Notes under the pieces: model-generated | Told to the model about the DNA's origin: nothing | The model's input: only the letters and a program-made list of their open reading frames with translations | The model's database searches: none | Shown: positions 1 through 64,000 of the stretch, one piece after another | Layout: every line of letters starts with the position of its first letter | Numbering within the stretch: position 1 is the stretch's first letter | Translations under genes and position numbers: made by a program | From: Candidatus Halocynthiibacter alkanivorans | GTDB taxonomy: Bacteria; Pseudomonadota; Alphaproteobacteria; Rhodobacterales; Rhodobacteraceae | Direction: 5' to 3' | Assembly (NCBI RefSeq): GCF_003333265.1 | Contig: NZ_QOLB01000089.1 | Location: 1-64,000 of the forward strand | DNA length: 64,000 nucleotides

Positions 1-252
1 ATATGCTTGTATCCGGCGCTTCCTACAACTGTAGGGTGGGCGGGGGCAGAAGGGTTCCCCGGGCAGATGAATTCCGGCTGGGGCCGATGATTTCTGCGCG
101 GGGTTTCCCCGGGTCGTCGTGGTCCTGCCACGCGCCAGTGCCACCCACAGTTGCAACTGCGTAGAATGCAACGACAAATGCAAAATTGTCTGGACAACAG
201 TCGCGCTATTGTCATGCTGTGGCATATTGAAAAACGACTTAGAGGAATTGCC
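1..252. promoter_or_regulatory. Upstream region of the amino-acid ABC operon with a GntR-type palindrome
   Basis: No gene is seen here. Positions 186-197 read TTGTCTGGACAA, a perfect 5-bp inverted repeat with a 2-nt spacer. This resembles operators of FCD-type GntR regulators (TTGTC..GACAA half-sites). Three short TGCAA direct repeats lie just before it (about 150-185). A Shine-Dalgarno (GAGGA, 242-246) precedes the ATG at 253. No regulator gene is adjacent, so the controller is unknown. Confidence 0.45.
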
Positions 253-1086
253 ATGAATTTGACGTCTTCAGCCGGTGTTATGGCACTGAGTTTTGGTCTT
301 GTTTTGAATGCCGGCGCTGCCACCGCCCAGGTCGGGTGTTCCGATGGCAAAACCCTGAACGAGGGGGTGCTGACCATTGCGACTTCTAATCCGGCCTATT
401 TCCCCTGGGTGATGGACAATGACCCCGCATCCGGCAAGGGCTTTGAAGCGGCGGTGGCCTATGAGATCGCGGCACGGATGGGTTTTGATGCGGCAAACGT
501 GGCCTGGGTCGCGTCCTCCTTTGATGAATCGATCCAGCCAGGCCTGAAGAACTTCGACTTCAACCTGCAACAGTTCTCGATCACTGCTGAGCGCGAGCAG
601 GTGGTTGATTTTTCAGTGCCCTATTATACCGCGGCGATGGCGGTTCTGACCCGCCAATCTGCGGTTGATGCCGGCATCACGGCCGATATGGCCTCGCTGA
701 AAGGTGTGATCTGGGGCGCGGACGCGAGCACCACCGCATTGCCAATGCTGCAGGACCTGATTGCACCGACATCCGCTCCGCTGCTCTATAATGACAACAC
801 CGATGTGGTGGCGGCGATGAAAGCCAACCAGGTTGATGCCGCCCTGTTTGATCTGCCGACCGCGCTCTACCTCGGGGCAGTGGTGCTGGACGATGGGGTG
901 ATCCTGGGGCAGTTCCCGCCGGAGCGCAGCCAGAACCCGGATCGCTTTGGTCTGCTGATGGAGAAAGGCAATGCGCTCAAATCCTGTGTTGACACCGCAA
1001 TCACCGCGATGACTTCTGATGGCACCCTCGCCGCGCTGGAAGCAGCCTGGCTGCAGGAAACCACTGGTGTTCCGATTATCAAGTAA
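253..1086 (+). CDS. Polar amino-acid ABC transporter, periplasmic substrate-binding protein
   Basis: This 277-residue protein should capture an amino acid or similar polar solute in the periplasm and deliver it to the permease encoded next. It has a signal peptide of about 25 residues (hydrophobic ALSFGLVL, then AATAQ) and a family 3 solute-binding fold, with a TIATSNPAYFPW start of domain 1 and an EREQVVDFSVPYY segment typical of the family. The ATG at 253 is chosen because GAGGA precedes it and the signal peptide then starts correctly; an in-frame upstream ATG at 151 would put 34 charged residues ahead of it. It is the first gene of a three-gene operon. The substrate cannot be read from sequence. 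Confidence 0.9.
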   Translation: MNLTSSAGVMALSFGLVLNAGAATAQVGCSDGKTLNEGVLTIATSNPAYFPWVMDNDPASGKGFEAAVAYEIAARMGFDAANVAWVASSFDESIQPGLKNFDFNLQQFSITAEREQVVDFSVPYYTAAMAVLTRQSAVDAGITADMASLKGVIWGADASTTALPMLQDLIAPTSAPLLYNDNTDVVAAMKANQVDAALFDLPTALYLGAVVLDDGVILGQFPPERSQNPDRFGLLMEKGNALKSCVDTAITAMTSDGTLAALEAAWLQETTGVPIIK

Positions 1087-1093
1087 GAGTGCA

Positions 1094-1906
1094 ATGCTGA
1101 CTCCAAGACAAGACTACAACCGGCGTGCGCGCCGGCGCAGTATCTTCATCGCGGCGGCCAGCACGGCGGCCGCGATTTCATTGCTGCTGTTGCTGATCCC
1201 GCTGAGCCCGGGCTGGGCGGCGGTGCAAAAGAGCTTTTTCAACGCGGAGATTTTCGCCAAATCCTTCCCGGTTCTGTTGCGCGCCTTTGTGCTGGATGTG
1301 GCCATCTTCCTGTGGTGCGCGCCGCTGATCGCGCTCTGGGGGCTGGCCATCGCTCTGTGCCGGGATGCGCGTGCGCCGGCGCTCTATCCGTTGCGGCTGT
1401 TTGGCGCGCTTTATACCGATGTGTTTCGCGGCGTGCCGGTGATCCTCATCGTCTATCTGATCGGTTTTGGGGTGCCCGGGCTGGGACTGCCACGGCCCTG
1501 GAACAGCCCTTATATCTGGGGCTCTCTGGCGTTGATCCTGACCTATTCGGCTTATGTGGCCGAAATTTTCCGCTCCGGCATCGACTCTGTACACGCGTCG
1601 CAGCGTTCTGCTGCGGCCTCGCTGGGCCTGTCCGACTGGCATGTGATGCGCGATGTGGTGCTGCCTCAGGCGGTGCGCCGGGTGGCGCCGGCCAATATGA
1701 ACATGCTGATCGCGCTGCAAAAAGACGTGGCGCTGCTGTCGTTCATCGGCCCGGTGGAAATCCTGCGCCAGGCCGGCGTGTATAAATCTCTTTATGCCAA
1801 TTTCACCCCCTATGTGGCGGCGGCGGTGATCTTCCTGGTGGTGACCATCCCGGCAACGCGGTTTGCCGACCGGATGTTGGCCAGACAACAAAAACAGCGG
1901 AGCTGA
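1094..1906 (+). CDS. Polar amino-acid ABC transporter permease
   Basis: This 270-residue inner-membrane protein has about five to six hydrophobic segments and the cytoplasmic EAA loop (AAASLGLSDWHVMRDVVLPQA) that contacts the ATPase. It follows the binding-protein gene by 7 nt. The ATG at 1094 is preferred over one at 1019, which would overlap the upstream gene by 68 nt. Only one permease gene is present, whereas many polar amino-acid importers encode two, so the channel is inferred to be a homodimer. Confidence 0.88.
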   Translation: MLTPRQDYNRRARRRSIFIAAASTAAAISLLLLLIPLSPGWAAVQKSFFNAEIFAKSFPVLLRAFVLDVAIFLWCAPLIALWGLAIALCRDARAPALYPLRLFGALYTDVFRGVPVILIVYLIGFGVPGLGLPRPWNSPYIWGSLALILTYSAYVAEIFRSGIDSVHASQRSAAASLGLSDWHVMRDVVLPQAVRRVAPANMNMLIALQKDVALLSFIGPVEILRQAGVYKSLYANFTPYVAAAVIFLVVTIPATRFADRMLARQQKQRS

Positions 1907-1911
1907 ATGTA

Positions 1912-2643
1912 GTGAACGAAAAGCTGCGCCTGAAGAATGTGCACAAAAGCTTTGGGGCGCAAAAAGTGTGCCATGGCATTGATCTGACAGTGAATGAAGG
2001 CGAGACCATCTGTCTGATCGGCGCGTCCGGATCCGGAAAATCAACGCTGTTGCGCTGTATTAACCTGCTCGAGGACATCGATGAGGGCATGATCCTGCTC
2101 GATGGCGCTGACATCTCCAAACCCGGACTGGACCCGCAACCGGTACGTCAGCGCATTGGTATCGTGTTTCAGAGCTTCAACCTGTTCCCGCATATGACGG
2201 CGGTTGAAAACGTGATGCTGGCGCCGCGCCGGGTGCACGGCCTCAGCCGCGCAGAGTTGCGGCCGCGGGTCGAAACCCTATTTGAACGCTTTGGCCTTGC
2301 CGACCGGATGCAGAGCTATCCCGATCAGCTCTCGGGCGGGCAACAGCAGCGTGTCGCCATCGTGCGGGCGTTGGCGATGGAGCCGGAGATCATGTTGCTG
2401 GACGAAATCACTTCGGCGCTGGACCCGGAGCTGGTGGGCGAGGTGCTGGATGTCTTGCGCCAGCTGCGCCAGCAGGGCATGACGATGATCCTCGCCACCC
2501 ATGAGATGAAATTCGCCCGTGAAGTGGCCGACAAGGTCTGTTTCCTCGACAAGGGTGTGATCCTGGAAGAAGGCCCCGCAGAACAGATCTTCGGCGCCCC
2601 GGAAAAAAACCGCACACGGGATTTTTTGCGCCGCGTTTTATAA
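1912..2643 (+). CDS. Polar amino-acid ABC transporter ATP-binding protein
   Basis: This 243-residue cytoplasmic ATPase energises the transporter. It shows Walker A GASGSGKST (about residue 36), the Q-loop in IVFQSFNLFPHM, the ABC signature LSGGQQQR, and Walker B with catalytic Glu in MLLDEITSALDPE. The start is GTG at 1912, five bases after the permease stop, and translational coupling is likely. Length and motif order match the GlnQ/HisP class, and it closes the operon. Confidence 0.92.
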   Translation: MNEKLRLKNVHKSFGAQKVCHGIDLTVNEGETICLIGASGSGKSTLLRCINLLEDIDEGMILLDGADISKPGLDPQPVRQRIGIVFQSFNLFPHMTAVENVMLAPRRVHGLSRAELRPRVETLFERFGLADRMQSYPDQLSGGQQQRVAIVRALAMEPEIMLLDEITSALDPELVGEVLDVLRQLRQQGMTMILATHEMKFAREVADKVCFLDKGVILEEGPAEQIFGAPEKNRTRDFLRRVL

Positions 2644-2729
2644 GAACCGGGCAAACAGTTTTGTTAACCAGTTTCCAGGGGGGTGGTGCTAGTCAGGAGG
2701 CCAGCGAAACTTATCCCGGAGGCGAAGCC

Positions 2730-4406
2730 TTGTCCGTTGCCCAGACCCTGTCAAATGCGAAACGCCTGGCCCGTTCGGGCGCACCGGAGCAGGCCGGTCA
2801 GCTCTACCGTTCGATACTGGATGATTTTCCGGCAAACAAACGGGCGCAACAGGGACTTGCGGATTTAAAACGGACACAACAAACGGATGCCGGCGCAGCG
2901 GCTGACAGTCAGGACACTGTGCTGCAGGACCTGGTCAAAGGGCTGACAGGCCTGTACCAGAAGGGCCGGTTTGACGTCGTCGTTGAACAGGCAAGCCGGC
3001 TTGTTGAACATTTTCCCGTCGCGATTCTGTATAATCTGACCGGGGCATCCCTCGTCGGGCTGTCGCGGCTTGAAGACGCGGCAGAAGCTTTCCGTAAAGC
3101 ATTGGCGATCACCCCGGATGACGGCGAGTTGCACAAGAATATTGGCACGGTGTATCGTGATCTCGCGCAGGCGGAAAAAGCTGCTGAAAGCCTGAACCGC
3201 TCGCTGGAACTTTTACCCGGTGATGCGGACGTGTGGGTGCTGCTCGGATTCGTCCTGACCAGCCTTGGCCGCACGGAACAGGCGATTGCAGCCTTTGAAC
3301 AAGCCTGCGAACTTAAACCCAACCTGGCAAGCGCTTATGGCGGGCTGAGCAACCTGAAAGATTTTCAGCCCGAAGACCCACAGGTGGGCAAAATGCGTTC
3401 TTTGTTGCTGCAGCCCTCGTTGAGCAATAAGGACCGGGCAAAATTGTGTTCTGCTTTAGGGCGCATAACTGAGAAACAGGGACATTACGCAGAAGCCTTT
3501 GACTTTTTTGCTCAAAGGAACCGGGTCCACAAAGAAACTCAGCATTTTGATTATGCGTTTGAACGGACGATTTTTGACATCGTCCGTGGCGGTTTCCCAC
3601 AAAGCTTTTCTCTGGCCGCGTCAGCCCCCGGGTCCGCGGCGCCCGCATTGCCCTATGTGTCAATCCCTGATGAAAAAACACCGGTGTTTATTCTGGGAAT
3701 GCCACGGTCGGGTACCAGCCTGGTGGAACAAATCCTGAGTTGCCATTCGCAGATTTTTGGCGGCGGTGAATTGGCGTTTATGGGGAAAGCGGTCGAGAAA
3801 ACCGGTCTGGACAATCGCCTGTTTGACGCCGGTCGGGCGCAGGTTCTGAGGGGCAGCTACCTGGCGGGGCTCAATAAATTTGATACGCGGGAGCCGTTGG
3901 TGACCGATAAGATGCCGCATAATTTTCGCTGGGTTGGCCATATACTTTCAGCTTTTCCTGAGGCGAAAATTATTCATATGCAGCGGGACCCGCGGGCCGT
4001 GTGCTGGTCCATTTTCAAGAGTTCATTCTCAGTGGAAAAACATACCTATGCCCAGGATCTGAATGACCTGGTGGCCTATTACGACCTGTATCTGGAGTGG
4101 ATGGCACATTGGGAACAGGTGTTCCCGGGCCGGATCCGCCATCAAAGCTACGAAGAACTGACCCGCAATCAGGAGCAACAAAGCCGGGAACTTGTGGACT
4201 GGGTCGGCCTGACCTGGGAAGAGCAGTGCCTGCAGTTCCACCGCTCACGCCGGGCGGTGAAAACCGTTTCAACCGCTCAGGTCCGGCAGCCGATGTATCA
4301 GGGCAGTTCTGAGAAGTGGCGTCGCTATGAAGAGTTTCTGACGCCGCTGACCGACCGGTTTGGTACTGGCGAACAGCCGGAAAACCCCTTCACTCCAAAG
4401 CAGTAG
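2730..4406 (+). CDS. TPR-repeat sulfotransferase
   Basis: This 558-residue fusion has about six TPR-like helical repeats in residues 1-220 and a C-terminal PAPS-dependent sulfotransferase domain. The 5'-phosphosulfate loop is PVFILGMPRSGTSLVEQ (about 318-333), and the 3'-phosphate-binding strand is IIHMQRDPRAVCWSIFKSSF. TTG at 2730 is chosen because GGAGG sits 7 nt upstream and because the N-terminus (SVAQTLSNAKRLARSG) then begins with the first helix; a TTG at 2661 in the same frame has no comparable site. It would transfer sulfate from PAPS to a hydroxyl acceptor, but the acceptor is unknown. It stands alone, convergent with the next operon. Confidence 0.85.
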   Translation: MSVAQTLSNAKRLARSGAPEQAGQLYRSILDDFPANKRAQQGLADLKRTQQTDAGAAADSQDTVLQDLVKGLTGLYQKGRFDVVVEQASRLVEHFPVAILYNLTGASLVGLSRLEDAAEAFRKALAITPDDGELHKNIGTVYRDLAQAEKAAESLNRSLELLPGDADVWVLLGFVLTSLGRTEQAIAAFEQACELKPNLASAYGGLSNLKDFQPEDPQVGKMRSLLLQPSLSNKDRAKLCSALGRITEKQGHYAEAFDFFAQRNRVHKETQHFDYAFERTIFDIVRGGFPQSFSLAASAPGSAAPALPYVSIPDEKTPVFILGMPRSGTSLVEQILSCHSQIFGGGELAFMGKAVEKTGLDNRLFDAGRAQVLRGSYLAGLNKFDTREPLVTDKMPHNFRWVGHILSAFPEAKIIHMQRDPRAVCWSIFKSSFSVEKHTYAQDLNDLVAYYDLYLEWMAHWEQVFPGRIRHQSYEELTRNQEQQSRELVDWVGLTWEEQCLQFHRSRRAVKTVSTAQVRQPMYQGSSEKWRRYEEFLTPLTDRFGTGEQPENPFTPKQ

Positions 4407-4421
4407 CGTCCAGCGCGCGGA

Positions 4422-5165
4422 TCAGGAAAACCGCTTGCGCAGCAGGTTGTTCAGCAGTTCAATAAGCACCACCAGCGCCGCAATGGCGATGGTGACGGTG
4501 GCGGCTTTGTCATACTGGAACGAGCGCACATAGGTCTGTACCGACAACCCGATACCGCCGGCACCCACGATGCCCAGAATAAGGCTTTCCCGCAGGTTCA
4601 GCTCAAATCGGAACACGGTGTCGCGCAGGATCACCGGCGCCATTTGCGGCCAGATGCCAAAGCGCAGCCGTTGCAGCCGGGTGGCGCCAATACTGTCCAG
4701 CGCAAGCACCGGGCCAGGGGCAACCCCGTCGATCGCCTCGGCGTAAAACTTGGCCAGCATGCCGGTGGCGTGGAAGGTGATCGCCAGAATGCCGGGCAGC
4801 GGTCCAAGGCCAACTGCGCCCACCATCAGCATCGCCACCAGAATAAGCGGGATGGCGCGGATCAGCGCCAGCGCGGCGCGCGTGGGACGGAAAACCCAGG
4901 CCGGCGATATCGTTTCGGCGGCCATAATGCCCAGCGGCACCGACAGGATCACCGAGCCGAGCGTGCCGAGAATGGCGATGCGCAGCGTCTCAGCGAGACC
5001 ACGCCCCATTTCCCGCATGATGCTCAGGTCCGGCGGAAACATACGTGACAGGAAATCCGCCATGCGTGGCCCGGACGCGGCCAGTTTCGACAGATCGATA
5101 TCGGCGCTGGCTCCGGCCCAGAGCACAGCGGCAGCGATCAGAATGGCGGGCCAGAGACTGCGCAT
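4422..5165 (-). CDS. PhnE-like ABC transporter permease
   Basis: This 247-residue inner-membrane permease is of the phosphonate/phosphite importer family. It has about six hydrophobic segments and the conserved C-terminal permease signature LRESLILGIVGAGGIG. It is the last gene of a four-gene leftward operon, and its ATG overlaps the ATPase stop by one base (TGATG). The family takes up phosphonates, phosphite or phosphate analogues, but members outside phosphonate loci transport other ligands. The MntR-box context and peroxidase partner here argue against assuming phosphonate. Confidence 0.85.
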   Translation of the reverse strand: MRSLWPAILIAAAVLWAGASADIDLSKLAASGPRMADFLSRMFPPDLSIMREMGRGLAETLRIAILGTLGSVILSVPLGIMAAETISPAWVFRPTRAALALIRAIPLILVAMLMVGAVGLGPLPGILAITFHATGMLAKFYAEAIDGVAPGPVLALDSIGATRLQRLRFGIWPQMAPVILRDTVFRFELNLRESLILGIVGAGGIGLSVQTYVRSFQYDKAATVTIAIAALVVLIELLNNLLRKRFS

Positions 5166-5968
5166 CAGGCGACTCCTGTGTCGGGCAGCGGCTGGGCTGC
5201 GGGTGCAACGGCAGCTTCGGCATAGAGCCCGGCGATCTGCGCCTCATTCAGACCGGCCGCGCTGGTATCAAACGCAATGCACCCGGCACGCAGCCCGACA
5301 ATGCGGTCGGCAAAACGGCGGGCAATGTCGGGTTGGTGCGAGCTGAACACCACGCTGGCGCCACGGTCGCGCGCAAGACTGGTGATCAGCCGCATCAGGC
5401 TGTCGGCACGGGTGGGGTCAAGACTGCTGACCGGCTCATCGGCCAGAATCAGCTTTGGCTGTTGCGCCAGGCAACGGGCAATGGCGACCCGCTGACGCTG
5501 GCCACCTGACAACTGATCAGCGCGCCGTCCAGCCAGATCCGCGATGCCGCAATCCTGCAGCGCCTGGTCGGTGGCCTGGTGGTCGTCCAGGGTAAAACGC
5601 CCGAACAGCGAGGCCGCTGCCGGGGTGCGGCCCAACCGTCCGTTCAACACGTTCTGGCGCGCGCTCGCGCGGTCCACCAGCCCGAGATCCTGAAATATGA
5701 AACCGGTGTCCGGGCGCAGATGACGGGGCAGGGCGCGCTCCGGCTGCAGCGCATGGCCCAGCACAGACGCCGCACCCGCCCAGCCCGGCAACTGCCCGTC
5801 AAGCAGCGCCAGCAGGGTGGATTTACCCGCACCAGACGGGCCAAGCACCGCCACAACTTCGCCAGGGGCCACAGACAGCGACACCGCATCCAGTGCAGAT
5901 GCGGTGTCGCCGGGATGGCGATAGCTGACCTTGTTCAGGTGCAGTGCAGGCGTTCGGGCTGTGGTCAA
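5165..5968 (-). CDS. PhnC-like ABC transporter ATP-binding protein
   Basis: This 267-residue ABC ATPase has Walker A GPSGAGKST (about residue 42), signature LSGGQRQR, and Walker B LILADEPVSSLDP, all typical of the PhnC subfamily. Its start overlaps the stop of the binding-protein gene by four bases (ATGA) and its stop overlaps the permease start by one base, so the three are tightly coupled. It hydrolyses ATP to drive the PhnE-like permease. The substrate is not shown by the sequence. Confidence 0.88.
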   Translation of the reverse strand: MTTARTPALHLNKVSYRHPGDTASALDAVSLSVAPGEVVAVLGPSGAGKSTLLALLDGQLPGWAGAASVLGHALQPERALPRHLRPDTGFIFQDLGLVDRASARQNVLNGRLGRTPAAASLFGRFTLDDHQATDQALQDCGIADLAGRRADQLSGGQRQRVAIARCLAQQPKLILADEPVSSLDPTRADSLMRLITSLARDRGASVVFSSHQPDIARRFADRIVGLRAGCIAFDTSAAGLNEAQIAGLYAEAAVAPAAQPLPDTGVA

Positions 5969-6834
5969 TTCAGCAGGCCGTATTCCCTGGCAGTCGCGCG
6001 CACACCGTCATAGGCGGCATTGTCGGCAATCACATAGCCGTCGGGACCATAGAGATAGGCCAGCAGCGACTTGTTTTCCGGACTGTTCAGCGACATCAGA
6101 ACCTCAGTAAAACGTGTTTTCATATTGTCGCTCAGCCCTTTGCGCGCCAGCACCACATGGCTGGGGATCTGTTCCGATTCCGCAATCCAGGTGATTTCTG
6201 ATTGCTGCTGAGGGCTTAGCAACAGATCGGCATATTGGCTGGAGCCGGCGGCATCTACAAGACCAGATGCCATTGCCTGCATCGATTGCTGATAACCACC
6301 GGCAAAAAAGCTGCGGCCAAAGAACTCATCCGCGTCACTGGCCGAAGTCACCAGCCCTTCTTCTACAAACAAGTTCAGCGGGTAGAGATAACCTGACTCC
6401 GAAATCGGATCGGCAAATGCGATGTCGCGGTCGCGCAGATCAGCGAGCGTTTTGATGCCGCTGTCTTTGCGCACAAAGATGCGGCCGGCATAACTTGCTT
6501 TGCCACGGTAGACCTCAGATACCAGCGCCTCGGCGCCGATTTCCGCTTCGGCCAGCACGTAAGGCAGCGCTCCCATGAAGGAAATGTCAGCATCGCCGTT
6601 GCGCAGCGCCTCAACCGCGGCGGCGTGGTCAAAGGTGACAAACCCTTTGACCGGCACCTGCAGCTGTTCACTGAGCCAGCCGGTGATCTGCTCAATGTCA
6701 CCGAGCAGCTTTTCCGGGTTTTCCTGCGGGATGAACGCCAGCGTCAGGGTATTTTTACCTGCTGCAGCTGCGAGCGGGGTGAGGGCCAGGCTGGCGGCCG
6801 TGGCCAGAGAGAGAAACAAGCGGCGTGACAGCAT
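5965..6834 (-). CDS. PhnD-like periplasmic substrate-binding protein
   Basis: This 289-residue secreted binding protein has a signal peptide (RRLFLSLATAASLALTPLAAAAG, cleavage near residue 25). It belongs to the phosphate/phosphite/phosphonate-binding superfamily (PhnD/SsuA/transferrin type II fold), with ADISFMGALPYVLAEA and the SESGYLYPLNLF ligand-loop region. Its start abuts the stop of the upstream cytochrome c peroxidase gene (one shared base), so the two are co-translated. Phosphonate binding is the default call, but the operon carries no C-P lyase or phosphonatase gene and is led by a peroxidase. Confidence 0.82.
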   Translation of the reverse strand: MLSRRLFLSLATAASLALTPLAAAAGKNTLTLAFIPQENPEKLLGDIEQITGWLSEQLQVPVKGFVTFDHAAAVEALRNGDADISFMGALPYVLAEAEIGAEALVSEVYRGKASYAGRIFVRKDSGIKTLADLRDRDIAFADPISESGYLYPLNLFVEEGLVTSASDADEFFGRSFFAGGYQQSMQAMASGLVDAAGSSQYADLLLSPQQQSEITWIAESEQIPSHVVLARKGLSDNMKTRFTEVLMSLNSPENKSLLAYLYGPDGYVIADNAAYDGVRATAREYGLLN

Positions 6835-8687
6835 CAGTACATCCTCGCGTCGATTTCAGATTGCAGGGTCTTGAACGCCTGCCAATTGTCGTTTGCAGCG
6901 GCCCAGTCGCCAAGGGCAGCGGCATCACCGGCGGCGCGCAGCAGACCCGCAAGCTGGTACACATCCGGTTTGGCCGACTGGTTGGACATCAGGCTGGCAT
7001 CCGCCGCCAGATCCGGTGCCACCGTGTCCACCAGCAGCGCAATGTTGAACTGGTCTTTCATCGGCAGGAACGTGTCCATGGTGGTGGCAAATGTGGTCAG
7101 CTCTTCATAGTTCAGACGGAACGGCGTGTTCCTGTCGTCAAACTCCTGCCAGGGGTCATCGCCGTAGCCAACCGCCATCACATAAGCGGTCAGGTCAGAG
7201 CGCTGCTCTGCATTCAGGCCGAGCGATTTGGTGTCGTCAAACCAATCCACCACGCTGGCCAGTGTCGGCAGCGCCCCGTCATTGAAATAGGGGGCAGTAT
7301 AGTTGACGTTCAGCAGGGTCGGGGTTTCAAACAGCGTCGCTGTGCCGCCCGGGAATGGCGGGTTGGCGCTGCCGATGTCATAGACTTTACCATCGCGGAA
7401 CTTGTTGCTCGGCGTGTGGCAGGTGGCGCAGGACTGACCGTCGAGCCCGGCAAATGACTGGTTGAACAGCACTTCACCGCGCACTGCTGCGTCGGACGCC
7501 AGGTCGCTCAGGCTGCCGTCGCGGTTCAGTTTTGAATTCGGCAGGAAGTCAAATTCGCGCATATAGGCAATCAGCGCATCCAGGATAAAGGGTGTCGGCT
7601 CTGCGCCGGCAAACTCTTTGACGATGACGTTGCGGGTAAAGTCGCGCAGGCTGGCTTCGCGCCCGTCACGGCCATAGGGGCCGGTAAAGCGGATGCCGCG
7701 CAGGCTTGGGATATCAACCGGGTCCATTTTGCGGTCGTCAAACATCGGGTTGAAGAACGAACTGTCCACATCAAGGCCACCAGCATGGGTGGTGATGCCG
7801 GGAATGAAAAAGTCGCGGTTCACATCGCTGCGGTTGTGGCAGGCGCTGCAGGTTATGCCGAGGTCACGCGCCGGACCACTAAATATTTCCGGGCTGTCAA
7901 ACAGCATATCCCCAAAAGCCACCAGCGGCAGGTCGGCCTCATCACCACCGGCTTCTTCAAACTGCAACACCAGGCGCGGCATCGGCTGCTGTTCAAGGAA
8001 ATTGCTGCCCGGCGGCACGGTGGTGGGCACGGTGACGTCCGCACCGGTCAGGTAGACCGACTCGGGCACCGGGCTCAGCCTGTCACGTGGCGCAAAGGCT
8101 TCGGGGTCGTAGTTTTCGCGGATATAGGCGACGATGACCTCGCGGGCAGCGTTGAACTGGGCTTCATCCACCGCAACCTGACCGGCGCCTAGAACGCCGG
8201 CAGACCCGGTGCTGTTCATCAGCTCAAGCCAGGCAAGGCCCAGCGTGCGTGCGGCGGCGGGGTCGGCGGCTTTGATGCCGTCTTCAAAGGCGCGGTACAG
8301 CGCCTGGGCTTCCAGCAGATCAGGTTTGGCACCTTCGGCCAGCAGCGCAGCGGAGGCGTTGTCGAGCTCAAGCAGAATGTCGCGGGCGATGGCGCGGGTG
8401 GTGGCGGCAAACAGTGCCTGGCGGTCCCGGGCGGCAAGCGCCTCGCGGATCGCCCTGGCGTCGCTTTCAGCAAGGCGGCTCAGCGCTGCTTCGGGCGTGG
8501 CAGCCGCGGCGACCGGCGCCTGCCAGGCGGCGGCCAGATCGTCCCAGGGCATTGGGATCAGATTGCCCATGAACTGGGTCAGCCGCAGCGCGGCGGCTTC
8601 GGGCAACCAGGGGGCTTCCTTGGCGGGGGTGGCGGTTGCGGCCACCGGGGCGGCGCAGAGCAGAAGGGCAAGTGACAGACGGCGCAT
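6834..8687 (-). CDS. Long di-heme cytochrome c peroxidase family protein
   Basis: This 617-residue periplasmic protein has two CxxCH haem motifs, CSACH (about 280-284) and CATCH (about 420-424), and the CcpA/MauG-family segments TGPYGRDGREASLRDF and ETPTLLNVNYTAPYFNDG. The family reduces H2O2 with electrons from small cytochromes, or oxidises other substrates in MauG-like members. It is nearly twice the usual length of about 340 residues: residues 25-260 form an Ala-rich helical N-terminal extension. ATG at 8687 gives a proper signal peptide (MRRLSLALLLCAAPVAATA); an upstream in-frame ATG at 8702 is possible. It heads the operon with the PhnDCE-like transporter. Confidence 0.8.
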   Translation of the reverse strand: MRRLSLALLLCAAPVAATATPAKEAPWLPEAAALRLTQFMGNLIPMPWDDLAAAWQAPVAAAATPEAALSRLAESDARAIREALAARDRQALFAATTRAIARDILLELDNASAALLAEGAKPDLLEAQALYRAFEDGIKAADPAAARTLGLAWLELMNSTGSAGVLGAGQVAVDEAQFNAAREVIVAYIRENYDPEAFAPRDRLSPVPESVYLTGADVTVPTTVPPGSNFLEQQPMPRLVLQFEEAGGDEADLPLVAFGDMLFDSPEIFSGPARDLGITCSACHNRSDVNRDFFIPGITTHAGGLDVDSSFFNPMFDDRKMDPVDIPSLRGIRFTGPYGRDGREASLRDFTRNVIVKEFAGAEPTPFILDALIAYMREFDFLPNSKLNRDGSLSDLASDAAVRGEVLFNQSFAGLDGQSCATCHTPSNKFRDGKVYDIGSANPPFPGGTATLFETPTLLNVNYTAPYFNDGALPTLASVVDWFDDTKSLGLNAEQRSDLTAYVMAVGYGDDPWQEFDDRNTPFRLNYEELTTFATTMDTFLPMKDQFNIALLVDTVAPDLAADASLMSNQSAKPDVYQLAGLLRAAGDAAALGDWAAANDNWQAFKTLQSEIDARMY

Positions 8688-8714
8688 GGGGTATGATTCC
8701 ATAGGGGCAGGGCA

Positions 8715-8734
8715 AACTTAGCTTCGGCTAACTT
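8715..8734. promoter_or_regulatory. MntR-box-like palindrome between the peroxidase operon and mntR
   Basis: The 20-bp site AACTTAGCTTCGGCTAACTT has a TTAGC-N4-GCTAA core. It resembles the proteobacterial MntR box (AACATAGC-N4-GCTATGTT type): eight of eight core TAGC/GCTA positions match, with partial match in the flanks. A second TCGGCTAA occurs at 8743-8750, 19 bp away on the same face. The site lies 28 bp from the peroxidase ATG and 84 bp from the mntR start, so it could control both directions. Confidence 0.6.
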
Positions 8735-8817
8735 GTGACGCATCGGCTAAGCTCTTGTCAAGCGCCGCCTATAGTTTAAAAGTGGGATTTCCCGAAAATA
8801 CCTGGCCGGAGATAGTG

Positions 8818-9261
8818 GTGGACAGTGTGAGACCCGAGAATAACCGCAATACCCGGCTTCCGCAGACAGACGGGTTTCAGTCCGTGCGTCAGGCGCATCA
8901 GAGCGAAATGGCGGAAGATTATGTGGAACTGATTGCAGAACTGATCGCGCAAAGCGGCGAAGCGCGTCCGGTTGATATCGCCCGCCGGCTTGGCGTGTCG
9001 CAGCCAACGGTGACCAAAAACCTCGCGCGGCTCAAACGCGACGGGCTGGTCACCCATGAACCCTATCGCTCGGTGTTTCTCACTGCAGAGGGGCAGGTGC
9101 TGGCAGTGGACTGTGAAAAACGCCACCGCACCGTGGTGGCTTTTCTGACCACGCTGGGCATTAGCCCGGAGGTGGCCGAGCATGACGCCGAAGGTATCGA
9201 GCACCATGTCAGCGACGAAACCCTGGCTGCTTTCACCCGCTACATCAAACAGAACAGCTGA
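8818..9261 (+). CDS. mntR: Manganese-responsive transcriptional regulator, MntR (DtxR family)
   Basis: This 147-residue DNA-binding protein has a winged helix (ARPVDIARRLGVSQPTVTKNLARLKRDGLV) and the dimerisation/metal-binding segment GISPEVAEHDAEGIEHHVSDETL. These match Escherichia coli MntR closely in order and length (155 residues). With Mn2+ it would repress uptake genes. GTG at 8818 is chosen because GGAG lies 6 nt upstream; a TTG at 8755 would add 21 residues with no homology. It is divergent from the peroxidase/PhnDCE-like operon and next to an MntR-box-like site. No mntH or sit operon is seen in the window. Confidence 0.85.
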   Translation: MDSVRPENNRNTRLPQTDGFQSVRQAHQSEMAEDYVELIAELIAQSGEARPVDIARRLGVSQPTVTKNLARLKRDGLVTHEPYRSVFLTAEGQVLAVDCEKRHRTVVAFLTTLGISPEVAEHDAEGIEHHVSDETLAAFTRYIKQNS

Positions 9262-9758
9262 CGCTGGCTTATTCCTGAGCCGGCGTGAGCGTGCGCACAT
9301 CTGAGTGCGCCTGCAGAACGTGGCCGCCCCGCAAAAAAAAACGGGACGGCGGTGGCGGGGCGGCCGTCGTGGCGCAGGGGGCCAGCGTGGCTTACGCCCC
9401 GCGCTGAACCGGTGCTCTGCACTGACCCGTGCCCTGTGCTGTCGCACGGAGTTGAGTTGTCCTGCGGCGCAACGACCCAGGCCGGGCACCCGGGTTTGGA
9501 CGTGCGCCCGCCCGCACTCAGGCCGGACACGCACGCCTGCAGCCAGACCGGACACACCCGCCCTAAGGCCGGGCACCCCGGCCCGCACTTACGCTGACCT
9601 GGCTTCAGGCCGGACACCCGCGCCGTCACTCAGCTGTGGCATCCGGGATCGCGCGCGGTGGAGATCAACGAGAGCCGCAGACCGGGGCTGCCGCAGCTTT
9701 GCCCTCAGCCCTCAGCCCGCAGCCCTCAGCCCGCAGCCCTGCGCCCGGACCCGCCGGT
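9262..9758. repeat. Gene-free GC-rich spacer with degenerate direct repeats
   Basis: This 497-nt convergent spacer between mntR and the malonyl-CoA synthetase gene holds no credible gene. Positions about 9480-9625 contain five imperfect copies of a GGCCGGaCACcCGC-like unit at irregular spacing. Positions 9704-9745 contain a short tandem array of CAGCCCGCAGCCCT. No transcription terminator with a clear U-tract is seen. The repeats are too short and too degenerate for CRISPR. Confidence 0.6.
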
Positions 9759-11279
9759 TCACACCGGTTCTGACAGCAGATTGGCCCAGGTCTCGCGCAG
9801 CAGATTTTTCTGCACTTTGCCCATGGTATTGCGCGGCAGTTCAGCCACAAATACATAGCGTTTCGGGTGTTTGTACCGGGCCAGTCGTTCCGAGACGATC
9901 TGAGACAGCTCTGCGGTGTCCAGCGTCGCGCCCGGCGCGGTGACCACCGCCGCGATGACCGCCTCGCCAAAATCGCCATGTGGCACGCCAAACACTGCCG
10001 ATTCCACCACGCCACTCACCTGGTTGATCTCGTCTTCCACTTCGATCGGATAGACATTGTAACCGCCGGTAATGATCAGATCTTTTTCGCGCCCGACAAT
10101 GGACAGATAACCCTCGGCGTCAATCTGACCCAGGTCACCGGTGATGAAAAAGCCCGAAACCCGCAGCTCTTCCGCGGTTTTTTCCGGCATGTTCCAATAG
10201 CCGCTGAACACGTTGGGGCCCCGGACTTCGATCATGCCCACCCCGCCAGGTTCCATCTCTTCACCGGTGTTACTGTCGACAATCTTCACCTCAGTCCCTG
10301 CCAGTGGAAATCCGACAGAGCCGGGTTTGCGTTCCCCTTCATACGGGTTGGAGGTGTTCATATTGGTTTCGGTCATGCCGTAGCGTTCCAGAATGCGGTG
10401 GCCGGTGCGCTCTTCAAAGGCTTCATGGGTTTCCGCCAGCAGCGGTGCACTGCCTGAGACAAACAGGCGCATGGATCCGGTGATGTCGCGGCTGAACCGG
10501 GCATCTGCAAGCAGCCGGGTGTAAAAGGTCGGTACCCCCATCATGGTGGTCGCCCCGGGCAGGGCCTCGATGACCTGATCGATGTCAAATCTGCTCATAA
10601 AGCGCATGCAGGCGCCAGCGATCAGCGAGGTGTTGACCGCAACAAACAACCCGTGGGTGTGAAAGATGGGCAGGGCGTGGATCAATGTGTCACTGCTGCT
10701 GATCTGCCAGAGACCGGCCAGCGCAGTGGCGTTGGACAGCAGGTTTTCGTGGCTCAGCATCGCGCCTTTGGACCGCCCGGTGGTGCCGGAGGTGTAGAGC
10801 AATGCCGCCAGATCATCCGGCGCCCGGTATGCGGTTGCAAATTCGGTGGGCTGGTCCTTGCTTTGCGCCGTCAGTGAGCCTGTGCCGTCGGCGTTCAGCG
10901 TCAGCAGGGCGGCCCCGGCGGCGCTTGCAACAGGAGACAGTCCCTCTTCGGCCTTGTCCTGGCAAATCACCAGTGCCGGTGCGGCGTCCGAGATGAAATA
11001 GCTCAGCTCACTGAGTGTATAGCCGGTGTTGAGCGGCAGATAGACCGCCCCGGTCTGCACCGAGGCCGCATAAAGTGCCAGGGTCTCCACCCGTTTGGGA
11101 GCCTGCACCGCAATGCGGTCGCCGGGCTTTACCCCGGCATTGCGCAGAACATGGGCGATCTGCGCGGCCATGCCGACAAACTGGCGAAAGCTGAGCTGCT
11201 CGCCTTCATCCGTGATCAGGAAACACGCCTCATTATTTTTATGGGGTTCAAAGAGGGCGTCATATAGCGGGTTGCTCAT
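9759..11279 (-). CDS. matB: Malonyl-CoA synthetase (MatB-type acyl-CoA ligase)
   Basis: This 506-residue AMP-forming ligase converts malonate, ATP and CoA to malonyl-CoA in the cytoplasm. It has the adenylation P-loop LLYTSGTTGRSKGAM (about 168-182), the ERYGMTETN motif, FITGDLGQIDAEGYLSIVGREKD hinge region, and the C-terminal catalytic Lys in PRNTMGKVQKN. MatB identity rests on overall similarity to malonyl-CoA synthetases and on the operon with malonyl-CoA decarboxylase; the ATG overlaps the decarboxylase stop by four bases. Confidence 0.85.
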   Translation of the reverse strand: MSNPLYDALFEPHKNNEACFLITDEGEQLSFRQFVGMAAQIAHVLRNAGVKPGDRIAVQAPKRVETLALYAASVQTGAVYLPLNTGYTLSELSYFISDAAPALVICQDKAEEGLSPVASAAGAALLTLNADGTGSLTAQSKDQPTEFATAYRAPDDLAALLYTSGTTGRSKGAMLSHENLLSNATALAGLWQISSSDTLIHALPIFHTHGLFVAVNTSLIAGACMRFMSRFDIDQVIEALPGATTMMGVPTFYTRLLADARFSRDITGSMRLFVSGSAPLLAETHEAFEERTGHRILERYGMTETNMNTSNPYEGERKPGSVGFPLAGTEVKIVDSNTGEEMEPGGVGMIEVRGPNVFSGYWNMPEKTAEELRVSGFFITGDLGQIDAEGYLSIVGREKDLIITGGYNVYPIEVEDEINQVSGVVESAVFGVPHGDFGEAVIAAVVTAPGATLDTAELSQIVSERLARYKHPKRYVFVAELPRNTMGKVQKNLLRETWANLLSEPV

Positions 11280-12562
11280 TTCGTCAGATCTCCAGTTGCA
11301 GAGTTTTTGTCAGACAGGGCCATGTTTTTGACCGCTTTGCTGGCAGCGACCTGTTTGTCGGTCACAAAGTTTTCGTGGTTCCGCTCGGTCAGAGACTGGT
11401 CATACAGGTAGTTGACCATCACACCACCGGACTGTTTGAGCCCTTTTGGCGTGGTGTCGCCACCGGCGTGAAGATTGTGAACGACCGCGCCATTGCCGAG
11501 GTGGAACCGCGCCACCGGGTCCACCGGAAGCCCGTCGGCGCGTTTTGCCTGCAGCAAATAGAACGCCGCCATTTCCTCAAGCTCAGCCGGGCTGGCCTCG
11601 CCTGCCAGAATTGCTGTGGCACGCGCATTGTCACCAAGTGTGCCCAGCCATCGGCTGAAACCCGGAATCGGCGACAGGGTGACAAAATTGTCCAGCTGCG
11701 GCAGCTGTTGTTTCAGCTCCGAGACCACCTGTTTGATCAGAAGATTGCCAAATGACACCCCGTGCAGCCCGCGCTGGCAGTTGGATATGGAGTAGAACAC
11801 CGCCGTTGTGGTGTCTTCAGCGGCCAGATGTGTCCGCTCGTCGGTCAACAGATCGCCGATCGAGCCGGGAATTGTGCCGGTCAGCGCGACCTCCACAAAG
11901 ATCAGCGGTTCATCCGGCATGGTGGGGTGGAAAAAGGCGAAACAGCGCCGGTCGGGCGGATAAAGCCGGCGGCGCAGATCTTCCCAGTCGTCAATCGCAT
12001 GCACTGCCTCATAGGCGACGATTTTCTCCAGGATGGTGGCGGATGTATCCCAGCTGATCTGGCGCAGCACCAGAAAGCCGCGGTTGAACCAGCTGCGCAG
12101 CAAATGCACAAAATCCAGATCGGTGCGTTTCAGATCTTCATTGCCGGGCAGCAGGTCAATCAGGTCCTTGCGCATCGCCACCAGCTCGGCTGTTGCACCT
12201 GGCGGCTGGTTGAGCCGGCGCAGCAATTCCTGGCGCCGGGGTTCAGACGCTTTGCTCAACGCGCTGAACGCGGCAGGCGAGCCGTCCTTCTGATACACCA
12301 GCGCCAGATCGACGATCGTCTGCGGTTCAAATTCCAGCGCATCGTTGAGATAGCAGAAAAATTCCAGCTTTTCGTCTTGCTCCAGCTGGCGGTAGCGGGC
12401 CAGGATCGCGGCCGCCAGTTTCAGGCCGGAGATTTCTCCCTCGGCGGACAGGAGCGCGTCGCACATCTCAGAAATGGCGCGCCGGTCATCGGATTTGGTG
12501 GTTGAACGGCGACGCTCAAACAAAGTTGTCAGAATGTCGCCGAGGAAACTGCTGTGTTGCAT
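11276..12562 (-). CDS. Malonyl-CoA decarboxylase
   Basis: This 428-residue enzyme decarboxylates malonyl-CoA to acetyl-CoA and CO2. It has the MCD-family helical N-terminal domain and the GNAT-like catalytic domain, with SISNCQRGLHGVSFGNLLI (about 258-276), FVTLSPIPGFSRWL (putative catalytic Ser) and the late RFHLGNGA segment. Length agrees with bacterial MCD/MatA proteins. With matB it forms the malonate to malonyl-CoA to acetyl-CoA route. The upstream gene in the same operon is a YciI-like protein, 13 nt away. Confidence 0.9.
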   Translation of the reverse strand: MQHSSFLGDILTTLFERRRSTTKSDDRRAISEMCDALLSAEGEISGLKLAAAILARYRQLEQDEKLEFFCYLNDALEFEPQTIVDLALVYQKDGSPAAFSALSKASEPRRQELLRRLNQPPGATAELVAMRKDLIDLLPGNEDLKRTDLDFVHLLRSWFNRGFLVLRQISWDTSATILEKIVAYEAVHAIDDWEDLRRRLYPPDRRCFAFFHPTMPDEPLIFVEVALTGTIPGSIGDLLTDERTHLAAEDTTTAVFYSISNCQRGLHGVSFGNLLIKQVVSELKQQLPQLDNFVTLSPIPGFSRWLGTLGDNARATAILAGEASPAELEEMAAFYLLQAKRADGLPVDPVARFHLGNGAVVHNLHAGGDTTPKGLKQSGGVMVNYLYDQSLTERNHENFVTDKQVAASKAVKNMALSDKNSATGDLTK

Positions 12563-12575
12563 AAGGATACCGGGG

Positions 12576-12962
12576 TCAGGAAAGGGTCACAGATTGGGTT
12601 GAAAGCCCGACGTTCAGCGACAGCGAGCCTTCATTGATCAACCAGCGCCGCAACGTGTGGCTGCGGGCGCCGGAGAGGTGCATCGGGTCATCCGAGGCAA
12701 GCTGACGCGCTTCTTCTATCGTATCGGCGCGGTAGATAATCATGCCGCAGCCCTGCATTTCATTGCCGCTCAGATCCGACAGCGGTCCGGCGAATGCCAG
12801 TTTGCCGGCCGATTCGAGGTCGCGCTGATACTGCAGATGTGCCGGCAGATTCTCTTGCACAGTGCCCAGCGAGCCCACCGGCGTGGTTTCGACAACAAAA
12901 AGTTCCAGCGCCAGCGCGCCGCGAGTTTTTGCCTGAACCTTATAGTCTTCCCATGATGGCAT
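12576..12962 (-). CDS. YciI-like (YCII domain) protein
   Basis: This 128-residue protein has a ferredoxin-like YCII fold: LELFVVETTPVG first strand, HLQYQRDLESAGKLAFAGPLSD, GMIIYRADTIEEARQLASDDP, then HTLRRWLIN. Family members include hydrolases and dehydrochlorinases acting in catabolic pathways; the His of HLQYQRDLE and the Asp of DDP are the usual candidate catalytic pair. The start is supported by GGAGG upstream. It heads the malonyl-CoA operon and is divergent from the FAH hydrolase operon, sharing its promoter region. The precise reaction is unknown. Confidence 0.8.
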   Translation of the reverse strand: MPSWEDYKVQAKTRGALALELFVVETTPVGSLGTVQENLPAHLQYQRDLESAGKLAFAGPLSDLSGNEMQGCGMIIYRADTIEEARQLASDDPMHLSGARSHTLRRWLINEGSLSLNVGLSTQSVTLS

Positions 12963-12989
12963 AGTGGCCTCCGTTTGACGTTGTAATAA

Positions 12990-13003
12990 AAAAATCGATA
13001 TTA
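12990..13003. promoter_or_regulatory. Candidate GntR operator in the divergent promoter
   Basis: The 14-mer AAAAATCGATATTA matches 12 of 14 bases of the perfect palindrome AAATATCGATATTT that lies just before the GntR gene (19421-19434). It sits in the AT-rich 98-bp spacer between the leftward YciI/malonyl-CoA operon (start 12962) and the rightward FAH operon (start 13061). It is therefore placed to control both. Confidence 0.6.
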
Positions 13004-13060
13004 TTTGACAATAGCAGAAATAATCGTCAAAAATAGTAAAAACATATCCGAGGACCCCGA

Positions 13061-13942
13061 ATGAGACTTATTGTAGGCCGTACTGGCACATCTGAGGCCG
13101 TTTTTCTTGTAGAAGGCGACCGGGCACGAAACCTGAGTTCTGACCACGCAGGCGTTGGCTCTGATCTTATGGCGCTGATCAATTCACCGACTTTGATGGA
13201 AGAGGTCACCCAGACTGGCATGACCGGTACCACTGTGGCGCTGGCCGAGATCACCCCGGCGCTGCCCATCGCCCGGCCAGGCAAAATCGTCTGCCTCGGT
13301 CTGAACTATATCGACCACGTCAAAGAGGGCGGCTACGAGATCCCCGACTATCCGGCGCTGTTCATGCGTTCGCAGAATTCGATGATGGCCGCTGGTCAGC
13401 CGATGGTGCGCCCGACCTGTTCCGAACGCCTCGACTATGAGGTCGAACTGATGGTGATCATCGGCAAGGGCGGCCGCCACATTTCTCAGGCCGACGCGCT
13501 GGACCATGTCTTTGGCTACACCGTGTTTAATGACGGCTCTGTGCGCGATTACCAGCGCAAGACCCATCAGTGGACGCCGGGCAAAAACTTCGACAATACC
13601 GGCGCGGTTGGCCCTGTTGTCGTGACCCCTGATGAGCTGCCTGCGGGCGCCTCCGGTCTTAAAATCGAAAGCCGCGTCGGCACTGAAATCCTGCAAAGCT
13701 CCAATACTGCCGACATGATGTGGCCGGTTACTGCAGCGATTGAAACCATTTCAGAGTATACTACCCTGGAGCCGGGCGACATGATCGCGATGGGCACACC
13801 TCCCGGTGTGGGCCATGCCAAAAAGCCGCCACGCTGGCTGCGCCCCGGCGAAACAGTTGAAGTCGAGATTGAAGGCATTGGCATCTGTGCCAGCCCGATC
13901 GTGGACGAGGCCAACATGGCAGCAAAATCAGGAGCAGCGTAA
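13061..13942 (+). CDS. Fumarylacetoacetate hydrolase (FAH) family protein
   Basis: This 293-residue cytoplasmic hydrolase/decarboxylase has the FAH signature: GLNYIDHVKEGG (about 82-93), metal ligands in LDYEVELMVIIG (ExE) and the downstream Asp in FNDGSVRDYQRK, then QWTPGKNFDNTGAVGP and the GDMIAMGTPPGVG loop. The family cleaves C-C bonds of oxo-acids or hydrates ring-cleavage products using Mg2+ or Mn2+. It is the first gene of a six-gene operon ending with an intradiol dioxygenase, so a ring-fission product is a likely substrate. The substrate cannot be fixed from sequence. Confidence 0.88.
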   Translation: MRLIVGRTGTSEAVFLVEGDRARNLSSDHAGVGSDLMALINSPTLMEEVTQTGMTGTTVALAEITPALPIARPGKIVCLGLNYIDHVKEGGYEIPDYPALFMRSQNSMMAAGQPMVRPTCSERLDYEVELMVIIGKGGRHISQADALDHVFGYTVFNDGSVRDYQRKTHQWTPGKNFDNTGAVGPVVVTPDELPAGASGLKIESRVGTEILQSSNTADMMWPVTAAIETISEYTTLEPGDMIAMGTPPGVGHAKKPPRWLRPGETVEVEIEGIGICASPIVDEANMAAKSGAA

Positions 13943-14604
13943 TGGCATTGCAGGGGGCAGAACTGGATAAGGCACGCAATCACGCCCAGCAGGTGGTGCG
14001 CGACCTGCGTGCCCGCAAAACCACGTTGGACGACGATTCCATTGATCTGATTCTGGGGGAAGCCCGCTCGCATTATGCCTGGAGCGACCGCCATGTTTCT
14101 GAAGAGCTCCTGCGCCGGCTTTACGACATCACCGCGTCGGGTCCCACCAGCATGAACACCTGCCCGGCGCGCTATATCTTTGTCTCCAGTGTGGAAGGCA
14201 AAGAACGGCTGGCGAAATCGCTGAAAGCCAAGAATATCGACAAGATGATGGACGCACCGGTCACCGCGATCATCGCTTATGACCCGATGTTCTGGACCGA
14301 GCTGCCGTTCCTGTTTCCCCATGAAGACCGCCGGCCACATTTTGAGGGCAAACCGGAACATGCTGAAGATACCGCGTTTCGCAATTCCACCTTGCAGGGC
14401 GGCTATTTTATGATTGCCGCCCGGGCGCTGGGACTCGATGTCGGCGCCATGTCAGGCTTTTCCAACGCGATTGTGGATGAAGAGTTCTTTACGGAGAACG
14501 GCTGGAAATCCAACTTCCTCTGCAATCTTGGTTATGCGGATGAATCCGCGCTGTTTCAGAAATTGCCGCGGTTCCCGTTTGAGCGGGTCTGCAGTTTTTT
14601 GTGA
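13942..14604 (+). CDS. RutE/HadB-like nitroreductase family protein (possible malonic semialdehyde reductase)
   Basis: This 220-residue flavoprotein has the nitroreductase-family FMN site: SGPTSMNTCPARYIF (about 67-81), STLQGGYFMIAARALGLDVG (about 150-169) and the CNLGYAD segment. Close relatives include RutE, which reduces malonic semialdehyde to 3-hydroxypropionate. Its start overlaps the FAH gene stop by one base (TAATG), so the two are co-translated. With a malonyl-CoA operon divergently encoded, reduction of malonic semialdehyde or a related enal is attractive but inferred; a true nitroaromatic or quinone reductase is the alternative. Confidence 0.8.
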   Translation: MALQGAELDKARNHAQQVVRDLRARKTTLDDDSIDLILGEARSHYAWSDRHVSEELLRRLYDITASGPTSMNTCPARYIFVSSVEGKERLAKSLKAKNIDKMMDAPVTAIIAYDPMFWTELPFLFPHEDRRPHFEGKPEHAEDTAFRNSTLQGGYFMIAARALGLDVGAMSGFSNAIVDEEFFTENGWKSNFLCNLGYADESALFQKLPRFPFERVCSFL

Positions 14605-14628
14605 ACGCGACGGCAAGGACTAAACACA

Positions 14629-14659
14629 CCGCCGGCGTCTCATAGCCAGAGGCCGGCGG
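14629..14659 (+). terminator. GC-rich stem-loop between nitroreductase and TRAP genes
   Basis: CCGCCGGC (14629-14636) pairs perfectly with GCCGGCGG (14652-14659) around a 15-nt loop, in the 178-nt gap before the TRAP binding-protein gene. There is no U-tract, so it may be an attenuator or mRNA stabiliser rather than a true terminator. Confidence 0.45.
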
Positions 14660-14782
14660 ACAGAAGTAAGTGAGAGCGTAACGATCAAAACAGGTGGCCA
14701 CCCGGGAACAGACTCCAGCAAGGAATCTGAAAATGGGGGCCAATTTCGGGGCAATTTCGCCCACTAAATCAGGGAGGACTAT

Positions 14783-15862
14783 ATGAAACATTGGACAAAA
14801 GCTGCGGCACTGGGTGTCGCTCTTTCCGGGCTGACCGTGATCCCGGCCTACGCGCAGGAAACCATCAAAGCTGTGGTGATCGACGGTTATCCGGCGCGCG
14901 CCCTCTGGGTTCAGGAATTCAGCAATTTTTTCATTCCTGAAGTGGACAAGCGCCTTGCCGAAACCGGCAATTACCAGATGGACTGGCAAGAAAGCTATGG
15001 CGGCACCATCGTCAAACCCAAAGGCGTGCTGGAAGGCGTGAAACTGGGGCTGGGCGATATCGGTATCGTCACCACCATCTTCCACTCTTCCAAACTTCCA
15101 AGCCAGGCCATTTCTGCGGTGACTCCTTTTGTCGCGGCCGATGCCCGTGCGGTGGCCAAAGCCGTGGATGAAATCGCCAAAGAATTCCCGGCGGTTCAGA
15201 ACGAGTTCGCCAAACAGAACCAGGTCTATCTGGCCACCGGTGTGGTGCTTGATACCTATCAGGTCTTCAGCAAAGATCCGGTTTCCTCACTGGCGGATAT
15301 TGAGGGCGACAAAGTTGCCGGCGCCGGCATGAACCTGCGCTATCTCGAAGGTATCAAAGGTGCTGCCGGTGTGCGCGGTGGTCTGACCGATTTCTACAAC
15401 ATGCTGCAGACCGGCCTGGTGGATGACGCCATGCTGTGGTCTGAGGCGGCCAAAACCTTCAAGATCGCCGAAGTTGCGCCTTATATGCTGCGTGCCGATC
15501 TCGGCGCGGTGAATTCCAAAACCGTCACTGTGAACCAGGACTACTGGGACAGCCTGCCGGATGAGGTGAAAACAGCGCTTCAGGAGGTTGCTGTCGAGTA
15601 CCGCGACCGTCTCGCAGGCATCGCCATGGACCGCGCACAAGCCAGCCGTGACGCCTATGTCGCCGCCGGCGGCACAATCGTTGCGCTTTCTGATGCGGAC
15701 CGCGCCGCCTGGGCCAATGCGATCCCCGATATCGCTGCGGAATGGGCTGCCGATCTGGAAGCAAAAGGCGAGCCGGGTTCAGAGATGCTGAACGCCTATC
15801 TCGCGAAACTGGAAGCTGCCGGATACACCGGGCTTCGTGACTGGTCCGCCGGTCTTAAATAA
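14783..15862 (+). CDS. TRAP transporter substrate-binding protein (DctP family)
   Basis: This 359-residue periplasmic protein has a signal peptide (AAALGVALSGLTVIPAYAQ, cleavage near residue 25) and the DctP fold, with ESYGGTIVKPKGVLEGVKLGLGD near the start and GAGMNLRYLEGIKGAAG in the central region. It captures an organic acid for the DctQM permease encoded immediately downstream. A strong GGGAGGA precedes the ATG. Neighbours suggest an aromatic or ring-cleavage-related carboxylate, but DctP specificity cannot be read reliably. Confidence 0.9.
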   Translation: MKHWTKAAALGVALSGLTVIPAYAQETIKAVVIDGYPARALWVQEFSNFFIPEVDKRLAETGNYQMDWQESYGGTIVKPKGVLEGVKLGLGDIGIVTTIFHSSKLPSQAISAVTPFVAADARAVAKAVDEIAKEFPAVQNEFAKQNQVYLATGVVLDTYQVFSKDPVSSLADIEGDKVAGAGMNLRYLEGIKGAAGVRGGLTDFYNMLQTGLVDDAMLWSEAAKTFKIAEVAPYMLRADLGAVNSKTVTVNQDYWDSLPDEVKTALQEVAVEYRDRLAGIAMDRAQASRDAYVAAGGTIVALSDADRAAWANAIPDIAAEWAADLEAKGEPGSEMLNAYLAKLEAAGYTGLRDWSAGLK

Positions 15863-15890
15863 CTGAAACCACGCCCTGGGAGGGACTTTC

Positions 15891-16451
15891 TTGCTTACTA
15901 AACTTCAAAATGCCATCCAGGGCGTGACCAGAGTTTCAAATGCGATGGCCACCGTGGCCAATGTGACCGGAACACTTGTTGTTCTGATCCTGGTCGCGGT
16001 GGTCAACTATGATGTCTTCGCACGGGGCATCTTTAATATGCCGTTCCGCGGTGCCGTCGAAGTGGTTCAGTTCTCCATGGTACTGATCGTGTTCCTGCAA
16101 CTGCCGGACGTGGTGCGGGTGAACCGGCTGACCCGGTCCGACGGATTTCTTCTGCTGCTCGACACGCGTTTTCCGCGTGTGTCCCAGGTGCTGCGCCGCG
16201 CCATCGATTTGCTCTCCGCCATAATCATGTCGCTGATTGCGATCGCCATCTGGCCCGAGTTCACTGACATGTGGCAGACCCAGGATTATTTCGGCATTCC
16301 CGGTGTGTTTGTCGCGCCCTGGTGGCCGCTCAAACTGACCATCTTTGCCAGCGCTGCGCTGTGCACTCTCATCTTCATTCTGAAAGTCGTGGCAACACGT
16401 GGCGCTGATAACGGCAACCACGCGGCACGCAATGAAAAGGCCGCCAAATGA
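15891..16451 (+). CDS. TRAP transporter small permease (DctQ family)
   Basis: This 186-residue four-helix membrane protein is the small subunit of the TRAP permease. It shows hydrophobic segments near residues 20-45, 58-80, 100-125 and 145-170, and the family pattern VVNYDVFARGIFNMPFRGAVE. The start is TTG at 15891 with GGGAGGG about 6 nt upstream; there is no nearer ATG. It overlaps dctM by four bases (ATGA). Confidence 0.88.
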   Translation: MLTKLQNAIQGVTRVSNAMATVANVTGTLVVLILVAVVNYDVFARGIFNMPFRGAVEVVQFSMVLIVFLQLPDVVRVNRLTRSDGFLLLLDTRFPRVSQVLRRAIDLLSAIIMSLIAIAIWPEFTDMWQTQDYFGIPGVFVAPWWPLKLTIFASAALCTLIFILKVVATRGADNGNHAARNEKAAK

Positions 16452-17755
16452 CGCCTATTGAAATCGGTGTGGCCTCGGTCGGCGCCATCATTGTCCTGAT
16501 CTACCTCGGGGTCTATATCCCCATCGCTCTGACGGCGGTGTCCTTTGTCGCTATCTGGCTGATGCGGGACAATTTCGACCTGGCGATGAACCTGCTGAAA
16601 ATCGCCGCTGGTGACAGCGCGATGGAATACACCTTTGCCACCGTGCCGCTGTTCACCTTTATGGGGCTGGTGGTCTCAAAGGCCGGCCTGGGCTCTGATA
16701 TCTATGAGGTGATGAGCTCCGGATTCCGCCGCGTCAAAGGCGGCATCGGCATGGCCACCGTCGGGGCCAATGCGGCTTTTGCTGCGGTCACCGGCTCTTC
16801 CATCGCCTCGGCCTCGGTCTTCGCCAAAGTCTCAGTGCCGCAGATGATGCTGAACGACTACAACCCGCGCTTTGCCGTCGGGGTGGTGGCGGGTTCGTCC
16901 GTGCTGGGCATGATTATCCCGCCTTCCGCCATGCTGATCATCTATTCCTTTGTCGCCGAACAATCGGTGGGGGATATGTTCCTCGCCGGCGTGGTGCCGG
17001 GGCTGCTGCTGGCGGTGGCCTATATTGGCTCGATCTGGGTGATGGGGCGACTGTTTCCCAATTTTGTCGGCGGCCGCAAGGCGGACGAGTATGAATTCAT
17101 GCCCTGGCGTGAAATCGCCTCCAAAATGCTGCCTACACTGGGTCTGATCACCATCGTGCTGGGCGGGATCTACACCGGCTGGCTGACCCCGGTCGAAGCC
17201 GGAGCTGCCGGCGCCCTGACCGGGTTGATGATCGCGGTTGTACGCCGCTCCATGTCGCTGCGCGGGCTTTGGGACGCGCTGATTGAAACCGGCCACATCA
17301 CTGCAACCATCCTGTTTCTGATCACCGCTGCATCGATTTACAGCCGCATGCTTGGCCTCGCCGGCGTGCCCAATGAGCTGGGCGATATGCTGGCCGGCAG
17401 CAACGCGAGCTTTGTGCAGATCATGGTGATCTATGTGGTTATGATGCTGTTTCTGGGCACGCTGCTGGACACCGCCTCTATTATCCTGATCGTGGTGCCT
17501 TTGTTCCTGCCGCTGATTGAACCCATGGGCCTGTCATTGGTCTGGTTTGGCATCATCACCGTCGTCGGCGCGGAAATCGGGTTGCTGACCCCGCCGCTGG
17601 GCATCTCCTGCTTTGTCATCAAAGCGACGCTGGATGATGACCGGATTTCGTTGAAAGACGTTTTCCTCGGTGCGCTGCCCTTTGCCGGCATCATGCTGGT
17701 CGTGCTGATCCTGCTGATCCGCTTCCCCGCCCTGAGCCTGTATATTCTGAACTGA
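16448..17755 (+). CDS. TRAP transporter large permease (DctM family)
   Basis: This 435-residue inner-membrane Na+-coupled permease has about 12 hydrophobic segments. Family hallmarks are AAFAAVTGSSIASASVFAKVSVPQM (about 102-126), the SVLGMIIPPSAMLIIYSF motif, and the C-terminal LLTPPLGISCFVIKA. It forms the transport channel with DctQ and receives solute from the upstream DctP. The next gene begins 10 nt later, so the dioxygenase is in the same operon. Confidence 0.92.
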   Translation: MTPIEIGVASVGAIIVLIYLGVYIPIALTAVSFVAIWLMRDNFDLAMNLLKIAAGDSAMEYTFATVPLFTFMGLVVSKAGLGSDIYEVMSSGFRRVKGGIGMATVGANAAFAAVTGSSIASASVFAKVSVPQMMLNDYNPRFAVGVVAGSSVLGMIIPPSAMLIIYSFVAEQSVGDMFLAGVVPGLLLAVAYIGSIWVMGRLFPNFVGGRKADEYEFMPWREIASKMLPTLGLITIVLGGIYTGWLTPVEAGAAGALTGLMIAVVRRSMSLRGLWDALIETGHITATILFLITAASIYSRMLGLAGVPNELGDMLAGSNASFVQIMVIYVVMMLFLGTLLDTASIILIVVPLFLPLIEPMGLSLVWFGIITVVGAEIGLLTPPLGISCFVIKATLDDDRISLKDVFLGALPFAGIMLVVLILLIRFPALSLYILN

Positions 17756-17765
17756 AAGTTGTCCC

Positions 17766-18632
17766 ATGCGTAACGTAACAGCCGAAAATATCACCGACGT
17801 CTTTACCGGCTATCTCGGCGAAGACACCGATCCCCGGGTGCGCGAGGTTCTGACCAGCCTGGCCCGCCATCTGCATGATTTCACCCGCGAAGTCAGCCTG
17901 ACTCATGACGAATGGCGCAAAGCGCTGGAACTCATGCAATGGGCCGGCAGGATCACCACGCCGGAGCGCAACGAATTTGTACTGCTCTCGGATGTGATGG
18001 GCCTGTCTTCGCTGGTCGATATGGTGAACTCCAAACCCGACGTCACCAGTTCAAGCGTGCTGGGGCCATTCCACGTCTCTGACGCGCCGCCCCTGGCAAT
18101 CGGCGGAGACATGCGCAAGGATTTCGACGACGAGGTCATCCTGGTCGAAGGCCATGTGCGCGACAAAGAGGGCAATGCGATCCCCGGCGCGACGATCGAC
18201 ATCTGGCAGACCGCGCCCAACGGGCTGTATTCCAGCCAGGACCCGGATCAGGATATCTATTCCTTCCACGGGCTGATGACTGCGGACGAAAATGGCCGCT
18301 ACGCCTTCACCACCGTGCGCCCGGTCAGCTATACCGTGCCTTCTGACGGTCCGGTCGGGGAAATCCTGAACGCCGCCGGCCGCCACCCCTGGCGTCCGTC
18401 ACACCTGCATTTTATTGTGTCTTCCGAAGGCCACCGCAACCTGGTCACCGAAGTGTTTGCGGCTGATGACCCCTATCTCGATCAGGACACCGTCTTTGGC
18501 GTGCGTGATGATCTGGTGATGCATTTTGTGCCACAGCCCGCCGGCAGTTTCCCCGAAGGGTTTGAACTGTCCGGCAAGGTAGAGGGCGACTATTCCCGGG
18601 TGGATTTCGACTTCATCCTCGCCCGCGAATAA
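17766..18632 (+). CDS. Intradiol ring-cleavage dioxygenase (hydroxyquinol/catechol 1,2-dioxygenase type)
   Basis: This 288-residue non-haem Fe(III) enzyme has the four expected ligands: Tyr155 (NGLYSSQ), Tyr189 (RPVSYTVP), His213 and His215 (PSHLHFIV). It has the N-terminal helical linker of the catechol/hydroxyquinol 1,2-dioxygenase class rather than the protocatechuate 3,4-dioxygenase class. It would cleave a catechol or hydroxyquinol to a muconate or maleylacetate. The operon contains no muconate cycloisomerase or maleylacetate reductase, so the following steps must differ or lie elsewhere; the FAH hydrolase of the operon is a candidate. Confidence 0.87.
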   Translation: MRNVTAENITDVFTGYLGEDTDPRVREVLTSLARHLHDFTREVSLTHDEWRKALELMQWAGRITTPERNEFVLLSDVMGLSSLVDMVNSKPDVTSSSVLGPFHVSDAPPLAIGGDMRKDFDDEVILVEGHVRDKEGNAIPGATIDIWQTAPNGLYSSQDPDQDIYSFHGLMTADENGRYAFTTVRPVSYTVPSDGPVGEILNAAGRHPWRPSHLHFIVSSEGHRNLVTEVFAADDPYLDQDTVFGVRDDLVMHFVPQPAGSFPEGFELSGKVEGDYSRVDFDFILARE

Positions 18633-18642
18633 GCTCAATCAC

Positions 18643-18679
18643 CTGAGGCGCAGCTGTGACATTCCGGGCCGCGCCTCAG
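18643..18679. terminator. Stem-loop between convergent dioxygenase and GntR genes
   Basis: CTGAGGCGC (18643-18651) pairs with GCGCCTCAG (18671-18679), a perfect 9-bp stem with a 19-nt loop, in the 82-nt convergent spacer. No U-tract follows on either strand. It could end transcription in both directions. Confidence 0.5.
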
Positions 18680-18714
18680 CCACGGCTTTAATCCCCAGTT
18701 CTTAACCCTGTGTC

Positions 18715-19413
18715 TTAGCCCTGGGTGTCTTCGGAAGTGGCAATAAGACCGGTCAGAAATGCGCCGGTCTTGCGATAATGGCTGAGCAGCAATTCAGCGG
18801 CCTGGTCGGCATTGCGTTCAAGCGCCGCTCTTAAAATATTATCATGTTCGCTGGAGACATCCCGTTTGGTGTAGTTCAGCGATTTTCCGGCCAGATAGCG
18901 ATAACGGATGTTCAGGTCATAAAGCTGACTGCACAGCTTCAGCAGAAGCGGTGAACTGGAGGCCGAAAGCAGGGCCATGTGGAAGGCTTTGTGCCGCGCT
19001 TCAAACCCTTCGATATGGTCCCGTGTTTCACGCAGCATCCGGTGGTGGCTCAGCACCAGCTCATCTTCCCAGGCTTCACTGGCATTGGCGATGCTCTGGC
19101 GCAGCGCCATTTCTTCCAGCGTGCAGCGCAGGCTGAGAATGTCATTGAAATTTTCCCGGCTCACTGCGGCGGTGCGAAACCCACGCTGATCAATGCGTTC
19201 CACCAGCTGATCTGATGTCAGCAGGCTCAGCGCTTCCCGGATCGGCGAAGCGCCAATTTCCAGCAGCGTGCGCAGCCCGTCGATTTTGAGCTTCTTGCCA
19301 GGTTGCAAATCGCCAACCACGATCATGCGCCGGATTTCCAGATAGGCCCTCTGAGTTGCAGAAACATCTTGGGCGGGGGCTGGGGCGGAAGAGTGTCGTG
19401 TGTGAGTGTCCAT
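18715..19413 (-). CDS. GntR family regulator, FCD subfamily
   Basis: This 232-residue repressor has a winged helix (AYLEIRRMIVVGDLQPGKKLKIDGLRTLL…GASPIREALSLLTSDQLVERI, about residues 24-78) and a C-terminal FCD effector domain with metal-binding His and Asp candidates (DELVLSHHRML, HKAFHMALLSAS, EHDNILRAAL). It probably senses a carboxylic acid. It sits convergent to the aromatic/TRAP operon. A perfect palindrome at 19421-19434 lies just before its ATG, and a near copy lies in the divergent promoter at 12990-13003, which suggests autoregulation and control of both catabolic operons. Confidence 0.88.
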   Translation of the reverse strand: MDTHTRHSSAPAPAQDVSATQRAYLEIRRMIVVGDLQPGKKLKIDGLRTLLEIGASPIREALSLLTSDQLVERIDQRGFRTAAVSRENFNDILSLRCTLEEMALRQSIANASEAWEDELVLSHHRMLRETRDHIEGFEARHKAFHMALLSASSSPLLLKLCSQLYDLNIRYRYLAGKSLNYTKRDVSSEHDNILRAALERNADQAAELLLSHYRKTGAFLTGLIATSEDTQG

Positions 19414-19420
19414 GGGTTTA

Positions 19421-19434
19421 AAATATCGATATTT
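19421..19434. promoter_or_regulatory. Perfect palindromic GntR operator candidate
   Basis: AAATATCGATATTT is a perfect 14-bp palindrome, 7 bp upstream of the GntR start codon, so a bound regulator would block its own expression. A 12/14 copy occurs at 12990-13003. Confidence 0.6.
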
Positions 19435-19543
19435 CGGGAGAATACAACAAACTCTATGCTGAATCGCCGGTTTAAGCGCCTGAAATCTGGCTTAAGCCAC
19501 GGTAGCGCCCCGGGCCAGGTGCCGGGCGGGTGTAAAAGCCGGT

Positions 19544-20416
19544 TCAGCTGAGGAAGTCCCAGAAGGTTGCGGCCGCTTTTGACGCCGGAATACTGTGTTT
19601 GCGGGCAAAGACAATATCGCGGACCGGCGCGGCTTTCAGGGGCACAGCTGCGACGACGCCCAGCTCAGTTGGCAAAGAGAGGCCGGTGACAACCGAGAGG
19701 CCCAACCCCGCTTCGACAATGGCCAGAATCGAATGGGTCTGCAGAATTCTGTGGCTGATCTTTGGTGTGGCAGCCTGGGAGGAAAACCACTGCAATATCA
19801 TCTGCTCACTGCCGCCAAGCGGCATGACAAAGGGTCGGCCGGCCAGCTCTGCCGCGCTCAACTCGCCCGCGCCGGCCAGGGGATCTGACGCCGGCACCAG
19901 CGCCACCAACCGGTCCGGTGCCGCCGGGATCACGTCAAACGCCTCGCCCGGGTCTGACAGCACCGCGATATCGATATTGCCCCGGGTGAGATCCGTCAGT
20001 GTGTCCTCGTCCGGCGCCTCCCGCACACAGACTGAAATTTGCGGGTACAGCGCGGCAAAGGCCGTCAGCCGCGCCGGCAGGATGCGGGCAGAGGCGCTGG
20101 CGCCAAATGAGCCGATGGTCAGACTGCCGGCCTTGTGCTGCTTTAACTCCAGCAGGCGGTCCCGCAACGTGTCCAGCGTCCGGTCAATCGTCTCTGCATG
20201 GGCGGCGACAAGCCGGCCTTCCTCAGTAAGGCGCAGCGGTCGCACCCCGCGCTGAACCAGGGTCAGGCCAACGCTTTGCTCAAGATTTGAAATCGAGCGG
20301 CTGATGGCGGATTGCGTCAGGCCAAGGTCGGCGGCGGTGCCGGAGATACTGCCGGTCTCGCCGACGCGCCGCAGCGCCCGCAGCGCGGTAAGTGTGGGAT
20401 TGAAAGCTGGCTGCAT
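19544..20416 (-). CDS. LysR family transcriptional regulator
   Basis: This 290-residue regulator has the N-terminal LysR helix-turn-helix (ALRALRRVGETGSISGTAADLGLTQSAISRSISNLEQSVG, about residues 10-50) and a periplasmic-binding-like effector domain (GSLTIGSFGASASARILPARL onward). It is divergent from the TauD/TfdA-like oxygenase gene with a 77-bp spacer containing the imperfect dyad ATGATTTTCAGTCAT (20418-20432). It is therefore the likely regulator of that gene. The effector is unknown. Confidence 0.88.
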   Translation of the reverse strand: MQPAFNPTLTALRALRRVGETGSISGTAADLGLTQSAISRSISNLEQSVGLTLVQRGVRPLRLTEEGRLVAAHAETIDRTLDTLRDRLLELKQHKAGSLTIGSFGASASARILPARLTAFAALYPQISVCVREAPDEDTLTDLTRGNIDIAVLSDPGEAFDVIPAAPDRLVALVPASDPLAGAGELSAAELAGRPFVMPLGGSEQMILQWFSSQAATPKISHRILQTHSILAIVEAGLGLSVVTGLSLPTELGVVAAVPLKAAPVRDIVFARKHSIPASKAAATFWDFLS

Positions 20417-20493
20417 TATGATTTTCAGTCATTAGTTTTTGAGATACATGTCCTGTAGATCATAAAAGCAATTGCGACACACGGAGAAAAGTC

Positions 20494-21549
20494 ATGGCGA
20501 CAGCAGCGGATCGACCTTCTGAACTCACCGGCCCGGCGGTCTGGCTTGGCCCGGATATGGTGCAAAACGAAGGGGCGTGGTTGGTGCACCTGTCCCCGGC
20601 GGATGTGGCTGAACTGGAAACCGCCGCGCGCCATTACCTGTCACTGGGGCGCGATATCGGCGAGATTTCTGCCGCTGATTTTCCGCTGAACCATTTTGGC
20701 GAACATCTGGCTCAGCTGAAAGAAAAGTTAATCGATGGCAATGGCTTAGAGGTTATTCGTGGGTTGCCCACCGTGGGCTACAGCCAGGAATTCGCCGCCA
20801 CTATTTTCTGCGGTATCGGCGCCCATCTGGGCAGCGCCCGCTCGCAGAACGCCAAGGGCCATATTCTGGGCCATGTGCGCGACATCGGCTCAGATGCCAA
20901 TGATCCAAACAGCCGCATTTACCAGACGTCACAGCGCCAATCCTTCCACACTGACAGCGCCGACGTGGTCGGTCTGCTGTGCCTGCGCGATTCCAAAGAG
21001 GGCGGCAAATCAATGCTGGTCTCGGCACTGTCGATCTACAACCGCATGCGGACGGAACGCCCCGACCTGCTGGAAAAGCTGTTTGACCCGATTGCCACCG
21101 ACCGGCGCGGCGAAGTGCCTGAAGGCGAAAAACCCTATATGGAAATCCCGCCCTTCAGCTGGCACGACGGCAAGCTGACGGTGTTTTATCAGCGCCAGTA
21201 TATCGACAGCGCCCAACGCTTTGACGGTGCCATGCGTCTCACCCCGGCCCATATTGAGGCGCTGGATATGTTTGACGCGCTGGCGGATGACCCGGAATTG
21301 AACTTTGGCATGCAGCTGCAGCCCGGAGATATGCAATTCGTCTACAACCACTCGCAACTGCATGACCGCACCGGCTTTCTAGACTGGCCGGAGCCTGAAA
21401 AGCGGCGTCACCTGCTGCGCCTGTGGCTGTCGGTTGAGGGCGACCGGGAACTGCCGCCCTGTTTCAAAGAACGTTACGGCTCGATTGAGATCGGCAACCG
21501 CGGCGGCATCATCACCAGCGAAACCCGGCTGCACGCGCCGCTGGACTAA
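20494..21549 (+). CDS. TauD/TfdA family Fe(II)/2-oxoglutarate-dependent dioxygenase
   Basis: This 351-residue enzyme has the facial triad: FHTDSAD (His and Asp, about residues 150-156), and the distal His in NHSQLHDRTGF (about 285-295), followed by the 2-oxoglutarate-binding Arg in RRHLLRLWLSVEG. The family hydroxylates and often cleaves C-S, C-O or C-N substrates such as taurine and phenoxyacetates using O2 and 2-oxoglutarate. GGAG precedes the ATG. It has a LysR regulator opposite and a terminator downstream, so it is monocistronic. The substrate cannot be read from sequence. Confidence 0.85.
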   Translation: MATAADRPSELTGPAVWLGPDMVQNEGAWLVHLSPADVAELETAARHYLSLGRDIGEISAADFPLNHFGEHLAQLKEKLIDGNGLEVIRGLPTVGYSQEFAATIFCGIGAHLGSARSQNAKGHILGHVRDIGSDANDPNSRIYQTSQRQSFHTDSADVVGLLCLRDSKEGGKSMLVSALSIYNRMRTERPDLLEKLFDPIATDRRGEVPEGEKPYMEIPPFSWHDGKLTVFYQRQYIDSAQRFDGAMRLTPAHIEALDMFDALADDPELNFGMQLQPGDMQFVYNHSQLHDRTGFLDWPEPEKRRHLLRLWLSVEGDRELPPCFKERYGSIEIGNRGGIITSETRLHAPLD

Positions 21550-21600
21550 GCGAAATCAACAGCAAACCTGCGCCGGTAAGTCACCGGCAGACGGAGTGAA

Positions 21601-21627
21601 CGGGGGCGCAAAAGCGTCCCCGTTTTT
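21601..21627 (+). terminator. Rho-independent terminator of the TauD/TfdA-like gene
   Basis: A 9-bp stem (21601-21609 with 21614-21622, one G-U pair) closes an AAAA loop and is followed by five U residues. It is a canonical intrinsic terminator, 50 nt after the stop codon. Confidence 0.85.
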
Positions 21628-21801
21628 GTTTGATTGGGACCCGCCATATGGGGCGGGTCTGCAGGATTTTTTCGCGGGTCATGCGGATAACTCCGCTTTT
21701 CACCAGCGTCGGAACAAAGTTGCACAGACGCGCCGTCCCTCCCACCTGAGCGGGAAACGGATCGAAACTATATCCGTCTTTTTCGCCGGCCTCGCCGGGC
21801 T

Positions 21802-21854
21802 GTGCCTGACCTTCCCCCGGGACGGCGCGTTGCGCTTCCCCAAGCGCAGGCGCA
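21802..21854. repeat. Dispersed palindromic repeat, copy A
   Basis: This intergenic copy has the arrangement TGCCTGACCTTCCCCCGGG … TTCCCCAAG … CAGGCGC. It matches copy B (22892-22947) and the reverse complement of copy C (60339-60390). The consensus has 12-bp GCGCCTGACCTT inverted ends. Confidence 0.65.
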
Positions 21855-22092
21855 GCCAATGTCCGGTGCATAAGCTCTTTCCGGCCGGATGTTATATTGG
21901 CCAACTCCGCAGCTCTGTTGTGTCGGGTGACACACATTCATTGCCGAATTTGTTTTTTCCTAACCCGCGTTGCGATCCGTCTTAATCGCGACAATACTGC
22001 GAAAAGACCCCGGCTGTGGCGGATGAAGTCTCTGCACCGGTCCCGTCCGGAGCGGGCCCCAGGGGTTGCCCCGGAAGAATGGAAAGTCCTGA

Positions 22093-22839
22093 ATGATGAT
22101 CGCCAGTCTGATGATGTATCAACGCCCGCAACTGGTGGGCGCACACAACCGGTATTGGGCGCTGATCCGCCAGAATCTGAGGCAGGCGGGCATCGACAGT
22201 CCTGAACAATTGTCGCAGGAGGCGGAAGAGTTTTTTGTCTGGCAACATCCGGAGCTGGTGCTGAGCCAGACCTGTGGCATGCCGTACCGCACCTGGCTGC
22301 ACGACAAGGTCGAACTTGTCGGCACGCCTGATTTCGGGATCTCAGACTGCCCGCCGGGATATTACCGCAGCGCCCTGGTGGTGCGGGCACAGGACAGCCG
22401 CCAATCGGCCGGGGATTTTCGCGACGCCGTGTTTGCTTACAATCAGAGCTTTTCGCAATCGGGCTATGCGGCGCCCTATTGGCATCTCCGCCCCAGAGGG
22501 CTGTGGTTTGAAAACCGGCTCCATACTGAACAGCATCTGAACTCCGCCATGGCCGTCGCCGGCGGCCGCGCAGATATCGCCGCGCTTGATGCGGTCACAT
22601 GGCGCCTGATGTTGGAATATGAACCCTTTGCCACCAGCCTGCGCGTTCTTGAATGGACCGCGCCGACGCCCGGTCTGCCGCTGATCACCGCCAGGGGCAA
22701 TGATGCGTCAGCGATCTTTGCGGCGGTGAAACGGGCGATTGCACAATTGGGCGAAGCGGACCGCACTGCGCTTGGCCTGAAGGGGATCGTTAAAATCGAC
22801 GCCGCAGAATACCTGGCGGTCAATAATCCGGATACCTGA
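22093..22839 (+). CDS. Orphan PhnD-like protein without signal peptide
   Basis: This 248-residue protein belongs to the PhnD/SsuA/transferrin-like binding fold: VLSQTCGMPYRTWLHDKVELVGTPDFG (about 56-82), then CPPGYYRSALVVRA and GGRADIAALDAVTWRLM (about 157-173). It begins directly with MMIASLMMYQRP, the first strand of the fold, so there is no signal peptide and it is likely cytosolic. No permease or ATPase gene is next to it. Soluble members of this family have no established role; a ligand-sensing function is possible. Start choice between adjacent ATG codons (22093, 22096) is uncertain. Confidence 0.75.
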   Translation: MMIASLMMYQRPQLVGAHNRYWALIRQNLRQAGIDSPEQLSQEAEEFFVWQHPELVLSQTCGMPYRTWLHDKVELVGTPDFGISDCPPGYYRSALVVRAQDSRQSAGDFRDAVFAYNQSFSQSGYAAPYWHLRPRGLWFENRLHTEQHLNSAMAVAGGRADIAALDAVTWRLMLEYEPFATSLRVLEWTAPTPGLPLITARGNDASAIFAAVKRAIAQLGEADRTALGLKGIVKIDAAEYLAVNNPDT

Positions 22840-22891
22840 GCATCCGCAGGTCGGGCGTAACCTGAAACGCGATCTGTTTGACCGGCATCGC

Positions 22892-22947
22892 CAGGCCGCG
22901 CGCCTTCCCCCGGGAAGGCGCGCGGCACCTCCCCAGGCTCAGGCGCG
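22892..22947. repeat. Dispersed palindromic repeat, copy B
   Basis: This copy contains GCGCCTTCCCCCGGGAAGGCGCGC, itself almost fully palindromic, followed by CCTCCCCAGGCTCAGGCGC. It shares order and spacing with copies A and C. It is located between the orphan PhnD-like gene and the PotC-like gene, in a gap with no coding potential. Confidence 0.65.
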
Positions 22948-23054
22948 GTCCTGACCGCGCATGTCCGTATCAGGCTTAAAGCGTGCTGAATTTATTTGCA
23001 GACAGCCCCGGTAGGGGCGGGGCAGGGATGCGGCAGCCCCCGCTCAAAAGAAAA

Positions 23055-23086
23055 ACGCCAGCCCCGGATCAGGGCTGGCGTTTTTT
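23055..23086. terminator. Bidirectional rho-independent terminator
   Basis: A perfect 10-bp stem ACGCCAGCCC/GGGCTGGCGT (23055-23064, 23072-23081) is flanked by AAAAA on the left and TTTTTT on the right. It can stop both the leftward ABC operon and rightward read-through. Confidence 0.9.
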
Positions 23087-23088
23087 GT

Positions 23089-23874
23089 TCAGTCAGAGCG
23101 GTAAAAGAACTGCTCGGTGCTTTTCAGGCTGGTCAGAATCAGCACCACCACCAGCGCTGCGATCACATAGAGACCGGCGGCCGCCGCCACTTCAGGCGGG
23201 GGCGGCCCCCGCAGGCTGGCATACATCGCGATCGGCAGGGTCTGAATGCTGACCGTAGACAGCAAAAGCGAGATCACAAACTCTGAAATCCCCAGCACAA
23301 AGACCATGATGGTGCCCGACAGAATCCCCGGCATGATGCCCGGCAGAGTGACAAACAGGAAAGTCTGCACCTGTTCCGCCCCCAACGTTGCCGCCGCCTC
23401 TTCCAGCCGCGGATCCAGGCTCGCCAGAGAGGAAGCGATCGAGAACAGCAGGAACGGCAGGTTGACCACGGTGATACCGACCGAAATCGGCCACAGCGCG
23501 CCCAGTACGCCTGCATTGGTGAAAAGCACCAGAAAGGCAAAGGCGGACGCGATCAGCGGTGTCGCCACGCCCAGGATCAGATACATGCCAATGCTGATCC
23601 GGAAGCGGAACTGGTGGCGCACCAGAGCGATGGCGGCCGGCACCCCGACAATCAGCGACATGATCACCACCTGCACGCCAATGATCAGGCTGCGCCCCAG
23701 CGCTTCAATCACCGCCTCATTGCCCAGCAGCGCGCGATACGGGTTCAGAGAATAGCTGCCCGGAGGAAAGATCAGCCGCTCATCGCCACTGAAAGAGGCA
23801 ATGATGACGATGGTCAGCGGCACCGCAACCAGTGCGATGACAATGGCCAGGATCAGACGAATAACCGGACCCAT
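23089..23874 (-). CDS. PotC-like ABC transporter permease
   Basis: This 261-residue inner-membrane permease is of the spermidine/putrescine type, with six hydrophobic segments and the EAA loop LEEAAATLGAEQVQTFLFVTLPGIMPGI. It is the last gene of the operon, and its start overlaps the stop of the PotB-like gene by one base. It forms a heterodimeric channel with that permease. Family members import polyamines, but relatives carry many other amines and acids. Confidence 0.87.
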   Translation of the reverse strand: MGPVIRLILAIVIALVAVPLTIVIIASFSGDERLIFPPGSYSLNPYRALLGNEAVIEALGRSLIIGVQVVIMSLIVGVPAAIALVRHQFRFRISIGMYLILGVATPLIASAFAFLVLFTNAGVLGALWPISVGITVVNLPFLLFSIASSLASLDPRLEEAAATLGAEQVQTFLFVTLPGIMPGILSGTIMVFVLGISEFVISLLLSTVSIQTLPIAMYASLRGPPPPEVAAAAGLYVIAALVVVLILTSLKSTEQFFYRSD

Positions 23875-24818
23875 CAGGATGTCCTCTCTTTGAAATAGCG
23901 CCAGTAGAGCCGCACCAGAGCAAAGGGCGCCATGATCAGCAGCGAGGAGATCACCAGCAGCACCAGGCTGAAGGCGGAGCCCAAGTACAGGTTCTGTTGC
24001 AGCGTGTAGATATTGCCGATGATATTGGCCACAAATGGAAATCTTCCCAGGCCCAGTATCGCCGGCATGTCATATTCAGCGATGTTGAGCAGCAGCACCA
24101 CCACGGTAGAGGCGACCAGGCCCGGCAAAGCCAGCGGCAACACAACATGGCGCCAGATCCGCGCAGGCGAAGCCCCAAGTGTCGCGGCCGCCCGTTCCAG
24201 ATTGGGATCAATGCGCCGGATCGCCGGCAGCACCAGCAGCGCAACAAGCGGCACAGACACCTGTAACATGCCGACAAACACCCCAAATGGCGTGCCCAGA
24301 ATACCACCGTCCTCAACGCCAAACAGCCCGAGGAACCAGCCAAGCGCGCCGCGGTTTGCCAGGATCATAAACCAGGCAAATGTGCGCACAATCTCGCCCA
24401 TCAGGAAGGGCACCAGCATCATCACCAACACCAGCACACGCAGCAGCCGGCTGGGAGTGCGCACGATGAAATACGCTGCAGGAACGCCCAGAACCATGGA
24501 AAACCCGGTGACCAGGAACGACATGACAAGGGTCCGTGTCAACGTGTTCAGGTAAAATTCGCCCGACGGCGGCTCTACCAGACGTCGGTACTGTTCGGTA
24601 GAAATCGGCCCCTGCTCAAACAGGAACGTGTCAAAGGAATGGATGGAAAGCCAGCCGAGATAGAAAATCCCCACCGCCAGCAGTGAGACCAGCAGAAACG
24701 CCGGTGCCACCATGATATAGGGGCTGGCCTTGGACAGTTTTTCCAGCCTCAGCTTCTGACCGGTGGCAATCACCGCGTCAATCAGCCGCCAGCCAAAAGC
24801 AACGTCAGTGTTACGCAT
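23874..24818 (-). CDS. PotB-like ABC transporter permease
   Basis: This 314-residue permease has six transmembrane segments and the EAA loop LERAAATLGASPARIWRHVVLPLALPGL. ATG at 24818 is chosen because GGAGG lies 8 nt upstream, although it overlaps the ATPase gene by 8 nt; an in-frame ATG at 24893 would add 25 unrelated residues lying inside that gene. It works with the PotC-like permease and PotA-like ATPase. Confidence 0.87.
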   Translation of the reverse strand: MRNTDVAFGWRLIDAVIATGQKLRLEKLSKASPYIMVAPAFLLVSLLAVGIFYLGWLSIHSFDTFLFEQGPISTEQYRRLVEPPSGEFYLNTLTRTLVMSFLVTGFSMVLGVPAAYFIVRTPSRLLRVLVLVMMLVPFLMGEIVRTFAWFMILANRGALGWFLGLFGVEDGGILGTPFGVFVGMLQVSVPLVALLVLPAIRRIDPNLERAAATLGASPARIWRHVVLPLALPGLVASTVVVLLLNIAEYDMPAILGLGRFPFVANIIGNIYTLQQNLYLGSAFSLVLLVISSLLIMAPFALVRLYWRYFKERTS

Positions 24819-25932
24819 GTGTTTCGCCTCCGACCACCCAGACACGGTCAACAGCCCAGGACAGCCAGACCTCCGCGCCAGGGGCAAATTCACCGCTCTT
24901 GCTGGCGACGCGGACCGCTGAGTCCAGCCCGGCGACCTTCACCTCATAATAGACAGCCTCACCTTCAAACAGACGCAGATCCACCTTGCCGGCAATCCCG
25001 GTCAGCGCGGCATCATCGGGGCGTGCGGCGCAAAGCGTGATGTCTTCCGCGCGCACAATCGCGGAGGTGGCTTTGCCCTCCATATGGGCAAAACCCGCAT
25101 CGACGGTAAACACGGCACCGCCCGGCGTGATCACCTGCGTCCCTGCAGCATCCTTGCGTATAGTGCCGTCAATACAGTTGGAACGGCCAAGGAAATCCGC
25201 GACAAACCGGTTGACCGGCCGCCGGTACAGATCTTCGCCCTGGGCCACTTGCACCAGCTTGCCATCGCTCATCACCCCGATCCTGTCGCTCAGGATCATC
25301 GCTTCAACCTGGTCATGGGTCACGTTGATAATGGTGACGTCAATCTCGCGGTGCAGGCGGACAATTTCCAGCTGCATTTCCTCGCGCAGGCGTTTGTCCA
25401 GCGCGCCAAACGGCTCGTCCAGCAGCAAAAGGCTGGGGTTGTAGACCAGCGCCCGCGCAATCGCCACCCGCTGCTGCTGACCACCGGACAGCTCATGGGC
25501 TTTGCGCGTGCCAATATTGGGCAGCTGCACCATATCCAGCGCTTCGGCCACCCGGCGGGTGATCTCTTTGCGGCCCGCCCGTCGCATGCGCAACGGAAAG
25601 GCAATATTGTCAAAGACAGACATATGGGGAAACAGCGCCAGAGACTGAAACACCATGCCGATGTTGCGCTTGTATGTTGGCACGTCGCCAACGTCGTCGC
25701 CCTCAATCAGTATCTGCCCGCCGTCGATAGAAACGAGACCGGCAATCGCACGCAGAATTGTGCTTTTGCCGGACCCGGACGGACCAAGCAACGTAAACAA
25801 TTCACGCGGCCGGATTTCCAGATCAACGTTGTCGATTGCATTCATCTGTCCGTAAGTTTTGACCACGCCCGCCAGTTTGACGACCGCGTCACCAGAGTGA
25901 GATTTGCTCACGATATTTTGGTCCATATTCAT
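24811..25932 (-). CDS. PotA-like ABC transporter ATP-binding protein
   Basis: This 373-residue ATPase has Walker A GPSGSGKST, Q-loop MVFQSLALFPHM, signature LSGGQQQR, Walker B LLLLDEPFGALD, and a C-terminal TOBE (beta-barrel) regulatory domain (about residues 270-360). ATG at 25932 (AGGA 9 nt upstream) is preferred over an ATG at 25980 inside the preceding gene. It drives the PotBC-like permease pair. Confidence 0.9.
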   Translation of the reverse strand: MNMDQNIVSKSHSGDAVVKLAGVVKTYGQMNAIDNVDLEIRPRELFTLLGPSGSGKSTILRAIAGLVSIDGGQILIEGDDVGDVPTYKRNIGMVFQSLALFPHMSVFDNIAFPLRMRRAGRKEITRRVAEALDMVQLPNIGTRKAHELSGGQQQRVAIARALVYNPSLLLLDEPFGALDKRLREEMQLEIVRLHREIDVTIINVTHDQVEAMILSDRIGVMSDGKLVQVAQGEDLYRRPVNRFVADFLGRSNCIDGTIRKDAAGTQVITPGGAVFTVDAGFAHMEGKATSAIVRAEDITLCAARPDDAALTGIAGKVDLRLFEGEAVYYEVKVAGLDSAVRVASKSGEFAPGAEVWLSWAVDRVWVVGGETHA

Positions 25933-25943
25933 TTCAACAAGTC

Positions 25944-27068
25944 CTAGCGCTGGATTGCCGCGGTGTAGGCCGCCTGCCATTTGTCGCGGTTGCGGGCATC
26001 CAGTTCCACCGAAGTCACAATGCCATATTTGCCAAGGTCTTCTTCGGAGAACGGAAACGCCGGATCACCAATCATAAACTCAGGCATAATGGCGTTTACA
26101 TTGACCGGAACTTCGCCAACAGCGGCTGCAAATGCGCTTTGATTGGCGGCACTGATCGTTTCATTGATAAAGACCTGGGCCCAGTAGGCCACATCGTCAG
26201 GCAGGCCGGCGGGCACATAGAAGGACTCGGTGCCAATCACCGCACCCTCTTCAGGTACAATCCATTTCAGGCCCCCGACTTCCAACGCAGTCCCCACCAG
26301 GGTCACACCGATTGTAACTTCCCCGGCTTCAATACCGGCCACGAATTCTTCTTCGTCGCCCATCGCGGAAATGCTGGTCTTCAGCGACGCGATTTTTTCA
26401 AAAACCGGCGTCAGATCATCGGTGGCAGGGTCCAGGTCCAGCATTTTGGCAACCGGATGCAGCAGCGATGCAAACGTATTGGTGACAAAAAGTTTGCCGG
26501 CATATTTGTCGTCAAAAATCTCTTCCCAGGAGATGCTGTCAGGCATATCGACCAGATCGGGATTGTAAACAATCGGCTGCGAATAGGTGGATACGTTCAG
26601 GTAGTTGTTGGTGCCTTCGGGCATCGCGATCGAGCTGAGCTGGTCCACATTGGTCAGAATATGTTCGTCCAGCGGGATCGAGATTTTCTGAACCTGGGCC
26701 GCATAGGCGAGGGATCCGACTGACAGAACCACATCCACCGGCGGCCGGGTTTTGGCGCGCACAGCCTGCAGGATCTTGGCCTGGATTTCACTGGTGCCGG
26801 TGCCGTCAAATTCCACCGGAATGCCGGTCTTGGCGGTGAAACTGGCCGCTGCGCCCGCCTCATATGAGGAGCGCCACGCGCCACCCCAGGTGCGCACAAT
26901 CAGGCGGTCTGGTTTCTGCGCCGGCTCAGCGAGCGCTTCATTTGCGGACACCGCGCCGGTGAAGGCGACCGGGGTCAGCATTGCGGCGGTTATCAAAGCG
27001 GCGGCGGATTTCACGGTGATGGAATAAGCGCGTTTGAGTGCAGAAATATTGTGGTTATGCGGTTTCAA
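25944..27068 (-). CDS. PotD-like periplasmic binding protein
   Basis: This 374-residue extracytoplasmic solute-binding family 1 protein has an N-terminal signal segment (SAAALITAAMLTPVAFTGAVSA, cleavage near residue 42). The body has LIVRTWGGAWRSSYEAGAAASFTAKTG and VVLSVGSLAYAAQVQ motifs of the putrescine-binding PotD class. The start is TTG at 27068, supported by GGGAGGA 7 nt upstream; no ATG fits better. It heads the operon. The bound ligand is not certain; polyamine or a related amine is the default, and a betaine-related amine is possible given the nearby dehydrogenase. Confidence 0.87.
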   Translation of the reverse strand: MKPHNHNISALKRAYSITVKSAAALITAAMLTPVAFTGAVSANEALAEPAQKPDRLIVRTWGGAWRSSYEAGAAASFTAKTGIPVEFDGTGTSEIQAKILQAVRAKTRPPVDVVLSVGSLAYAAQVQKISIPLDEHILTNVDQLSSIAMPEGTNNYLNVSTYSQPIVYNPDLVDMPDSISWEEIFDDKYAGKLFVTNTFASLLHPVAKMLDLDPATDDLTPVFEKIASLKTSISAMGDEEEFVAGIEAGEVTIGVTLVGTALEVGGLKWIVPEEGAVIGTESFYVPAGLPDDVAYWAQVFINETISAANQSAFAAAVGEVPVNVNAIMPEFMIGDPAFPFSEEDLGKYGIVTSVELDARNRDKWQAAYTAAIQR

Positions 27069-27344
27069 TGGACGGTCCTCCCAGACAGCGGCCTTCAGGC
27101 CTGTTATAGTTTAGGTGAAGTTCGAGTTTTCCCGTAAAAGTGGAATCAGTTCGCCGTTCACCTGCAAAACCTGACTAATCGTTGGGTTGTATAATGTCTA
27201 TACATATCTTTATACGTCGATACACAGCGGTGCCGGGATATGCTTTCAGCTCTTGTAAAACAGGGCCATCGCCAAGGCGCGCTGCGCGAGAAGCCGCCAA
27301 CACTTCCAGCGCCCGGGCGGCCTTTCTGCCGCTGCTGACCTCTG

Positions 27345-27914
27345 ACATTCGTTGCACTCCGGTGATGGCTCTGGTGATCACCGTGCGGCTCCTCAGAGCC
27401 ATCGCGCGGGGCTGGCAGAGATCTGTAAATATCCGGAATTGTTCGCGGCCATTACCGGCTTGATCTGGATTGAAAACCGGAGTTTCTGGTGCCCGGTCTG
27501 CCGGGGCGCGGGCTTTGGCAGAAACGATACCAAATCATCCACGCATCTGTTCTCAATCGTTATTATCTTTGCTGGCATCGGTGTGTTCAGCATCGACACT
27601 GCCGCTTTAACCGGGCGCCCCGCATCGGCGAAGCGGGCAAGTTTTTCTATGTTCTGAAAAAGCTTGAACACAAGGTCACGCCGAAAAGCCCGGACTTTAT
27701 CCCCGGTGCGCTGGCGCCCGGCCAAATGCCTCGTGCGCGGCGCATTTTATGCCAGGGGGCCATTGTCTTCCTCAGGGACCCCATCAGCGCCGGCTTGTCG
27801 ATTGTCGCGGCGCTTGCTCTTTTCGCCATTGTTTTGTCGTCGCGCCGCAAGTCCCGATATGTCGCCTGGATGGAAAAGGACCCGCGGCGCAGGTCACACG
27901 CCCAGATTGCGTAG
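27345..27914 (+). pseudogene. Decayed TctA (tripartite tricarboxylate transporter large permease) C-terminal fragment
   Basis: Three reading frames in succession look like one TctA C-terminus. Frame 3 gives CTPVMALVITVRLLRA (27350-27400), frame 1 gives YPELFAAITGLIWIENRSFW and LFSIVIIFAGIGVFSIDTA (27424-27605), and frame 2 gives AGKFFYVLKKLEH and GAIVFLRDPISAGLSIVAALALF (27624-27830). The order fits TctA (PELFWGLI…, IGVYSV, LRKLG, FLTRPISAxLL), with two frameshifts and the N-terminal two-thirds absent. No TctB or TctC gene is adjacent. It is a relic, not a functional transporter. Confidence 0.6.
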
Positions 27915-28006
27915 TGCCCCTGGAAACCTGCCTGCCGCACGCCAATAATAAAGCGCTGCCCGGTTGCCCCCGGAGGCCCGGAAACGTGCGGCCTGAGACG
28001 CAAAAA

Positions 28007-28031
28007 GGGCGCAGATTGCGCCCTTTTTTTT
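28007..28031. terminator. Bidirectional rho-independent terminator
   Basis: GGGCGC (28007-28012) pairs with GCGCCC (28018-28023) around AGATT; A5 lies before it and T8 after it. It ends the leftward dehydrogenase gene. Confidence 0.85.
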
Positions 28032-28072
28032 GTCCGGATTCGCCGCTGCCATACCGGCGGCGGCTGAAACCG

Positions 28073-30520
28073 CTACATTTTGATGCGTTCGCTTTTGGGA
28101 TCATACATCGGGCGCGACGACACGCTGGCACTGAACCGTTTGCCGGCAATCTCGATCTCATAATCCGAGGCCAGCACATCGGCCAGTTTCTCGCCCTTGC
28201 AGGGGATATAGCCCATGCCAATGGCGCCGCCGAGGAAATGGCCATAGTTGCCCGAGGTCACATGGCCGACAATTTTCCCGTTCCGCAGGATCGGCTCGTT
28301 GTGAAACAGCAACGGCTCCGGGTCATCAAGCCGGAACTGCAACATGCGTCGCTCCAGACCACTTTCCCGTTTCGCCAGCACCGCATCGCGGCCAATGAAA
28401 TCGCCTTTGTCGGTTTTGACCGCAAAACCAAGCCCGGCTTCCAGCACGTGATCCTCGTCGGTAATGTCGTGACCAAAGTGGCGGAATCCCTTTTCAATGC
28501 GGCAACTGTCCAGCGTGTGCAGCCCGCAAAGTTTCAGCCCCAGTTCTTTGCCCGCTTCCATCAGCGTTTCAAACACATGCGGCGCCTGATCAGAGGACAC
28601 GTATAACTCCCAGCCCAGCTCGCCGACATAGGTCACCCGGTGGGCGCGCGCGAGCCCCATACCGACTTCAATCTGGCGCGTGGTGCCAAAGGGGAACGCG
28701 TCGTTGGAAAAATCATCCGGGCTCACGGCCTGCATCAATTCGCGTGCTTTGGGCCCCATCACCGGCAGCACAACTTCGCCCGCAGTGACATCGGTAATGA
28801 CCACAAATTCATCGCCCAGATGGCGGTGCAGCCAGGCCAGATCCCGCTGCAAGGTCGCCCCGGGCACGACGAGGTAAAAGGCGTCCTGCGACAGGCGGGT
28901 GACGGTCAGATCACATTCGATACCGCCGCGCTTGTTGAGCATCTGGGTATAGACCAGCCGGCCGGGCGCGACATCCATCTGGTTGGCGCAGAGCCGCTGC
29001 AGGAAGGCCAGCGCATCGCGCCCTTCAACCCGGATTTTGCCAAAGGAGGTCATGTCAAACATGCCAACACCTTCGCGCACTGCCATATGTTCTTCACGGG
29101 CGTTTTCAAACCAGTTCTGCCGTTTCCAACTGTATTCATATTCTCGTTTTTGTCCTGGTCTGGCGAACCAGTTGGCCCGCTCCCAGCCGGCGGCCTCGCC
29201 AAACACCGCCCCGTGTTCTTCCAGCTGACTGTGCAGCGGCGAGCGACGGATTCCGCGCGAAGTTTCATACTGGCGGTAGGGGTAGTGGTCGGCATAGAGC
29301 AGGCCCAGCGTCTCGCTGACACGCTCTTTCAGATAGCGGCGGTTGCCCTGGAACGGCGCGGCGCGGCGAATGTCCACATCCCAGAGATCAAATGGCGCTT
29401 CGCCGTCGTTGATCCATTGTGCCAGCGCAAACCCGGCGCCGCCGGAGGACACGATACCGGTCGAGTTATAGCCGGCCGCCACCCAGTAGCCGCGCAGCTC
29501 CGGCGCTTCGCCCATGTAATAGCGGTCATCCGGGGTAAAGCTTTCCGGCCCGTTGAAAAACGTGTGAATGCCGGCCTCCGCCAGCAAGGGCATACGTTCG
29601 ACCGCGGCTTCCAGGATTGGCTCAAAATGGTCAAAATCTTCCGGCAGCTGATCAAATTCGAAGTTTTCGGATATGCCCTTCATACCCCAGGGTTTGGCCT
29701 TGGGTTCAAAAGCCCCCAGCATCATTTTGCCCGCATCTTCTTTGTAATAGGCACATTCGTCCGGCACCCGCAGAACCGGCAGCCGGCCCAGGTCCGGTAT
29801 GGCTTCAGTGACGATGTAGAAGTGCTCACAGGCGTGCAAAGGCACGTTCACGCCCGACATTTTGCCCAGTTCGCGCGCCCACATGCCGGCGCAGTTCACC
29901 ACCACATCCGCCTCAATCGTGCCCGCATCGCCGTCGTCCGTCGCCCAGCTGACACCCGTAACCCGGGCGTCGGATTTCAGTACATCGGTGACTTTGATAT
30001 TCTCAAAAATCGCGGCGCCCTTCATCCGCGCGCCTTTCGCCAGCGCCATGGTGATGTTGGCCGGATCGCACTGCCCGTCTTTGGGCAAAAAGACCCCGGC
30101 GACAACATCTCCTGTGTTCAGATGCGGGTAACGCTCTTTGATTTCCGTAACGGACAACTCATGCACATCCACGCCAAAAGCCCGTGCCAATGACGCCTGG
30201 CGCAGGAGCTCTTCGCGCCGTGCCTCGGTCAGTGCAACGGTGATAGAGCCGTTCTGACGCAGCCCGGTGGCAATGCCGGTTTCGGCTTCCAGGCTGTGGT
30301 AAAGATCGGCGGAATATTTTGCCATCCGGGTCATGTTCTGGTTGTTGCGCAACTGTCCGATCAGACCGGCCGCGTGCCAGGTGGTGCCGCTGGTCAGGCG
30401 CTTTCGCTCCAGCAGCACGACGTCGGTCCAGCCCAGTTTCGCCAGATGATAGGCCACGGAACAGCCGGAAACTCCGCCGCCAATAATGACAACTTTTGCG
30501 TGTTTGGGGGGGGTAGACAT
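28073..30520 (-). CDS. GcvT-fused FAD dehydrogenase, dimethylglycine/sarcosine dehydrogenase type
   Basis: This 815-residue enzyme has an N-terminal DAO-type FAD domain (VVIIGGGVSGCSVAYHL, about residues 10-26; TSGTTWHAAGL with the His used for covalent FAD in dimethylglycine dehydrogenase) and a C-terminal GcvT-like folate-binding half (from about residue 430, with CANQMDVAPGRLVYTQMLNKRGG and SRPMYDPKSERIKM). It would oxidatively demethylate dimethylglycine or sarcosine and pass the one-carbon unit to tetrahydrofolate. It is alone in its transcription unit, divergent from a GlxA/AraC regulator. It fits a betaine catabolic role; the exact substrate is not proven by sequence. Confidence 0.85.
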   Translation of the reverse strand: MSTPPKHAKVVIIGGGVSGCSVAYHLAKLGWTDVVLLERKRLTSGTTWHAAGLIGQLRNNQNMTRMAKYSADLYHSLEAETGIATGLRQNGSITVALTEARREELLRQASLARAFGVDVHELSVTEIKERYPHLNTGDVVAGVFLPKDGQCDPANITMALAKGARMKGAAIFENIKVTDVLKSDARVTGVSWATDDGDAGTIEADVVVNCAGMWARELGKMSGVNVPLHACEHFYIVTEAIPDLGRLPVLRVPDECAYYKEDAGKMMLGAFEPKAKPWGMKGISENFEFDQLPEDFDHFEPILEAAVERMPLLAEAGIHTFFNGPESFTPDDRYYMGEAPELRGYWVAAGYNSTGIVSSGGAGFALAQWINDGEAPFDLWDVDIRRAAPFQGNRRYLKERVSETLGLLYADHYPYRQYETSRGIRRSPLHSQLEEHGAVFGEAAGWERANWFARPGQKREYEYSWKRQNWFENAREEHMAVREGVGMFDMTSFGKIRVEGRDALAFLQRLCANQMDVAPGRLVYTQMLNKRGGIECDLTVTRLSQDAFYLVVPGATLQRDLAWLHRHLGDEFVVITDVTAGEVVLPVMGPKARELMQAVSPDDFSNDAFPFGTTRQIEVGMGLARAHRVTYVGELGWELYVSSDQAPHVFETLMEAGKELGLKLCGLHTLDSCRIEKGFRHFGHDITDEDHVLEAGLGFAVKTDKGDFIGRDAVLAKRESGLERRMLQFRLDDPEPLLFHNEPILRNGKIVGHVTSGNYGHFLGGAIGMGYIPCKGEKLADVLASDYEIEIAGKRFSASVSSRPMYDPKSERIKM

Positions 30521-30905
30521 GGCGGCCTCCTGCCGGTTTGTATCGTATTTCCCGCCTGCTTCAGGCCCTTTTTCAGATCCTGGTCACCGGCGCTTTGCGG
30601 CAAGATATCGCCACGTTGTCGCAACGCTACCATGCGCAGAAATGGCCTAACCCTGCAAATTTCACCTGTTTTTCTGCCCGTTTGCGACAAGAGGCAGACA
30701 GGACGTGGGCGGCGGCACAGCGGGAGCAGAAAGAGGGTCCGGTGGGGGCGAAGAACGGCATGCGTCGGATCGGCCTCGCGCTCCAGTTCTGACACGGGAC
30801 CTTGATCAAGACTGAATTTTTCCGTTGAATATCTCTTCCTGGTGGCGGTAAACGACAGGATATACGTTCGGCTTTGAGCGCCGGCACGTCGCATTTAAGA
30901 CAGGG
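30521..30905. promoter_or_regulatory. 385-bp divergent promoter region with paired inverted sites
   Basis: No gene is seen. TTGTCGCAA (30616-30624) and its exact reverse complement TTGCGACAA (30682-30690) form an inverted pair 66 bp apart. TGTCGC is the half-site reported for the AraC-type regulator ArgR of Pseudomonas aeruginosa, which has the same GATase1-like plus AraC architecture as the gene encoded at 30906. This is a plausible operator of the dehydrogenase gene. Confidence 0.5.
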
Positions 30906-31964
30906 GTGAATGACTTGAGCGGGTTGGATGATGAAATTCACGGATCAGATGACCTGGTGCCGCGTTTTGTGCCGCGTGGCATCGCCCATGTCGACATTGA
31001 ATCTGATCAGCCACCCCAGGTCTTTGTTATCGTGCTGGTGCCCAGCTTTTCGATGCTGGCCTTTGCCAACACGGTGGAGCCGCTGCGCATCGCCAATCAG
31101 CTGACCGGAAAACAACTGTATCGCTGGGAGGTCCGTTCTGACGACGGTTTGCCGGTGGTCAGTGCCAACGGGCTCAGCATCTCTTCTGACGGCGGGCTGT
31201 CGGAGGTGCCGGCAAACGCCGTGGTTCTTGCCTGCGTGGGAAATTATGCGGAGAAAACTGTATCCGGTGACTTGGCCGGGTTCCTGCGCGAGAAGTGGCG
31301 CAAAGGCCACCGCGTCGGCGGTATCTGCACCGGGGCCTATGCGTTGGCAAAGGCGGGTATTCTCAAGGGCCATGCCTTCACGCTGCATTGGGAAAGCATC
31401 AAACCGTTCTGCGAAGAGCACGAAGGGCTGGAGCCTTCCGACAGTATCTATGTGATGGACCGGCGCATCCTGACCTGCGGCGGCGGCGCGGCCTCCACTG
31501 ATATGATGCTGGCGTTGATCCGGGACAGCTTTGGCGATGAACTGGCGCGCGGCGTGGCGGACATGTGTCTCTATGCCTCGCTGCGCAGCTCTGATCAGCG
31601 TCAGAAAGCACCGGCGTCAACGCTCTATGGCACCCGCAATCAGGTGCTGATCAAGATCATTGATTATATTGAGACGCATCTGGCAGAGGCGATTGATATG
31701 GAGGAGGTGGCCCAGCTGCACGGGGTTTCCCGGCGTCAGGTGGAACGCTTGTTCGCCACCCATGTGGGCATTCCGCCAAACAGGTTTATCAACAATATCC
31801 GCCTCGACCACGGACGTTCGCTGCTGGCAGATACCTCGATGAAAGTGACCGACGTGGCGTTCGCAGCGGGTTTCACCTCCGCCAATCATTTTGCCAGGCT
31901 GTTCCGCCAGCGCTTTGGCGTGTCGCCACACCGGTTCAAAGGCAGTGTCAGCCCGGGTGTATAA
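30906..31964 (+). CDS. GlxA family transcriptional regulator (DJ-1/PfpI-like domain plus AraC HTH)
   Basis: This 352-residue regulator has an N-terminal GATase1-like sensory domain (FVIVLVPSFSMLAFANTVEPLRIANQ, about residues 37-62; GGICTGAYALAKAGIL with a Cys at the nucleophile elbow) and a C-terminal AraC helix-turn-helix pair (DMEEVAQLHGVSRRQVERLF and VAFAAGFTSANHFARLFRQRFG). This architecture is shared with GbdR, CdhR and ArgR, which govern glycine betaine, carnitine and arginine catabolism. It is divergent from the dimethylglycine/sarcosine-type dehydrogenase, so control of betaine demethylation is inferred. The GTG start is tentative. Confidence 0.85.
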   Translation: MNDLSGLDDEIHGSDDLVPRFVPRGIAHVDIESDQPPQVFVIVLVPSFSMLAFANTVEPLRIANQLTGKQLYRWEVRSDDGLPVVSANGLSISSDGGLSEVPANAVVLACVGNYAEKTVSGDLAGFLREKWRKGHRVGGICTGAYALAKAGILKGHAFTLHWESIKPFCEEHEGLEPSDSIYVMDRRILTCGGGAASTDMMLALIRDSFGDELARGVADMCLYASLRSSDQRQKAPASTLYGTRNQVLIKIIDYIETHLAEAIDMEEVAQLHGVSRRQVERLFATHVGIPPNRFINNIRLDHGRSLLADTSMKVTDVAFAAGFTSANHFARLFRQRFGVSPHRFKGSVSPGV

Positions 31965-32185
31965 GCGCCAAAATGCTTTGCTGCGATCGCCAGCCTCCCG
32001 GTGCGCACACGCGGCGCTTCCGACAAGCTCCCGGTGCGACCGCTATGAGGTCCTTCATCTAACCCGGATCAGAGCCGCCCGCCCACCGGCGCGGATGGGA
32101 TGACGCCGGCATGCCAATGCGGGCTGGCGCTTCAGCAAAATCCCGCCAGCCCTCAGATCAGGCAGAACAGCGCAATGTCCTTTGC

Positions 32186-33373
32186 TCAGAGGACCCTGCC
32201 ATCAGTTGCGGTGTCCGGGCGGCTCCTGAGGGTGACAGCGGCAAGTACGCCGGAGTCTTCGCGGCTCTGCCAGTCTTCCAACAACCTGTGCGCCTTGCCC
32301 GCGCCCAGACAGGCAAACTCCGTTTTGTACGTGTTCTCCACGATCCTGGACTGGAGGCCGGGGAATATGTCATACAATTCCTGTTGCACGCTGGCAGAAA
32401 GACCGGCCATTGCGACGGGCCCCGGGAACAGGCTTTCCGTGGCGGCGCCTTCAGAAAACACAACTTCATGCCGGTCGAAAACAAGATGAAAATATTCGAC
32501 CTGGCGACAACCGTGTTTTTGCCGGACGCCGCGCAGTCCCAACAGACCTTTGGCAGGCACCAGCACATCTTCACCACCGAATGCCCCGATCCCGGAACTG
32601 GCAGATATCAGCATCCGGTGTTGTGGCGAGACGCATAGCGTGCGGCGTGGCAGTCCATTGCCAAGACAGCCTGGCTTGAATTCAACCGGCCTGTGTTTGC
32701 TTGTGGCATCAGTAAATGTCAGTTTCCGCTGCACCACCAGTCTGATCCTGCAGGCTCCGCGATCGCGGGTGACCACCAGATCGCCCTTTTTCAGTTCTTC
32801 AACAGCGACCTCACCCGCCGGCGTCGGGATCTGGCTGCCATTTGCGAAACAGGCAACATTCGCCGCGTTGACATTAAAGACACCCTGGCCAACTTCTGCG
32901 GTTCCGGCATCGATTTGCCCGTCCCCGTCAAAATCAATGTCGGTGATGCGCTCCTCTACGTCCAGAACCAGATCGCCGCCATCAGGCTCAGCATCCTCAA
33001 ACGTCTGGCTGCTGGTGGGGGCCAGGAAGAACAGCTTGATGCCTTCCACAAAGAAAACCGCGTCGCCCTCGAACGTGTCGACACCGCCTGCGAACTTGAT
33101 CTTGTCCGTACCGTCGAGCTGTTCGACGCCGTTGACCTTTATCGAAAGCACCGTGACTTCGCCGTCTGAGCCGCCGGCTTCAAGCTCGCCATCGTCAGCA
33201 ATGTCGGCATCGTCGATTTCGATGACAATTGTATCACCGGCGGAATAATAGGGGTTGCCGTCGCCATCCAGATCCCTGGACTGATCAAGGCTGAGGTGAA
33301 TGCCGCCCGAACCGTCGTCATTGGCGCTGTCGGCGGCGGCAACCAGATTACCGTTAAACGTAATTAATGCCAT
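32186..33373 (-). CDS. Hint-domain protein with calcium-binding-like repeats
   Basis: This 395-residue protein has an acidic N-terminal half with two EF-hand/RTX-like loops (DLDGDGN near residue 34, DFDGDGQID near 148) and a C-terminal Hint domain. The Hint domain begins at Cys175 (CFANGSQIPTPAGEVAVEEL), has the SPQHRMLI block B His at 252, and VEYFHLVFDRHEVVFSEG at about 292. Stand-alone proteins of this Hint class are common in Rhodobacterales. Hint folds self-cleave proteins, but the class partner is unclear and no C-extein is obvious. It is not evidently linked to its neighbours. Confidence 0.75.
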   Translation of the reverse strand: MALITFNGNLVAAADSANDDGSGGIHLSLDQSRDLDGDGNPYYSAGDTIVIEIDDADIADDGELEAGGSDGEVTVLSIKVNGVEQLDGTDKIKFAGGVDTFEGDAVFFVEGIKLFFLAPTSSQTFEDAEPDGGDLVLDVEERITDIDFDGDGQIDAGTAEVGQGVFNVNAANVACFANGSQIPTPAGEVAVEELKKGDLVVTRDRGACRIRLVVQRKLTFTDATSKHRPVEFKPGCLGNGLPRRTLCVSPQHRMLISASSGIGAFGGEDVLVPAKGLLGLRGVRQKHGCRQVEYFHLVFDRHEVVFSEGAATESLFPGPVAMAGLSASVQQELYDIFPGLQSRIVENTYKTEFACLGAGKAHRLLEDWQSREDSGVLAAVTLRSRPDTATDGRVL

Positions 33374-33531
33374 TCCTGACGCCTCCTTCCACCTGAATCA
33401 GAAGGAATAACAACAGAATTGGCTTAATTTTTTACTACACTTGCATTTGCAGCGCGGGCGGTGGCGCGATGCGGCCACAGACAGTGGCGTCGCAGGCCCG
33501 CGCCGCTCACTGTTGCAGCTTCGCCGCGGGA
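33374..33531. other. Spacer between the Hint gene and nuoN-like gene
   Basis: This 158-nt gap contains a GCGCGGGC/GCCCGCGC inverted repeat (33452-33459, 33496-33503) after the nuoN-like stop codon, which may end the complex I-like operon. An AT-rich stretch at 33411-33440 is the probable promoter side of the Hint gene. No U-tract follows the stem. Confidence 0.4.
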
Positions 33532-34905
33532 TCAGCCGGGCAACAGCCCCGCAAACAGGCCCATCCCCAGGGTGACAACTGCGCTCACGCCCCAGGCCAG
33601 ACGCAGCGCAGGGTGCAGATTTTCGCGGACCAGCGCGTCTTCCGCTGCAACCTCCTCTGCAGCCTGGTACATCGGTATGATCATGCGCAGATAGACCCCC
33701 AACGCCAGCACACTGCCCAGCACGCCAATGACCACCAGCCAGAGGAACCCCGCTTCAATCGCAGCGGCAAACAGATAGACCTTGCCGATAAATCCAAACA
33801 GCGGCGGGATGCCGGTCAGCGACAGCAGGAACAGCACCATCGCCACCCCGGCCACGGGCCGGCGCCGGCCAAATCCGCGCAGATCTTTCAGGTCTCGCCC
33901 CGCCACCATCACAATGGCAAAGGCGCCAAGGTTCATCGCCACATACGCGGCGCCAAAAACGATAATGCCAGGCAGGTCCTGATCACTGCGTCCCAGCGCG
34001 GCGATGCCCAGCATGAAATAACCCGACTGCGCCACGGAAGAATAGGCCAGCAGCCGCACCAGGTTCGTTTGCACCAGCGCCGCCAGATACCCGTAAGTCA
34101 TGGTCACCGCCGAGATCAGCGCGATGACCAGAGGCCAGCCGCTGTTCACCGGCAGATCCCGCAGCACCTGCGCAAAGGCGAAAATTGCTGCGATTTTGGT
34201 GATCACTGACAGGTAGGCGGCAACAGACACAGGCGCGCCGTCATAGGCGTCCGGCGCCCAGAAGTGGAACGGCACCAGGGCGGCTTTGTATCCCAGCCCG
34301 ACAATCACCGCGATCAGCCCGGCGATGGTCACCAGGGTGTTGCCATTCAACGCGCCCAGCTCCGAAAACAGGGTGGAACCGCTGCCACCAAACCAGAAGG
34401 TGATGCCATAGATCATCACCGATCCGGTGACAGCGCCATAGACCAGGTATTTCATGCCGGCCTCAGTGGCGTCGTCGTCGCCCGGAAAGGCCACCAGCGC
34501 AAAAGAACCCAGCCCGGTCAGCACCACGCCGAGCACCAGCAACATCATATCACCGCTGCCCGACAGCATCAGCGCGCCCAGGGTAACAAGGCAGATCAGC
34601 GCATAAACGCTGCCTTCGCGTTCCTTGCCCACCAGTTCCGCCCGCGCCATCAGCAAAGCCACCGCCGTGCCCGGCAGCAGGATCAGCTTGGCCCAGCCGC
34701 TCAGCATATCAATGCGGTAGGTGCCACCAAAGACGGTGGTCTCAGCCGTGAGCACCGGCAGCGTCAGCAGCGTTGCGGCGGCAAGGCCGCCAAGCCCCAG
34801 CACCAGCACCAGCCGGGGCAGGCGGGCCATCTCCGCCAGCATCATAAACACCACTGCCATCGACAGCGTCATCTCCGGGACCAGAAAGGCGAGATCGCGG
34901 CCCAT
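33532..34905 (-). CDS. nuoN: NuoN-like antiporter subunit of a complex I-like system
   Basis: This 457-residue inner-membrane protein has about 12-14 transmembrane segments and the NuoN/Mrp-antiporter family core: MKYLVYGAVTGSVMIYGITFWFGG (about 149-172), GLGYKAALVPFHFWAPDAYDGAPVSVAAYLS with the central channel Lys (about 203-233), and a second Lys in VITKIAA. Proton-channel residues are kept. It is the last gene of the cluster, overlapping nuoM by one base. It lacks a nuoC/E/F/G/I partner in the operon, so its electron-input module is not a standard complex I. Confidence 0.88.
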   Translation of the reverse strand: MGRDLAFLVPEMTLSMAVVFMMLAEMARLPRLVLVLGLGGLAAATLLTLPVLTAETTVFGGTYRIDMLSGWAKLILLPGTAVALLMARAELVGKEREGSVYALICLVTLGALMLSGSGDMMLLVLGVVLTGLGSFALVAFPGDDDATEAGMKYLVYGAVTGSVMIYGITFWFGGSGSTLFSELGALNGNTLVTIAGLIAVIVGLGYKAALVPFHFWAPDAYDGAPVSVAAYLSVITKIAAIFAFAQVLRDLPVNSGWPLVIALISAVTMTYGYLAALVQTNLVRLLAYSSVAQSGYFMLGIAALGRSDQDLPGIIVFGAAYVAMNLGAFAIVMVAGRDLKDLRGFGRRRPVAGVAMVLFLLSLTGIPPLFGFIGKVYLFAAAIEAGFLWLVVIGVLGSVLALGVYLRMIIPMYQAAEEVAAEDALVRENLHPALRLAWGVSAVVTLGMGLFAGLLPG

Positions 34906-36368
34906 CAGAACTTCAGGCTCGCCATAGTGGTGTGGATCATGTCAATCAGCCAGGACGGCGCGACCCCCACCAGCACGGTCAACAGCAACAGCGGCACCAC
35001 CGCCAGTTTTTCGCGCCGGTCCAGATCGGGCATGCCGGCCCATTTTTCATTGGGCTCACCCAGGAACACCCGGGCGATGGCGCGCAGATACAGCCCCGCA
35101 GTCACCACAATGGCCAGAATGGCGATGATCGCCCAGGGCTGGCTGTTCAGAGTGGCCAGGAAGACCTGAAATTCGGCCGGGAAATGCGCCAGCCCCGGCA
35201 GGCCAAGCGAGGCAAACGCCGAAATGATAAAGGCCCAGCCCAGCCAGGGCACCTGGCCCAGCAAACCGCCAAAATCGCCCATGTCGCGGCTGTGGGCGCG
35301 GTCCTGCAACATGCCCACCAGGAAGAACAGCGCGCCGGTGACCAGGCCGTGGCTGACCATCTGTAGCGTTGCGCCGTCCAGCGCCACAGTGCGGATGCGC
35401 GGGTCTGTGGACAGTGCCGCCACGGCGACGCCCATCACCACATAACCCATGTGGTTGACCGAGGTGTAAGCGATCATCTTTTTCAGATCCGTCTGCGCCA
35501 GCGCGGCAAAAGCACCGTAAATGGCGCTGGCCACGCCCAGCACCAGGATCACCACACCGGCTTTGGTAAAGGCCTCAGGCGTCATCTGCAGCGCGAACCT
35601 CACCAGGCCATAGGTGCCGAATTTCAGCATCACCCCGGCCAGGATCACACTGCCTGCTGTCGGCGCCTGTACGTGGGCGGCGGGCAGCCAGGTGTGCACC
35701 GGAAAGGCCGGGATCTTGACCGCAAAGCTGAACATCATCGCAATCAGCGCCAGCATGGCGGCAAGGCCGGTCAGCGGCGGCATATCGATCCAGGCCCGCA
35801 TGTCAAAAGTGCCACTGCTCAGATAAAAGCCGATGATGGCCAGCAACAGCGGCAATGAGCCCAGCAGCGTATAGAGGAAAAACATCAGGGCGGCGCGCTG
35901 GCGGTCTTCATAACCCCAGCCGGCGATCATGAAATACATCCCCACCAGCGAAACTTCAAAGAAGACGTAAAACAGCAACCCGTCCAGCGCCATGAATGTG
36001 CCGAGTGATGCGGTCTCCAGCATCAACATCAGCACCACATAGGTGGTGGCGCGCTCTTTGATGCGCGCCGAATAGATCGCCGAGAGGAAAAACAGCAGGG
36101 TGGTCAGCAGCACCAAAGGCAGGCTTAACCCGTCAAGCCCCAGCCGGTAGGCCGCACCAATGGCGGGGATCCAGGACAGTTCCTCGACCTGGGCAAAGGT
36201 GCCGGGCAGGATGCCCCGGGCCCAGATCGCGAGGCTGATCAGAAAGGTAAGTCCGGTGACGCCAATCGACAGCCCGTGCGCCAGACGCGCCGGGCGCTCT
36301 TTCAACGCCATAAGGATAAGACCGCCGGTGATCGGCAGGAAGGTCGCAATAGTCAGGAGCGGTAGCAC
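34905..36368 (-). CDS. nuoM: NuoM-like antiporter subunit of a complex I-like system
   Basis: This 487-residue membrane protein has about 14 transmembrane segments. Conserved channel residues are kept: the TM5 Glu in FFEVSLVGMYFMIAGWG (about residue 136), and the Lys residues in FAVKIPAFPVHTWLPAAHVQAPTAGSVILAGVMLKFG (about 217-253). By family it would translocate a proton or Na+. It lies 13 nt downstream of nuoL. Confidence 0.9.
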   Translation of the reverse strand: MLPLLTIATFLPITGGLILMALKERPARLAHGLSIGVTGLTFLISLAIWARGILPGTFAQVEELSWIPAIGAAYRLGLDGLSLPLVLLTTLLFFLSAIYSARIKERATTYVVLMLMLETASLGTFMALDGLLFYVFFEVSLVGMYFMIAGWGYEDRQRAALMFFLYTLLGSLPLLLAIIGFYLSSGTFDMRAWIDMPPLTGLAAMLALIAMMFSFAVKIPAFPVHTWLPAAHVQAPTAGSVILAGVMLKFGTYGLVRFALQMTPEAFTKAGVVILVLGVASAIYGAFAALAQTDLKKMIAYTSVNHMGYVVMGVAVAALSTDPRIRTVALDGATLQMVSHGLVTGALFFLVGMLQDRAHSRDMGDFGGLLGQVPWLGWAFIISAFASLGLPGLAHFPAEFQVFLATLNSQPWAIIAILAIVVTAGLYLRAIARVFLGEPNEKWAGMPDLDRREKLAVVPLLLLTVLVGVAPSWLIDMIHTTMASLKF

Positions 36369-36381
36369 AGGTCAGTTCTCC

Positions 36382-38202
36382 TCAGGAGTAAAACGGTGCG
36401 GCCAGCAACACCACTGCAATCAGCGCAATGCCAATCGCAGTCAGGGCCAGTTCACGATGGATAAAACCGCTTTGCAGGCGGCGGGCGCGGGCGCCGGTCT
36501 CAATGGTGCGACGCACCAGGCCAAAAATCATCTTGTCGATGCCGTCCATATCAGTGAGCCGGGCCAGCTGGCCCAGTGACAGGTTGATACGGCCAAAGGA
36601 CAGCACGGCATTATACAGCCATTGCTCTAAGCGTTCGCACAGCGCGGCAATCGCCAGCGCCGGGCGCAGTATCAGCCCGTCCATGCCACCAGAAAATTCA
36701 AAACCACGCGCTGCGGGCACGGCCAGCGGACCCAGCAGTTTCACAGGCGCGATGAACCAGCCGAGCAGTAACCCGCTGACGCCCGCGCTCAACCCCAGCA
36801 GAGGTGCCAGCAGACCGGGTTCAGCCAATTCGATATCCAGCAGCTCTTCCAGCGGGCCAAAACCTGCACCCAGAACTGCCGCCAGCAATGCCAGCACGCC
36901 AAAGCCAACTGCCATTTGCGGGATGCGGGACGGGGCAGGGCCCGCATCGCCATTCCACAGCATTTTTAACGCCCGGCCCATATAGGCCCCGGTCAGCACC
37001 GTGCCGCCCAATACCAGCGGCGCCAGCCACAGCATAGTGGGCCCGTCCAGAGTGGCGGCAATGATGGCGTCTTTAGAAAAGAACCCGGCCAGCGGCGGAA
37101 TGCCGGCCAGCGCCAGCGCCGAGATGGCAAAACCGGCAAAAATGCGCGGACGCGCCCGGCCAGCACCGGCCAGCGCCTCCATATCGGTGCTTTCGCGGTC
37201 GTGCTGAAACACTCCGGCACCAAGGAACAGCGAGCTTTTGATCGCCGCATGGGCAATCAGATGCAGCAGCGCCGCCACCGGCACGCCAGCACCAACCGCC
37301 GCCAGCATCAGCCCGTACTGGCTGGAGGTCGAGGCCGCCAGCATGCGTTTCAGGTCACGCTCGGCCAGCGCGATCAGCCCGGTGATCACCGCAGTCACCC
37401 CACCAACAATGCCGATCACCAGCATGGCGCCTGCGGGCAGCATCGGCGCAATACGGATCAACAGGATCGCGCCCGCCGCCACCAGGGTTGCCGAATGCAG
37501 CAGTGCAGACACCGGCGTCGGTCCGGCCATGGCGCGCTGCAACCAGTCCTGCAACGGAACCTGAGCTGACTTGCCCATCGCCGCCACCAGCAGCAGCAGC
37601 CCGGCAATCAGCGACGCGGTGCCGGTGGTGGTGAGTGTGACGGAAATTTCCGAGGTGCCCGCCAGCCCGATCAGCAGAAACGCCCCGATATAGAGCCCCA
37701 GATCAGCGCTGCGGGTGTACATAAAGGCGCGGGTGGCGGCACTGGCCACACCGGGCCGCTCATGCCAGAAACCGATCAGCAGATAACTGGCAAAACCGAT
37801 CATCTCCCAGGCGCCAAGCAGGGAGATCCAGTCGCCCGACAGCACCAGCAACTGCATCGCGGTGACAAACAACAACATAGTGCCAAAAAACCGCACCTTC
37901 TGCGGGTCTTTGCCCATGTAGCCAGTGGCATAAAGCAGCACAAACCCGGCCACCGTGGCGACCAGGGCGGACATCGCCGCCGTCAGCGGTGTTGCGATCA
38001 GCAACAGTGGCATATCGGGCAGGAAGGGCAGCACCAGCTGCGGTGCAACACCTTCAGCAGACGCGCCCGCCAGTTGCAGCAGCGCCGCAATAAGGCTGAC
38101 GCCGGCCCCCAGCAGGGCAATCAGCTCCGGCGCGCGCTTCAGGGCGAAAATCAGCAGCGCCGACAACAAAGGCGCCAGCAGGATCAGGCTCAGCATCATC
38201 AT
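36382..38202 (-). CDS. nuoL: NuoL-like antiporter subunit of a complex I-like system
   Basis: This 606-residue protein has the NuoL core with TM5 Glu in GAWEMIGFASYLLIGFW (about 131-147), TM7 Lys in MGKSAQVPLQDWLQRAMAGPTPVSALLHSATLVAAG, and the C-terminal channel region. The C-terminal part (about residues 480-606) corresponds to the lateral helix region of NuoL. It starts with three Met codons, overlaps nuoK by four bases and lies in the antisense-free order K-L-M-N of complex I. Channel residues are intact, so ion translocation is expected. Confidence 0.9.
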   Translation of the reverse strand: MMMLSLILLAPLLSALLIFALKRAPELIALLGAGVSLIAALLQLAGASAEGVAPQLVLPFLPDMPLLLIATPLTAAMSALVATVAGFVLLYATGYMGKDPQKVRFFGTMLLFVTAMQLLVLSGDWISLLGAWEMIGFASYLLIGFWHERPGVASAATRAFMYTRSADLGLYIGAFLLIGLAGTSEISVTLTTTGTASLIAGLLLLVAAMGKSAQVPLQDWLQRAMAGPTPVSALLHSATLVAAGAILLIRIAPMLPAGAMLVIGIVGGVTAVITGLIALAERDLKRMLAASTSSQYGLMLAAVGAGVPVAALLHLIAHAAIKSSLFLGAGVFQHDRESTDMEALAGAGRARPRIFAGFAISALALAGIPPLAGFFSKDAIIAATLDGPTMLWLAPLVLGGTVLTGAYMGRALKMLWNGDAGPAPSRIPQMAVGFGVLALLAAVLGAGFGPLEELLDIELAEPGLLAPLLGLSAGVSGLLLGWFIAPVKLLGPLAVPAARGFEFSGGMDGLILRPALAIAALCERLEQWLYNAVLSFGRINLSLGQLARLTDMDGIDKMIFGLVRRTIETGARARRLQSGFIHRELALTAIGIALIAVVLLAAPFYS

Positions 38203-38510
38203 CCCTTCAACTCGCGGGCTTCTTCCATCTCAACCGAGCCGCGCGACCGGAAGCGGGCAATGGCGATGCCAAATCCGACGGCCATTTCCACCGCCATCAC
38301 CGCCATGATGATCAGCACAAACATCTGCGCGGCAGGCTCTTCCGGATGCAGATAGCGCCAGAACGCCACCAGGTTGACCAAAGCAGCGGCCAGCACCAGC
38401 TCCACCCCCATGATGATCATCACCAGGTTGGTCTGGCTCAGCGCGCCATAAAGACCAACGCCAAACATCCCGGCGCCGACACTCAGCGCAATCAACAGCT
38501 CATAACTCAT
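38199..38510 (-). CDS. nuoK: NuoK-like subunit of a complex I-like system
   Basis: This 103-residue, three-helix membrane protein keeps the two buried Glu residues of NuoK (MGVELVLAAALVNLVAF, residue about 36; MAVEMAVGFGI, about 72). It overlaps nuoJ by four bases (ATGA). In complex I these Glu residues form part of the proton relay next to NuoJ and NuoL. Confidence 0.92.
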   Translation of the reverse strand: MSYELLIALSVGAGMFGVGLYGALSQTNLVMIIMGVELVLAAALVNLVAFWRYLHPEEPAAQMFVLIIMAVMAVEMAVGFGIAIARFRSRGSVEMEEARELKG

Positions 38511-39049
38511 GCGTCCTGCCCCTCACCTGCGTCCGGCCTTTTTTCAGGCACAATCGCCACCATAGTCGCGGCAACCATCGCAGTCAGAATGGTCAGACCC
38601 GCCGACTGAAAGATAAACATTGAACGCCCCAGCAATTCGCGGCCCAGCAGCACCACCTGCTCTGATGCATCGGGCACCGACATCGCCACCGGCCCCCATG
38701 TGCCGAACAGGATCACCGCCAGCGCCGCCACCAGACCCGTGCCCCCGGCCCAGAGCGACAGGCGTTTTTGGTGGGTCATCTCCATCGCGCCAAGCCCGCC
38801 GGGATCCATCATGAACATCACCATGAAGATCGCCATCACGCTCATTTCCGTCGCCATCATCATGATCTGCAACACACCCAGAAACTCGGCCTGCATCACC
38901 AGGAACATCACCCCGACTGCGGTCTGGGAAAACAACAATGCCAGCGCGGAACGCACCATCGAATGGGTGCGAAATACAATCACGCCGAACCAAACGGCGG
39001 CGATGCCAAAAAAGGCGAGAAAGAACATTTCTGCAGTTATAACAGTCAT
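38507..39049 (-). CDS. nuoJ: NuoJ-like subunit of a complex I-like system
   Basis: This 180-residue protein has five hydrophobic segments. The family motif region is LGVLQIMMMATEMSVMAIFMVMFMM (about 59-83), which corresponds to TM3 of NuoJ. It overlaps nuoH by four bases and nuoK by four bases. It lacks the usual long cytoplasmic extension. Confidence 0.85.
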   Translation of the reverse strand: MTVITAEMFFLAFFGIAAVWFGVIVFRTHSMVRSALALLFSQTAVGVMFLVMQAEFLGVLQIMMMATEMSVMAIFMVMFMMDPGGLGAMEMTHQKRLSLWAGGTGLVAALAVILFGTWGPVAMSVPDASEQVVLLGRELLGRSMFIFQSAGLTILTAMVAATMVAIVPEKRPDAGEGQDA

Positions 39050-39957
39050 ATCGGCACCACCAGCGCGATCACGCCCACCAGGAAAATATTAGACAGCGCC
39101 AGCGAAATACCCAGCTTCCAGCTGACCGCCAGATAACGTGCTTCGCGCACCCGGGGCACATGGCGCCCGGCAGTAAGCATCACCGCTGTGACGATGAGGA
39201 TCTTGATGCCGCTCCAGGCCCAGTCCGGTAGACTGGCAGCAAAACCAGGGCTCAGCCAGCCGCCAAAATAAAAGGTCACCGTCGCCCCCGCCATCACCAG
39301 GATGATGACCATGCGCGCCAGTCGCAGCACCGCCAGGCGCGCGCCGGTATATTCGGCCTCAACGCCACCGGCGAGATCCCCGGCGGCGGTGGGCAGATCC
39401 AGCGGTGGCAACCAGGCCAGACCCAGGGCTGCGACAAAGAACAATACAAAACCAATGGGCTGATAGAACACGTTCCACAGCTGCTCCTGCGATTCCACGA
39501 TGACAGTGGTCGACAGCGACTCTGCGCGCATCGCCACGGCGGTGATTGGCATCACGATCAGCATCGCATAGGCGATAAACTGACCCAGAAAGCGCCAGCC
39601 GCCGATCATCGCATAAGCGCCATCCGGCCCCCAGCCCGCCATGATCAGCGCCACCAGCACATAGGCCAGCGCTGCGTTCAGGAACAGCGCGCCAGTGGCC
39701 AGATCGGTGATGATCAGCCCCGGCGCCAACGGGATCACCGCCGCCGCCAGTACGCCAGCCACCAAAAGCAACACCGGCCCGGCTTCAAAAAACACCAGGT
39801 CATTCTTGCGCGTCAGCACGGATTCCCGCCCAAAAAACGCCAGCGCCGAATACAGCGGCCGGCTCAGGCTAAAGCGCCGGTGCACAGTCCAGCCCTCCAG
39901 CACAGCAATGAAATAGGCGCCGGCGGACAGCGCCATCAGGATAAGAAAGATGTTCAT
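39046..39957 (-). CDS. nuoH: Divergent NuoH-like subunit of a complex I-like system
   Basis: This 303-residue membrane protein has eight hydrophobic segments and is a clear NuoH/HycD-family member: AFFGRESVLTRKNDLVFFEAGPVLLL, then LPPLDLPTAAGDLAGGVEAEYTGARLAVLRLA. In complex I the loop after DLP reads EAE and lines the quinone cavity; here it is TAA, while the downstream E-x-E-Y-T/S-G is kept. This suggests altered quinone-site chemistry. It overlaps the fusion gene upstream by four bases. Confidence 0.87.
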   Translation of the reverse strand: MNIFLILMALSAGAYFIAVLEGWTVHRRFSLSRPLYSALAFFGRESVLTRKNDLVFFEAGPVLLLVAGVLAAAVIPLAPGLIITDLATGALFLNAALAYVLVALIMAGWGPDGAYAMIGGWRFLGQFIAYAMLIVMPITAVAMRAESLSTTVIVESQEQLWNVFYQPIGFVLFFVAALGLAWLPPLDLPTAAGDLAGGVEAEYTGARLAVLRLARMVIILVMAGATVTFYFGGWLSPGFAASLPDWAWSGIKILIVTAVMLTAGRHVPRVREARYLAVSWKLGISLALSNIFLVGVIALVVPI

Positions 39958-42371
39958 GCCGGGGCTCCCCAGGGGTCAAGGTCCAGGGAGGCAACCGCCA
40001 CCAGGGCGTCGGCCAGTTCCATCTGATGTGTCAGATCACCAACACGCGCCAGCAGCGCTGCCGAGGGGGTGACCAGGCTGGCTTCTGTGATCTTGCCGCC
40101 ATCAAGGCGCAGGCTCAGCGTCGCGGCCCCGCGTGGCGTCTCAACCACAGCAGAGCCGTGGGCGGAAACCGCGTCAAAACCCGAACTCTGCGGCAGGCTG
40201 AGCGTGCCGGCCCGCGCAATCAGCCCAAAGCTCTGAATAATCTCGTCACAGCGCAGCGTCAGCCGCGCCATCGCGTCGCCCTCACTGCCGCTGATCAGTG
40301 AAAAACCAAGCCGCTGATACAGAGGATCATCCTGGCGCGCGTCTGTCGCAATACCGGCGGCGCGGGCCACCGGACCGCTGAACGGGCTGGCATCGTCAAA
40401 CCGGCCAATTGACACCAGCTTGCTGCGCAACATCGGCGTGCGCTGCACCTTGCGCAGCAACTTTGTTACCGCGCCGCTCTGGCGGGCAATTTCATTTGTC
40501 GAAGCCTTGCGCAGCGCCAGCTGCAACTTGCCGGCACGCCGCTCCAGGGCAATCAGCCCGCTCTGGCCGGCGAATGTCGCGATCCAGCCCAGATGGCTGC
40601 AAATGCGTTCCCGCTCCACCGCCGCGACATGCGCCGTCGCCAGATCGTCCGCGATACCGACACCCGCAGCGTTTTGCAGCGCCAAAGACACCAGCTGACC
40701 CATTGCCACCGGGCTCAGCGGTGTCTGCGCCGCCAGACTGTCCGAAAACTCCGCGGGCGCCATGCCGTGCTCAGGCAGCTCAAGCGCAGTACCGGCAAGA
40801 CCCTGTGCCTGCGCCGCCGCGACCGTATCCCCGTCAAGGGTGAGGCTCAGGCCCAGCCCGCCGGGCAGCCCGGGGAAAAACGGCCCGAACGGCACATCGA
40901 TCCATTCCATTTTCAGCCCGTCCGGGCTTACCGGCATGTCTTTGGTCAGATCCACCATCGACATAAAACCCGGTTCAATCCCGTCGATCTGTTCCGCCGC
41001 AGTACCATGGCCGCCGTGGCCGCCGTGCTCACTGTGGGCGCCATGCGCTGAGTGCTCATCGTGGCCGCCGGGGTCGTCAGCAGCTGCGGGCTCCACCTCC
41101 ACCAGGAACATGCCGCATTTGGGGCAGGACCCGGGCGCATCGCTGACCACTTCCGGATGCATTGGGCAGGTGTAAGTCGCCGCCGCGTGCGCGCCGTGGT
41201 CGTCACCGCTTGAGGAACCGGCCTCAACCAGGGTCATGCCGCATTTCGGGCAATTTCCAGGCGTATCGCTGACCACTTCGGGGTGCATCGGGCAGGTATA
41301 CTGCACCACCGCTTTGTCGTCCTGGCCGTGCGAGCTATGGCCGTGGCCACTATGCCCGTGGCCGTCATGGGATGGAGCCTCGTGTTTATGAGCCTCGTGT
41401 TTATGCGCGTCGTGCTCCGCGTGGTCGGCTTTTCCGTGCCCGTCATGGGGGCTGTGGCCCCCGTGCCCATGCCCGCCGTGCCGATGCTCCGCGGCATCTG
41501 CGCCAGGTTTGACCAGGGTCATGCCACATTTCGGGCAATTTCCAGGCGTGTCGCTGACCACTTCGGGGTGCATCGGACAGCTGTAGGGCGGTTTGGCCGT
41601 GCGGTGCTTGTGGGCATCACTATGGCTGGCCAGTGGGAGCGCAGCATGGCGGCCCTGGTCCCCGTGGCCGCCATGGCCGCCATGGCCTCCGTGATCATCG
41701 GCATGATTTCCGCGATTGTTCTGAGCAGAGATGCCGTGACCGAGGCTGCTTTGCCCTTCGGCCGCATCTTCAGACCCGTGTGAGGCCGTTGCCCCATGTC
41801 CGGCTGAGGCATGGCCATCATGGCCGCCGACCGCGGTTTCACGCGGCACCAGTGTCATGCCGCATTTTGGGCAGGCGCCAGGTTCATCCCGGATCACTTC
41901 CGGATGCATCGGACAGGTGAATTCAATGCGGACTTGCAGCGCCGGCGCGTCAAAATCAACGATATCTGCGCCAAACGCGCCCGCTTTGACAAGCTCGCGC
42001 AGCTGCGTGAGCGCGCGGATCAGCCCTGCCTGAGACAGATCGCCCGTCACATCCGCCACGGGCAGCGACGCCAGGTCACCGGCGTCCAGCGCCAGGATCG
42101 CGCGGGGCCGTGGCATCTGGGCATAGGCAACCGTAGCCGCATCGCGCAGCCCTTTGGGCAGTGGCCCGAGGATCAGCAGCACGCTGGCGTGGCGTGGCGT
42201 TGCAGCCAGGCGCAGCCCGGCACCGGCGAGATCCAGCCCCGATGCACGTGCCACATCCGGCCCCGGTACCACCAGCGCGGTAAGATCCTGTGCCATAGCG
42301 GCCGCGACCAGCCGCCGCAAACCATTCATCGCGCCCGTGCGTGCGCCCTGCATCACGGCCACCTTCATCAT
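39954..42371 (-). CDS. NuoB-like / four HMBD / NuoD-like fusion protein
   Basis: This 805-residue protein has four parts. Residues 1-145 resemble NuoB (LAATPRHASVLLILGPLPKG; YAQMPRPRAILAL) but contain no cysteine, so the tetranuclear Fe-S cluster N2 cannot form. Residues 150-425 carry four heavy-metal-binding motifs, each CPMHPEV…CPKCGM (Cys153/167/170, 265/279/282, 360/374/377, 402/416/419), joined by His/Gly/Asp-rich linkers. Residues 465-805 resemble NuoD and group-4 hydrogenase large subunits (ERERICSHLGW; GPVARAAGI; EGDAMARLTLRCDEI; VETPRGAATLSLRL). The GPxHP start motif is GPFFPG and the terminal DPCxxC is DLDPWG, so Ni and quinone ligands are lost. No NuoC, E, F, G or I accompanies it. 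Confidence 0.9.
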   Translation of the reverse strand: MMKVAVMQGARTGAMNGLRRLVAAAMAQDLTALVVPGPDVARASGLDLAGAGLRLAATPRHASVLLILGPLPKGLRDAATVAYAQMPRPRAILALDAGDLASLPVADVTGDLSQAGLIRALTQLRELVKAGAFGADIVDFDAPALQVRIEFTCPMHPEVIRDEPGACPKCGMTLVPRETAVGGHDGHASAGHGATASHGSEDAAEGQSSLGHGISAQNNRGNHADDHGGHGGHGGHGDQGRHAALPLASHSDAHKHRTAKPPYSCPMHPEVVSDTPGNCPKCGMTLVKPGADAAEHRHGGHGHGGHSPHDGHGKADHAEHDAHKHEAHKHEAPSHDGHGHSGHGHSSHGQDDKAVVQYTCPMHPEVVSDTPGNCPKCGMTLVEAGSSSGDDHGAHAAATYTCPMHPEVVSDAPGSCPKCGMFLVEVEPAAADDPGGHDEHSAHGAHSEHGGHGGHGTAAEQIDGIEPGFMSMVDLTKDMPVSPDGLKMEWIDVPFGPFFPGLPGGLGLSLTLDGDTVAAAQAQGLAGTALELPEHGMAPAEFSDSLAAQTPLSPVAMGQLVSLALQNAAGVGIADDLATAHVAAVERERICSHLGWIATFAGQSGLIALERRAGKLQLALRKASTNEIARQSGAVTKLLRKVQRTPMLRSKLVSIGRFDDASPFSGPVARAAGIATDARQDDPLYQRLGFSLISGSEGDAMARLTLRCDEIIQSFGLIARAGTLSLPQSSGFDAVSAHGSAVVETPRGAATLSLRLDGGKITEASLVTPSAALLARVGDLTHQMELADALVAVASLDLDPWGAPA

Positions 42372-42730
42372 TGCCGCCTCAACGCGCCCTGGCTCCAGCC
42401 ATAGGCCAGCCCCAGGAACAGGATTGCCAGAAACACACCCATATCGAGCAGCGCCACCAGGCCTTCTTCGCGGTAGACCACCGACCAGGGGTACATAAAG
42501 GCCATCTCCATATCAAAGGCGAGGAACAGCAGCGCGTAGCCGTAATATTTGGCGTGATAACGCACCCAGACCGGATCGCGCGCCAGGGTGCCTGCGGTGG
42601 CGGGCACATCTTTACCGGGCTCTGCGCGGCTGCGGCCGATGACACGGGCCAGCCCATAAAGGGTAAAAACGAAACCGACGGTGCCCAAGGTGAGCGCCAA
42701 CAGGATCGCATATTGCGGGAGAGCAGCCAT
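42368..42730 (-). CDS. nuoA: Divergent NuoA-like subunit of a complex I-like system
   Basis: This 120-residue, three-helix protein starts MAALPQYAILLALTLGTVG and has the NuoA second-helix signature RYHAKYYGYALLFLAFDMEMAFMYPWS, with the conserved acidic residue pair kept. The PYECG-type loop motif of complex I is absent; that loop normally closes the quinone channel. The ATG at 42730 is chosen because an earlier ATG at 42775 adds 15 non-hydrophobic residues. It overlaps the fusion gene by a few bases and is the first gene of the operon. Confidence 0.85.
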   Translation of the reverse strand: MAALPQYAILLALTLGTVGFVFTLYGLARVIGRSRAEPGKDVPATAGTLARDPVWVRYHAKYYGYALLFLAFDMEMAFMYPWSVVYREEGLVALLDMGVFLAILFLGLAYGWSQGALRRQ

Positions 42731-42770
42731 AATTCGGTGTCCGTTTCCTGGTATGCGCGCCCCATTCGGT

Positions 42771-42783
42771 AACAATGATTGTT
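42771..42783. promoter_or_regulatory. Palindrome upstream of the complex I-like operon
   Basis: AACAATGATTGTT is a perfect 6-bp inverted repeat about a single central base, located 41-53 bp upstream of the nuoA-like ATG. It could be an operator of the whole operon. The adjacent stretch TGTCATGAGCAATATTACA (42783-42801) is AT-rich and promoter-like. Confidence 0.4.
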
Positions 42784-42896
42784 GTCATGAGCAATATTAC
42801 ACCACATGGAAGGTGCACGTTCTGCAGGGCATTGTCCCGTTTGTGACGGGCTTGCGGCTTAGAGGGATGACGCACGTAGGGGCAGAATAGCAGGCA

Positions 42897-43469
42897 ATGG
42901 CTGCGTGCATGGGGGCGATGCCGCACGTGTTGCACCACCCAACGGCGGGCGGAGACGGGGGCGGCAGCGCTCCCCTCGGTGAAGAGCGCTGCGGCCGCAA
43001 TCTGTGGCCGCGGTTTACCCTGTTCTCTGCCCCCGGCCTCACGCTCAGCAATGTGCTGATCCGCCATCCGGGTGGCGAAGTCGACGCGCCGATGGCGATG
43101 CCATTTCTGAGCGGCGCGCTGCCGCTGCTCAGCGACGCTGCTGCGCCGGAACAGCCCGCCACATTGATCTCGTCCGGGCAATTTACCCTGATGCTGCTGG
43201 CGCTGCCAGTGCCGGGCCCTGCGCTGGCCTGCTGGCTGTGGAGCCTGGTGCTGCAACGCACTGAACTCAACAGTGCCAACGCCCTCAGTTTTCTGGTGCC
43301 GCTGTTCGGGCTTGCCATGGGGGCAGCGTTTTCCGGCGAAAGCCACGGCGTATCTCAGCCCATTGGCATCGGCCCGACCTTGCCCGGCATCGCCTTGACA
43401 AGTTACAGGGAAACACCAACGCTCATCAATGCAGACGGGCTTGCAGGCTGGCCCGCTGACCAGCTCTAA
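42897..43469 (+). pseudogene. EamA/DMT transporter C-terminal remnant
   Basis: From residue 36 of this frame (about 43002) the translation reads like the second half of an EamA permease: WPRFTLFSAPGLTLSNVLIRHPGG, then SSGQFTLMLLALPVPGPALACWLWSLVLQRTELNSANALSFLVPLFGLAMGA. The first five helices are missing, and the first 35 residues and the last 25 residues look unrelated. A complete transporter has about 300 residues. It is therefore a truncated relic. The remaining gap up to 43534 holds no gene. Confidence 0.6.
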
Positions 43470-43534
43470 GCACAAAAGACACCCCGGAAACCCGGCAAAT
43501 AAACACCCGGATCCGCAGCAAAGGCAGACCCCCA

Positions 43535-45184
43535 ATGACCATCAAAGCATCGGATCTTTTTGTACAGGCGCTGGAAAATGAAGGTGTCGAATATGTCTTT
43601 GGCGTGCCCGGCGAGGAAAACCTTGATTTCCTCGACTCGCTGCGCCGCTCCTCTATCCGCTTCATTCTGACCCGGCACGAACAGGGCGCTGGTTTTATGG
43701 CCGCCACCTATGGTCGCCTGACCGGCAAGCCCGGCGTCTGTCTGGCAACCCTTGGCCCCGGCGCCACCAATCTGGTCACCGCCGCCGCCTATGCAGAACT
43801 CGGCGCCATGCCGCTGATGATGATCACCGGGCAAAAACCGATCCGCTCTTCCAAACAGGGCCGCTTTCAGATCATCGATGTGGTGGATATGATGCGACCG
43901 CTGACCCGGTTCACCCGCCAGATTGTCAGCGCCGGATCGATCCCCGCCCTGGTGCGCGAAGCTTTTCGCATGGCGCTGCAAGAACGCCCGGGCGCGGTGC
44001 ATCTGGAACTGCCCGAAGACATCGCCGCCGACACCACAGAGGACGGTCAGCTGTTTGAGGTGAAAGCCGCGCAAATGCCCGATTGCAACGAGACGCAGTT
44101 GCAACAGGCGCTTGAAATGATCCGGCACGCACGCCACCCGCTGCTTCTGGTCGGGGCCGGGGCCAACCGTCAAAACGCGATCCCGGCGCTGCGCGACTTT
44201 GCCGATAAAACCGGCATCGCCGTGTTCAGCACCCAGATGGGCAAAGGCGTCATCAGCGGCGATCACCCCAACTTCATCGGCACCACCGCGCTTTCCTCCG
44301 GTGATTATGTGCACTGTGCCATCGACCACGCCGATCTGATCATCAATGTCGGCCATGACGTGGTGGAAAAACCGCCATTTTTCATGGAGCACGGCGGCAC
44401 CAAAGTTATTCATGTGAATTTCAGCGCCGCTGAGGTGGACCAGGTCTATTTTCCCCAACTGGAGCTGATCGGCGATATTGGCAGCACCATGAAGCGGCTC
44501 TGCATCGGCATGGAACCGGTGGCTGGCCATGACAGCGCATATTTCCAGACCGTGCGCCAGCATGTCCAGGACCATATCAAAGAGAACGCAGATGACCCGC
44601 GTTTCCCGTTGGTGCCCCAGCGCATCGTTTCTGACGTGCGCAAAGTGATGCCCGCCGACGGTATTATCTCGCTCGACAATGGCATGTATAAAATCTGGTT
44701 CGCGCGCAACTACCGCGCCGCCGCGCCCAATACGGTGCTACTGGACAATGCGCTGGCGACGATGGGGGCCGGGTTGCCGGCGGCGATGATGGCCAGCGTA
44801 CTTAATCCAGGCAAGCGGGTGATGGCGGTCTGTGGTGATGGCGGTTTCATGATGAATTCGCAGGAAATGGAAACCGCTGTGCGCCTCGGGCTGGATCTTG
44901 TAGTGCTGATCCTGCGCGATGATTCCTTTGGCATGATCCGCTGGAAACAACAGGTCGGAGAGCTGCCCGACTGGGGGCTGACCTTCGGCAATCCGGATTT
45001 CGTGAAATACGCTGAAAGCTATGGCGCGGCGGGCCACCGGGTCGCGGAGACCGGTGATTTTATTCCGTTGCTGGAGCGTTGTTTTGAAGCCGGCGGCGTG
45101 CACCTGGTGGAAGTGCCGGTGGACTATTCCGAAAACAAACGGGTGCTGATTGACGAGCTGTCGGAAAAAACCTGTCTGATCTGA
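43535..45184 (+). CDS. Acetolactate synthase large-subunit-like TPP enzyme
   Basis: This 549-residue thiamine diphosphate enzyme has the Glu of VFGVPGEENLDFLDSL (about residue 26), the FAD-like middle domain, and the TPP-Mg motif GDGGFMMNSQEMETAVRLGLDLVVLILRDDSFG (about 433-465). It resembles catabolic AlsS-type acetolactate synthases and the wider pyruvate decarboxylase superfamily. It would condense two pyruvates to acetolactate; related enzymes of the same superfamily act on other 2-oxo acids. No ilvN subunit is adjacent, which favours the catabolic type. The product is not proven by sequence. Confidence 0.82.
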   Translation: MTIKASDLFVQALENEGVEYVFGVPGEENLDFLDSLRRSSIRFILTRHEQGAGFMAATYGRLTGKPGVCLATLGPGATNLVTAAAYAELGAMPLMMITGQKPIRSSKQGRFQIIDVVDMMRPLTRFTRQIVSAGSIPALVREAFRMALQERPGAVHLELPEDIAADTTEDGQLFEVKAAQMPDCNETQLQQALEMIRHARHPLLLVGAGANRQNAIPALRDFADKTGIAVFSTQMGKGVISGDHPNFIGTTALSSGDYVHCAIDHADLIINVGHDVVEKPPFFMEHGGTKVIHVNFSAAEVDQVYFPQLELIGDIGSTMKRLCIGMEPVAGHDSAYFQTVRQHVQDHIKENADDPRFPLVPQRIVSDVRKVMPADGIISLDNGMYKIWFARNYRAAAPNTVLLDNALATMGAGLPAAMMASVLNPGKRVMAVCGDGGFMMNSQEMETAVRLGLDLVVLILRDDSFGMIRWKQQVGELPDWGLTFGNPDFVKYAESYGAAGHRVAETGDFIPLLERCFEAGGVHLVEVPVDYSENKRVLIDELSEKTCLI

Positions 45185-45518
45185 CCGGTCTGGTCGGGGC
45201 TTCCAGGTCTGCCGCTCTGGTTGGCGCAGTACGGGCCTGTAATGGCTGGTGGGATCCATATGGGCGTGCCAATACCGAATGGGCCTGCTTTGGCTGACCG
45301 CGTGTGCCAGGTCTGTCTGAGCTGTGTGACCTGCCGGGACTGACCCTGTTCGGGTTTGACTGGCCTGCTTGACCTGCCGTGTCTGACCGGGCTTGCGGCG
45401 CCTGTCTGAACTCTCCGGATTGGCGGAGCTGCTTGTGCTGCTTATGCGGTCAAGAAACCCGGGGCTCTGAAACAGAAACGGGCGGCAATATTGCCGCCCG
45501 TTCATCGAAGCGACCGGT
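45185..45518. repeat. Gene-free CTG/CCTG-rich degenerate repeat region
   Basis: The 334-nt convergent spacer contains many irregular copies of CTG-ACC-GG-like units (TGACCTGCC, CTGACCGGGCTTG, CTGGTCGGG and similar) from 45185 to about 45440, with no credible gene. An intrinsic-type hairpin follows at 45477-45502. The repeats are irregular in length and no direct array is seen. Confidence 0.5.
45477..45502. terminator. Palindromic hairpin between convergent genes
   Basis: AACGGGCGGCAATATTGCCGCCCGTT is an almost perfect palindrome with an 11-bp stem and minimal loop. It sits between the acetolactate synthase-like gene and the leftward zinc-ribbon gene. It has no long U-tract, so it may act in both directions only weakly. 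Confidence 0.55.
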
Positions 45519-45839
45519 CTAGTCGAAAATCTCTTCCAGCCACGACTTGCGTCTCTTTTTGTATTTTTCGTGGCTTTTCTTATAGGGTTTTCCCGGCGTC
45601 CAGGGGCCGCTGTCTTGGGGCACGGGTGGTGCCTGCAGTTCGCGCGCGCTGCGGTCAATAATTTTGTCGAGCTCTCCGCGGTCCAGCCAGACACCGCGAC
45701 ATTGCGGACAATAGTCGATCTCCACCTGCTGACGCTCAGACATCACCAGCGCCACATCACAGACCGGGCACAGCATCGCGGCCGCCTTGCGCGGGCTGCG
45801 GCCACGCCCGCCACCGGGCTCTTCCAGTTCAATCACCAT
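45519..45839 (-). CDS. TFIIB-type zinc-ribbon protein
   Basis: This 106-residue protein has a zinc ribbon with two CxxC pairs (CPVCDVALVMSERQQVEIDYCPQCRGVWLDRGELDKII, about residues 24-60) and a basic C-terminus (KPYKKSHEKYKKRRKSWLEEIFD). Family members are small bacterial proteins of unknown function. ATG at 45839 is supported by AAGGA 8 nt upstream; an internal ATG at 45776 would give an 85-residue form starting directly at the ribbon. Function is unknown. Confidence 0.8.
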   Translation of the reverse strand: MVIELEEPGGGRGRSPRKAAAMLCPVCDVALVMSERQQVEIDYCPQCRGVWLDRGELDKIIDRSARELQAPPVPQDSGPWTPGKPYKKSHEKYKKRRKSWLEEIFD

Positions 45840-46033
45840 GCCTCTGTTCCTTATCGTTTTATTGCTGTCTGTGCGCTCTGACCCTGCAGATGGGGACGGG
45901 GGCCGCGCGGGTCAAGTCTGAGCACCTCAGAGCAGACGAACCCCCGGGTCATGAATTCGTGAAGAGGACATCCGTCCTGAAGCCGGTCGCTGATACCGGG
46001 CGTTGATACAGCCTGTGCAAGCGGTCGCCAAAA

Positions 46034-46073
46034 CAAAAAGGGCCGGCAGCTTTGCAGCCACCGACCCCAATTC
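46034..46073 (-). terminator. Candidate terminator of the choline ABC operon
   Basis: On the minus strand a GC-rich imperfect hairpin (about 46034-46073, GGCTGC/GCTGCC core around AAA) is followed by TTTTTG. It lies 20-60 nt after the choV stop codon. The stem has mismatches, so the call is tentative. Confidence 0.45.
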
Positions 46074-46091
46074 CCGCACCAATACGCGGCT

Positions 46092-47123
46092 CTAGCGCCC
46101 GTTGGGCGCCGCCAGCCGGTTGACCACGGACTGGGCGGTGACCTCGCCGACAATCGCACCGCTTTCGAGCACCGACACCGGGTGGCCGCTGTCCTGCAAT
46201 GTGGTCATGATGTCCTTAATCGGTGTATCCGGCGCCACGGTAATACCGTGTTCTACGCTGCCCGGCGTCATCACATCACAGGCGCGCAACACCCCGAGAG
46301 GGTTCATATGGGCGACAAAATCGGCGACATATTCATCTGCCGGATTGGAGAATATCTCCTCTGGCGTGCCACACTGCACGATGCGCCCGCCCTCCATAAT
46401 CGCAATGCGGTCGCCCAGTTTAAACGCCTCATCCAGATCGTGGCTGACAAAGATGATGGTGCGTTTCAGCTTGCGCTGCAGGTCCAGAAGCTCGTCCTGC
46501 AGCTTGGTGCGGATCAGCGGATCCAGCGCCGAAAACGGCTCGTCCATCAACAGGATCGGCGCCTCAGTGGCAAAGGCGCGCGCCAGGCCCACCCGCTGCT
46601 GCATACCGCCCGACAGTTCGCCCACTTTGCGCTCGGACCATTCAGAGAGGCCGACCAGCGCCAGCTGCGCGTCAATCTTGGCGTTGCGCTCGGCCTTCGC
46701 CATGCCAGCAAGCTCCAGCCCCAGGCCCGCGTTTTCGCGCACCGTGCGCCAGGGCAGCAGACCAAATTGCTGGAACACCATGGCGATGCGGTGCTGGCGC
46801 ATATTGCGCAACACGGCGGGTGCCGCATCGGTGACATTGACCAGCCCCTCACTGCCGTTCTTCACCCTCACGGCACCACGTACCACCGGGTTCAGCCCGT
46901 TGACCGCGCGCAGCAGGGTGGATTTGCCCGAGCCGGACAGGCCCATCAGCACCAGGATCTCGCCTTCGCCCACATTCAGCGAGCAATTGTGCACCCCCAG
47001 CACCTGGCTGGTTTCCTGCTGTATCTCAGTGCGGGTCTTATTCGCGTCCATCAGGGGCAGGGCGATCTTTGGTTTGTCGCCGAATACGATGGAGACATTG
47101 TCAAATTCTACTGCGTTGACCAT
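46092..47123 (-). CDS. choV: Choline ABC transporter ATP-binding protein
   Basis: This 343-residue ATPase has Walker A GLSGSGKST (about residue 61), the signature LSGGMQQR, and Walker B ILLMDEPFSALDP, followed by a C-terminal CBS-like segment (TVAPDTPIKDIMTTLQDSGHPVSVLESGAIVGEVTAQ). This is the ProV/OpuAA glycine betaine/choline class. Operon partners choW and choX and the adjacent betIBA genes support choline as substrate. It lies 2 nt downstream of choW. Confidence 0.88.
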   Translation of the reverse strand: MVNAVEFDNVSIVFGDKPKIALPLMDANKTRTEIQQETSQVLGVHNCSLNVGEGEILVLMGLSGSGKSTLLRAVNGLNPVVRGAVRVKNGSEGLVNVTDAAPAVLRNMRQHRIAMVFQQFGLLPWRTVRENAGLGLELAGMAKAERNAKIDAQLALVGLSEWSERKVGELSGGMQQRVGLARAFATEAPILLMDEPFSALDPLIRTKLQDELLDLQRKLKRTIIFVSHDLDEAFKLGDRIAIMEGGRIVQCGTPEEIFSNPADEYVADFVAHMNPLGVLRACDVMTPGSVEHGITVAPDTPIKDIMTTLQDSGHPVSVLESGAIVGEVTAQSVVNRLAAPNGR

Positions 47124-47125
47124 TT

Positions 47126-47956
47126 TCAGCGCTCCACTCTCAGGATCCGGTCCAGCATGATGGCGACCACCACGATGACCAGCCCGCTTTCAAAACCCAG
47201 CGCCGCGTTGACCTGGCTCAGGGCGCGTACCACCGGCACACCCAGCCCGTCAGCCCCGACCAGAGCCGCGATCACCACCATCGACAGCGACAGCATGATG
47301 GTCTGGTTCAGCCCGGCCATAATTTGCGGCATCGCATAAGGCAATTCCACTTTCCACAGGGTCTGGGACGGGGTGGAGCCAAAGGCTTCGGCCGCTTCCA
47401 GCAGTGGTTTGGGCGTCGCGCTGACACCAAGATAGGTCAGCCGGATCGGCGCCGGCACCACAAAGATCACCGTGGCGACGAGGCCCGGCACCATGCCAAT
47501 GCCAAAAAAGACGATCATCGGGATCAGATAAACAAAGGTCGGCAGCGTCTGCATCAGGTCAAGCACCGGGCTCATCGCGCTGTAAAGTCGCGGGCGGTGT
47601 GCTGCCGCAATGCCAATCGGCACCCCGATCGCCATACAGGTGAAGCCGGCAAAGGCCACCAGCGTCAGGCTCTCCATCGTCTCTTCCCAATAGCCCTGAT
47701 TGATGATGAACAGGAAGCCGAGCAAGACCAGCAGGCAGGGTTTCCAGTTCTTCTGAATCTTCCAGGTCAGTGCCACAAACAGCGCCACAATGATCAGGGG
47801 GCTGGGATATTGCAGAATGGTCAGCACAGTTTCAATCAACCAGCTCAACCCGTCTTCAAAACTTTCGAAAAACCACTCGGCATTGTCCCGCAACCATTCA
47901 AAAATGGATTTGGCGGCTTTGCCAACCGGGATTTTGCTGCCTGTTAACCAGTCCAT
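47126..47956 (-). CDS. choW: Choline ABC transporter permease
   Basis: This 276-residue inner-membrane permease has about six hydrophobic segments and the EAA loop LEAAEAFGSTPSQTLWKVELPYAMPQI. It matches ProW/ChoW members in length and has the family's long N-terminal cytoplasmic stretch (residues 1-45). It is the second gene of the choXWV operon. Confidence 0.88.
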   Translation of the reverse strand: MDWLTGSKIPVGKAAKSIFEWLRDNAEWFFESFEDGLSWLIETVLTILQYPSPLIIVALFVALTWKIQKNWKPCLLVLLGFLFIINQGYWEETMESLTLVAFAGFTCMAIGVPIGIAAAHRPRLYSAMSPVLDLMQTLPTFVYLIPMIVFFGIGMVPGLVATVIFVVPAPIRLTYLGVSATPKPLLEAAEAFGSTPSQTLWKVELPYAMPQIMAGLNQTIMLSLSMVVIAALVGADGLGVPVVRALSQVNAALGFESGLVIVVVAIMLDRILRVER

Positions 47957-48012
47957 ATCTGCCTCACGTGCCCGACGGCACGCCCCCCTCAGTCGTCACA
48001 AAATAGAATTGA

Positions 48013-48031
48013 CCCCGGCATTGAACCGGGG
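48013..48031 (-). other. Stem-loop between choX and choW
   Basis: CCCCGG (48013-48018) pairs with CCGGGG (48026-48031) in the 90-nt gap after the binding-protein stop codon. Such a stem-loop often stabilises the upstream message and lowers downstream permease expression relative to the binding protein. Confidence 0.5.
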
Positions 48032-48046
48032 CCAGCAAGTGTTTTA

Positions 48047-48967
48047 TTATTTGGCAAGCTCGGCCATAACCGCAGCCTTTGCATCGCCACCGTCAGTGGT
48101 GGTGACGCCGTTCAACCAGGGCATAACGGCATTCATGTTGCCCTTGAGCCATTGGCGGGCCGCAAAGTCAGCATCGTCGCCGTCGTTCAGGATCGCACCC
48201 ATGATTTCGTTTTCCATCGCCAGGGTGAACTCAAGGTTCTTCAGCAGCGCACCGACATTGGCGCATTCATCGACATAACCGGCGCGGGTGTTGGTATAGA
48301 CATCCCCCTCGGCGCCAAACCACTCTTCGCCACCGGTCAGATAGGTGACGGCAAAGTTGGAGTTCATCGGATGGGGCGCCCAGCCAAGGAAAACAACGGG
48401 TTTGTCTTTGCGCGATGCACGATCGACCTGAGCCAGCATGCCCTGCTCAGAACTTTCGACCATCTCGACAGCGCCGAGACCAAACGTATCGGCCGAGATC
48501 AGATCCATCACGATACGGTTGCCGTCGTTGCCGGCTTCAATGCCGTAAACCTTGCCACCGAGCGCATCTGCATTGGCGGCAATATCCGCGAATGTTTTGA
48601 TGCCAAGCGCCGCACCGGCCGCATTGGTCGCCAGCGTATAGGCGGTGCCGTTCAGGTTGGCGCGCACTGTGTCAACGGTGCCGGCTTCGCGGTATTTGGC
48701 GATATCGCCTTCCATAGTGGGCATCCAGTTGCCGAGGAATACGTCCACGTCACCCTGTTCCAGCGAGATATAAGTCACCGGCACCGAAAGAACTTTGATG
48801 TTGGTCTCATAGCCAAGCGCTTCCAGCACGATCGACGTGGCCGCGGTGGTGGCTGTGATGTCAGTCCAGCCCACATCGGCAAAAGTCACTTCGGAACAAT
48901 CGGCGGCGGCAAAGGCGGGGCTCGCGATGGCAGCAGCCAGCGCGGCGGAAATCAGAGTCTTTTTCAT
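48047..48967 (-). CDS. choX: Choline/glycine betaine-type periplasmic binding protein
   Basis: This 306-residue binding protein has a signal peptide (LISAALAAAIASPAFAAADC, cleavage near residue 21) and the ProX/OpuAC fold: DVGWTDITATTAATSIVLEALGY, GDVDVFLGNWMPTMEGD (the usual aromatic-cage region, Trp of NWMP) and VVFLGWAPHPMNSNFAVTYLTGG. It is divergent from betI across an 80-bp gap with a BetI-like operator. Choline binding is inferred from the bet gene context. Confidence 0.85.
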   Translation of the reverse strand: MKKTLISAALAAAIASPAFAAADCSEVTFADVGWTDITATTAATSIVLEALGYETNIKVLSVPVTYISLEQGDVDVFLGNWMPTMEGDIAKYREAGTVDTVRANLNGTAYTLATNAAGAALGIKTFADIAANADALGGKVYGIEAGNDGNRIVMDLISADTFGLGAVEMVESSEQGMLAQVDRASRKDKPVVFLGWAPHPMNSNFAVTYLTGGEEWFGAEGDVYTNTRAGYVDECANVGALLKNLEFTLAMENEIMGAILNDGDDADFAARQWLKGNMNAVMPWLNGVTTTDGGDAKAAVMAELAK

Positions 48968-48986
48968 TAATTAGCTCCCTGTTTTA

Positions 48987-49006
48987 TTGATTGACGAGTC
49001 AATCAA
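48987..49006. promoter_or_regulatory. BetI-type operator palindrome
   Basis: TTGATTGAC and GTCAATCAA form a perfect 9-bp inverted repeat around a GA spacer, midway between the divergent choX (start 48967) and betI (start 49048). The size and position fit a TetR-family BetI dimer binding site that would control both the choline importer and the bet genes. Confidence 0.75.
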
Positions 49007-49047
49007 AAGGGGTTTAGCCTCTATTTGCAAGAAAAAAAGGAAACGCA

Positions 49048-49692
49048 TTGCCAAAAGTTGGGATGGAACCAATCCGCAAGGAGGCTCTGGTCCGCGCCAC
49101 GATCGAAGAAATCGGGCGTGCGGGCTCCCTTGATGTGACTGTGGCCCAGATCGCCAAACGGGCCGGCATGTCCTCAGCGCTGGCCCATCACTACTTTGGC
49201 GGCAAGGATCAGATCTTTCTGGCGGCGATGCGACATGTACTGTCTGTTTACGGCGCTCAGGTGCGTGCCGCCCTTGCTGCAGCCGATACGCCGCGCCAGC
49301 GGGTGGAGGCGGTGATCCGCAGCAACTTTGAACCGCCCAACTTCCGCCCCGAGGTGATTTCCGCCTGGCTGTCCTTCTATGTGCTGGCCCAGACCAGAAC
49401 CCCGGCGCGGCGCCTGTTGCGGGTCTATCAGAACCGCCTGCATTCCACTCTGTTGTTTGATCTGCGCCAGCTGATCGGAGAGCGCTCGGATGCGGCCGCG
49501 ACCGGTATCGCGGCGATGATCGACGGCCACTATATCCGCCACGCGCTGCATGACGCACCGCCCAACCCCCTCGAGGCCACCGCGTCGGTGCTGGACTACC
49601 TTGACCTGGTGCTGAGCCGTGACGCCACTGCTGACGGCGACGGCGACGGCAACGGCCTGTGTGGCCGCGACCGCGTGCCCCTGAAACAGTGA
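49048..49692 (+). CDS. betI: BetI-type TetR repressor of choline metabolism
   Basis: This 214-residue regulator has a TetR helix-turn-helix (VTVAQIAKRAGMSSALAHHYFGGKDQIF, about residues 30-57) and a BetI-type ligand domain (NFEPPNFRPEVISAWLSFYVLA). The N-terminus MPKVGMEPIRKEAL aligns with E. coli BetI (MPKLGMQSIR…), which supports the TTG start at 49048; AAGGA lies 7 nt upstream. Choline would relieve repression. It heads betIBA and is divergent from choXWV. Confidence 0.9.
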   Translation: MPKVGMEPIRKEALVRATIEEIGRAGSLDVTVAQIAKRAGMSSALAHHYFGGKDQIFLAAMRHVLSVYGAQVRAALAAADTPRQRVEAVIRSNFEPPNFRPEVISAWLSFYVLAQTRTPARRLLRVYQNRLHSTLLFDLRQLIGERSDAAATGIAAMIDGHYIRHALHDAPPNPLEATASVLDYLDLVLSRDATADGDGDGNGLCGRDRVPLKQ

Positions 49693-49825
49693 TGCGTGTC
49701 AGCCGTTACCCCGATCTGACCGGATCAGAATATAAACTACTGTGCCGCACAGGCGCAGCTCCGCTCCCGCCATATTCCGCAATAGTAACCCCCGCAGGGG
49801 GCTGCCTTTTCTCCCGAGGTGAAAG

Positions 49826-51277
49826 ATGAAAGCTCAACCCACAGCCAGCCACTTTATCAATGGTGCTTATATTGAGGACACCGCCGGCACGCCGATCGAT
49901 GTGATCTATGCGGCAGATGGTGAACTCATTGCCCGGGTGCATTCCGCCACCGCTGCCATTGTGGACCAGGCGCTGAACGCCGCCAAAGCCGGGCAAAAGA
50001 TCTGGGCCGCAAAGTCCGGTGTGGAACGTGGCCGGGTGCTGCGCCGCGCCGCCGATCTCATTCGCGAGCGCAACCACGAGCTTTCGGTTCTGGAAACGCT
50101 GGACACCGGCAAACCGCTGCAGGAAACCCTGGTCGCCGACGCCACGTCCGGCGCCGAGTCGCTGGAATATTTCGGCGGTCTCGCGGCCACTCTGGGCGGC
50201 GAACACATCCAGGTTGGCGAAGATTTTGTCTACACCCGCCGCGAAGCGCTGGGCGTCTGTGTGGGCATCGGTGCCTGGAACTACCCAACCCAGATCGCCT
50301 GCTGGAAAGCCTCCCCGGCGCTGGCCTGCGGCAACTCCATGGTGTTCAAACCGTCCGAAACCACCCCGCTCTGCGCCCTGAAAATCGCCGAGATCTTTAT
50401 TGAGGCTGGCCTGCCAGCGGGTGTGTTCAACGTCATCCAGGGGCTCGGTGATGTCGGTGCCAGCCTGGTGACTGATGCGCGCGTCGCCAAAGTCTCGCTC
50501 ACCGGATCGGTGCCCACCGGACGCAAAGTCTACGCGGCGGCGGCCGATACAATGAAACATGTCACCATGGAGTTGGGCGGCAAATCCCCGCTGATCATCT
50601 TTGAAGACGCCAACCTGGAAGACGCCATTTCCGGCGCCATCAACGCCAACTTCTACTCCTCCGGCCAGGTCTGCTCCAACGGCACCCGGGTGTTCGTGCA
50701 TGCCGATATCAAAGAGGCGTTTCTGACACGGCTCGCGGAACGCATGCAGGGCGCGGTGATCGGCGATCCGATGGATGAGGCCACCAATTTTGGCCCGATG
50801 ATCAACGCACGTCAGCTTGAGATCACCGAGAAATACATCGCCGCCGGCAAAGCCGAAGGCGCCCGCCTGATCTGTGGCGGCGACCGGGTCGACCGCCCAG
50901 GCAACTACATCACGCCTGCGGTGTTTGCCGATGTGACGGATGACATGACCATCGCCCGCGAAGAAGTCTTTGGCCCGCTGATGTCGGTGCTCGATTTCAC
51001 CGATGAGGACGAAGTGATCGCCCGCGCCAATGACACCGAATTTGGCCTCGCCGCCGGGGTCTTCACCCGCGACCTGACCCGGGGCCACCGCGTTGTCGGC
51101 AAGCTCGAAGCCGGCTCGACCTGGATCAACCAGTACAACCTGACCCCGGTTGAAACGCCCTTTGGTGGTTCCAAAATGTCCGGCGTCGGACGCGAAAACG
51201 GCCAGGTGGCGATCAACCACTGGTCAGAACTGAAAACCGTCTACGTGGGCATGACCCCCGTCGAAGCCGCGTTCTGA
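49826..51277 (+). CDS. betB: Betaine-aldehyde dehydrogenase
   Basis: This 483-residue NAD(P)+-dependent enzyme oxidises betaine aldehyde to glycine betaine. It has the catalytic Glu ([16 protein letters not shown], about residue 249) and the active-site Cys ([15 protein letters not shown], about 283). The length and motifs match bacterial BetB. It lies between betI and betA. Confidence 0.9.
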
Positions 51278-51284
51278 GGACAAT

Positions 51285-52943
51285 ATGGAAGCAGATTTTG
51301 TAATCGTCGGCGCCGGCTCTGCCGGCTGCGCCATGGCCTACCGTCTTTCTGAGGCGGGCCATTCTGTCATCGTCATCGAATATGGCGGCACCGATGCTGG
51401 TCCCTTCATCCAGATGCCCGCCGCGCTCAGCTATCCGATGAATATGTCGCTTTATGACTGGGGGCTGAAATCAGAACCCGAAGAACATCTCGGCGACCGC
51501 GAACTGGTGGTGCCGCGCGGCAAAGTGGTCGGCGGCTCCTCCTCGATCAACGGCATGGTCTATGTGCGTGGCCATGCGCGCGACTATGACCACTGGGCCG
51601 AGCAGGGGGCCGATGGCTGGTCCTATGCCGATGTGCTGCCCTATTTCAAACGCCAGGAAAGCTGGCATGAAAGCGGCCAGGGCGGCGACCCTGACTGGCG
51701 CGGCAAATCCGGCCCGCTGCATATCACCCGTGGCCCGCGCAACAACCCGCTGCACGCCGCTTTTGTCGAAGCCGGTCAACAGGCGGGTTATCCGGTCACC
51801 GACGATTACAACGGCGAACAACAGGAAGGCTTCGGCCCAATGGAGCAGACGGTCTATCAGGGCCGACGCTGGTCTGCGGCCACCGCCTATCTGAAACCGG
51901 CACTAAAGCGGGACAATTGCACCCTGATCCGGGGTCTGGCGCGCAAAGTGGTGATTAAAGACGGTCGCGCCACAGGCGTGGAAATCAAACGCAAGGGCAA
52001 GATCGAGGTGATCTCCGCCAAACGCGAAGTGATCCTCGCTGCTTCCTCGCTGAACTCACCGAAACTGCTGATGCTCTCAGGCATCGGCCCGGCAGCACAC
52101 CTGGCAGAACACGGAATTGAGGTGGTCGCCGACCGCCCCGGTGTGGGCCAGAACCTGCAGGACCATCTTGAAGTCTATATGCAGTTCGCCTCCAAACAGC
52201 CGATCACGCTGTATAAATACTGGAACCTGTTCGGCAAAGCGATGATCGGCGCGCAGTGGCTGTTCACCAAAACCGGTCTCGGGACGTCCAACCAGTTTGA
52301 AAGCGCCGCCTTTATCCGCTCGCGCAAAGGCATTGAGTACCCGGATATCCAGTATCACTTCCTGCCGATCGCGGTGCGCTATGACGGCAAAGTCTCTGCC
52401 GAAGGGCACGGCTTCCAGGCGCATGTCGGTCCGATGCGCTCACCTTCCCGTGGCGAGGTGACACTGAAATCCGCCAATCCCGAAGACGCGCCGCGCATCA
52501 AGTTCAACTATATGTCGACGGAACAGGACTGGATTGATTTCCGCAAATGCCTGCGCCTGACCCGCGAGATCTTTGAACAGGAAGCCTTTGCGCCCTACGT
52601 GAAACACGAGATCCAGCCAGGCAAAGCGCTGCAAACGGATGAAGAACTCGACAGCTTCATCCGCGAACATGCCGAAAGCGCGTTCCACCCCTGTGGTACG
52701 GCGCGCATGGGGCGCACTGACGATCCGATGGCGGTGGTCGATCCGGAATGCCGGGTGATCGGGGTCGAAGGGCTGCGGCTCGCCGACAGTTCAATCTTCC
52801 CGCGCATTCCCAACGGCAACCTGAACGGGCCTTCGATCATGGTTGGGGAAAAAGCCTCGGACCATATTCTCGGCAAAGCGCCTCTGGCCGCCGCCAATGA
52901 CGCGCCCTGGATCAACCCGGACTGGCAAGACAGCCAACGTTAA
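51285..52943 (+). CDS. betA: Choline dehydrogenase (GMC oxidoreductase)
   Basis: This 552-residue flavoprotein has the N-terminal Rossmann motif [16 protein letters not shown] (about 5-20), the GMC signature 1 [24 protein letters not shown] (about 73-96), signature 2 in [23 protein letters not shown], and the catalytic His region [10 protein letters not shown]. It oxidises choline to betaine aldehyde at the membrane. With BetB it makes glycine betaine. A terminator follows 23 nt after the stop codon. Confidence 0.92.
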
Positions 52944-52966
52944 GGCGATGATAACAACAGCAAAAG

Positions 52967-52997
52967 GGCCCGGAGCAACGCGTTCCGGGCCTTTTTT
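52967..52997 (+). terminator. Rho-independent terminator after betA
   Basis: GGCCCGGA (52967-52974) pairs with TCCGGGCC (52984-52991) around a 9-nt loop and is followed by six U residues. It ends the bet operon. Confidence 0.9.
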
Positions 52998-53094
52998 GTA
53001 CCGTGTGAACACGTCCTGTCTTTGCCTGGCGCAGGGCAGGGCGCGCCGTCAGCGCCGCAACAGGGTTACGCAACGTCGTAATATCCGTTATTAG

Positions 53095-53123
53095 TTCAGT
53101 TGTTGAAATGTTCAGGTGTTGAA
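53095..53123. promoter_or_regulatory. Tandem MarR-type sites upstream of the RND operon
   Basis: TTCAGTTGTTGAA (53095-53107) and TTCAGGTGTTGAA (53111-53123) are two near-identical copies at a 16-bp period, each a dyad with TTCA/TGAA ends. They lie 48-76 bp upstream of the marR-type start codon and are candidate autoregulatory operators. Confidence 0.5.
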
Positions 53124-53170
53124 GCTACCTGAGCGCCTGAACAAACTGCAAAGCTGACTGGCAGGCCCCG

Positions 53171-53650
53171 ATGAACGACAGTACCCAATTTCCCGACGAA
53201 TTTCCCGACGGCTTCCCCGATGAGCTCCGCATCATCGCCGGCGCCTTCGCGCTCCATCAGCATATGCTGCGCTATGTCTGTGACCAGGACGGCCAGCTTT
53301 CCATGAGCCAGCGCCACCTGATGGCAGGACTAAGCCAACCCCAGCGCATGGGACAGCTGGCGCAGAAACTGCGCTGTCTGCCGTCCACCGTGACTGCGCT
53401 GGCTTCCGAACTGACTGAATTGGGGCTGGTGCGCCGGGAAGCCGATCCCGCGGACCGCCGCGCCTCGCGCCTGGTGCTGACCGACAAGGGGCAGGACCTG
53501 CGCGCCAGCTCCATGCAGGCCGCCTGTGAGGAGTTTCACCGCGCCACCGGGCTTGGTGCCTCTGACATCGCCCGGCTTGCAGGTCCGATGGACCGCATGC
53601 GCAAACATCTTGAATCCCAGCCTTTGAAATCCGAGGATCAGACCACATGA
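53171..53650 (+). CDS. MarR family transcriptional regulator
   Basis: This 159-residue regulator has the MarR winged helix: MSQRHLMAGLSQPQRMGQLAQKLRCLPSTVTALASELTELGLVRREADPADRRASRLVLTDKG (about residues 43-105). It would repress the RND efflux genes downstream until a ligand binds. It overlaps the periplasmic adaptor gene by four bases. Tandem dyads upstream suggest autoregulation. Confidence 0.87.
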   Translation: MNDSTQFPDEFPDGFPDELRIIAGAFALHQHMLRYVCDQDGQLSMSQRHLMAGLSQPQRMGQLAQKLRCLPSTVTALASELTELGLVRREADPADRRASRLVLTDKGQDLRASSMQAACEEFHRATGLGASDIARLAGPMDRMRKHLESQPLKSEDQTT

Positions 53651-54729
53651 CACTTTTCCGTATTTTTCCTGGTGTCCTCGCGGCCACCACGGCGCTGACT
53701 TTGCTTGCCGGGCCTCTCGCAGCCCAGCAGGACACCCAGACCCCCTCAGCACTCCAGAGCCTGCGCCCGGTGAAACTGGCGACCATTGCCAACGAGACCG
53801 ATGTGCTGGTGCGGCGTTTCTTTGGCCAGGTGGTGGCGCGTGAAACCGTAGACCTGGCGTTCCAGGTGGGGGGTCAGATCCTCGACCTGCCAATTGTCGA
53901 AGGCAGCGCCGTCGCCAAAGGCGACACCATTGCCGCACTGGATCTGGAGCAGTTTGAACTGCAACGCGACCAGGCAATGCTACAGCTGGAACAGGCGCAG
54001 CGCACCTTTGAGCGGCAAAAAACGCTCGGTGCCACCCGGGTGGCGCAATCCTCAATTGATGATGCTGAAACAGCCGCCAAAGCCGCAGAAATCGCTCTGC
54101 GCAATGCGGAATACGCGCTGGAACGCGCCACTCTGGTGGCGCCGTTCGATGGGCTGGTGGCCTCAAGGCTGAGTGAAAACTTTGCCACGGTTGCCGCGGG
54201 AACCCCGGTGGTCCGGCTGCATGATCTGTCTGAGTTACGCGTCGAGATCGAAGTGCCGGAAATCCTGTTCCGCCAGGCCCAGGATGACAGCCATGTCTCG
54301 ATGAATGCGATCCTGCCCGGCTCTGATGAGATGTACCCGCTGGAGGTTCGCGAATTCAAAGCTGAAACCTCGACGGTCGGCCAGACCTATAACATCACCC
54401 TGGTGATGGAACCGCCCACCGGGCAGAGCCTGCTGCCCGGGGCATCCGTGACCGTGCTGGCCCGTCGTCTGAGCGGCGCCTCGGTGATCTATATCCCGGT
54501 GACCGCCATTGTCACCGACTCTGCCCGTGCGACCTATGTGATGGTCTACACCCCCAAGGGCGCCGATCAGGGCAAGGTGACCAAAACACCGGTGACCCTG
54601 CGCGCAGAATCTGACGGCCGTTTCATCCTGGTGAACGGTCTGGCTCCCGGCGCTGAGATCGTGGTGGCCGGGGCGCAAATGGTCAGTGACGGTGAAGCGG
54701 TGCGTCGCTTTTCCGGCTTTGGCAACTAG
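53647..54729 (+). CDS. RND efflux periplasmic adaptor (membrane fusion) protein
   Basis: This 360-residue protein has an N-terminal signal (ALTLLAGPLAAQ), a lipoyl-type beta segment (AFQVGGQILDLPIVEGSAVAKGDTIAALD), a helical hairpin (ERQKTLGATRVAQSSIDDAETAAKAAE) and a beta-barrel/membrane-proximal C-terminal domain. It connects the inner-membrane pump to an outer-membrane channel. It is co-transcribed with the MarR regulator and the RND pump. Confidence 0.87.
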   Translation: MTLFRIFPGVLAATTALTLLAGPLAAQQDTQTPSALQSLRPVKLATIANETDVLVRRFFGQVVARETVDLAFQVGGQILDLPIVEGSAVAKGDTIAALDLEQFELQRDQAMLQLEQAQRTFERQKTLGATRVAQSSIDDAETAAKAAEIALRNAEYALERATLVAPFDGLVASRLSENFATVAAGTPVVRLHDLSELRVEIEVPEILFRQAQDDSHVSMNAILPGSDEMYPLEVREFKAETSTVGQTYNITLVMEPPTGQSLLPGASVTVLARRLSGASVIYIPVTAIVTDSARATYVMVYTPKGADQGKVTKTPVTLRAESDGRFILVNGLAPGAEIVVAGAQMVSDGEAVRRFSGFGN

Positions 54730-54742
54730 GGGGGCTTGAGCA

Positions 54743-57700
54743 ATGTCTGTAGCACGCGGCTCAATTGACAAAAGCCTGTTCACCTGGATCCTGATGCTCA
54801 GCCTGCTGCTGGGCGGTGTCTGGGGGTTCTTCACGGTCGGCCGTCTCGAAGACCCGGCCTTTACCATCAAAAGCGCGGTGATCGTCACCCAGTACCCCGG
54901 CGCAACCGCCGCCCAGGTGGCGCGGGAAGTGTCCGAGCCGCTGGAATCGGCGATTCAGAAACTGTCGGAACTGGACAGTATTGCCTCGCGCAATGAACCT
55001 GGCCTGTCCACCATCACCATTGAAATAAAATCGACCTTTGACGGCGAGGAGTTGCCGGCGATCTGGACCAAGCTGCGCAACCGGGTCGGCGATGCCGCCG
55101 GCAACCTGCCCGACGGGGTGCGCACACCGATGGTGAACGACAGTTTCGGGGATGTGTTTGGCCTGTTCTACGCGGTCAGCGCCGAAGGGTTCTCTGACGC
55201 CGAACGCCATCAGGTCGCCCGTTTCCTGCGCCGCGAACTTCTGGCGGTGGACGGTGTCGCCGATGTGGAGGTCTCCGGCCTGCCCGAAGAGGTGATCTAT
55301 GTCGACGCCAATATGGCGCAGGCTTACAATCAGAATATTCCCGCCACTTTGCTGACCAACGCCATTGCCAGCGCCAACTCGGTGACCCCTGCGGGCAACG
55401 TCAATCAGGATGGTCGGCGCACCCGGATCACCAACCCTGAAGGCTCGGATTCTGTGGATGAAATCGCCGGTCTCACCGTCGGGGTCAACGGCCAGCTGGT
55501 GAACCTGTTTGATCTCGCAACGGTCTATCGCGGCCGCAAAGAAAACCCGGCTCAGATTATCCGCCACAACGGGGTCGAAGCCTTCACCCTCGGCGTGTCC
55601 GGCCTGTCCTCTGAGAATATCGTCGAAGTGGGTCAGCGGGTGGATGCACGCCTGGCCGAGCTGGAAAACGAAATCCCCGTCGGGGTCAACCTGCAGCCCA
55701 TCTATCAGCAGCATGTGATCGTGGATGAGGCCAGTTCAGCGTTTCTGGTCAATCTCGCGATGTCAGTGGCCATCGTGGTCGCGGTTCTGGCCCTGTTCAT
55801 GGGCTGGCGCGCCGGTGTTGTGGTGGGCGTCACCCTGGTGCTGAGTGTGATCGGCACGCTGTTTTTCATGGCGCTGTTTTCCATCGAAATGGAACGTATT
55901 TCGCTCGGCGCGCTGATCATCGCCATGGGCATGCTGGTGGACAACGCCATCGTGGTGGCCGAAGGCATGCAGATCCAGATGGCCTCGGGGCGCTCTTCGC
56001 GCGAAGCGGCCCAGGACGTGGGCGGCAAGACCCAGACGCCACTGCTCGGCGCCACAGTGATCGGCATTATGGCCTTTGCCGGCATTGGCCTGTCGCCGGA
56101 CGCCACCGGAGAATTCCTGTTTTCTCTCTTTGCGGTGATTTCGATCTCGCTGCTGCTCAGCTGGATACTGGCGCTGACCGCCACACCTCTGCTCGGACAT
56201 TATTTCTTCAAACGCGGCACCGGTACCGGCGATCATGACCCCTATGGCGGTCGTATCTTCCGCGCCTATGCCGGGCTGCTGCGGGTGGCGATCCGTCTTC
56301 GTTGGCTGGTGGTGATGCTGCTGATCGCGGTGACGGTTGCGGGTTACGCCGGGTTTGGGTCGGTGAAACAACAGTTCTTCCCCGATTCCAATACGCCGCT
56401 GTTCTTCGTGAATTACAAACTGCCCCAGGGCACCAGTATCAGTGAGACCAGCGCCGAAATGGCGATCGTCGAAAAATGGTTGCTGGAGCGGGAAGATGTC
56501 ACCGCCGTCACCACCTTTATCGGGGCCGGCGCCACGCGGTTCATGCTGACCTATGATCCGGGTGACCGGGACGCCAGCTATGGCCACCTGATCGTGCGGA
56601 CCGAAAACCTGGAAGCCATCCCGGCGTTGCGTGCGGATCTGGATGCTTTTGGCGCCGCAATGCTGCCCGCAGGTGAATTCCGCACCCAGCGGCTGGTGTT
56701 CGGCCCTGGTGGCGGCGCACCGATCGCGGCGCGCTTCTCCGGGCCCGATCCCAAAGTGCTGCGCGCGCTGGGCGAAGAAGCCACCCGGCGTATGCTGGCG
56801 GCCTCAGACAATCTGCTGCATCTGCGCACCAACTGGCGCGAGCCGGAGCTGGTGCTGCGCCCGGTCTATGCGTCTGACCGTGCTCAGTCTGCCGGTGTGC
56901 CCCGGGACCTGGTGGCCACCGCACTGACCTTTGCCACCGATGGCATCCGCGCCGGCACCTATCGCGAACAGGACCGGCTGATTCCGATCATTGTGCGGCC
57001 CAATCCGGACGACAATCTGGCAATAATGGATATGATTCTAGGCAACAGCGCCGGCGAAAAAGTCGCGCTGCAGCAAGTGGTCGACGGCATGGGGTTTGAG
57101 GTCCAGGACACACTGATCTGGCGCCGCAACCGGGTGCAGACCCTGACCGTGGAATCAGACATCGTCGCCGGGGTCACCAATGATGCAGCGCAGAAGGAAA
57201 TCACCGCCGCGGTTGAAGCGATGGTGCTGCCGGTGGGTTATGTACTGGAATGGGGCGGCGACCTGGAAAACTCCTCGGAAGCGCAGCAAAGCCTCGGCCG
57301 GCAACTGCCGCTGTCTTTCCTGGTGATGGTGATGATTTCGGTGCTGCTGTTTGGCGCGCTGCGTCAGCCGCTGGTGATCTGGCTGCTGGTGCCAATGTCG
57401 GTGAACGGCGTGGTGATCGGTCTGCTTGGCACCGGCTTGCCCTTCACCTTTACCGCACTGCTCGGCCTGCTCAGCTTGTCGGGTATGCTGCTCAAAAACG
57501 GCATCGTGCTGGTCGAGGAAATCGACCTGGTGCGCGCCTCGGGCGTGCCGTTTGACCAGGCGGTGGTCGAAGCCTGTACCTCGCGCCTGCGGCCGGTGAT
57601 GCTGGCGGCGGTGACCACGATCCTGGGTATGATCCCACTGCTGGGAGACGCGTTTTTCGCTTCTATGGCGGTGACCATTATGGGCGGTCTGGCCTTTGCC

Positions 57701-57775
57701 ACCGTGCTGACCCTGGTGGCAGCACCGGTGTTCTACGTGCTTCTGTTTCACCGCGAGAGGCGCGCAAAAGCGTAG
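54743..57775 (+). CDS. RND family efflux pump inner-membrane subunit
   Basis: This 1010-residue protein has 12 hydrophobic segments in the usual 1+5+1+5 pattern and two large periplasmic loops. The proton-relay Asp of TM4 is in LIIAMGMLVDNAIVVAEGMQ (about 385-404). It uses the proton gradient to expel a toxic compound. The N-terminus SVARGSIDKSLFTWILMLSLLLGG is the first transmembrane helix. Substrate specificity (drug, dye or metal) is not readable, and no outer-membrane channel gene is next to it. Confidence 0.9.
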   Translation: MSVARGSIDKSLFTWILMLSLLLGGVWGFFTVGRLEDPAFTIKSAVIVTQYPGATAAQVAREVSEPLESAIQKLSELDSIASRNEPGLSTITIEIKSTFDGEELPAIWTKLRNRVGDAAGNLPDGVRTPMVNDSFGDVFGLFYAVSAEGFSDAERHQVARFLRRELLAVDGVADVEVSGLPEEVIYVDANMAQAYNQNIPATLLTNAIASANSVTPAGNVNQDGRRTRITNPEGSDSVDEIAGLTVGVNGQLVNLFDLATVYRGRKENPAQIIRHNGVEAFTLGVSGLSSENIVEVGQRVDARLAELENEIPVGVNLQPIYQQHVIVDEASSAFLVNLAMSVAIVVAVLALFMGWRAGVVVGVTLVLSVIGTLFFMALFSIEMERISLGALIIAMGMLVDNAIVVAEGMQIQMASGRSSREAAQDVGGKTQTPLLGATVIGIMAFAGIGLSPDATGEFLFSLFAVISISLLLSWILALTATPLLGHYFFKRGTGTGDHDPYGGRIFRAYAGLLRVAIRLRWLVVMLLIAVTVAGYAGFGSVKQQFFPDSNTPLFFVNYKLPQGTSISETSAEMAIVEKWLLEREDVTAVTTFIGAGATRFMLTYDPGDRDASYGHLIVRTENLEAIPALRADLDAFGAAMLPAGEFRTQRLVFGPGGGAPIAARFSGPDPKVLRALGEEATRRMLAASDNLLHLRTNWREPELVLRPVYASDRAQSAGVPRDLVATALTFATDGIRAGTYREQDRLIPIIVRPNPDDNLAIMDMILGNSAGEKVALQQVVDGMGFEVQDTLIWRRNRVQTLTVESDIVAGVTNDAAQKEITAAVEAMVLPVGYVLEWGGDLENSSEAQQSLGRQLPLSFLVMVMISVLLFGALRQPLVIWLLVPMSVNGVVIGLLGTGLPFTFTALLGLLSLSGMLLKNGIVLVEEIDLVRASGVPFDQAVVEACTSRLRPVMLAAVTTILGMIPLLGDAFFASMAVTIMGGLAFATVLTLVAAPVFYVLLFHRERRAKA

Positions 57776-57842
57776 GTACGCGCAATAATACAAGCGTTTT
57801 TGCGGCGCATAAGCGATATGCGCAATTGCCTCTATACAAACT

Positions 57843-57870
57843 GGCCCGTTCCGCGTAGGAGCGGGCCTTT
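57843..57870 (+). terminator. Terminator after the RND operon
   Basis: GGCCCGTTCC and GGAGCGGGCC form a 10-bp stem (one G-U pair) around GCGTA, followed by a short UUU tract. It is 68 nt after the RND pump stop codon. Confidence 0.75.
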
Positions 57871-57911
57871 CCTATATCCGCCCTACCCGCGCCCCTGTGA
57901 AAGGCTCCCTC

Positions 57912-60068
57912 ATGCAAGATATTCAAACCACTGTGCCGCCCCTGGCAAAAGCCCTGGCCAAGCGTGGGTATGAAAATCTGACCCCGGTTCAGCTGGAAGT
58001 GACCAAGCCAGAGCTGGAAGACCAGGATCTGCTGGTGTCGGCCCAGACCGGCTCGGGCAAGACCGTTGGTTTTGGTATTGCGATCGCGCCGACCCTGCTG
58101 GAAGGCGCCGATAAACTGCCCGCCGCCGGCGCCCCGCTGTCGCTGGTGATCGCGCCAACGCGCGAACTGGCGCTGCAGGTGATGCGCGAACTGCAATGGC
58201 TCTATGAATTCACTGGCGCCCGGGTGGTCTCCTGTGTGGGTGGCATGGATTACCGCACCGAAAAACGCGCGCTGGAGCGGGGCGCCCATATTGTTGTCGG
58301 CACGCCGGGCCGGCTGCGCGACCATATTCAGCGCAACTCGCTGGACCTGAGCAACATCCGCGCCGCGGTGCTGGATGAAGCCGATGAGATGCTGGACCTG
58401 GGCTTCCGCGAAGACCTGGAATTCATCCTGGGTGAGTCCCCGGATGAGCGCCGCACCCTGCTGTTTTCCGCCACCGTGCCGCGCGGCATCGCCAACCTGG
58501 CGCGCAACTTCCAAAAAGACGCCAAACGCATCGAGACCAAGTCCGAAGCCAAACAGCACTCGGACATTTCCTACCGTGCGCTGCCGGTAAACCCGGCGGA
58601 CCTGGAAAACGGCATCATCAATATGCTGCGTTTCCATGAGGCCCAGAACGCACTGGTATTCTGCAACACCCGTGCCACCGTGAACCGGATGCTGGCCCGC
58701 TTCTCCAACCGTGGTTTTTCCGTGGTGGCGCTGTCGGGCGAGTTGTCCCAGGCCGAACGCACCCACGCGCTTCAGGCGATGCGCGACGGTCGCGCCCGGG
58801 TCTGTATCGCCACCGATGTGGCCGCCCGTGGCATTGACCTTCCGGGTCTGGAACTGGTGATCCACGCCGATCTGCCCTCCAACGCTGAAACTCTGCTGCA
58901 CCGCTCGGGTCGGACCGGCCGCGCTGGCCGCAAAGGTATTTCGGCGCTTATGGTGCCGGTGCGCATGCGCAAAAAAGCCGAGCGCCTGCTGCAATTCGCC
59001 AAAGTGACGGCCGAATGGGAATCCCCACCCACCGCCGATGACGTGCGCAAAAAAGACGTTGAACGTCTGATGACCCACGAAGCGCTGACCGCTGAGATCA
59101 AAGACGAAGAGCGCGAGATGGTCGAAATGCTGACCGGGGGCCACAACGCCGACGCGCTGGCTGCCGCCCTGGTGCGTTTCTATTCCGAGAAACATTCTGC
59201 TCCGGAAGAGATCGCCACCGTCAACACTGACGCGCCGCCCAAACGCGAAGCCTTTGGCCCCTCGACCTGGATCTCGCTGGCGATCGGTTATGACCAGAAC
59301 GCCGACCCGCGCTGGTTGCTGCCGATGGTCTGCCGTGGCGGCGATATCAACCGCGATGCCATTGGTGCGATCCGCATCCAGGACAAAGAAAGCTTTGTTG
59401 AAATCGCCCAGGGTTCCTTTGACGCGTTCAAATCCGCCATTGGCGCTGCCCAGGAGCTGGAAGACGGCGTCAAAGTGCAGATCCTCGACAAACCTCCGGT
59501 ACTGGCGCAACGCAAAGGCCGTCCCGCCGGCAAACCCGGCGGCCGTCCAGGCGGCAAATTTGGCGACAAACCCCGCGGCGGTGACCGTGATCGTGGCGGC
59601 TATGGCGACAAACCACGCGGCAACCGCGACGACAAACCACGCGGCAGCTATGGCGACAAACCCAGTGGTGGCTATGACCGCGAAGAGGGCCGTCCTGCGC
59701 GCAATGACCGTGGGCCCAAATCCAGCCCGCACGAGCGCAAACCCAAAGGCGACGGTTTCTCTGACTCCGTGCGCCCCTATAAAGAGCGTTCCAAACCCTC
59801 TGAGGGTGGCAAACCTGCCGGCAAATACGGCGACAAACCGGCTGGTAAGTATGGTGACAAACCTGCGGGCAAATACGGTGACAAACCCCGTGGCAAGCCA
59901 AGCGACAAACCACGTGGTAAATATGGCGATGCGCCTGCGGGCAAACCCGCTGGCAAACCGGCGGCCAAACCTGCCAAGCCAAACTTCAGCGCCGACCCTT
60001 CCAAGTCTCTGCGCAAACCCCGGGTTGCACGTGGTGCCAACGCGATGCCAACACGTAAAAAAACCTGA
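57912..60068 (+). CDS. DEAD-box ATP-dependent RNA helicase with DbpA-type domain
   Basis: This 718-residue RNA helicase has Q-motif FENLTPVQ-like start, motif I AQTGSGKT (about 45-52), II DEAD in VLDEADEMLD, III SATVP, and VI HRSGRTGRAGR. A DbpA-type RNA-binding domain (about 445-505, TWISLAIGYDQNADPRWLLPMVCRGGDINRD) follows, then a Lys/Gly/Pro-rich tail (about 530-718) with repeats such as GKYGDKPA. It would remodel structured RNA, for example in ribosome assembly or cold adaptation. ATG at 57912 is chosen because AAAGG lies 7 nt upstream; a GTG at 57897 would add five residues. Confidence 0.9.
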   Translation: MQDIQTTVPPLAKALAKRGYENLTPVQLEVTKPELEDQDLLVSAQTGSGKTVGFGIAIAPTLLEGADKLPAAGAPLSLVIAPTRELALQVMRELQWLYEFTGARVVSCVGGMDYRTEKRALERGAHIVVGTPGRLRDHIQRNSLDLSNIRAAVLDEADEMLDLGFREDLEFILGESPDERRTLLFSATVPRGIANLARNFQKDAKRIETKSEAKQHSDISYRALPVNPADLENGIINMLRFHEAQNALVFCNTRATVNRMLARFSNRGFSVVALSGELSQAERTHALQAMRDGRARVCIATDVAARGIDLPGLELVIHADLPSNAETLLHRSGRTGRAGRKGISALMVPVRMRKKAERLLQFAKVTAEWESPPTADDVRKKDVERLMTHEALTAEIKDEEREMVEMLTGGHNADALAAALVRFYSEKHSAPEEIATVNTDAPPKREAFGPSTWISLAIGYDQNADPRWLLPMVCRGGDINRDAIGAIRIQDKESFVEIAQGSFDAFKSAIGAAQELEDGVKVQILDKPPVLAQRKGRPAGKPGGRPGGKFGDKPRGGDRDRGGYGDKPRGNRDDKPRGSYGDKPSGGYDREEGRPARNDRGPKSSPHERKPKGDGFSDSVRPYKERSKPSEGGKPAGKYGDKPAGKYGDKPAGKYGDKPRGKPSDKPRGKYGDAPAGKPAGKPAAKPAKPNFSADPSKSLRKPRVARGANAMPTRKKT

Positions 60069-60104
60069 ACGCCAGGTCTGAACACCAGGTCTGAACACCG
60101 GGCC
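60066..60104 (+). repeat. Three 13-nt tandem repeats at the helicase 3' end
   Basis: TGAACGCCAGGTC, TGAACACCAGGTC and TGAACACCGGGCC follow each other directly at the stop codon of the helicase gene. It is a short tandem array. Confidence 0.7.
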
Positions 60105-60136
60105 TGAGCGCACACTTGCGCTCCTGATCTAAAACA

Positions 60137-60168
60137 AAGCCACAGCGTTATCGCGCTGTGGCTTTTTT
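60137..60168 (+). terminator. Rho-independent terminator after the helicase gene
   Basis: AAGCCACAGCG (60137-60147) pairs with CGCTGTGGCTT (60154-60164) around a 6-nt loop and is followed by a run of U residues. It is a strong intrinsic terminator. Confidence 0.92.
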
Positions 60169-60338
60169 CTTGGCTGGCGCGCCCGGCACTGTTTAGCCGC
60201 CATAAACCCGGGACTCTCCGACGGGTTCTGGACGGTGCGCTACCTCTTTGGACGGGTCCGCAAAGCGTGCTGGTCAAGGGCAGGATTAACAGGCCATGAC
60301 GCTGGATTTGACTCTCAAAAGTTGGTTTAAATCGCCTC

Positions 60339-60390
60339 GCGCCTGACCTTGGGGAGGTATGAAACGCCTTCCCGGGGGAAGGTCAGGCGC
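60339..60390. repeat. Dispersed palindromic repeat, copy C
   Basis: This 52-bp copy has perfect 12-bp inverted ends, GCGCCTGACCTT (60339-60350) and AAGGTCAGGCGC (60379-60390), and an inner CTTCCCGGGGGAAG. Its reverse complement aligns with copies A and B near 21.8 and 22.9 kb. Confidence 0.75.
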
Positions 60391-60628
60391 GGCCCGGCGG
60401 TGCCAGGCTAAAAAATTCATAAGTCACCTGCGCTCGTCAGTGCAGGCCAACCCAATTTGCGCAGCCCGCACTATTTCCCTGTAGCCAATGGGCTCCCGGG
60501 CGGAATACGGCGCGCCGCGCCCGTCTGCTGTTCAGAGCAAGAGATTCCACGCCGCACCAGAATTGTCTTCTCCCCGTGCGCTGCAATAGGCTAAGACACA
60601 TCAACACCTTAACCTGAGGGCAGACGAG

Positions 60629-61069
60629 ATGACGCGGAAAGTCTACATACTGAATGGACCGAACCTGAACCTGCTGGGCAAACGCCAGCCCGAAATCTAC
60701 GGTTCTGTCACCCTTGCCGATGTGCAGGCCAATTGCGAAAACCTGGCCTCTGAACTGGGTCTGGCGGTTGAGTTTTTCCAGACCAACCATGAAGGCACCC
60801 TGGTCGACCAGATCCAGCTGGCGCGCGACAACGCCGCTGCGATCATCATCAATCCTGCCGCCTATACCCACACCTCGGTGGCCATCCTGGATGCGCTGCA
60901 CACTTTTGACGGTCCGGTGATCGAGGTGCATATTTCGAACGTACATCAACGCGAATCTTTCCGGCACCATTCCTATGTCAGCCAGCGCGCCGACGGGGTG
61001 CTCGCCGGGTTCGGCGTGCAGGGCTATGATCTGGCCCTGCGCCGGGTCGCGACTTTGCTGGAGAGCTGA
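60629..61069 (+). CDS. aroQ: Type II 3-dehydroquinate dehydratase
   Basis: This 146-residue enzyme dehydrates 3-dehydroquinate in the shikimate pathway. It has [19 protein letters not shown] (catalytic Tyr and Arg), [15 protein letters not shown], the [16 protein letters not shown] loop and [20 protein letters not shown], all typical of the type II family. Dodecameric in family. It is followed with no gap by the aldolase gene, which is probably co-transcribed. Confidence 0.93.
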
Positions 61070-61831
61070 ATGAAACTGCCTGAAAACAAATTTAAAGCCG
61101 CGATCAAAGCCGGCCAGCAACAGATCGGCATGTGGAACTCGCTGCCGGGTTGTGCAGAACTGCTGGGCCATATGGGCTTTGACTGGGTGCTGGTGGATTG
61201 CGAACACGCGCCCCAGGACGTGCTGGACGTGCTGCCGGCACTGCAAAGCCTGGAGGCCGCTGGCACTCAGGCGGTGGTGCGCCCGGTGGAAAACGACGTG
61301 GCGCTGATCAAACGCTATCTCGATCTTGGCGCTCAGACGCTGTTGATCCCCCAGGTGCAAAACCCGGAAGAGGCCGCCCGCGCTGTCGCCGCCACCCGCT
61401 ATGCGCCGCGCGGCGTCCGTGGCATGGCCGGCATGACCCGCGCCACCCGCTTCAATACGGTGGAGAATTATTTCACCAGTTGCGAAGACGAACTCTGCCT
61501 GTTGCTGCAGGTCGAAACCATCGAAGCCATGGAGCATCTCGACGAAATTGCTCTCACCGACGGCGTGGATGGTATCTTTATCGGCCCGGCGGATCTGTCC
61601 GCTTCCATGGGCCTTCCAGGGCAGGGGTCTCACCCCGATGTTGTGGCGGTGATCGACAAGGCCATCACCCGCCTGAATGAGCTTGGGGTGCCCGCCGGCA
61701 TCCTGTCGCTGCAGGATGATGAAATCCGCCACTATATCGACCAGGGCACGGTGTTCACCGCTGTTGGCCTTGATACGCTGACGCTGGCCAAAGGCGCCAA
61801 AAGTCTCGCCACGCGTTTCCGTCCCGCCTGA
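61070..61831 (+). CDS. HpcH/HpaI family aldolase
   Basis: This 253-residue class II aldolase has the HpaI signature: GMWNSLPGCAELLGHMGFDWVLVDCEHAPQ (about 20-49), metal-binding residues around LLLQVETIEAMEHLDEIA and DGIFIGPADLSASMGLPGQ (about 157-175). The family cleaves 2-keto-3-deoxy acids and related compounds to pyruvate. It begins directly after the aroQ stop codon. The substrate is not clear from sequence; 2-keto-3-deoxy sugar acids or 4-hydroxy-2-oxo-heptanedioate types are possible. Confidence 0.87.
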   Translation: MKLPENKFKAAIKAGQQQIGMWNSLPGCAELLGHMGFDWVLVDCEHAPQDVLDVLPALQSLEAAGTQAVVRPVENDVALIKRYLDLGAQTLLIPQVQNPEEAARAVAATRYAPRGVRGMAGMTRATRFNTVENYFTSCEDELCLLLQVETIEAMEHLDEIALTDGVDGIFIGPADLSASMGLPGQGSHPDVVAVIDKAITRLNELGVPAGILSLQDDEIRHYIDQGTVFTAVGLDTLTLAKGAKSLATRFRPA

Positions 61832-61843
61832 CAAAAAACTGCG

Positions 61844-61867
61844 TCAGATCCGCAATGTCGGATCTGA
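61844..61867 (+). terminator. Terminator-like hairpin after the aldolase gene
   Basis: TCAGATCCG (61844-61852) pairs with CGGATCTGA (61859-61867) around a 6-nt loop, just after the stop codon. A short U-rich tract (CCTTTTGT) follows a few bases later, so it is probably a weak intrinsic terminator. Confidence 0.65.
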
Positions 61868-61954
61868 ACATCCTTTTGTCGCCTGCAGTTTATGACTTGG
61901 CCGCGAATTGCCCCATATTGCCCTTTGGGACTCCCGCGTAAGAAAGAGCCAGTT

Positions 61955-63637
61955 ATGGATCAGCCAGCCAAGCGCAATACCATGCGTCGTGATATCAGCC
62001 TGCCTAAAGGCCGGCAGGTGGAAGAAACCGCGTCCGCCGAAGTGGGTGCACTTCTGGGCGACATGCCCCGCCGCCGCGATCTTCTGATCGAAGCGCTGCA
62101 CCTGATCCAGGACGGCACCGGCCAGCTGTCCGCCGCCAATCTGGCCGCTGTGGCTGACGAGTTCCGCATCGGCCAGGCCGAAGTGTTTGAAGTCGCCAGC
62201 TTTTATCACCACTTTGACATAGTCAAAGAAGGCGAAGCGGGTCCGGCACCCCTGACCATCCGCGTCTGTGACGGGCTGTCCTGTTCCATGGCGGGTGCTG
62301 ACACCATCATCAACGCGCTCAAAGACGTCACCGACGCCAGCCAGATCCGGGTGCAGAACGTGCCTTGTATTGGCCGTTGTGACACCGCACCTGCCGCTCA
62401 GATCGGCAAACGTGCGGTCGATAATGCGACAGTGCCGATTCTCGTCGATCTGGCCGCGCGTGGCGAAGTCATCGTCGAAATCCCGGACTATGAAGACCTC
62501 GCCGCTTACCAGGCCAAGGGCGGCTATAAAATGCTGGCCCGCGTGCTGGCCGGCGACATCACCGCCGATGAAGCCGTGTCCACCATGTCAGACGCCAATC
62601 TGCGCGGCCTTGGCGGCGCCGGATTCCCGGCCGGCCGCAAATGGGGTTTTGTGCGCGGTTACCAGGCGCCGCGTCTGATGACCATCAACGGCGACGAAGG
62701 CGAGCCCGGCACTTTTAAGGACCGCTGGTGGCTGGAACGCCAGCCCCACCGCATGTTTGAAGGCGCGCTGATCGCCGCCCATGTGGTCGGTTGCGATAAA
62801 ATCTACATGTATATGCGCGACGAATACCCTGCCGTGCTGGAAATCCTGCACCGCGAACGTGATGCGCTTGAGGCCGCCGGTCTGCTCTCCACCGGGTTTG
62901 AGATCCGTCGCGGCGCCGGCGCCTATATCTGCGGCGAAGAAAGCGCGATGATCGAAAGCATCGAAGGCAAACGTGGCCTGCCGCGTCACCGTCCGCCCTA
63001 TATCGCGGAAAGAGGCCTGTTTGGCCGTCCGACCCTGAACCACAATATCGAAACCCTGGCCTGGATCCCCGACATTCTGGAAAACGGCGCCGACTGGTTC
63101 TCCTCTCAGGGCCACAGCGACAAGCACCACGGGCTGCGTTCCTTCTCGGTCTCCGGCCGCGTTAAAGAGCCCGGCGTGAAACTGGCGCCCGCCGGTATCC
63201 CGCTGATCGACCTGATCAACGACTATTGCGGCGGCATTGCCGAGGGTCACGACTTCAAAGCCTTCCTGCCCGGTGGCGCGTCTGGTGGCATCTTCCCGGC
63301 CTCCATGGCCGACAAAGCGATGGATTTCGGCAGCTTTGAACCCTTTGGCGGTTTTGTCGGCTCCCACGCGGTGGTGATCCTGTCCGATCAGGACGACATC
63401 CGTGGGGCAGCGCTGAACACCATGGAATTCTTTGCCCATGAAAGCTGCGGCCAGTGCACCCCGTGTCGCTCCGGCACCGAAAAAATGGTCTCCCTGCTGA
63501 AAGACGGCAGCCGCGACACCGATCTGATGGGCGACCTGATGATGGTGATGCGTGACAGTTCCATCTGTGGCCTCGGCCAGGCGGCGGGCAATTGTGTTGC
63601 CCATCTCATCGAATTTTTCCCCGAGGATCTGTCATGA
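61955..63637 (+). CDS. fdsB: NAD-dependent formate dehydrogenase beta subunit, NuoE-NuoF fusion type
   Basis: This 560-residue flavo-iron-sulfur protein fuses a NuoE-like thioredoxin-fold [2Fe-2S] domain (CDGLSCSMAG and CIGRCDTAP, about 107-150) to a NuoF-like FMN/NADH domain (GGAGFPAGRKWG, about 216-227) and a C-terminal [4Fe-4S] motif (CGQCTPCRSGTEKM … CGLGQ). It transfers electrons from the molybdenum subunit to NAD+. ATG at 61955 is chosen because the upstream ATG at 61892 adds 21 unrelated residues. It overlaps the next gene by four bases (ATGA). The fusion is typical of FdsB, not of complex I. Confidence 0.87.
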   Translation: MDQPAKRNTMRRDISLPKGRQVEETASAEVGALLGDMPRRRDLLIEALHLIQDGTGQLSAANLAAVADEFRIGQAEVFEVASFYHHFDIVKEGEAGPAPLTIRVCDGLSCSMAGADTIINALKDVTDASQIRVQNVPCIGRCDTAPAAQIGKRAVDNATVPILVDLAARGEVIVEIPDYEDLAAYQAKGGYKMLARVLAGDITADEAVSTMSDANLRGLGGAGFPAGRKWGFVRGYQAPRLMTINGDEGEPGTFKDRWWLERQPHRMFEGALIAAHVVGCDKIYMYMRDEYPAVLEILHRERDALEAAGLLSTGFEIRRGAGAYICGEESAMIESIEGKRGLPRHRPPYIAERGLFGRPTLNHNIETLAWIPDILENGADWFSSQGHSDKHHGLRSFSVSGRVKEPGVKLAPAGIPLIDLINDYCGGIAEGHDFKAFLPGGASGGIFPASMADKAMDFGSFEPFGGFVGSHAVVILSDQDDIRGAALNTMEFFAHESCGQCTPCRSGTEKMVSLLKDGSRDTDLMGDLMMVMRDSSICGLGQAAGNCVAHLIEFFPEDLS

Positions 63638-64000
63638 GCGACTCCATCAAATTTGAACTCGACGGAAAAGAAGTCGAAGCGGCCGCCGGCGAAACCATCT
63701 GGCAGATCGCCAAGCGCGAAGGCACCGCCATCCCGCATCTCTGTTTCAAAGACAGCGATGAATACCGCTCGGACGGCAACTGCCGCGCCTGTATGGTGGA
63801 AGTGGACGGCGAACGTGTGCTTTCCGCCTCCTGTCAGCGCCTGCCTTCAAACGGCATGAAAGTCTCCACCGGTGGCGAACGCGTTGAAAAGAACCGTAAA
63901 ATCGTCTTCGAACTGCTGGCCTCTGACATGCCAGCGCGTGAGTTAAGCCCCGATCCCGAAGCGCATTTCTGGACCCAGGCCGAACTGGCCGGGCTCGATG
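63634..64000 (+). CDS. fdsA: Formate dehydrogenase alpha subunit (FdsA), 5' end only
   Basis: The first 122 residues are seen and the gene runs off the window. The N-terminus is a NuoG-like [2Fe-2S] ferredoxin domain: FELDGKEVEAAAGETIWQIAKREGTAIPHLCFKD, then SDGNCRACMVEVDGERVLSASCQRL with four Cys ligands. In FdsA-type molybdenum formate dehydrogenases this is followed by further Fe-S and molybdopterin domains. The gene overlaps fdsB by four bases. A NuoG identity is less likely because of the FdsB partner. Confidence 0.85.
   Translation, partial: MSDSIKFELDGKEVEAAAGETIWQIAKREGTAIPHLCFKDSDEYRSDGNCRACMVEVDGERVLSASCQRLPSNGMKVSTGGERVEKNRKIVFELLASDMPARELSPDPEAHFWTQAELAGLD

Follow-up and report, generated by a model that had tools for sequence, protein, structure and literature searches.

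Complex I-type membrane arms that carry no redox head exist, and DabAB is one of them. Another is the Mrp antiporter, for which the accessible part of the published account proposes a cation path through the NuoJ- and NuoK-like part and cation–proton coupling in an E-channel-like region (PMC7419157). Already known as well is a nuoADHJKL cassette of Marinobacter atlanticus, which lies in a copper-resistance operon and is expressed with the copper genes (Eddie et al. 2021, PMC8233155, as far as its accessible text goes). As in many relatives of the locus described here, that cassette has complex-I-like genes without an NADH module beside copper genes. Unlike the present operon, the cassette is reported to be without nuoM/N, and the accessible portion of the report mentions no fusion, heavy-metal-binding motif (HMBD) or methionine pattern, the words “heavy metal” occurring 0 times in it (PMC8233155). 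Compared by description only, the two are likely kin. The open-access journal literature searched gave, in its accessible text, no description of a NuoB–HMBD–NuoD fusion.

The present operon lies on the minus strand of the 64,000-nucleotide stretch of DNA that was analysed (the window), and all coordinates below refer to that strand. Its gene order, A-(B..D)-H-J-K-L-M-N, is that of respiratory complex I (NDH-1), with which it also shares the protein families, most of the antiporter Lys/Glu residues and the NuoK Glu pair. All seven complex I membrane subunits are matched by Pfam or NCBIfam models: NuoA (42368..42730; PF00507, 1.3e-24; the start, an internal ATG, was picked by the length of relatives), NuoH (39046..39957; PF00146, 6.5e-50), NuoJ (38507..39049; PF00499, 4.9e-18), NuoK (38199..38510; PF00420, 4.4e-19), NuoL (36382..38202; PF00361, 1.3e-57), NuoM (34905..36368; TIGR01972, 4.4e-144) and NuoN (33532..34905; PF00361, 4e-57). 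The key antiporter Glu and Lys are kept in NuoL and NuoM. In NuoN the Lys is kept, and the TM5 Glu is replaced by Val/Leu in 38/39 sequences; the MrpD counterpart of this Glu is described, in the text accessible, as a key residue at the point of cation/proton coupling (PMC7419157).

The operon is unlike complex I in having neither N2 Cys nor quinone-side motifs, in fusing B with D, in its Met-rich A/J/K, and in that no NuoC/E/F/G/I is annotated in the flanks fetched (13 plasmid copies, for which the PLSDB gene tables are incomplete). Mrp, which shares its NuoJ/K/L/N-type subunits (PMC7419157, accessible part), differs in turn: no MrpE/F/G is found among the operon genes of the window and the annotated plasmids, NuoH, NuoA and a B–D head are present, and Met stands in place of the carboxylate/His cation ligands given for Mrp in that text. 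Group 4 membrane-bound hydrogenases and MBS (6cfw, 6u8y) resemble the head, with MbhJ among the best N-domain matches and the MBS large subunit the match for fold, although the head is without NiFe or Fe-S ligands. Our overall reading is that this plasmid-travelling complex I relative may serve to transport or sense copper and not to burn fuel.

The fused head and its two types

The original prediction was of a single 805-residue protein joining NuoB-like, HMBD and NuoD-like parts (39954..42371, ATG start), and ORF reading, Pfam/NCBIfam models, profiles and Foldseek bear it out. The NuoB-like domain, residues 1–150 (41922..42371), holds no cysteine on direct reading, as predicted, and the 14 relatives hold 0–2 scattered Cys; no N2 cysteines are present. 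On its own this domain is matched weakly (PF01058, E 0.056; PRK06411, E 0.0016, far below the PRK06411 cut-off), but a 14-row profile recovers it, with MbhJ/NuoB chains of the PDB as matches (best 2.6e-10, ~55 positions). At the end of that profile block, the consensus position facing MbhJ Cys102 is not a Cys.

The four metal-binding motifs foreseen are likewise there, as four PF19335 stretches (E 1.4e-57; 191.7 bits vs a Pfam cut-off of 23.6): residues about 151–177 (41841..41921), about 262–288 (41508..41588) and about 358–384 (41220..41300), in each of which CPMHP...CPKC can be read in the translation, and residues 400–426 (41094..41174), the best PF19335 stretch. HMBD PF19335 occurs in P-type ATPases and CusB-like proteins; the head carries the same CPMHPEV...CPKCGM motif and is unlike those proteins in having it inserted 1–5 times inside a NuoB–NuoD fusion. 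Ahead of the NuoD part, the alignment of heads reveals an FMSMV motif (40953..40967), whose M470 is invariant (16/16 aligned heads) and falls in a column that aligns with the end of GMMGGxPYGRPMAM in the second type described below. The NuoD-like domain (39957..40919), with GPFFPGLPGG replacing GPxHPxxHG, is matched as a single sequence by PF00346 (E 1.1e-15), and its 13-row profile finds NdhH/NuoD in the PDB (best 1.8e-22). The closest fold to the predicted head is the MBS large subunit (Foldseek, 6u8y_L, 2.2e-9), on a low-confidence model with a mean pLDDT of 47.4.

A search of genomes for the fusion beside nuoA/H/J–N returned nuoA-fusion-nuoHJKLMN on the 9 plasmids opened, two of them of Rubrobacter, with the eight-gene unit in all 9 (type I). 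HMBD–NuoD heads occur in 15 further genomes, 4 of these being cut or masked. Because the same fusion and a conserved frame recur in many independent genomes, a sequencing error or chance fusion is ruled out. The operon is carried on plasmids of Alphaproteobacteria, Gammaproteobacteria and Actinomycetota. A deeply split type II (Halomonas, Roseivivax, Acuticoccus) has the same operon and a B–D head without any HMBD, so that HMBDs are not an essential part; its shortest heads are without most of the NuoD helix bundle. In a NuoM tree, type I (27 rows, 100/99) and type II (10 rows, 98/100) form separate supported groups, a result that carries a long-branch warning and does not fix their relation to canonical NuoM; row C_L060, whose branch is very long, seems to be an antiporter ORF picked by mistake. 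When the genome and 60 relatives were searched with the C-domain, 24/60 relatives also gave weak matches, and the three opened (L006, L009 and L012) proved to be ordinary NuoD or hydrogenase-like genes and were rejected as family members.

Loss of the redox and quinone side

The predicted absence of GPxHP holds for all 15 heads examined, those of the window and of 14 relatives (0/15), and GPHHPSM of NdhH is aligned to GPfFpgl of the C-domain profile. No CxxC for NiFe is found outside the HMBDs in 15/15 heads; the only one flagged, in head L035, belongs to the second HMBD of that head, where it reads CRVC. The missing DPCxxC was read correctly but is not unusual, as NuoD of ordinary complex I is also without NiFe cysteines. 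None of the 40 family NuoH sequences whose N-terminus could be read off the contig has the RxGP loop (0/40), vs 14/14 canonical sequences; in the genome's second complex I, NuoH misses the strict pattern, yet has the loop as RPGPMRVG. The NuoH E-channel glutamates at window positions 131, 180 and 215 are lost in the same way (0/40 vs 14/14), and position 202 is kept. Both types lack the loop and these glutamates and hold invariant Met in NuoJ TM3, NuoK and NuoA; judged by sequence, their common features lie mostly in the membrane, as the Met of NuoA/J/K, and go beyond what the original prediction had noticed. The best reading is that the operon would no longer perform NADH/quinone chemistry.

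The genome does hold two ordinary complex I copies, with two ordinary NuoD genes, from which missing subunits might be borrowed so that the operon still served a quinone- or NADH-linked oxidoreductase. It is the operon's own subunits, however, that have lost the quinone and Fe-S ligands, and the unit of eight genes is what the 9 type I plasmids opened carry; we take such an oxidoreductase to be very improbable.

Copper-redox chemistry is a different proposal. In the text accessible, Eddie et al. suggested copper-redox-driven pumping for the Marinobacter cassette, which sits within the copper-resistance operon and is co-expressed with it (PMC8233155). In the present family, copper changing between Cu(I) and Cu(II) within the head or beside it would power the ion pumping, and copper might be bound by the HMBDs and the Met sites. 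Against this, with no N2 ligands, GPxHP or RxGP loop there is no recognisable electron acceptor site, type II dispenses with HMBDs and, at its shortest, with most of the helix bundle, and Cu(I)/Cu(II) differs little in potential from ubiquinone; we regard such a pump as unlikely. The original prediction had the peripheral arm replaced by a metal-responsive or metal-redox head. What stands is that a NuoB/NuoD fusion bearing soft-metal motifs is all that is left of the arm, next to a full AHJKLMN set; a metal-redox head as the essential part is not supported, given the HMBD-free sister type and the vanished NuoD/NuoH quinone-side motifs.

Methionines in NuoA, NuoJ and NuoK

Sixteen family operons were compared with 13–14 canonical complex I operons from within their own family or class. 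The Met fraction is 0.111 vs 0.045 in NuoJ and 0.088 vs 0.043 in NuoK, with ranges that do not overlap, and 0.045 (n=15) vs 0.021 in NuoA, where there are only three canonical controls and where the value for the second complex I of the genome (0.035) falls inside the family range of 0.030–0.101. In H, L, M and N the fraction is not raised over canonical. Among conserved NuoJ columns, 13/50 are Met; in the canonical rows 10 of these 13 are never Met, one is Met in 6/14 and two always are.

By alignment and column counts, NuoA reads FDMEMAFMYPW vs canonical FDLEIAFLFPW-like residues, and NuoK keeps E37 and E75 and gains M31, M69, M72 and M76. The Met-rich NuoJ TM3 and following loop (residues 63–91, 38777..38863) read MMMATEMSVMAIFMVMFMMDPGGLGAMEM. 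NuoJ M65 sits where canonical sequences have Tyr (14/14), which is E. coli Y59 by alignment offset; at the matching position Mrp is described, in the accessible text, as having the cation-path Glu E706 (PMC7419157). One turn past M65 a new Glu68 is found in 16/16. In 24 further genomes, the columns outside the search pattern hold as well: NuoA M89/91/94 in 20/20, NuoK M31/69/72 in 24/24 and M76 in 23, and NuoJ M31/89/91/144 in 24/24, whereas the NuoJ TM3 columns hold there by construction.

A one-face Met ladder in NuoJ TM3 was considered and rejected. The eight conserved Mets are unclustered (R=0.28, p=0.39) and do not share a face, so a clean ladder is unsupported; a one-face cluster is obtained only with five Mets selected post hoc. 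The NuoJ model is weak (mean pLDDT 59.5).

The Mets might instead be oxidation-proof packing under copper stress, in a membrane arm that works on a non-metal or on an alkali cation (coupling of the Na+, K+ or CO2 type), and headless arms such as Mrp and DabAB lend this a precedent. We think it quite improbable, as the Met gain is confined to A/J/K and spares H/L/M/N, and the type I head carries HMBDs.

Metal-gene neighbourhood and a possible copper machine

Copper- or heavy-metal-named genes lie near 11/13 annotated plasmid copies. By tblastn at ≥38% identity, a threshold set after the matches were seen, copper matches occur at 6/9 large-contig sites vs 0/9 control stretches taken from those contigs. 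At 3 of these 6 sites the only match is a P-type ATPase, which may handle copper or another metal; counting any match, the figures are 8 sites vs 1 control stretch. The window copy has no copper match by tblastn within 20 kb bar an RND pump that is 23% identical to CusA. Inverted repeats upstream of nuoA are exact at some loci, and no shared operator is common across the family.

Anatomy and neighbourhood fit equally well a proton machine that copper merely gates or informs: metal at the head and the Met sites would switch proton flow through L/M/N on or off or adjust it, for example sparing the pmf or cytoplasmic pH under copper stress, and would not be transported. HMBD numbers vary from 1 to 5 and can be 0, which suits an add-on for sensing or buffering. 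A cytoplasmic sensor would not, however, need the invariant Met found deep in NuoJ TM3 and in NuoK, and we consider gating possible but doubtful.

We tentatively prefer, at a little short of even confidence, a non-redox, complex-I-derived Cu(I)-handling machine that would export Cu(I) by pmf, perhaps as a Cu(I)/H+ antiporter. We infer the metal, its passage through the membrane, the direction and the coupling from sequence. The fused head would be a cytoplasmic docking and metal-loading cap with His/Cys/Met sites. The metal proposed to pass or bind at the NuoA/J/K sector would be soft and monovalent, with Cu(I) the likeliest (or Ag(I)). That sector corresponds to the complex I E-channel region and the Mrp cation path and carries invariant Met beside conserved Glu. 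Movement of the metal would be coupled to protons through the antiporter subunits L, M and N, with pmf-driven Cu(I) export in metal-loaded cells as the outcome. The full picture of complex I turned copper pump, with a Met/Glu path for Cu(I) in NuoA/J/K fed by the ex-catalytic head and driven by protons through NuoL/M/N, is one we offer more guardedly, as a possibility.

In weighing Cu(I) handling, we counted for it the Met gain in A/J/K only, the quinone-side losses, the NuoJ M65 and Glu68 positions, the kept Glu/Lys of L and M and Lys of N and the copper neighbourhood, and against it the neighbourhood of the window copy, the late-set 38% threshold and the sites with a P-type ATPase only, the loss of the NuoN TM5 Glu, the lack of a one-face Met arrangement, the NuoA overlap with the second complex I and the weak models.

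The family bears on an open question, namely how the complex I head talks to its proton channels. A natural complex I without redox or quinone parts, in which most antiporter residues are kept, could reveal whether moving a cation within the E-channel region is by itself enough to drive protons or to be driven by them. If copper is that cation, the family would bring a novel type of machine to metal resistance, and heavy-metal transporters would gain a class distinct from P-type ATPases and from RND and CDF pumps, one carried between phyla.

The fused head and its relatives

The head ORF of the window (39954-42371, minus strand, 805 aa) overlaps both neighbours, nuoA on its upstream side and nuoH on its downstream side; past nuoH the unit runs through nuoJ, K, L, M and N to position 33532. 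The original prediction, a NuoB-like part, four heavy-metal-binding domains (HMBDs) and a NuoD-like part in one protein, agrees with the HMM searches: Pfam returns four HMBD copies (E 1.4e-57) and PF00346 (1.1e-15). Taken alone, the protein is a weak match to NuoB (0.056 with Pfam, 0.0016 with PRK06411); a profile of 14 NuoB-like N-domains retrieves chains of MbhJ and NuoB, the best at 2.6e-10, and one of 13 NuoD-like C-domains retrieves NdhH/NuoD chains (best 1.8e-22). These profiles settle the homology of both ends. The predicted structure is weak (mean pLDDT 47.4), and its best PDB matches are still NuoD-type large subunits (MBS 6u8y_L, 2.2e-9). In the aligned head segments the SPRxAxV..QxPxPR block of NuoB is kept while the NuoB cysteines are missing, in line with the cysteine-free domain noted at first, and GPFFPGLPGG stands where NuoD has GPHHPSMHG, the GPxHP loss that had been read from the window. 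M470 of the window head is one invariant position, a methionine in 16/16 aligned heads.

A tblastn search of plasmids with the C-domain gave 19 records at 1e-5, twelve of them with at least 80% query coverage and 46-54% identity, all annotated as "heavy metal-binding domain-containing protein". The nine of these twelve that were opened (Paracoccus, Rubrobacter and Sulfitobacter, two each; Roseovarius, Nitratireductor and Thioclava) all present the order nuoA-fusion-H-J-K-L-M-N, a recurrence of the fusion beside nuoA/H/J-N; nuoH of Rubrobacter marinus is annotated beside a small extra piece. Five more loci came from genome contigs of Jannaschia, Pelagivirga and Sulfitobacter, two of which (L024, L028) end at the contig edge. 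HMBD-type heads carry 1 to 5 HMBD copies. Apart from its complete operon, Paracoccus sediminicola plasmid p2 (locus L029) holds at 9158-9706 a NuoN-like fragment with 75% identity to the window NuoN across 141 aa, perhaps the remnant of a second operon copy. At two other loci (L009 and L012, genomes G040 and G012) a different NuoD/hydrogenase-like large subunit precedes a NuoB-like ORF with its cysteines kept; this pair resembles a group 4-type complex in relatives.

With the Halomonas head as query, a second, HMBD-free type came up in eight plasmid records, five of which were opened. These heads of about 300-440 aa carry a GGxGMMGGxPYGRPMAM motif (Y to R in one new genome). Those of Roseivivax and Acuticoccus lack most of the NuoD helix bundle; the shortest (L040, 12001-12906; L041, 11980-12966) retain, besides the NuoB part, the Met motif and the initial strands of NuoD, with most of the helical NuoD core gone. 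On Martelella mediterranea plasmid pMM259 (L042, 11681-14248) the operon is broken past a shortened head and an ISL3 transposase adjoins; no H-N genes are annotated in the stretch, and cueR and a heavy-metal ATPase are still present. In the Halomonas sp. KO116 plasmid (L033, 21436-28453), egtB/egtD (ergothioneine) and formate dehydrogenase genes follow the operon.

Methionine in NuoA, NuoJ and NuoK

Methionine content was compared between 16 operons of both types (the window and 15 loci; L027, L028, L034 and L042, being short, broken or unreadable, were left out) and canonical subunits from 14 operons, one from the same genome and 13 from its family or class; no subunits came from a fifteenth operon (L045). 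The Met fraction is 0.111 versus 0.045 in NuoJ, 0.088 versus 0.043 in NuoK and 0.045 versus 0.021 in NuoA (3 controls), with no rise in H, L, M or N. Of the columns with at least 90% conservation, Met accounts for 13/50 versus 4/64 in NuoJ, 22/124 versus 6/169 in A, J and K together, and 13/445 versus 28/680 in H, L, M and N; p-values here are descriptive, as the sequences are related. The genome's second, ordinary complex I (L043 and L060, contig C118), kept separate, has an odd gene order with D, A, N, M and L close together. Its J (0.037) and K (0.040) are not Met-enriched, and its NuoA (0.035) falls within the range of the operon family.

The NuoJ Met stretch, written as a DNA pattern and searched in overlapping genome sets, matched 19/394 genomes of the family, 1/385 of the class (the window's own), 9/398 of the phylum and 5/244 of the order of genome G1042; the reversed pattern matched none in these sets. 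In 24 positive genomes (excluding the window and G1306), columns outside the pattern were read, since the TM3 columns and Glu68 hold by construction. Four Met columns of NuoJ hold in 24/24, three of NuoK in 24/24 and a fourth in 23/24, and three of NuoA in 20/20 genomes where it was found. Fifteen of these genomes gave HMBD heads, eight HMBD-free heads and one (G295) none. For ten of the 15, including G939, the reading covers the NuoB part; that of the 908-aa G073 head is outside these ten, and four heads are incomplete (G179, G329 and G288 at contig ends, G1089 broken by masked bases).

Copper genes beside the operons

Fourteen plasmid loci were opened, and 13 were scored for flanking genes, L034 having no usable annotation. 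The fetched flanks of 11/13 contain genes named for copper or a heavy-metal P-type ATPase (at L037 only the ATPase; the broken copy is L042), and those of L029 and L036 contain neither. Among the HMBD-free operons, those of Roseivivax and Acuticoccus and the broken one of Martelella have CueR adjoining or nearby. By tblastn, Cu ATPase, multicopper oxidase or Cop matches of at least 38% identity, a line set after the matches were seen, mark 6/9 large-contig sites, three of them (G116, G396, G231) by P-type ATPase alone, versus 0/9 control stretches 250-400 kb away on the same contigs; any match was found at 8/9 versus 1/9. Across all 14 new sites of at least 35 kb the count at the 38% line is 10/14, six via the ATPase alone. 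The queries came from the family's own neighbourhoods, so these counts are support rather than proof.

The setting of the window's copy differs from that of the plasmid copies, and its site has no copper-query match at 38% identity or above. Judged by eye, genes for betaine/choline transport and oxidation cluster beside the operon (46092-52943), and 53647-57775 holds an RND-type efflux pair (adaptor and 1010-aa pump, 23% identity to CusA).

In Eddie et al. 2021 (PMC8233155), a copper operon of Marinobacter atlanticus holds a nuoADHJKL cassette with higher expression together with the copper genes, and copper redox is suggested as a possible energy source. A 2025 complex I survey (PMC12361115) notes plasmid-borne Nuo sets and uses "heavy metal" and "copper" 0 times. 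Our open-access literature search found no description of the fusion, its HMBDs or the Met pattern.

A possible route for Cu(I)

The canonical NuoH RxGP loop is present in 0/40 family members with the N-terminus on the contig, versus 14/14 canonical sequences (the genome's second complex I has the variant RPGPMRVG, missed by the strict pattern), and 40/40 have lost the NuoH glutamates of window positions 131, 180 and 215 (Arg/Lys there). Kept are the NuoK Glu pair, two acidic residues of NuoA (Asp/Glu88 and Glu90), the Glu/Lys of NuoL and NuoM, and the NuoN Lys (Lys at 237 lost in one new genome). The TM5 Glu of NuoN (33532-34905), present in 13/13 canonical rows, is lost in 38/39 family members, and this loss weighs against the Mrp coupling having been taken over unchanged. 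For Mrp, PMC7419157 proposes a cation path through the NuoJ-like and NuoK-like parts, with the key Glu E706 at the position of the complex I NuoJ Tyr. In our family this TM3 position (Tyr in 14/14 canonical) is Met in 16/16, and a new Glu lies one turn further. The Met stands in a Met-full helix next to the Met-flanked Glu of NuoK and NuoA. Known copper transporters use methionine to bind Cu(I)/Ag(I). From this layout and this chemistry we tentatively favor a Cu(I)-handling, proton-coupled machine, at somewhat less than even probability; that the operon is a true copper pump is conceivable, though we would give it only about one chance in three. The metal would leave the cell, a direction suggested by the neighboring efflux and oxidase genes.
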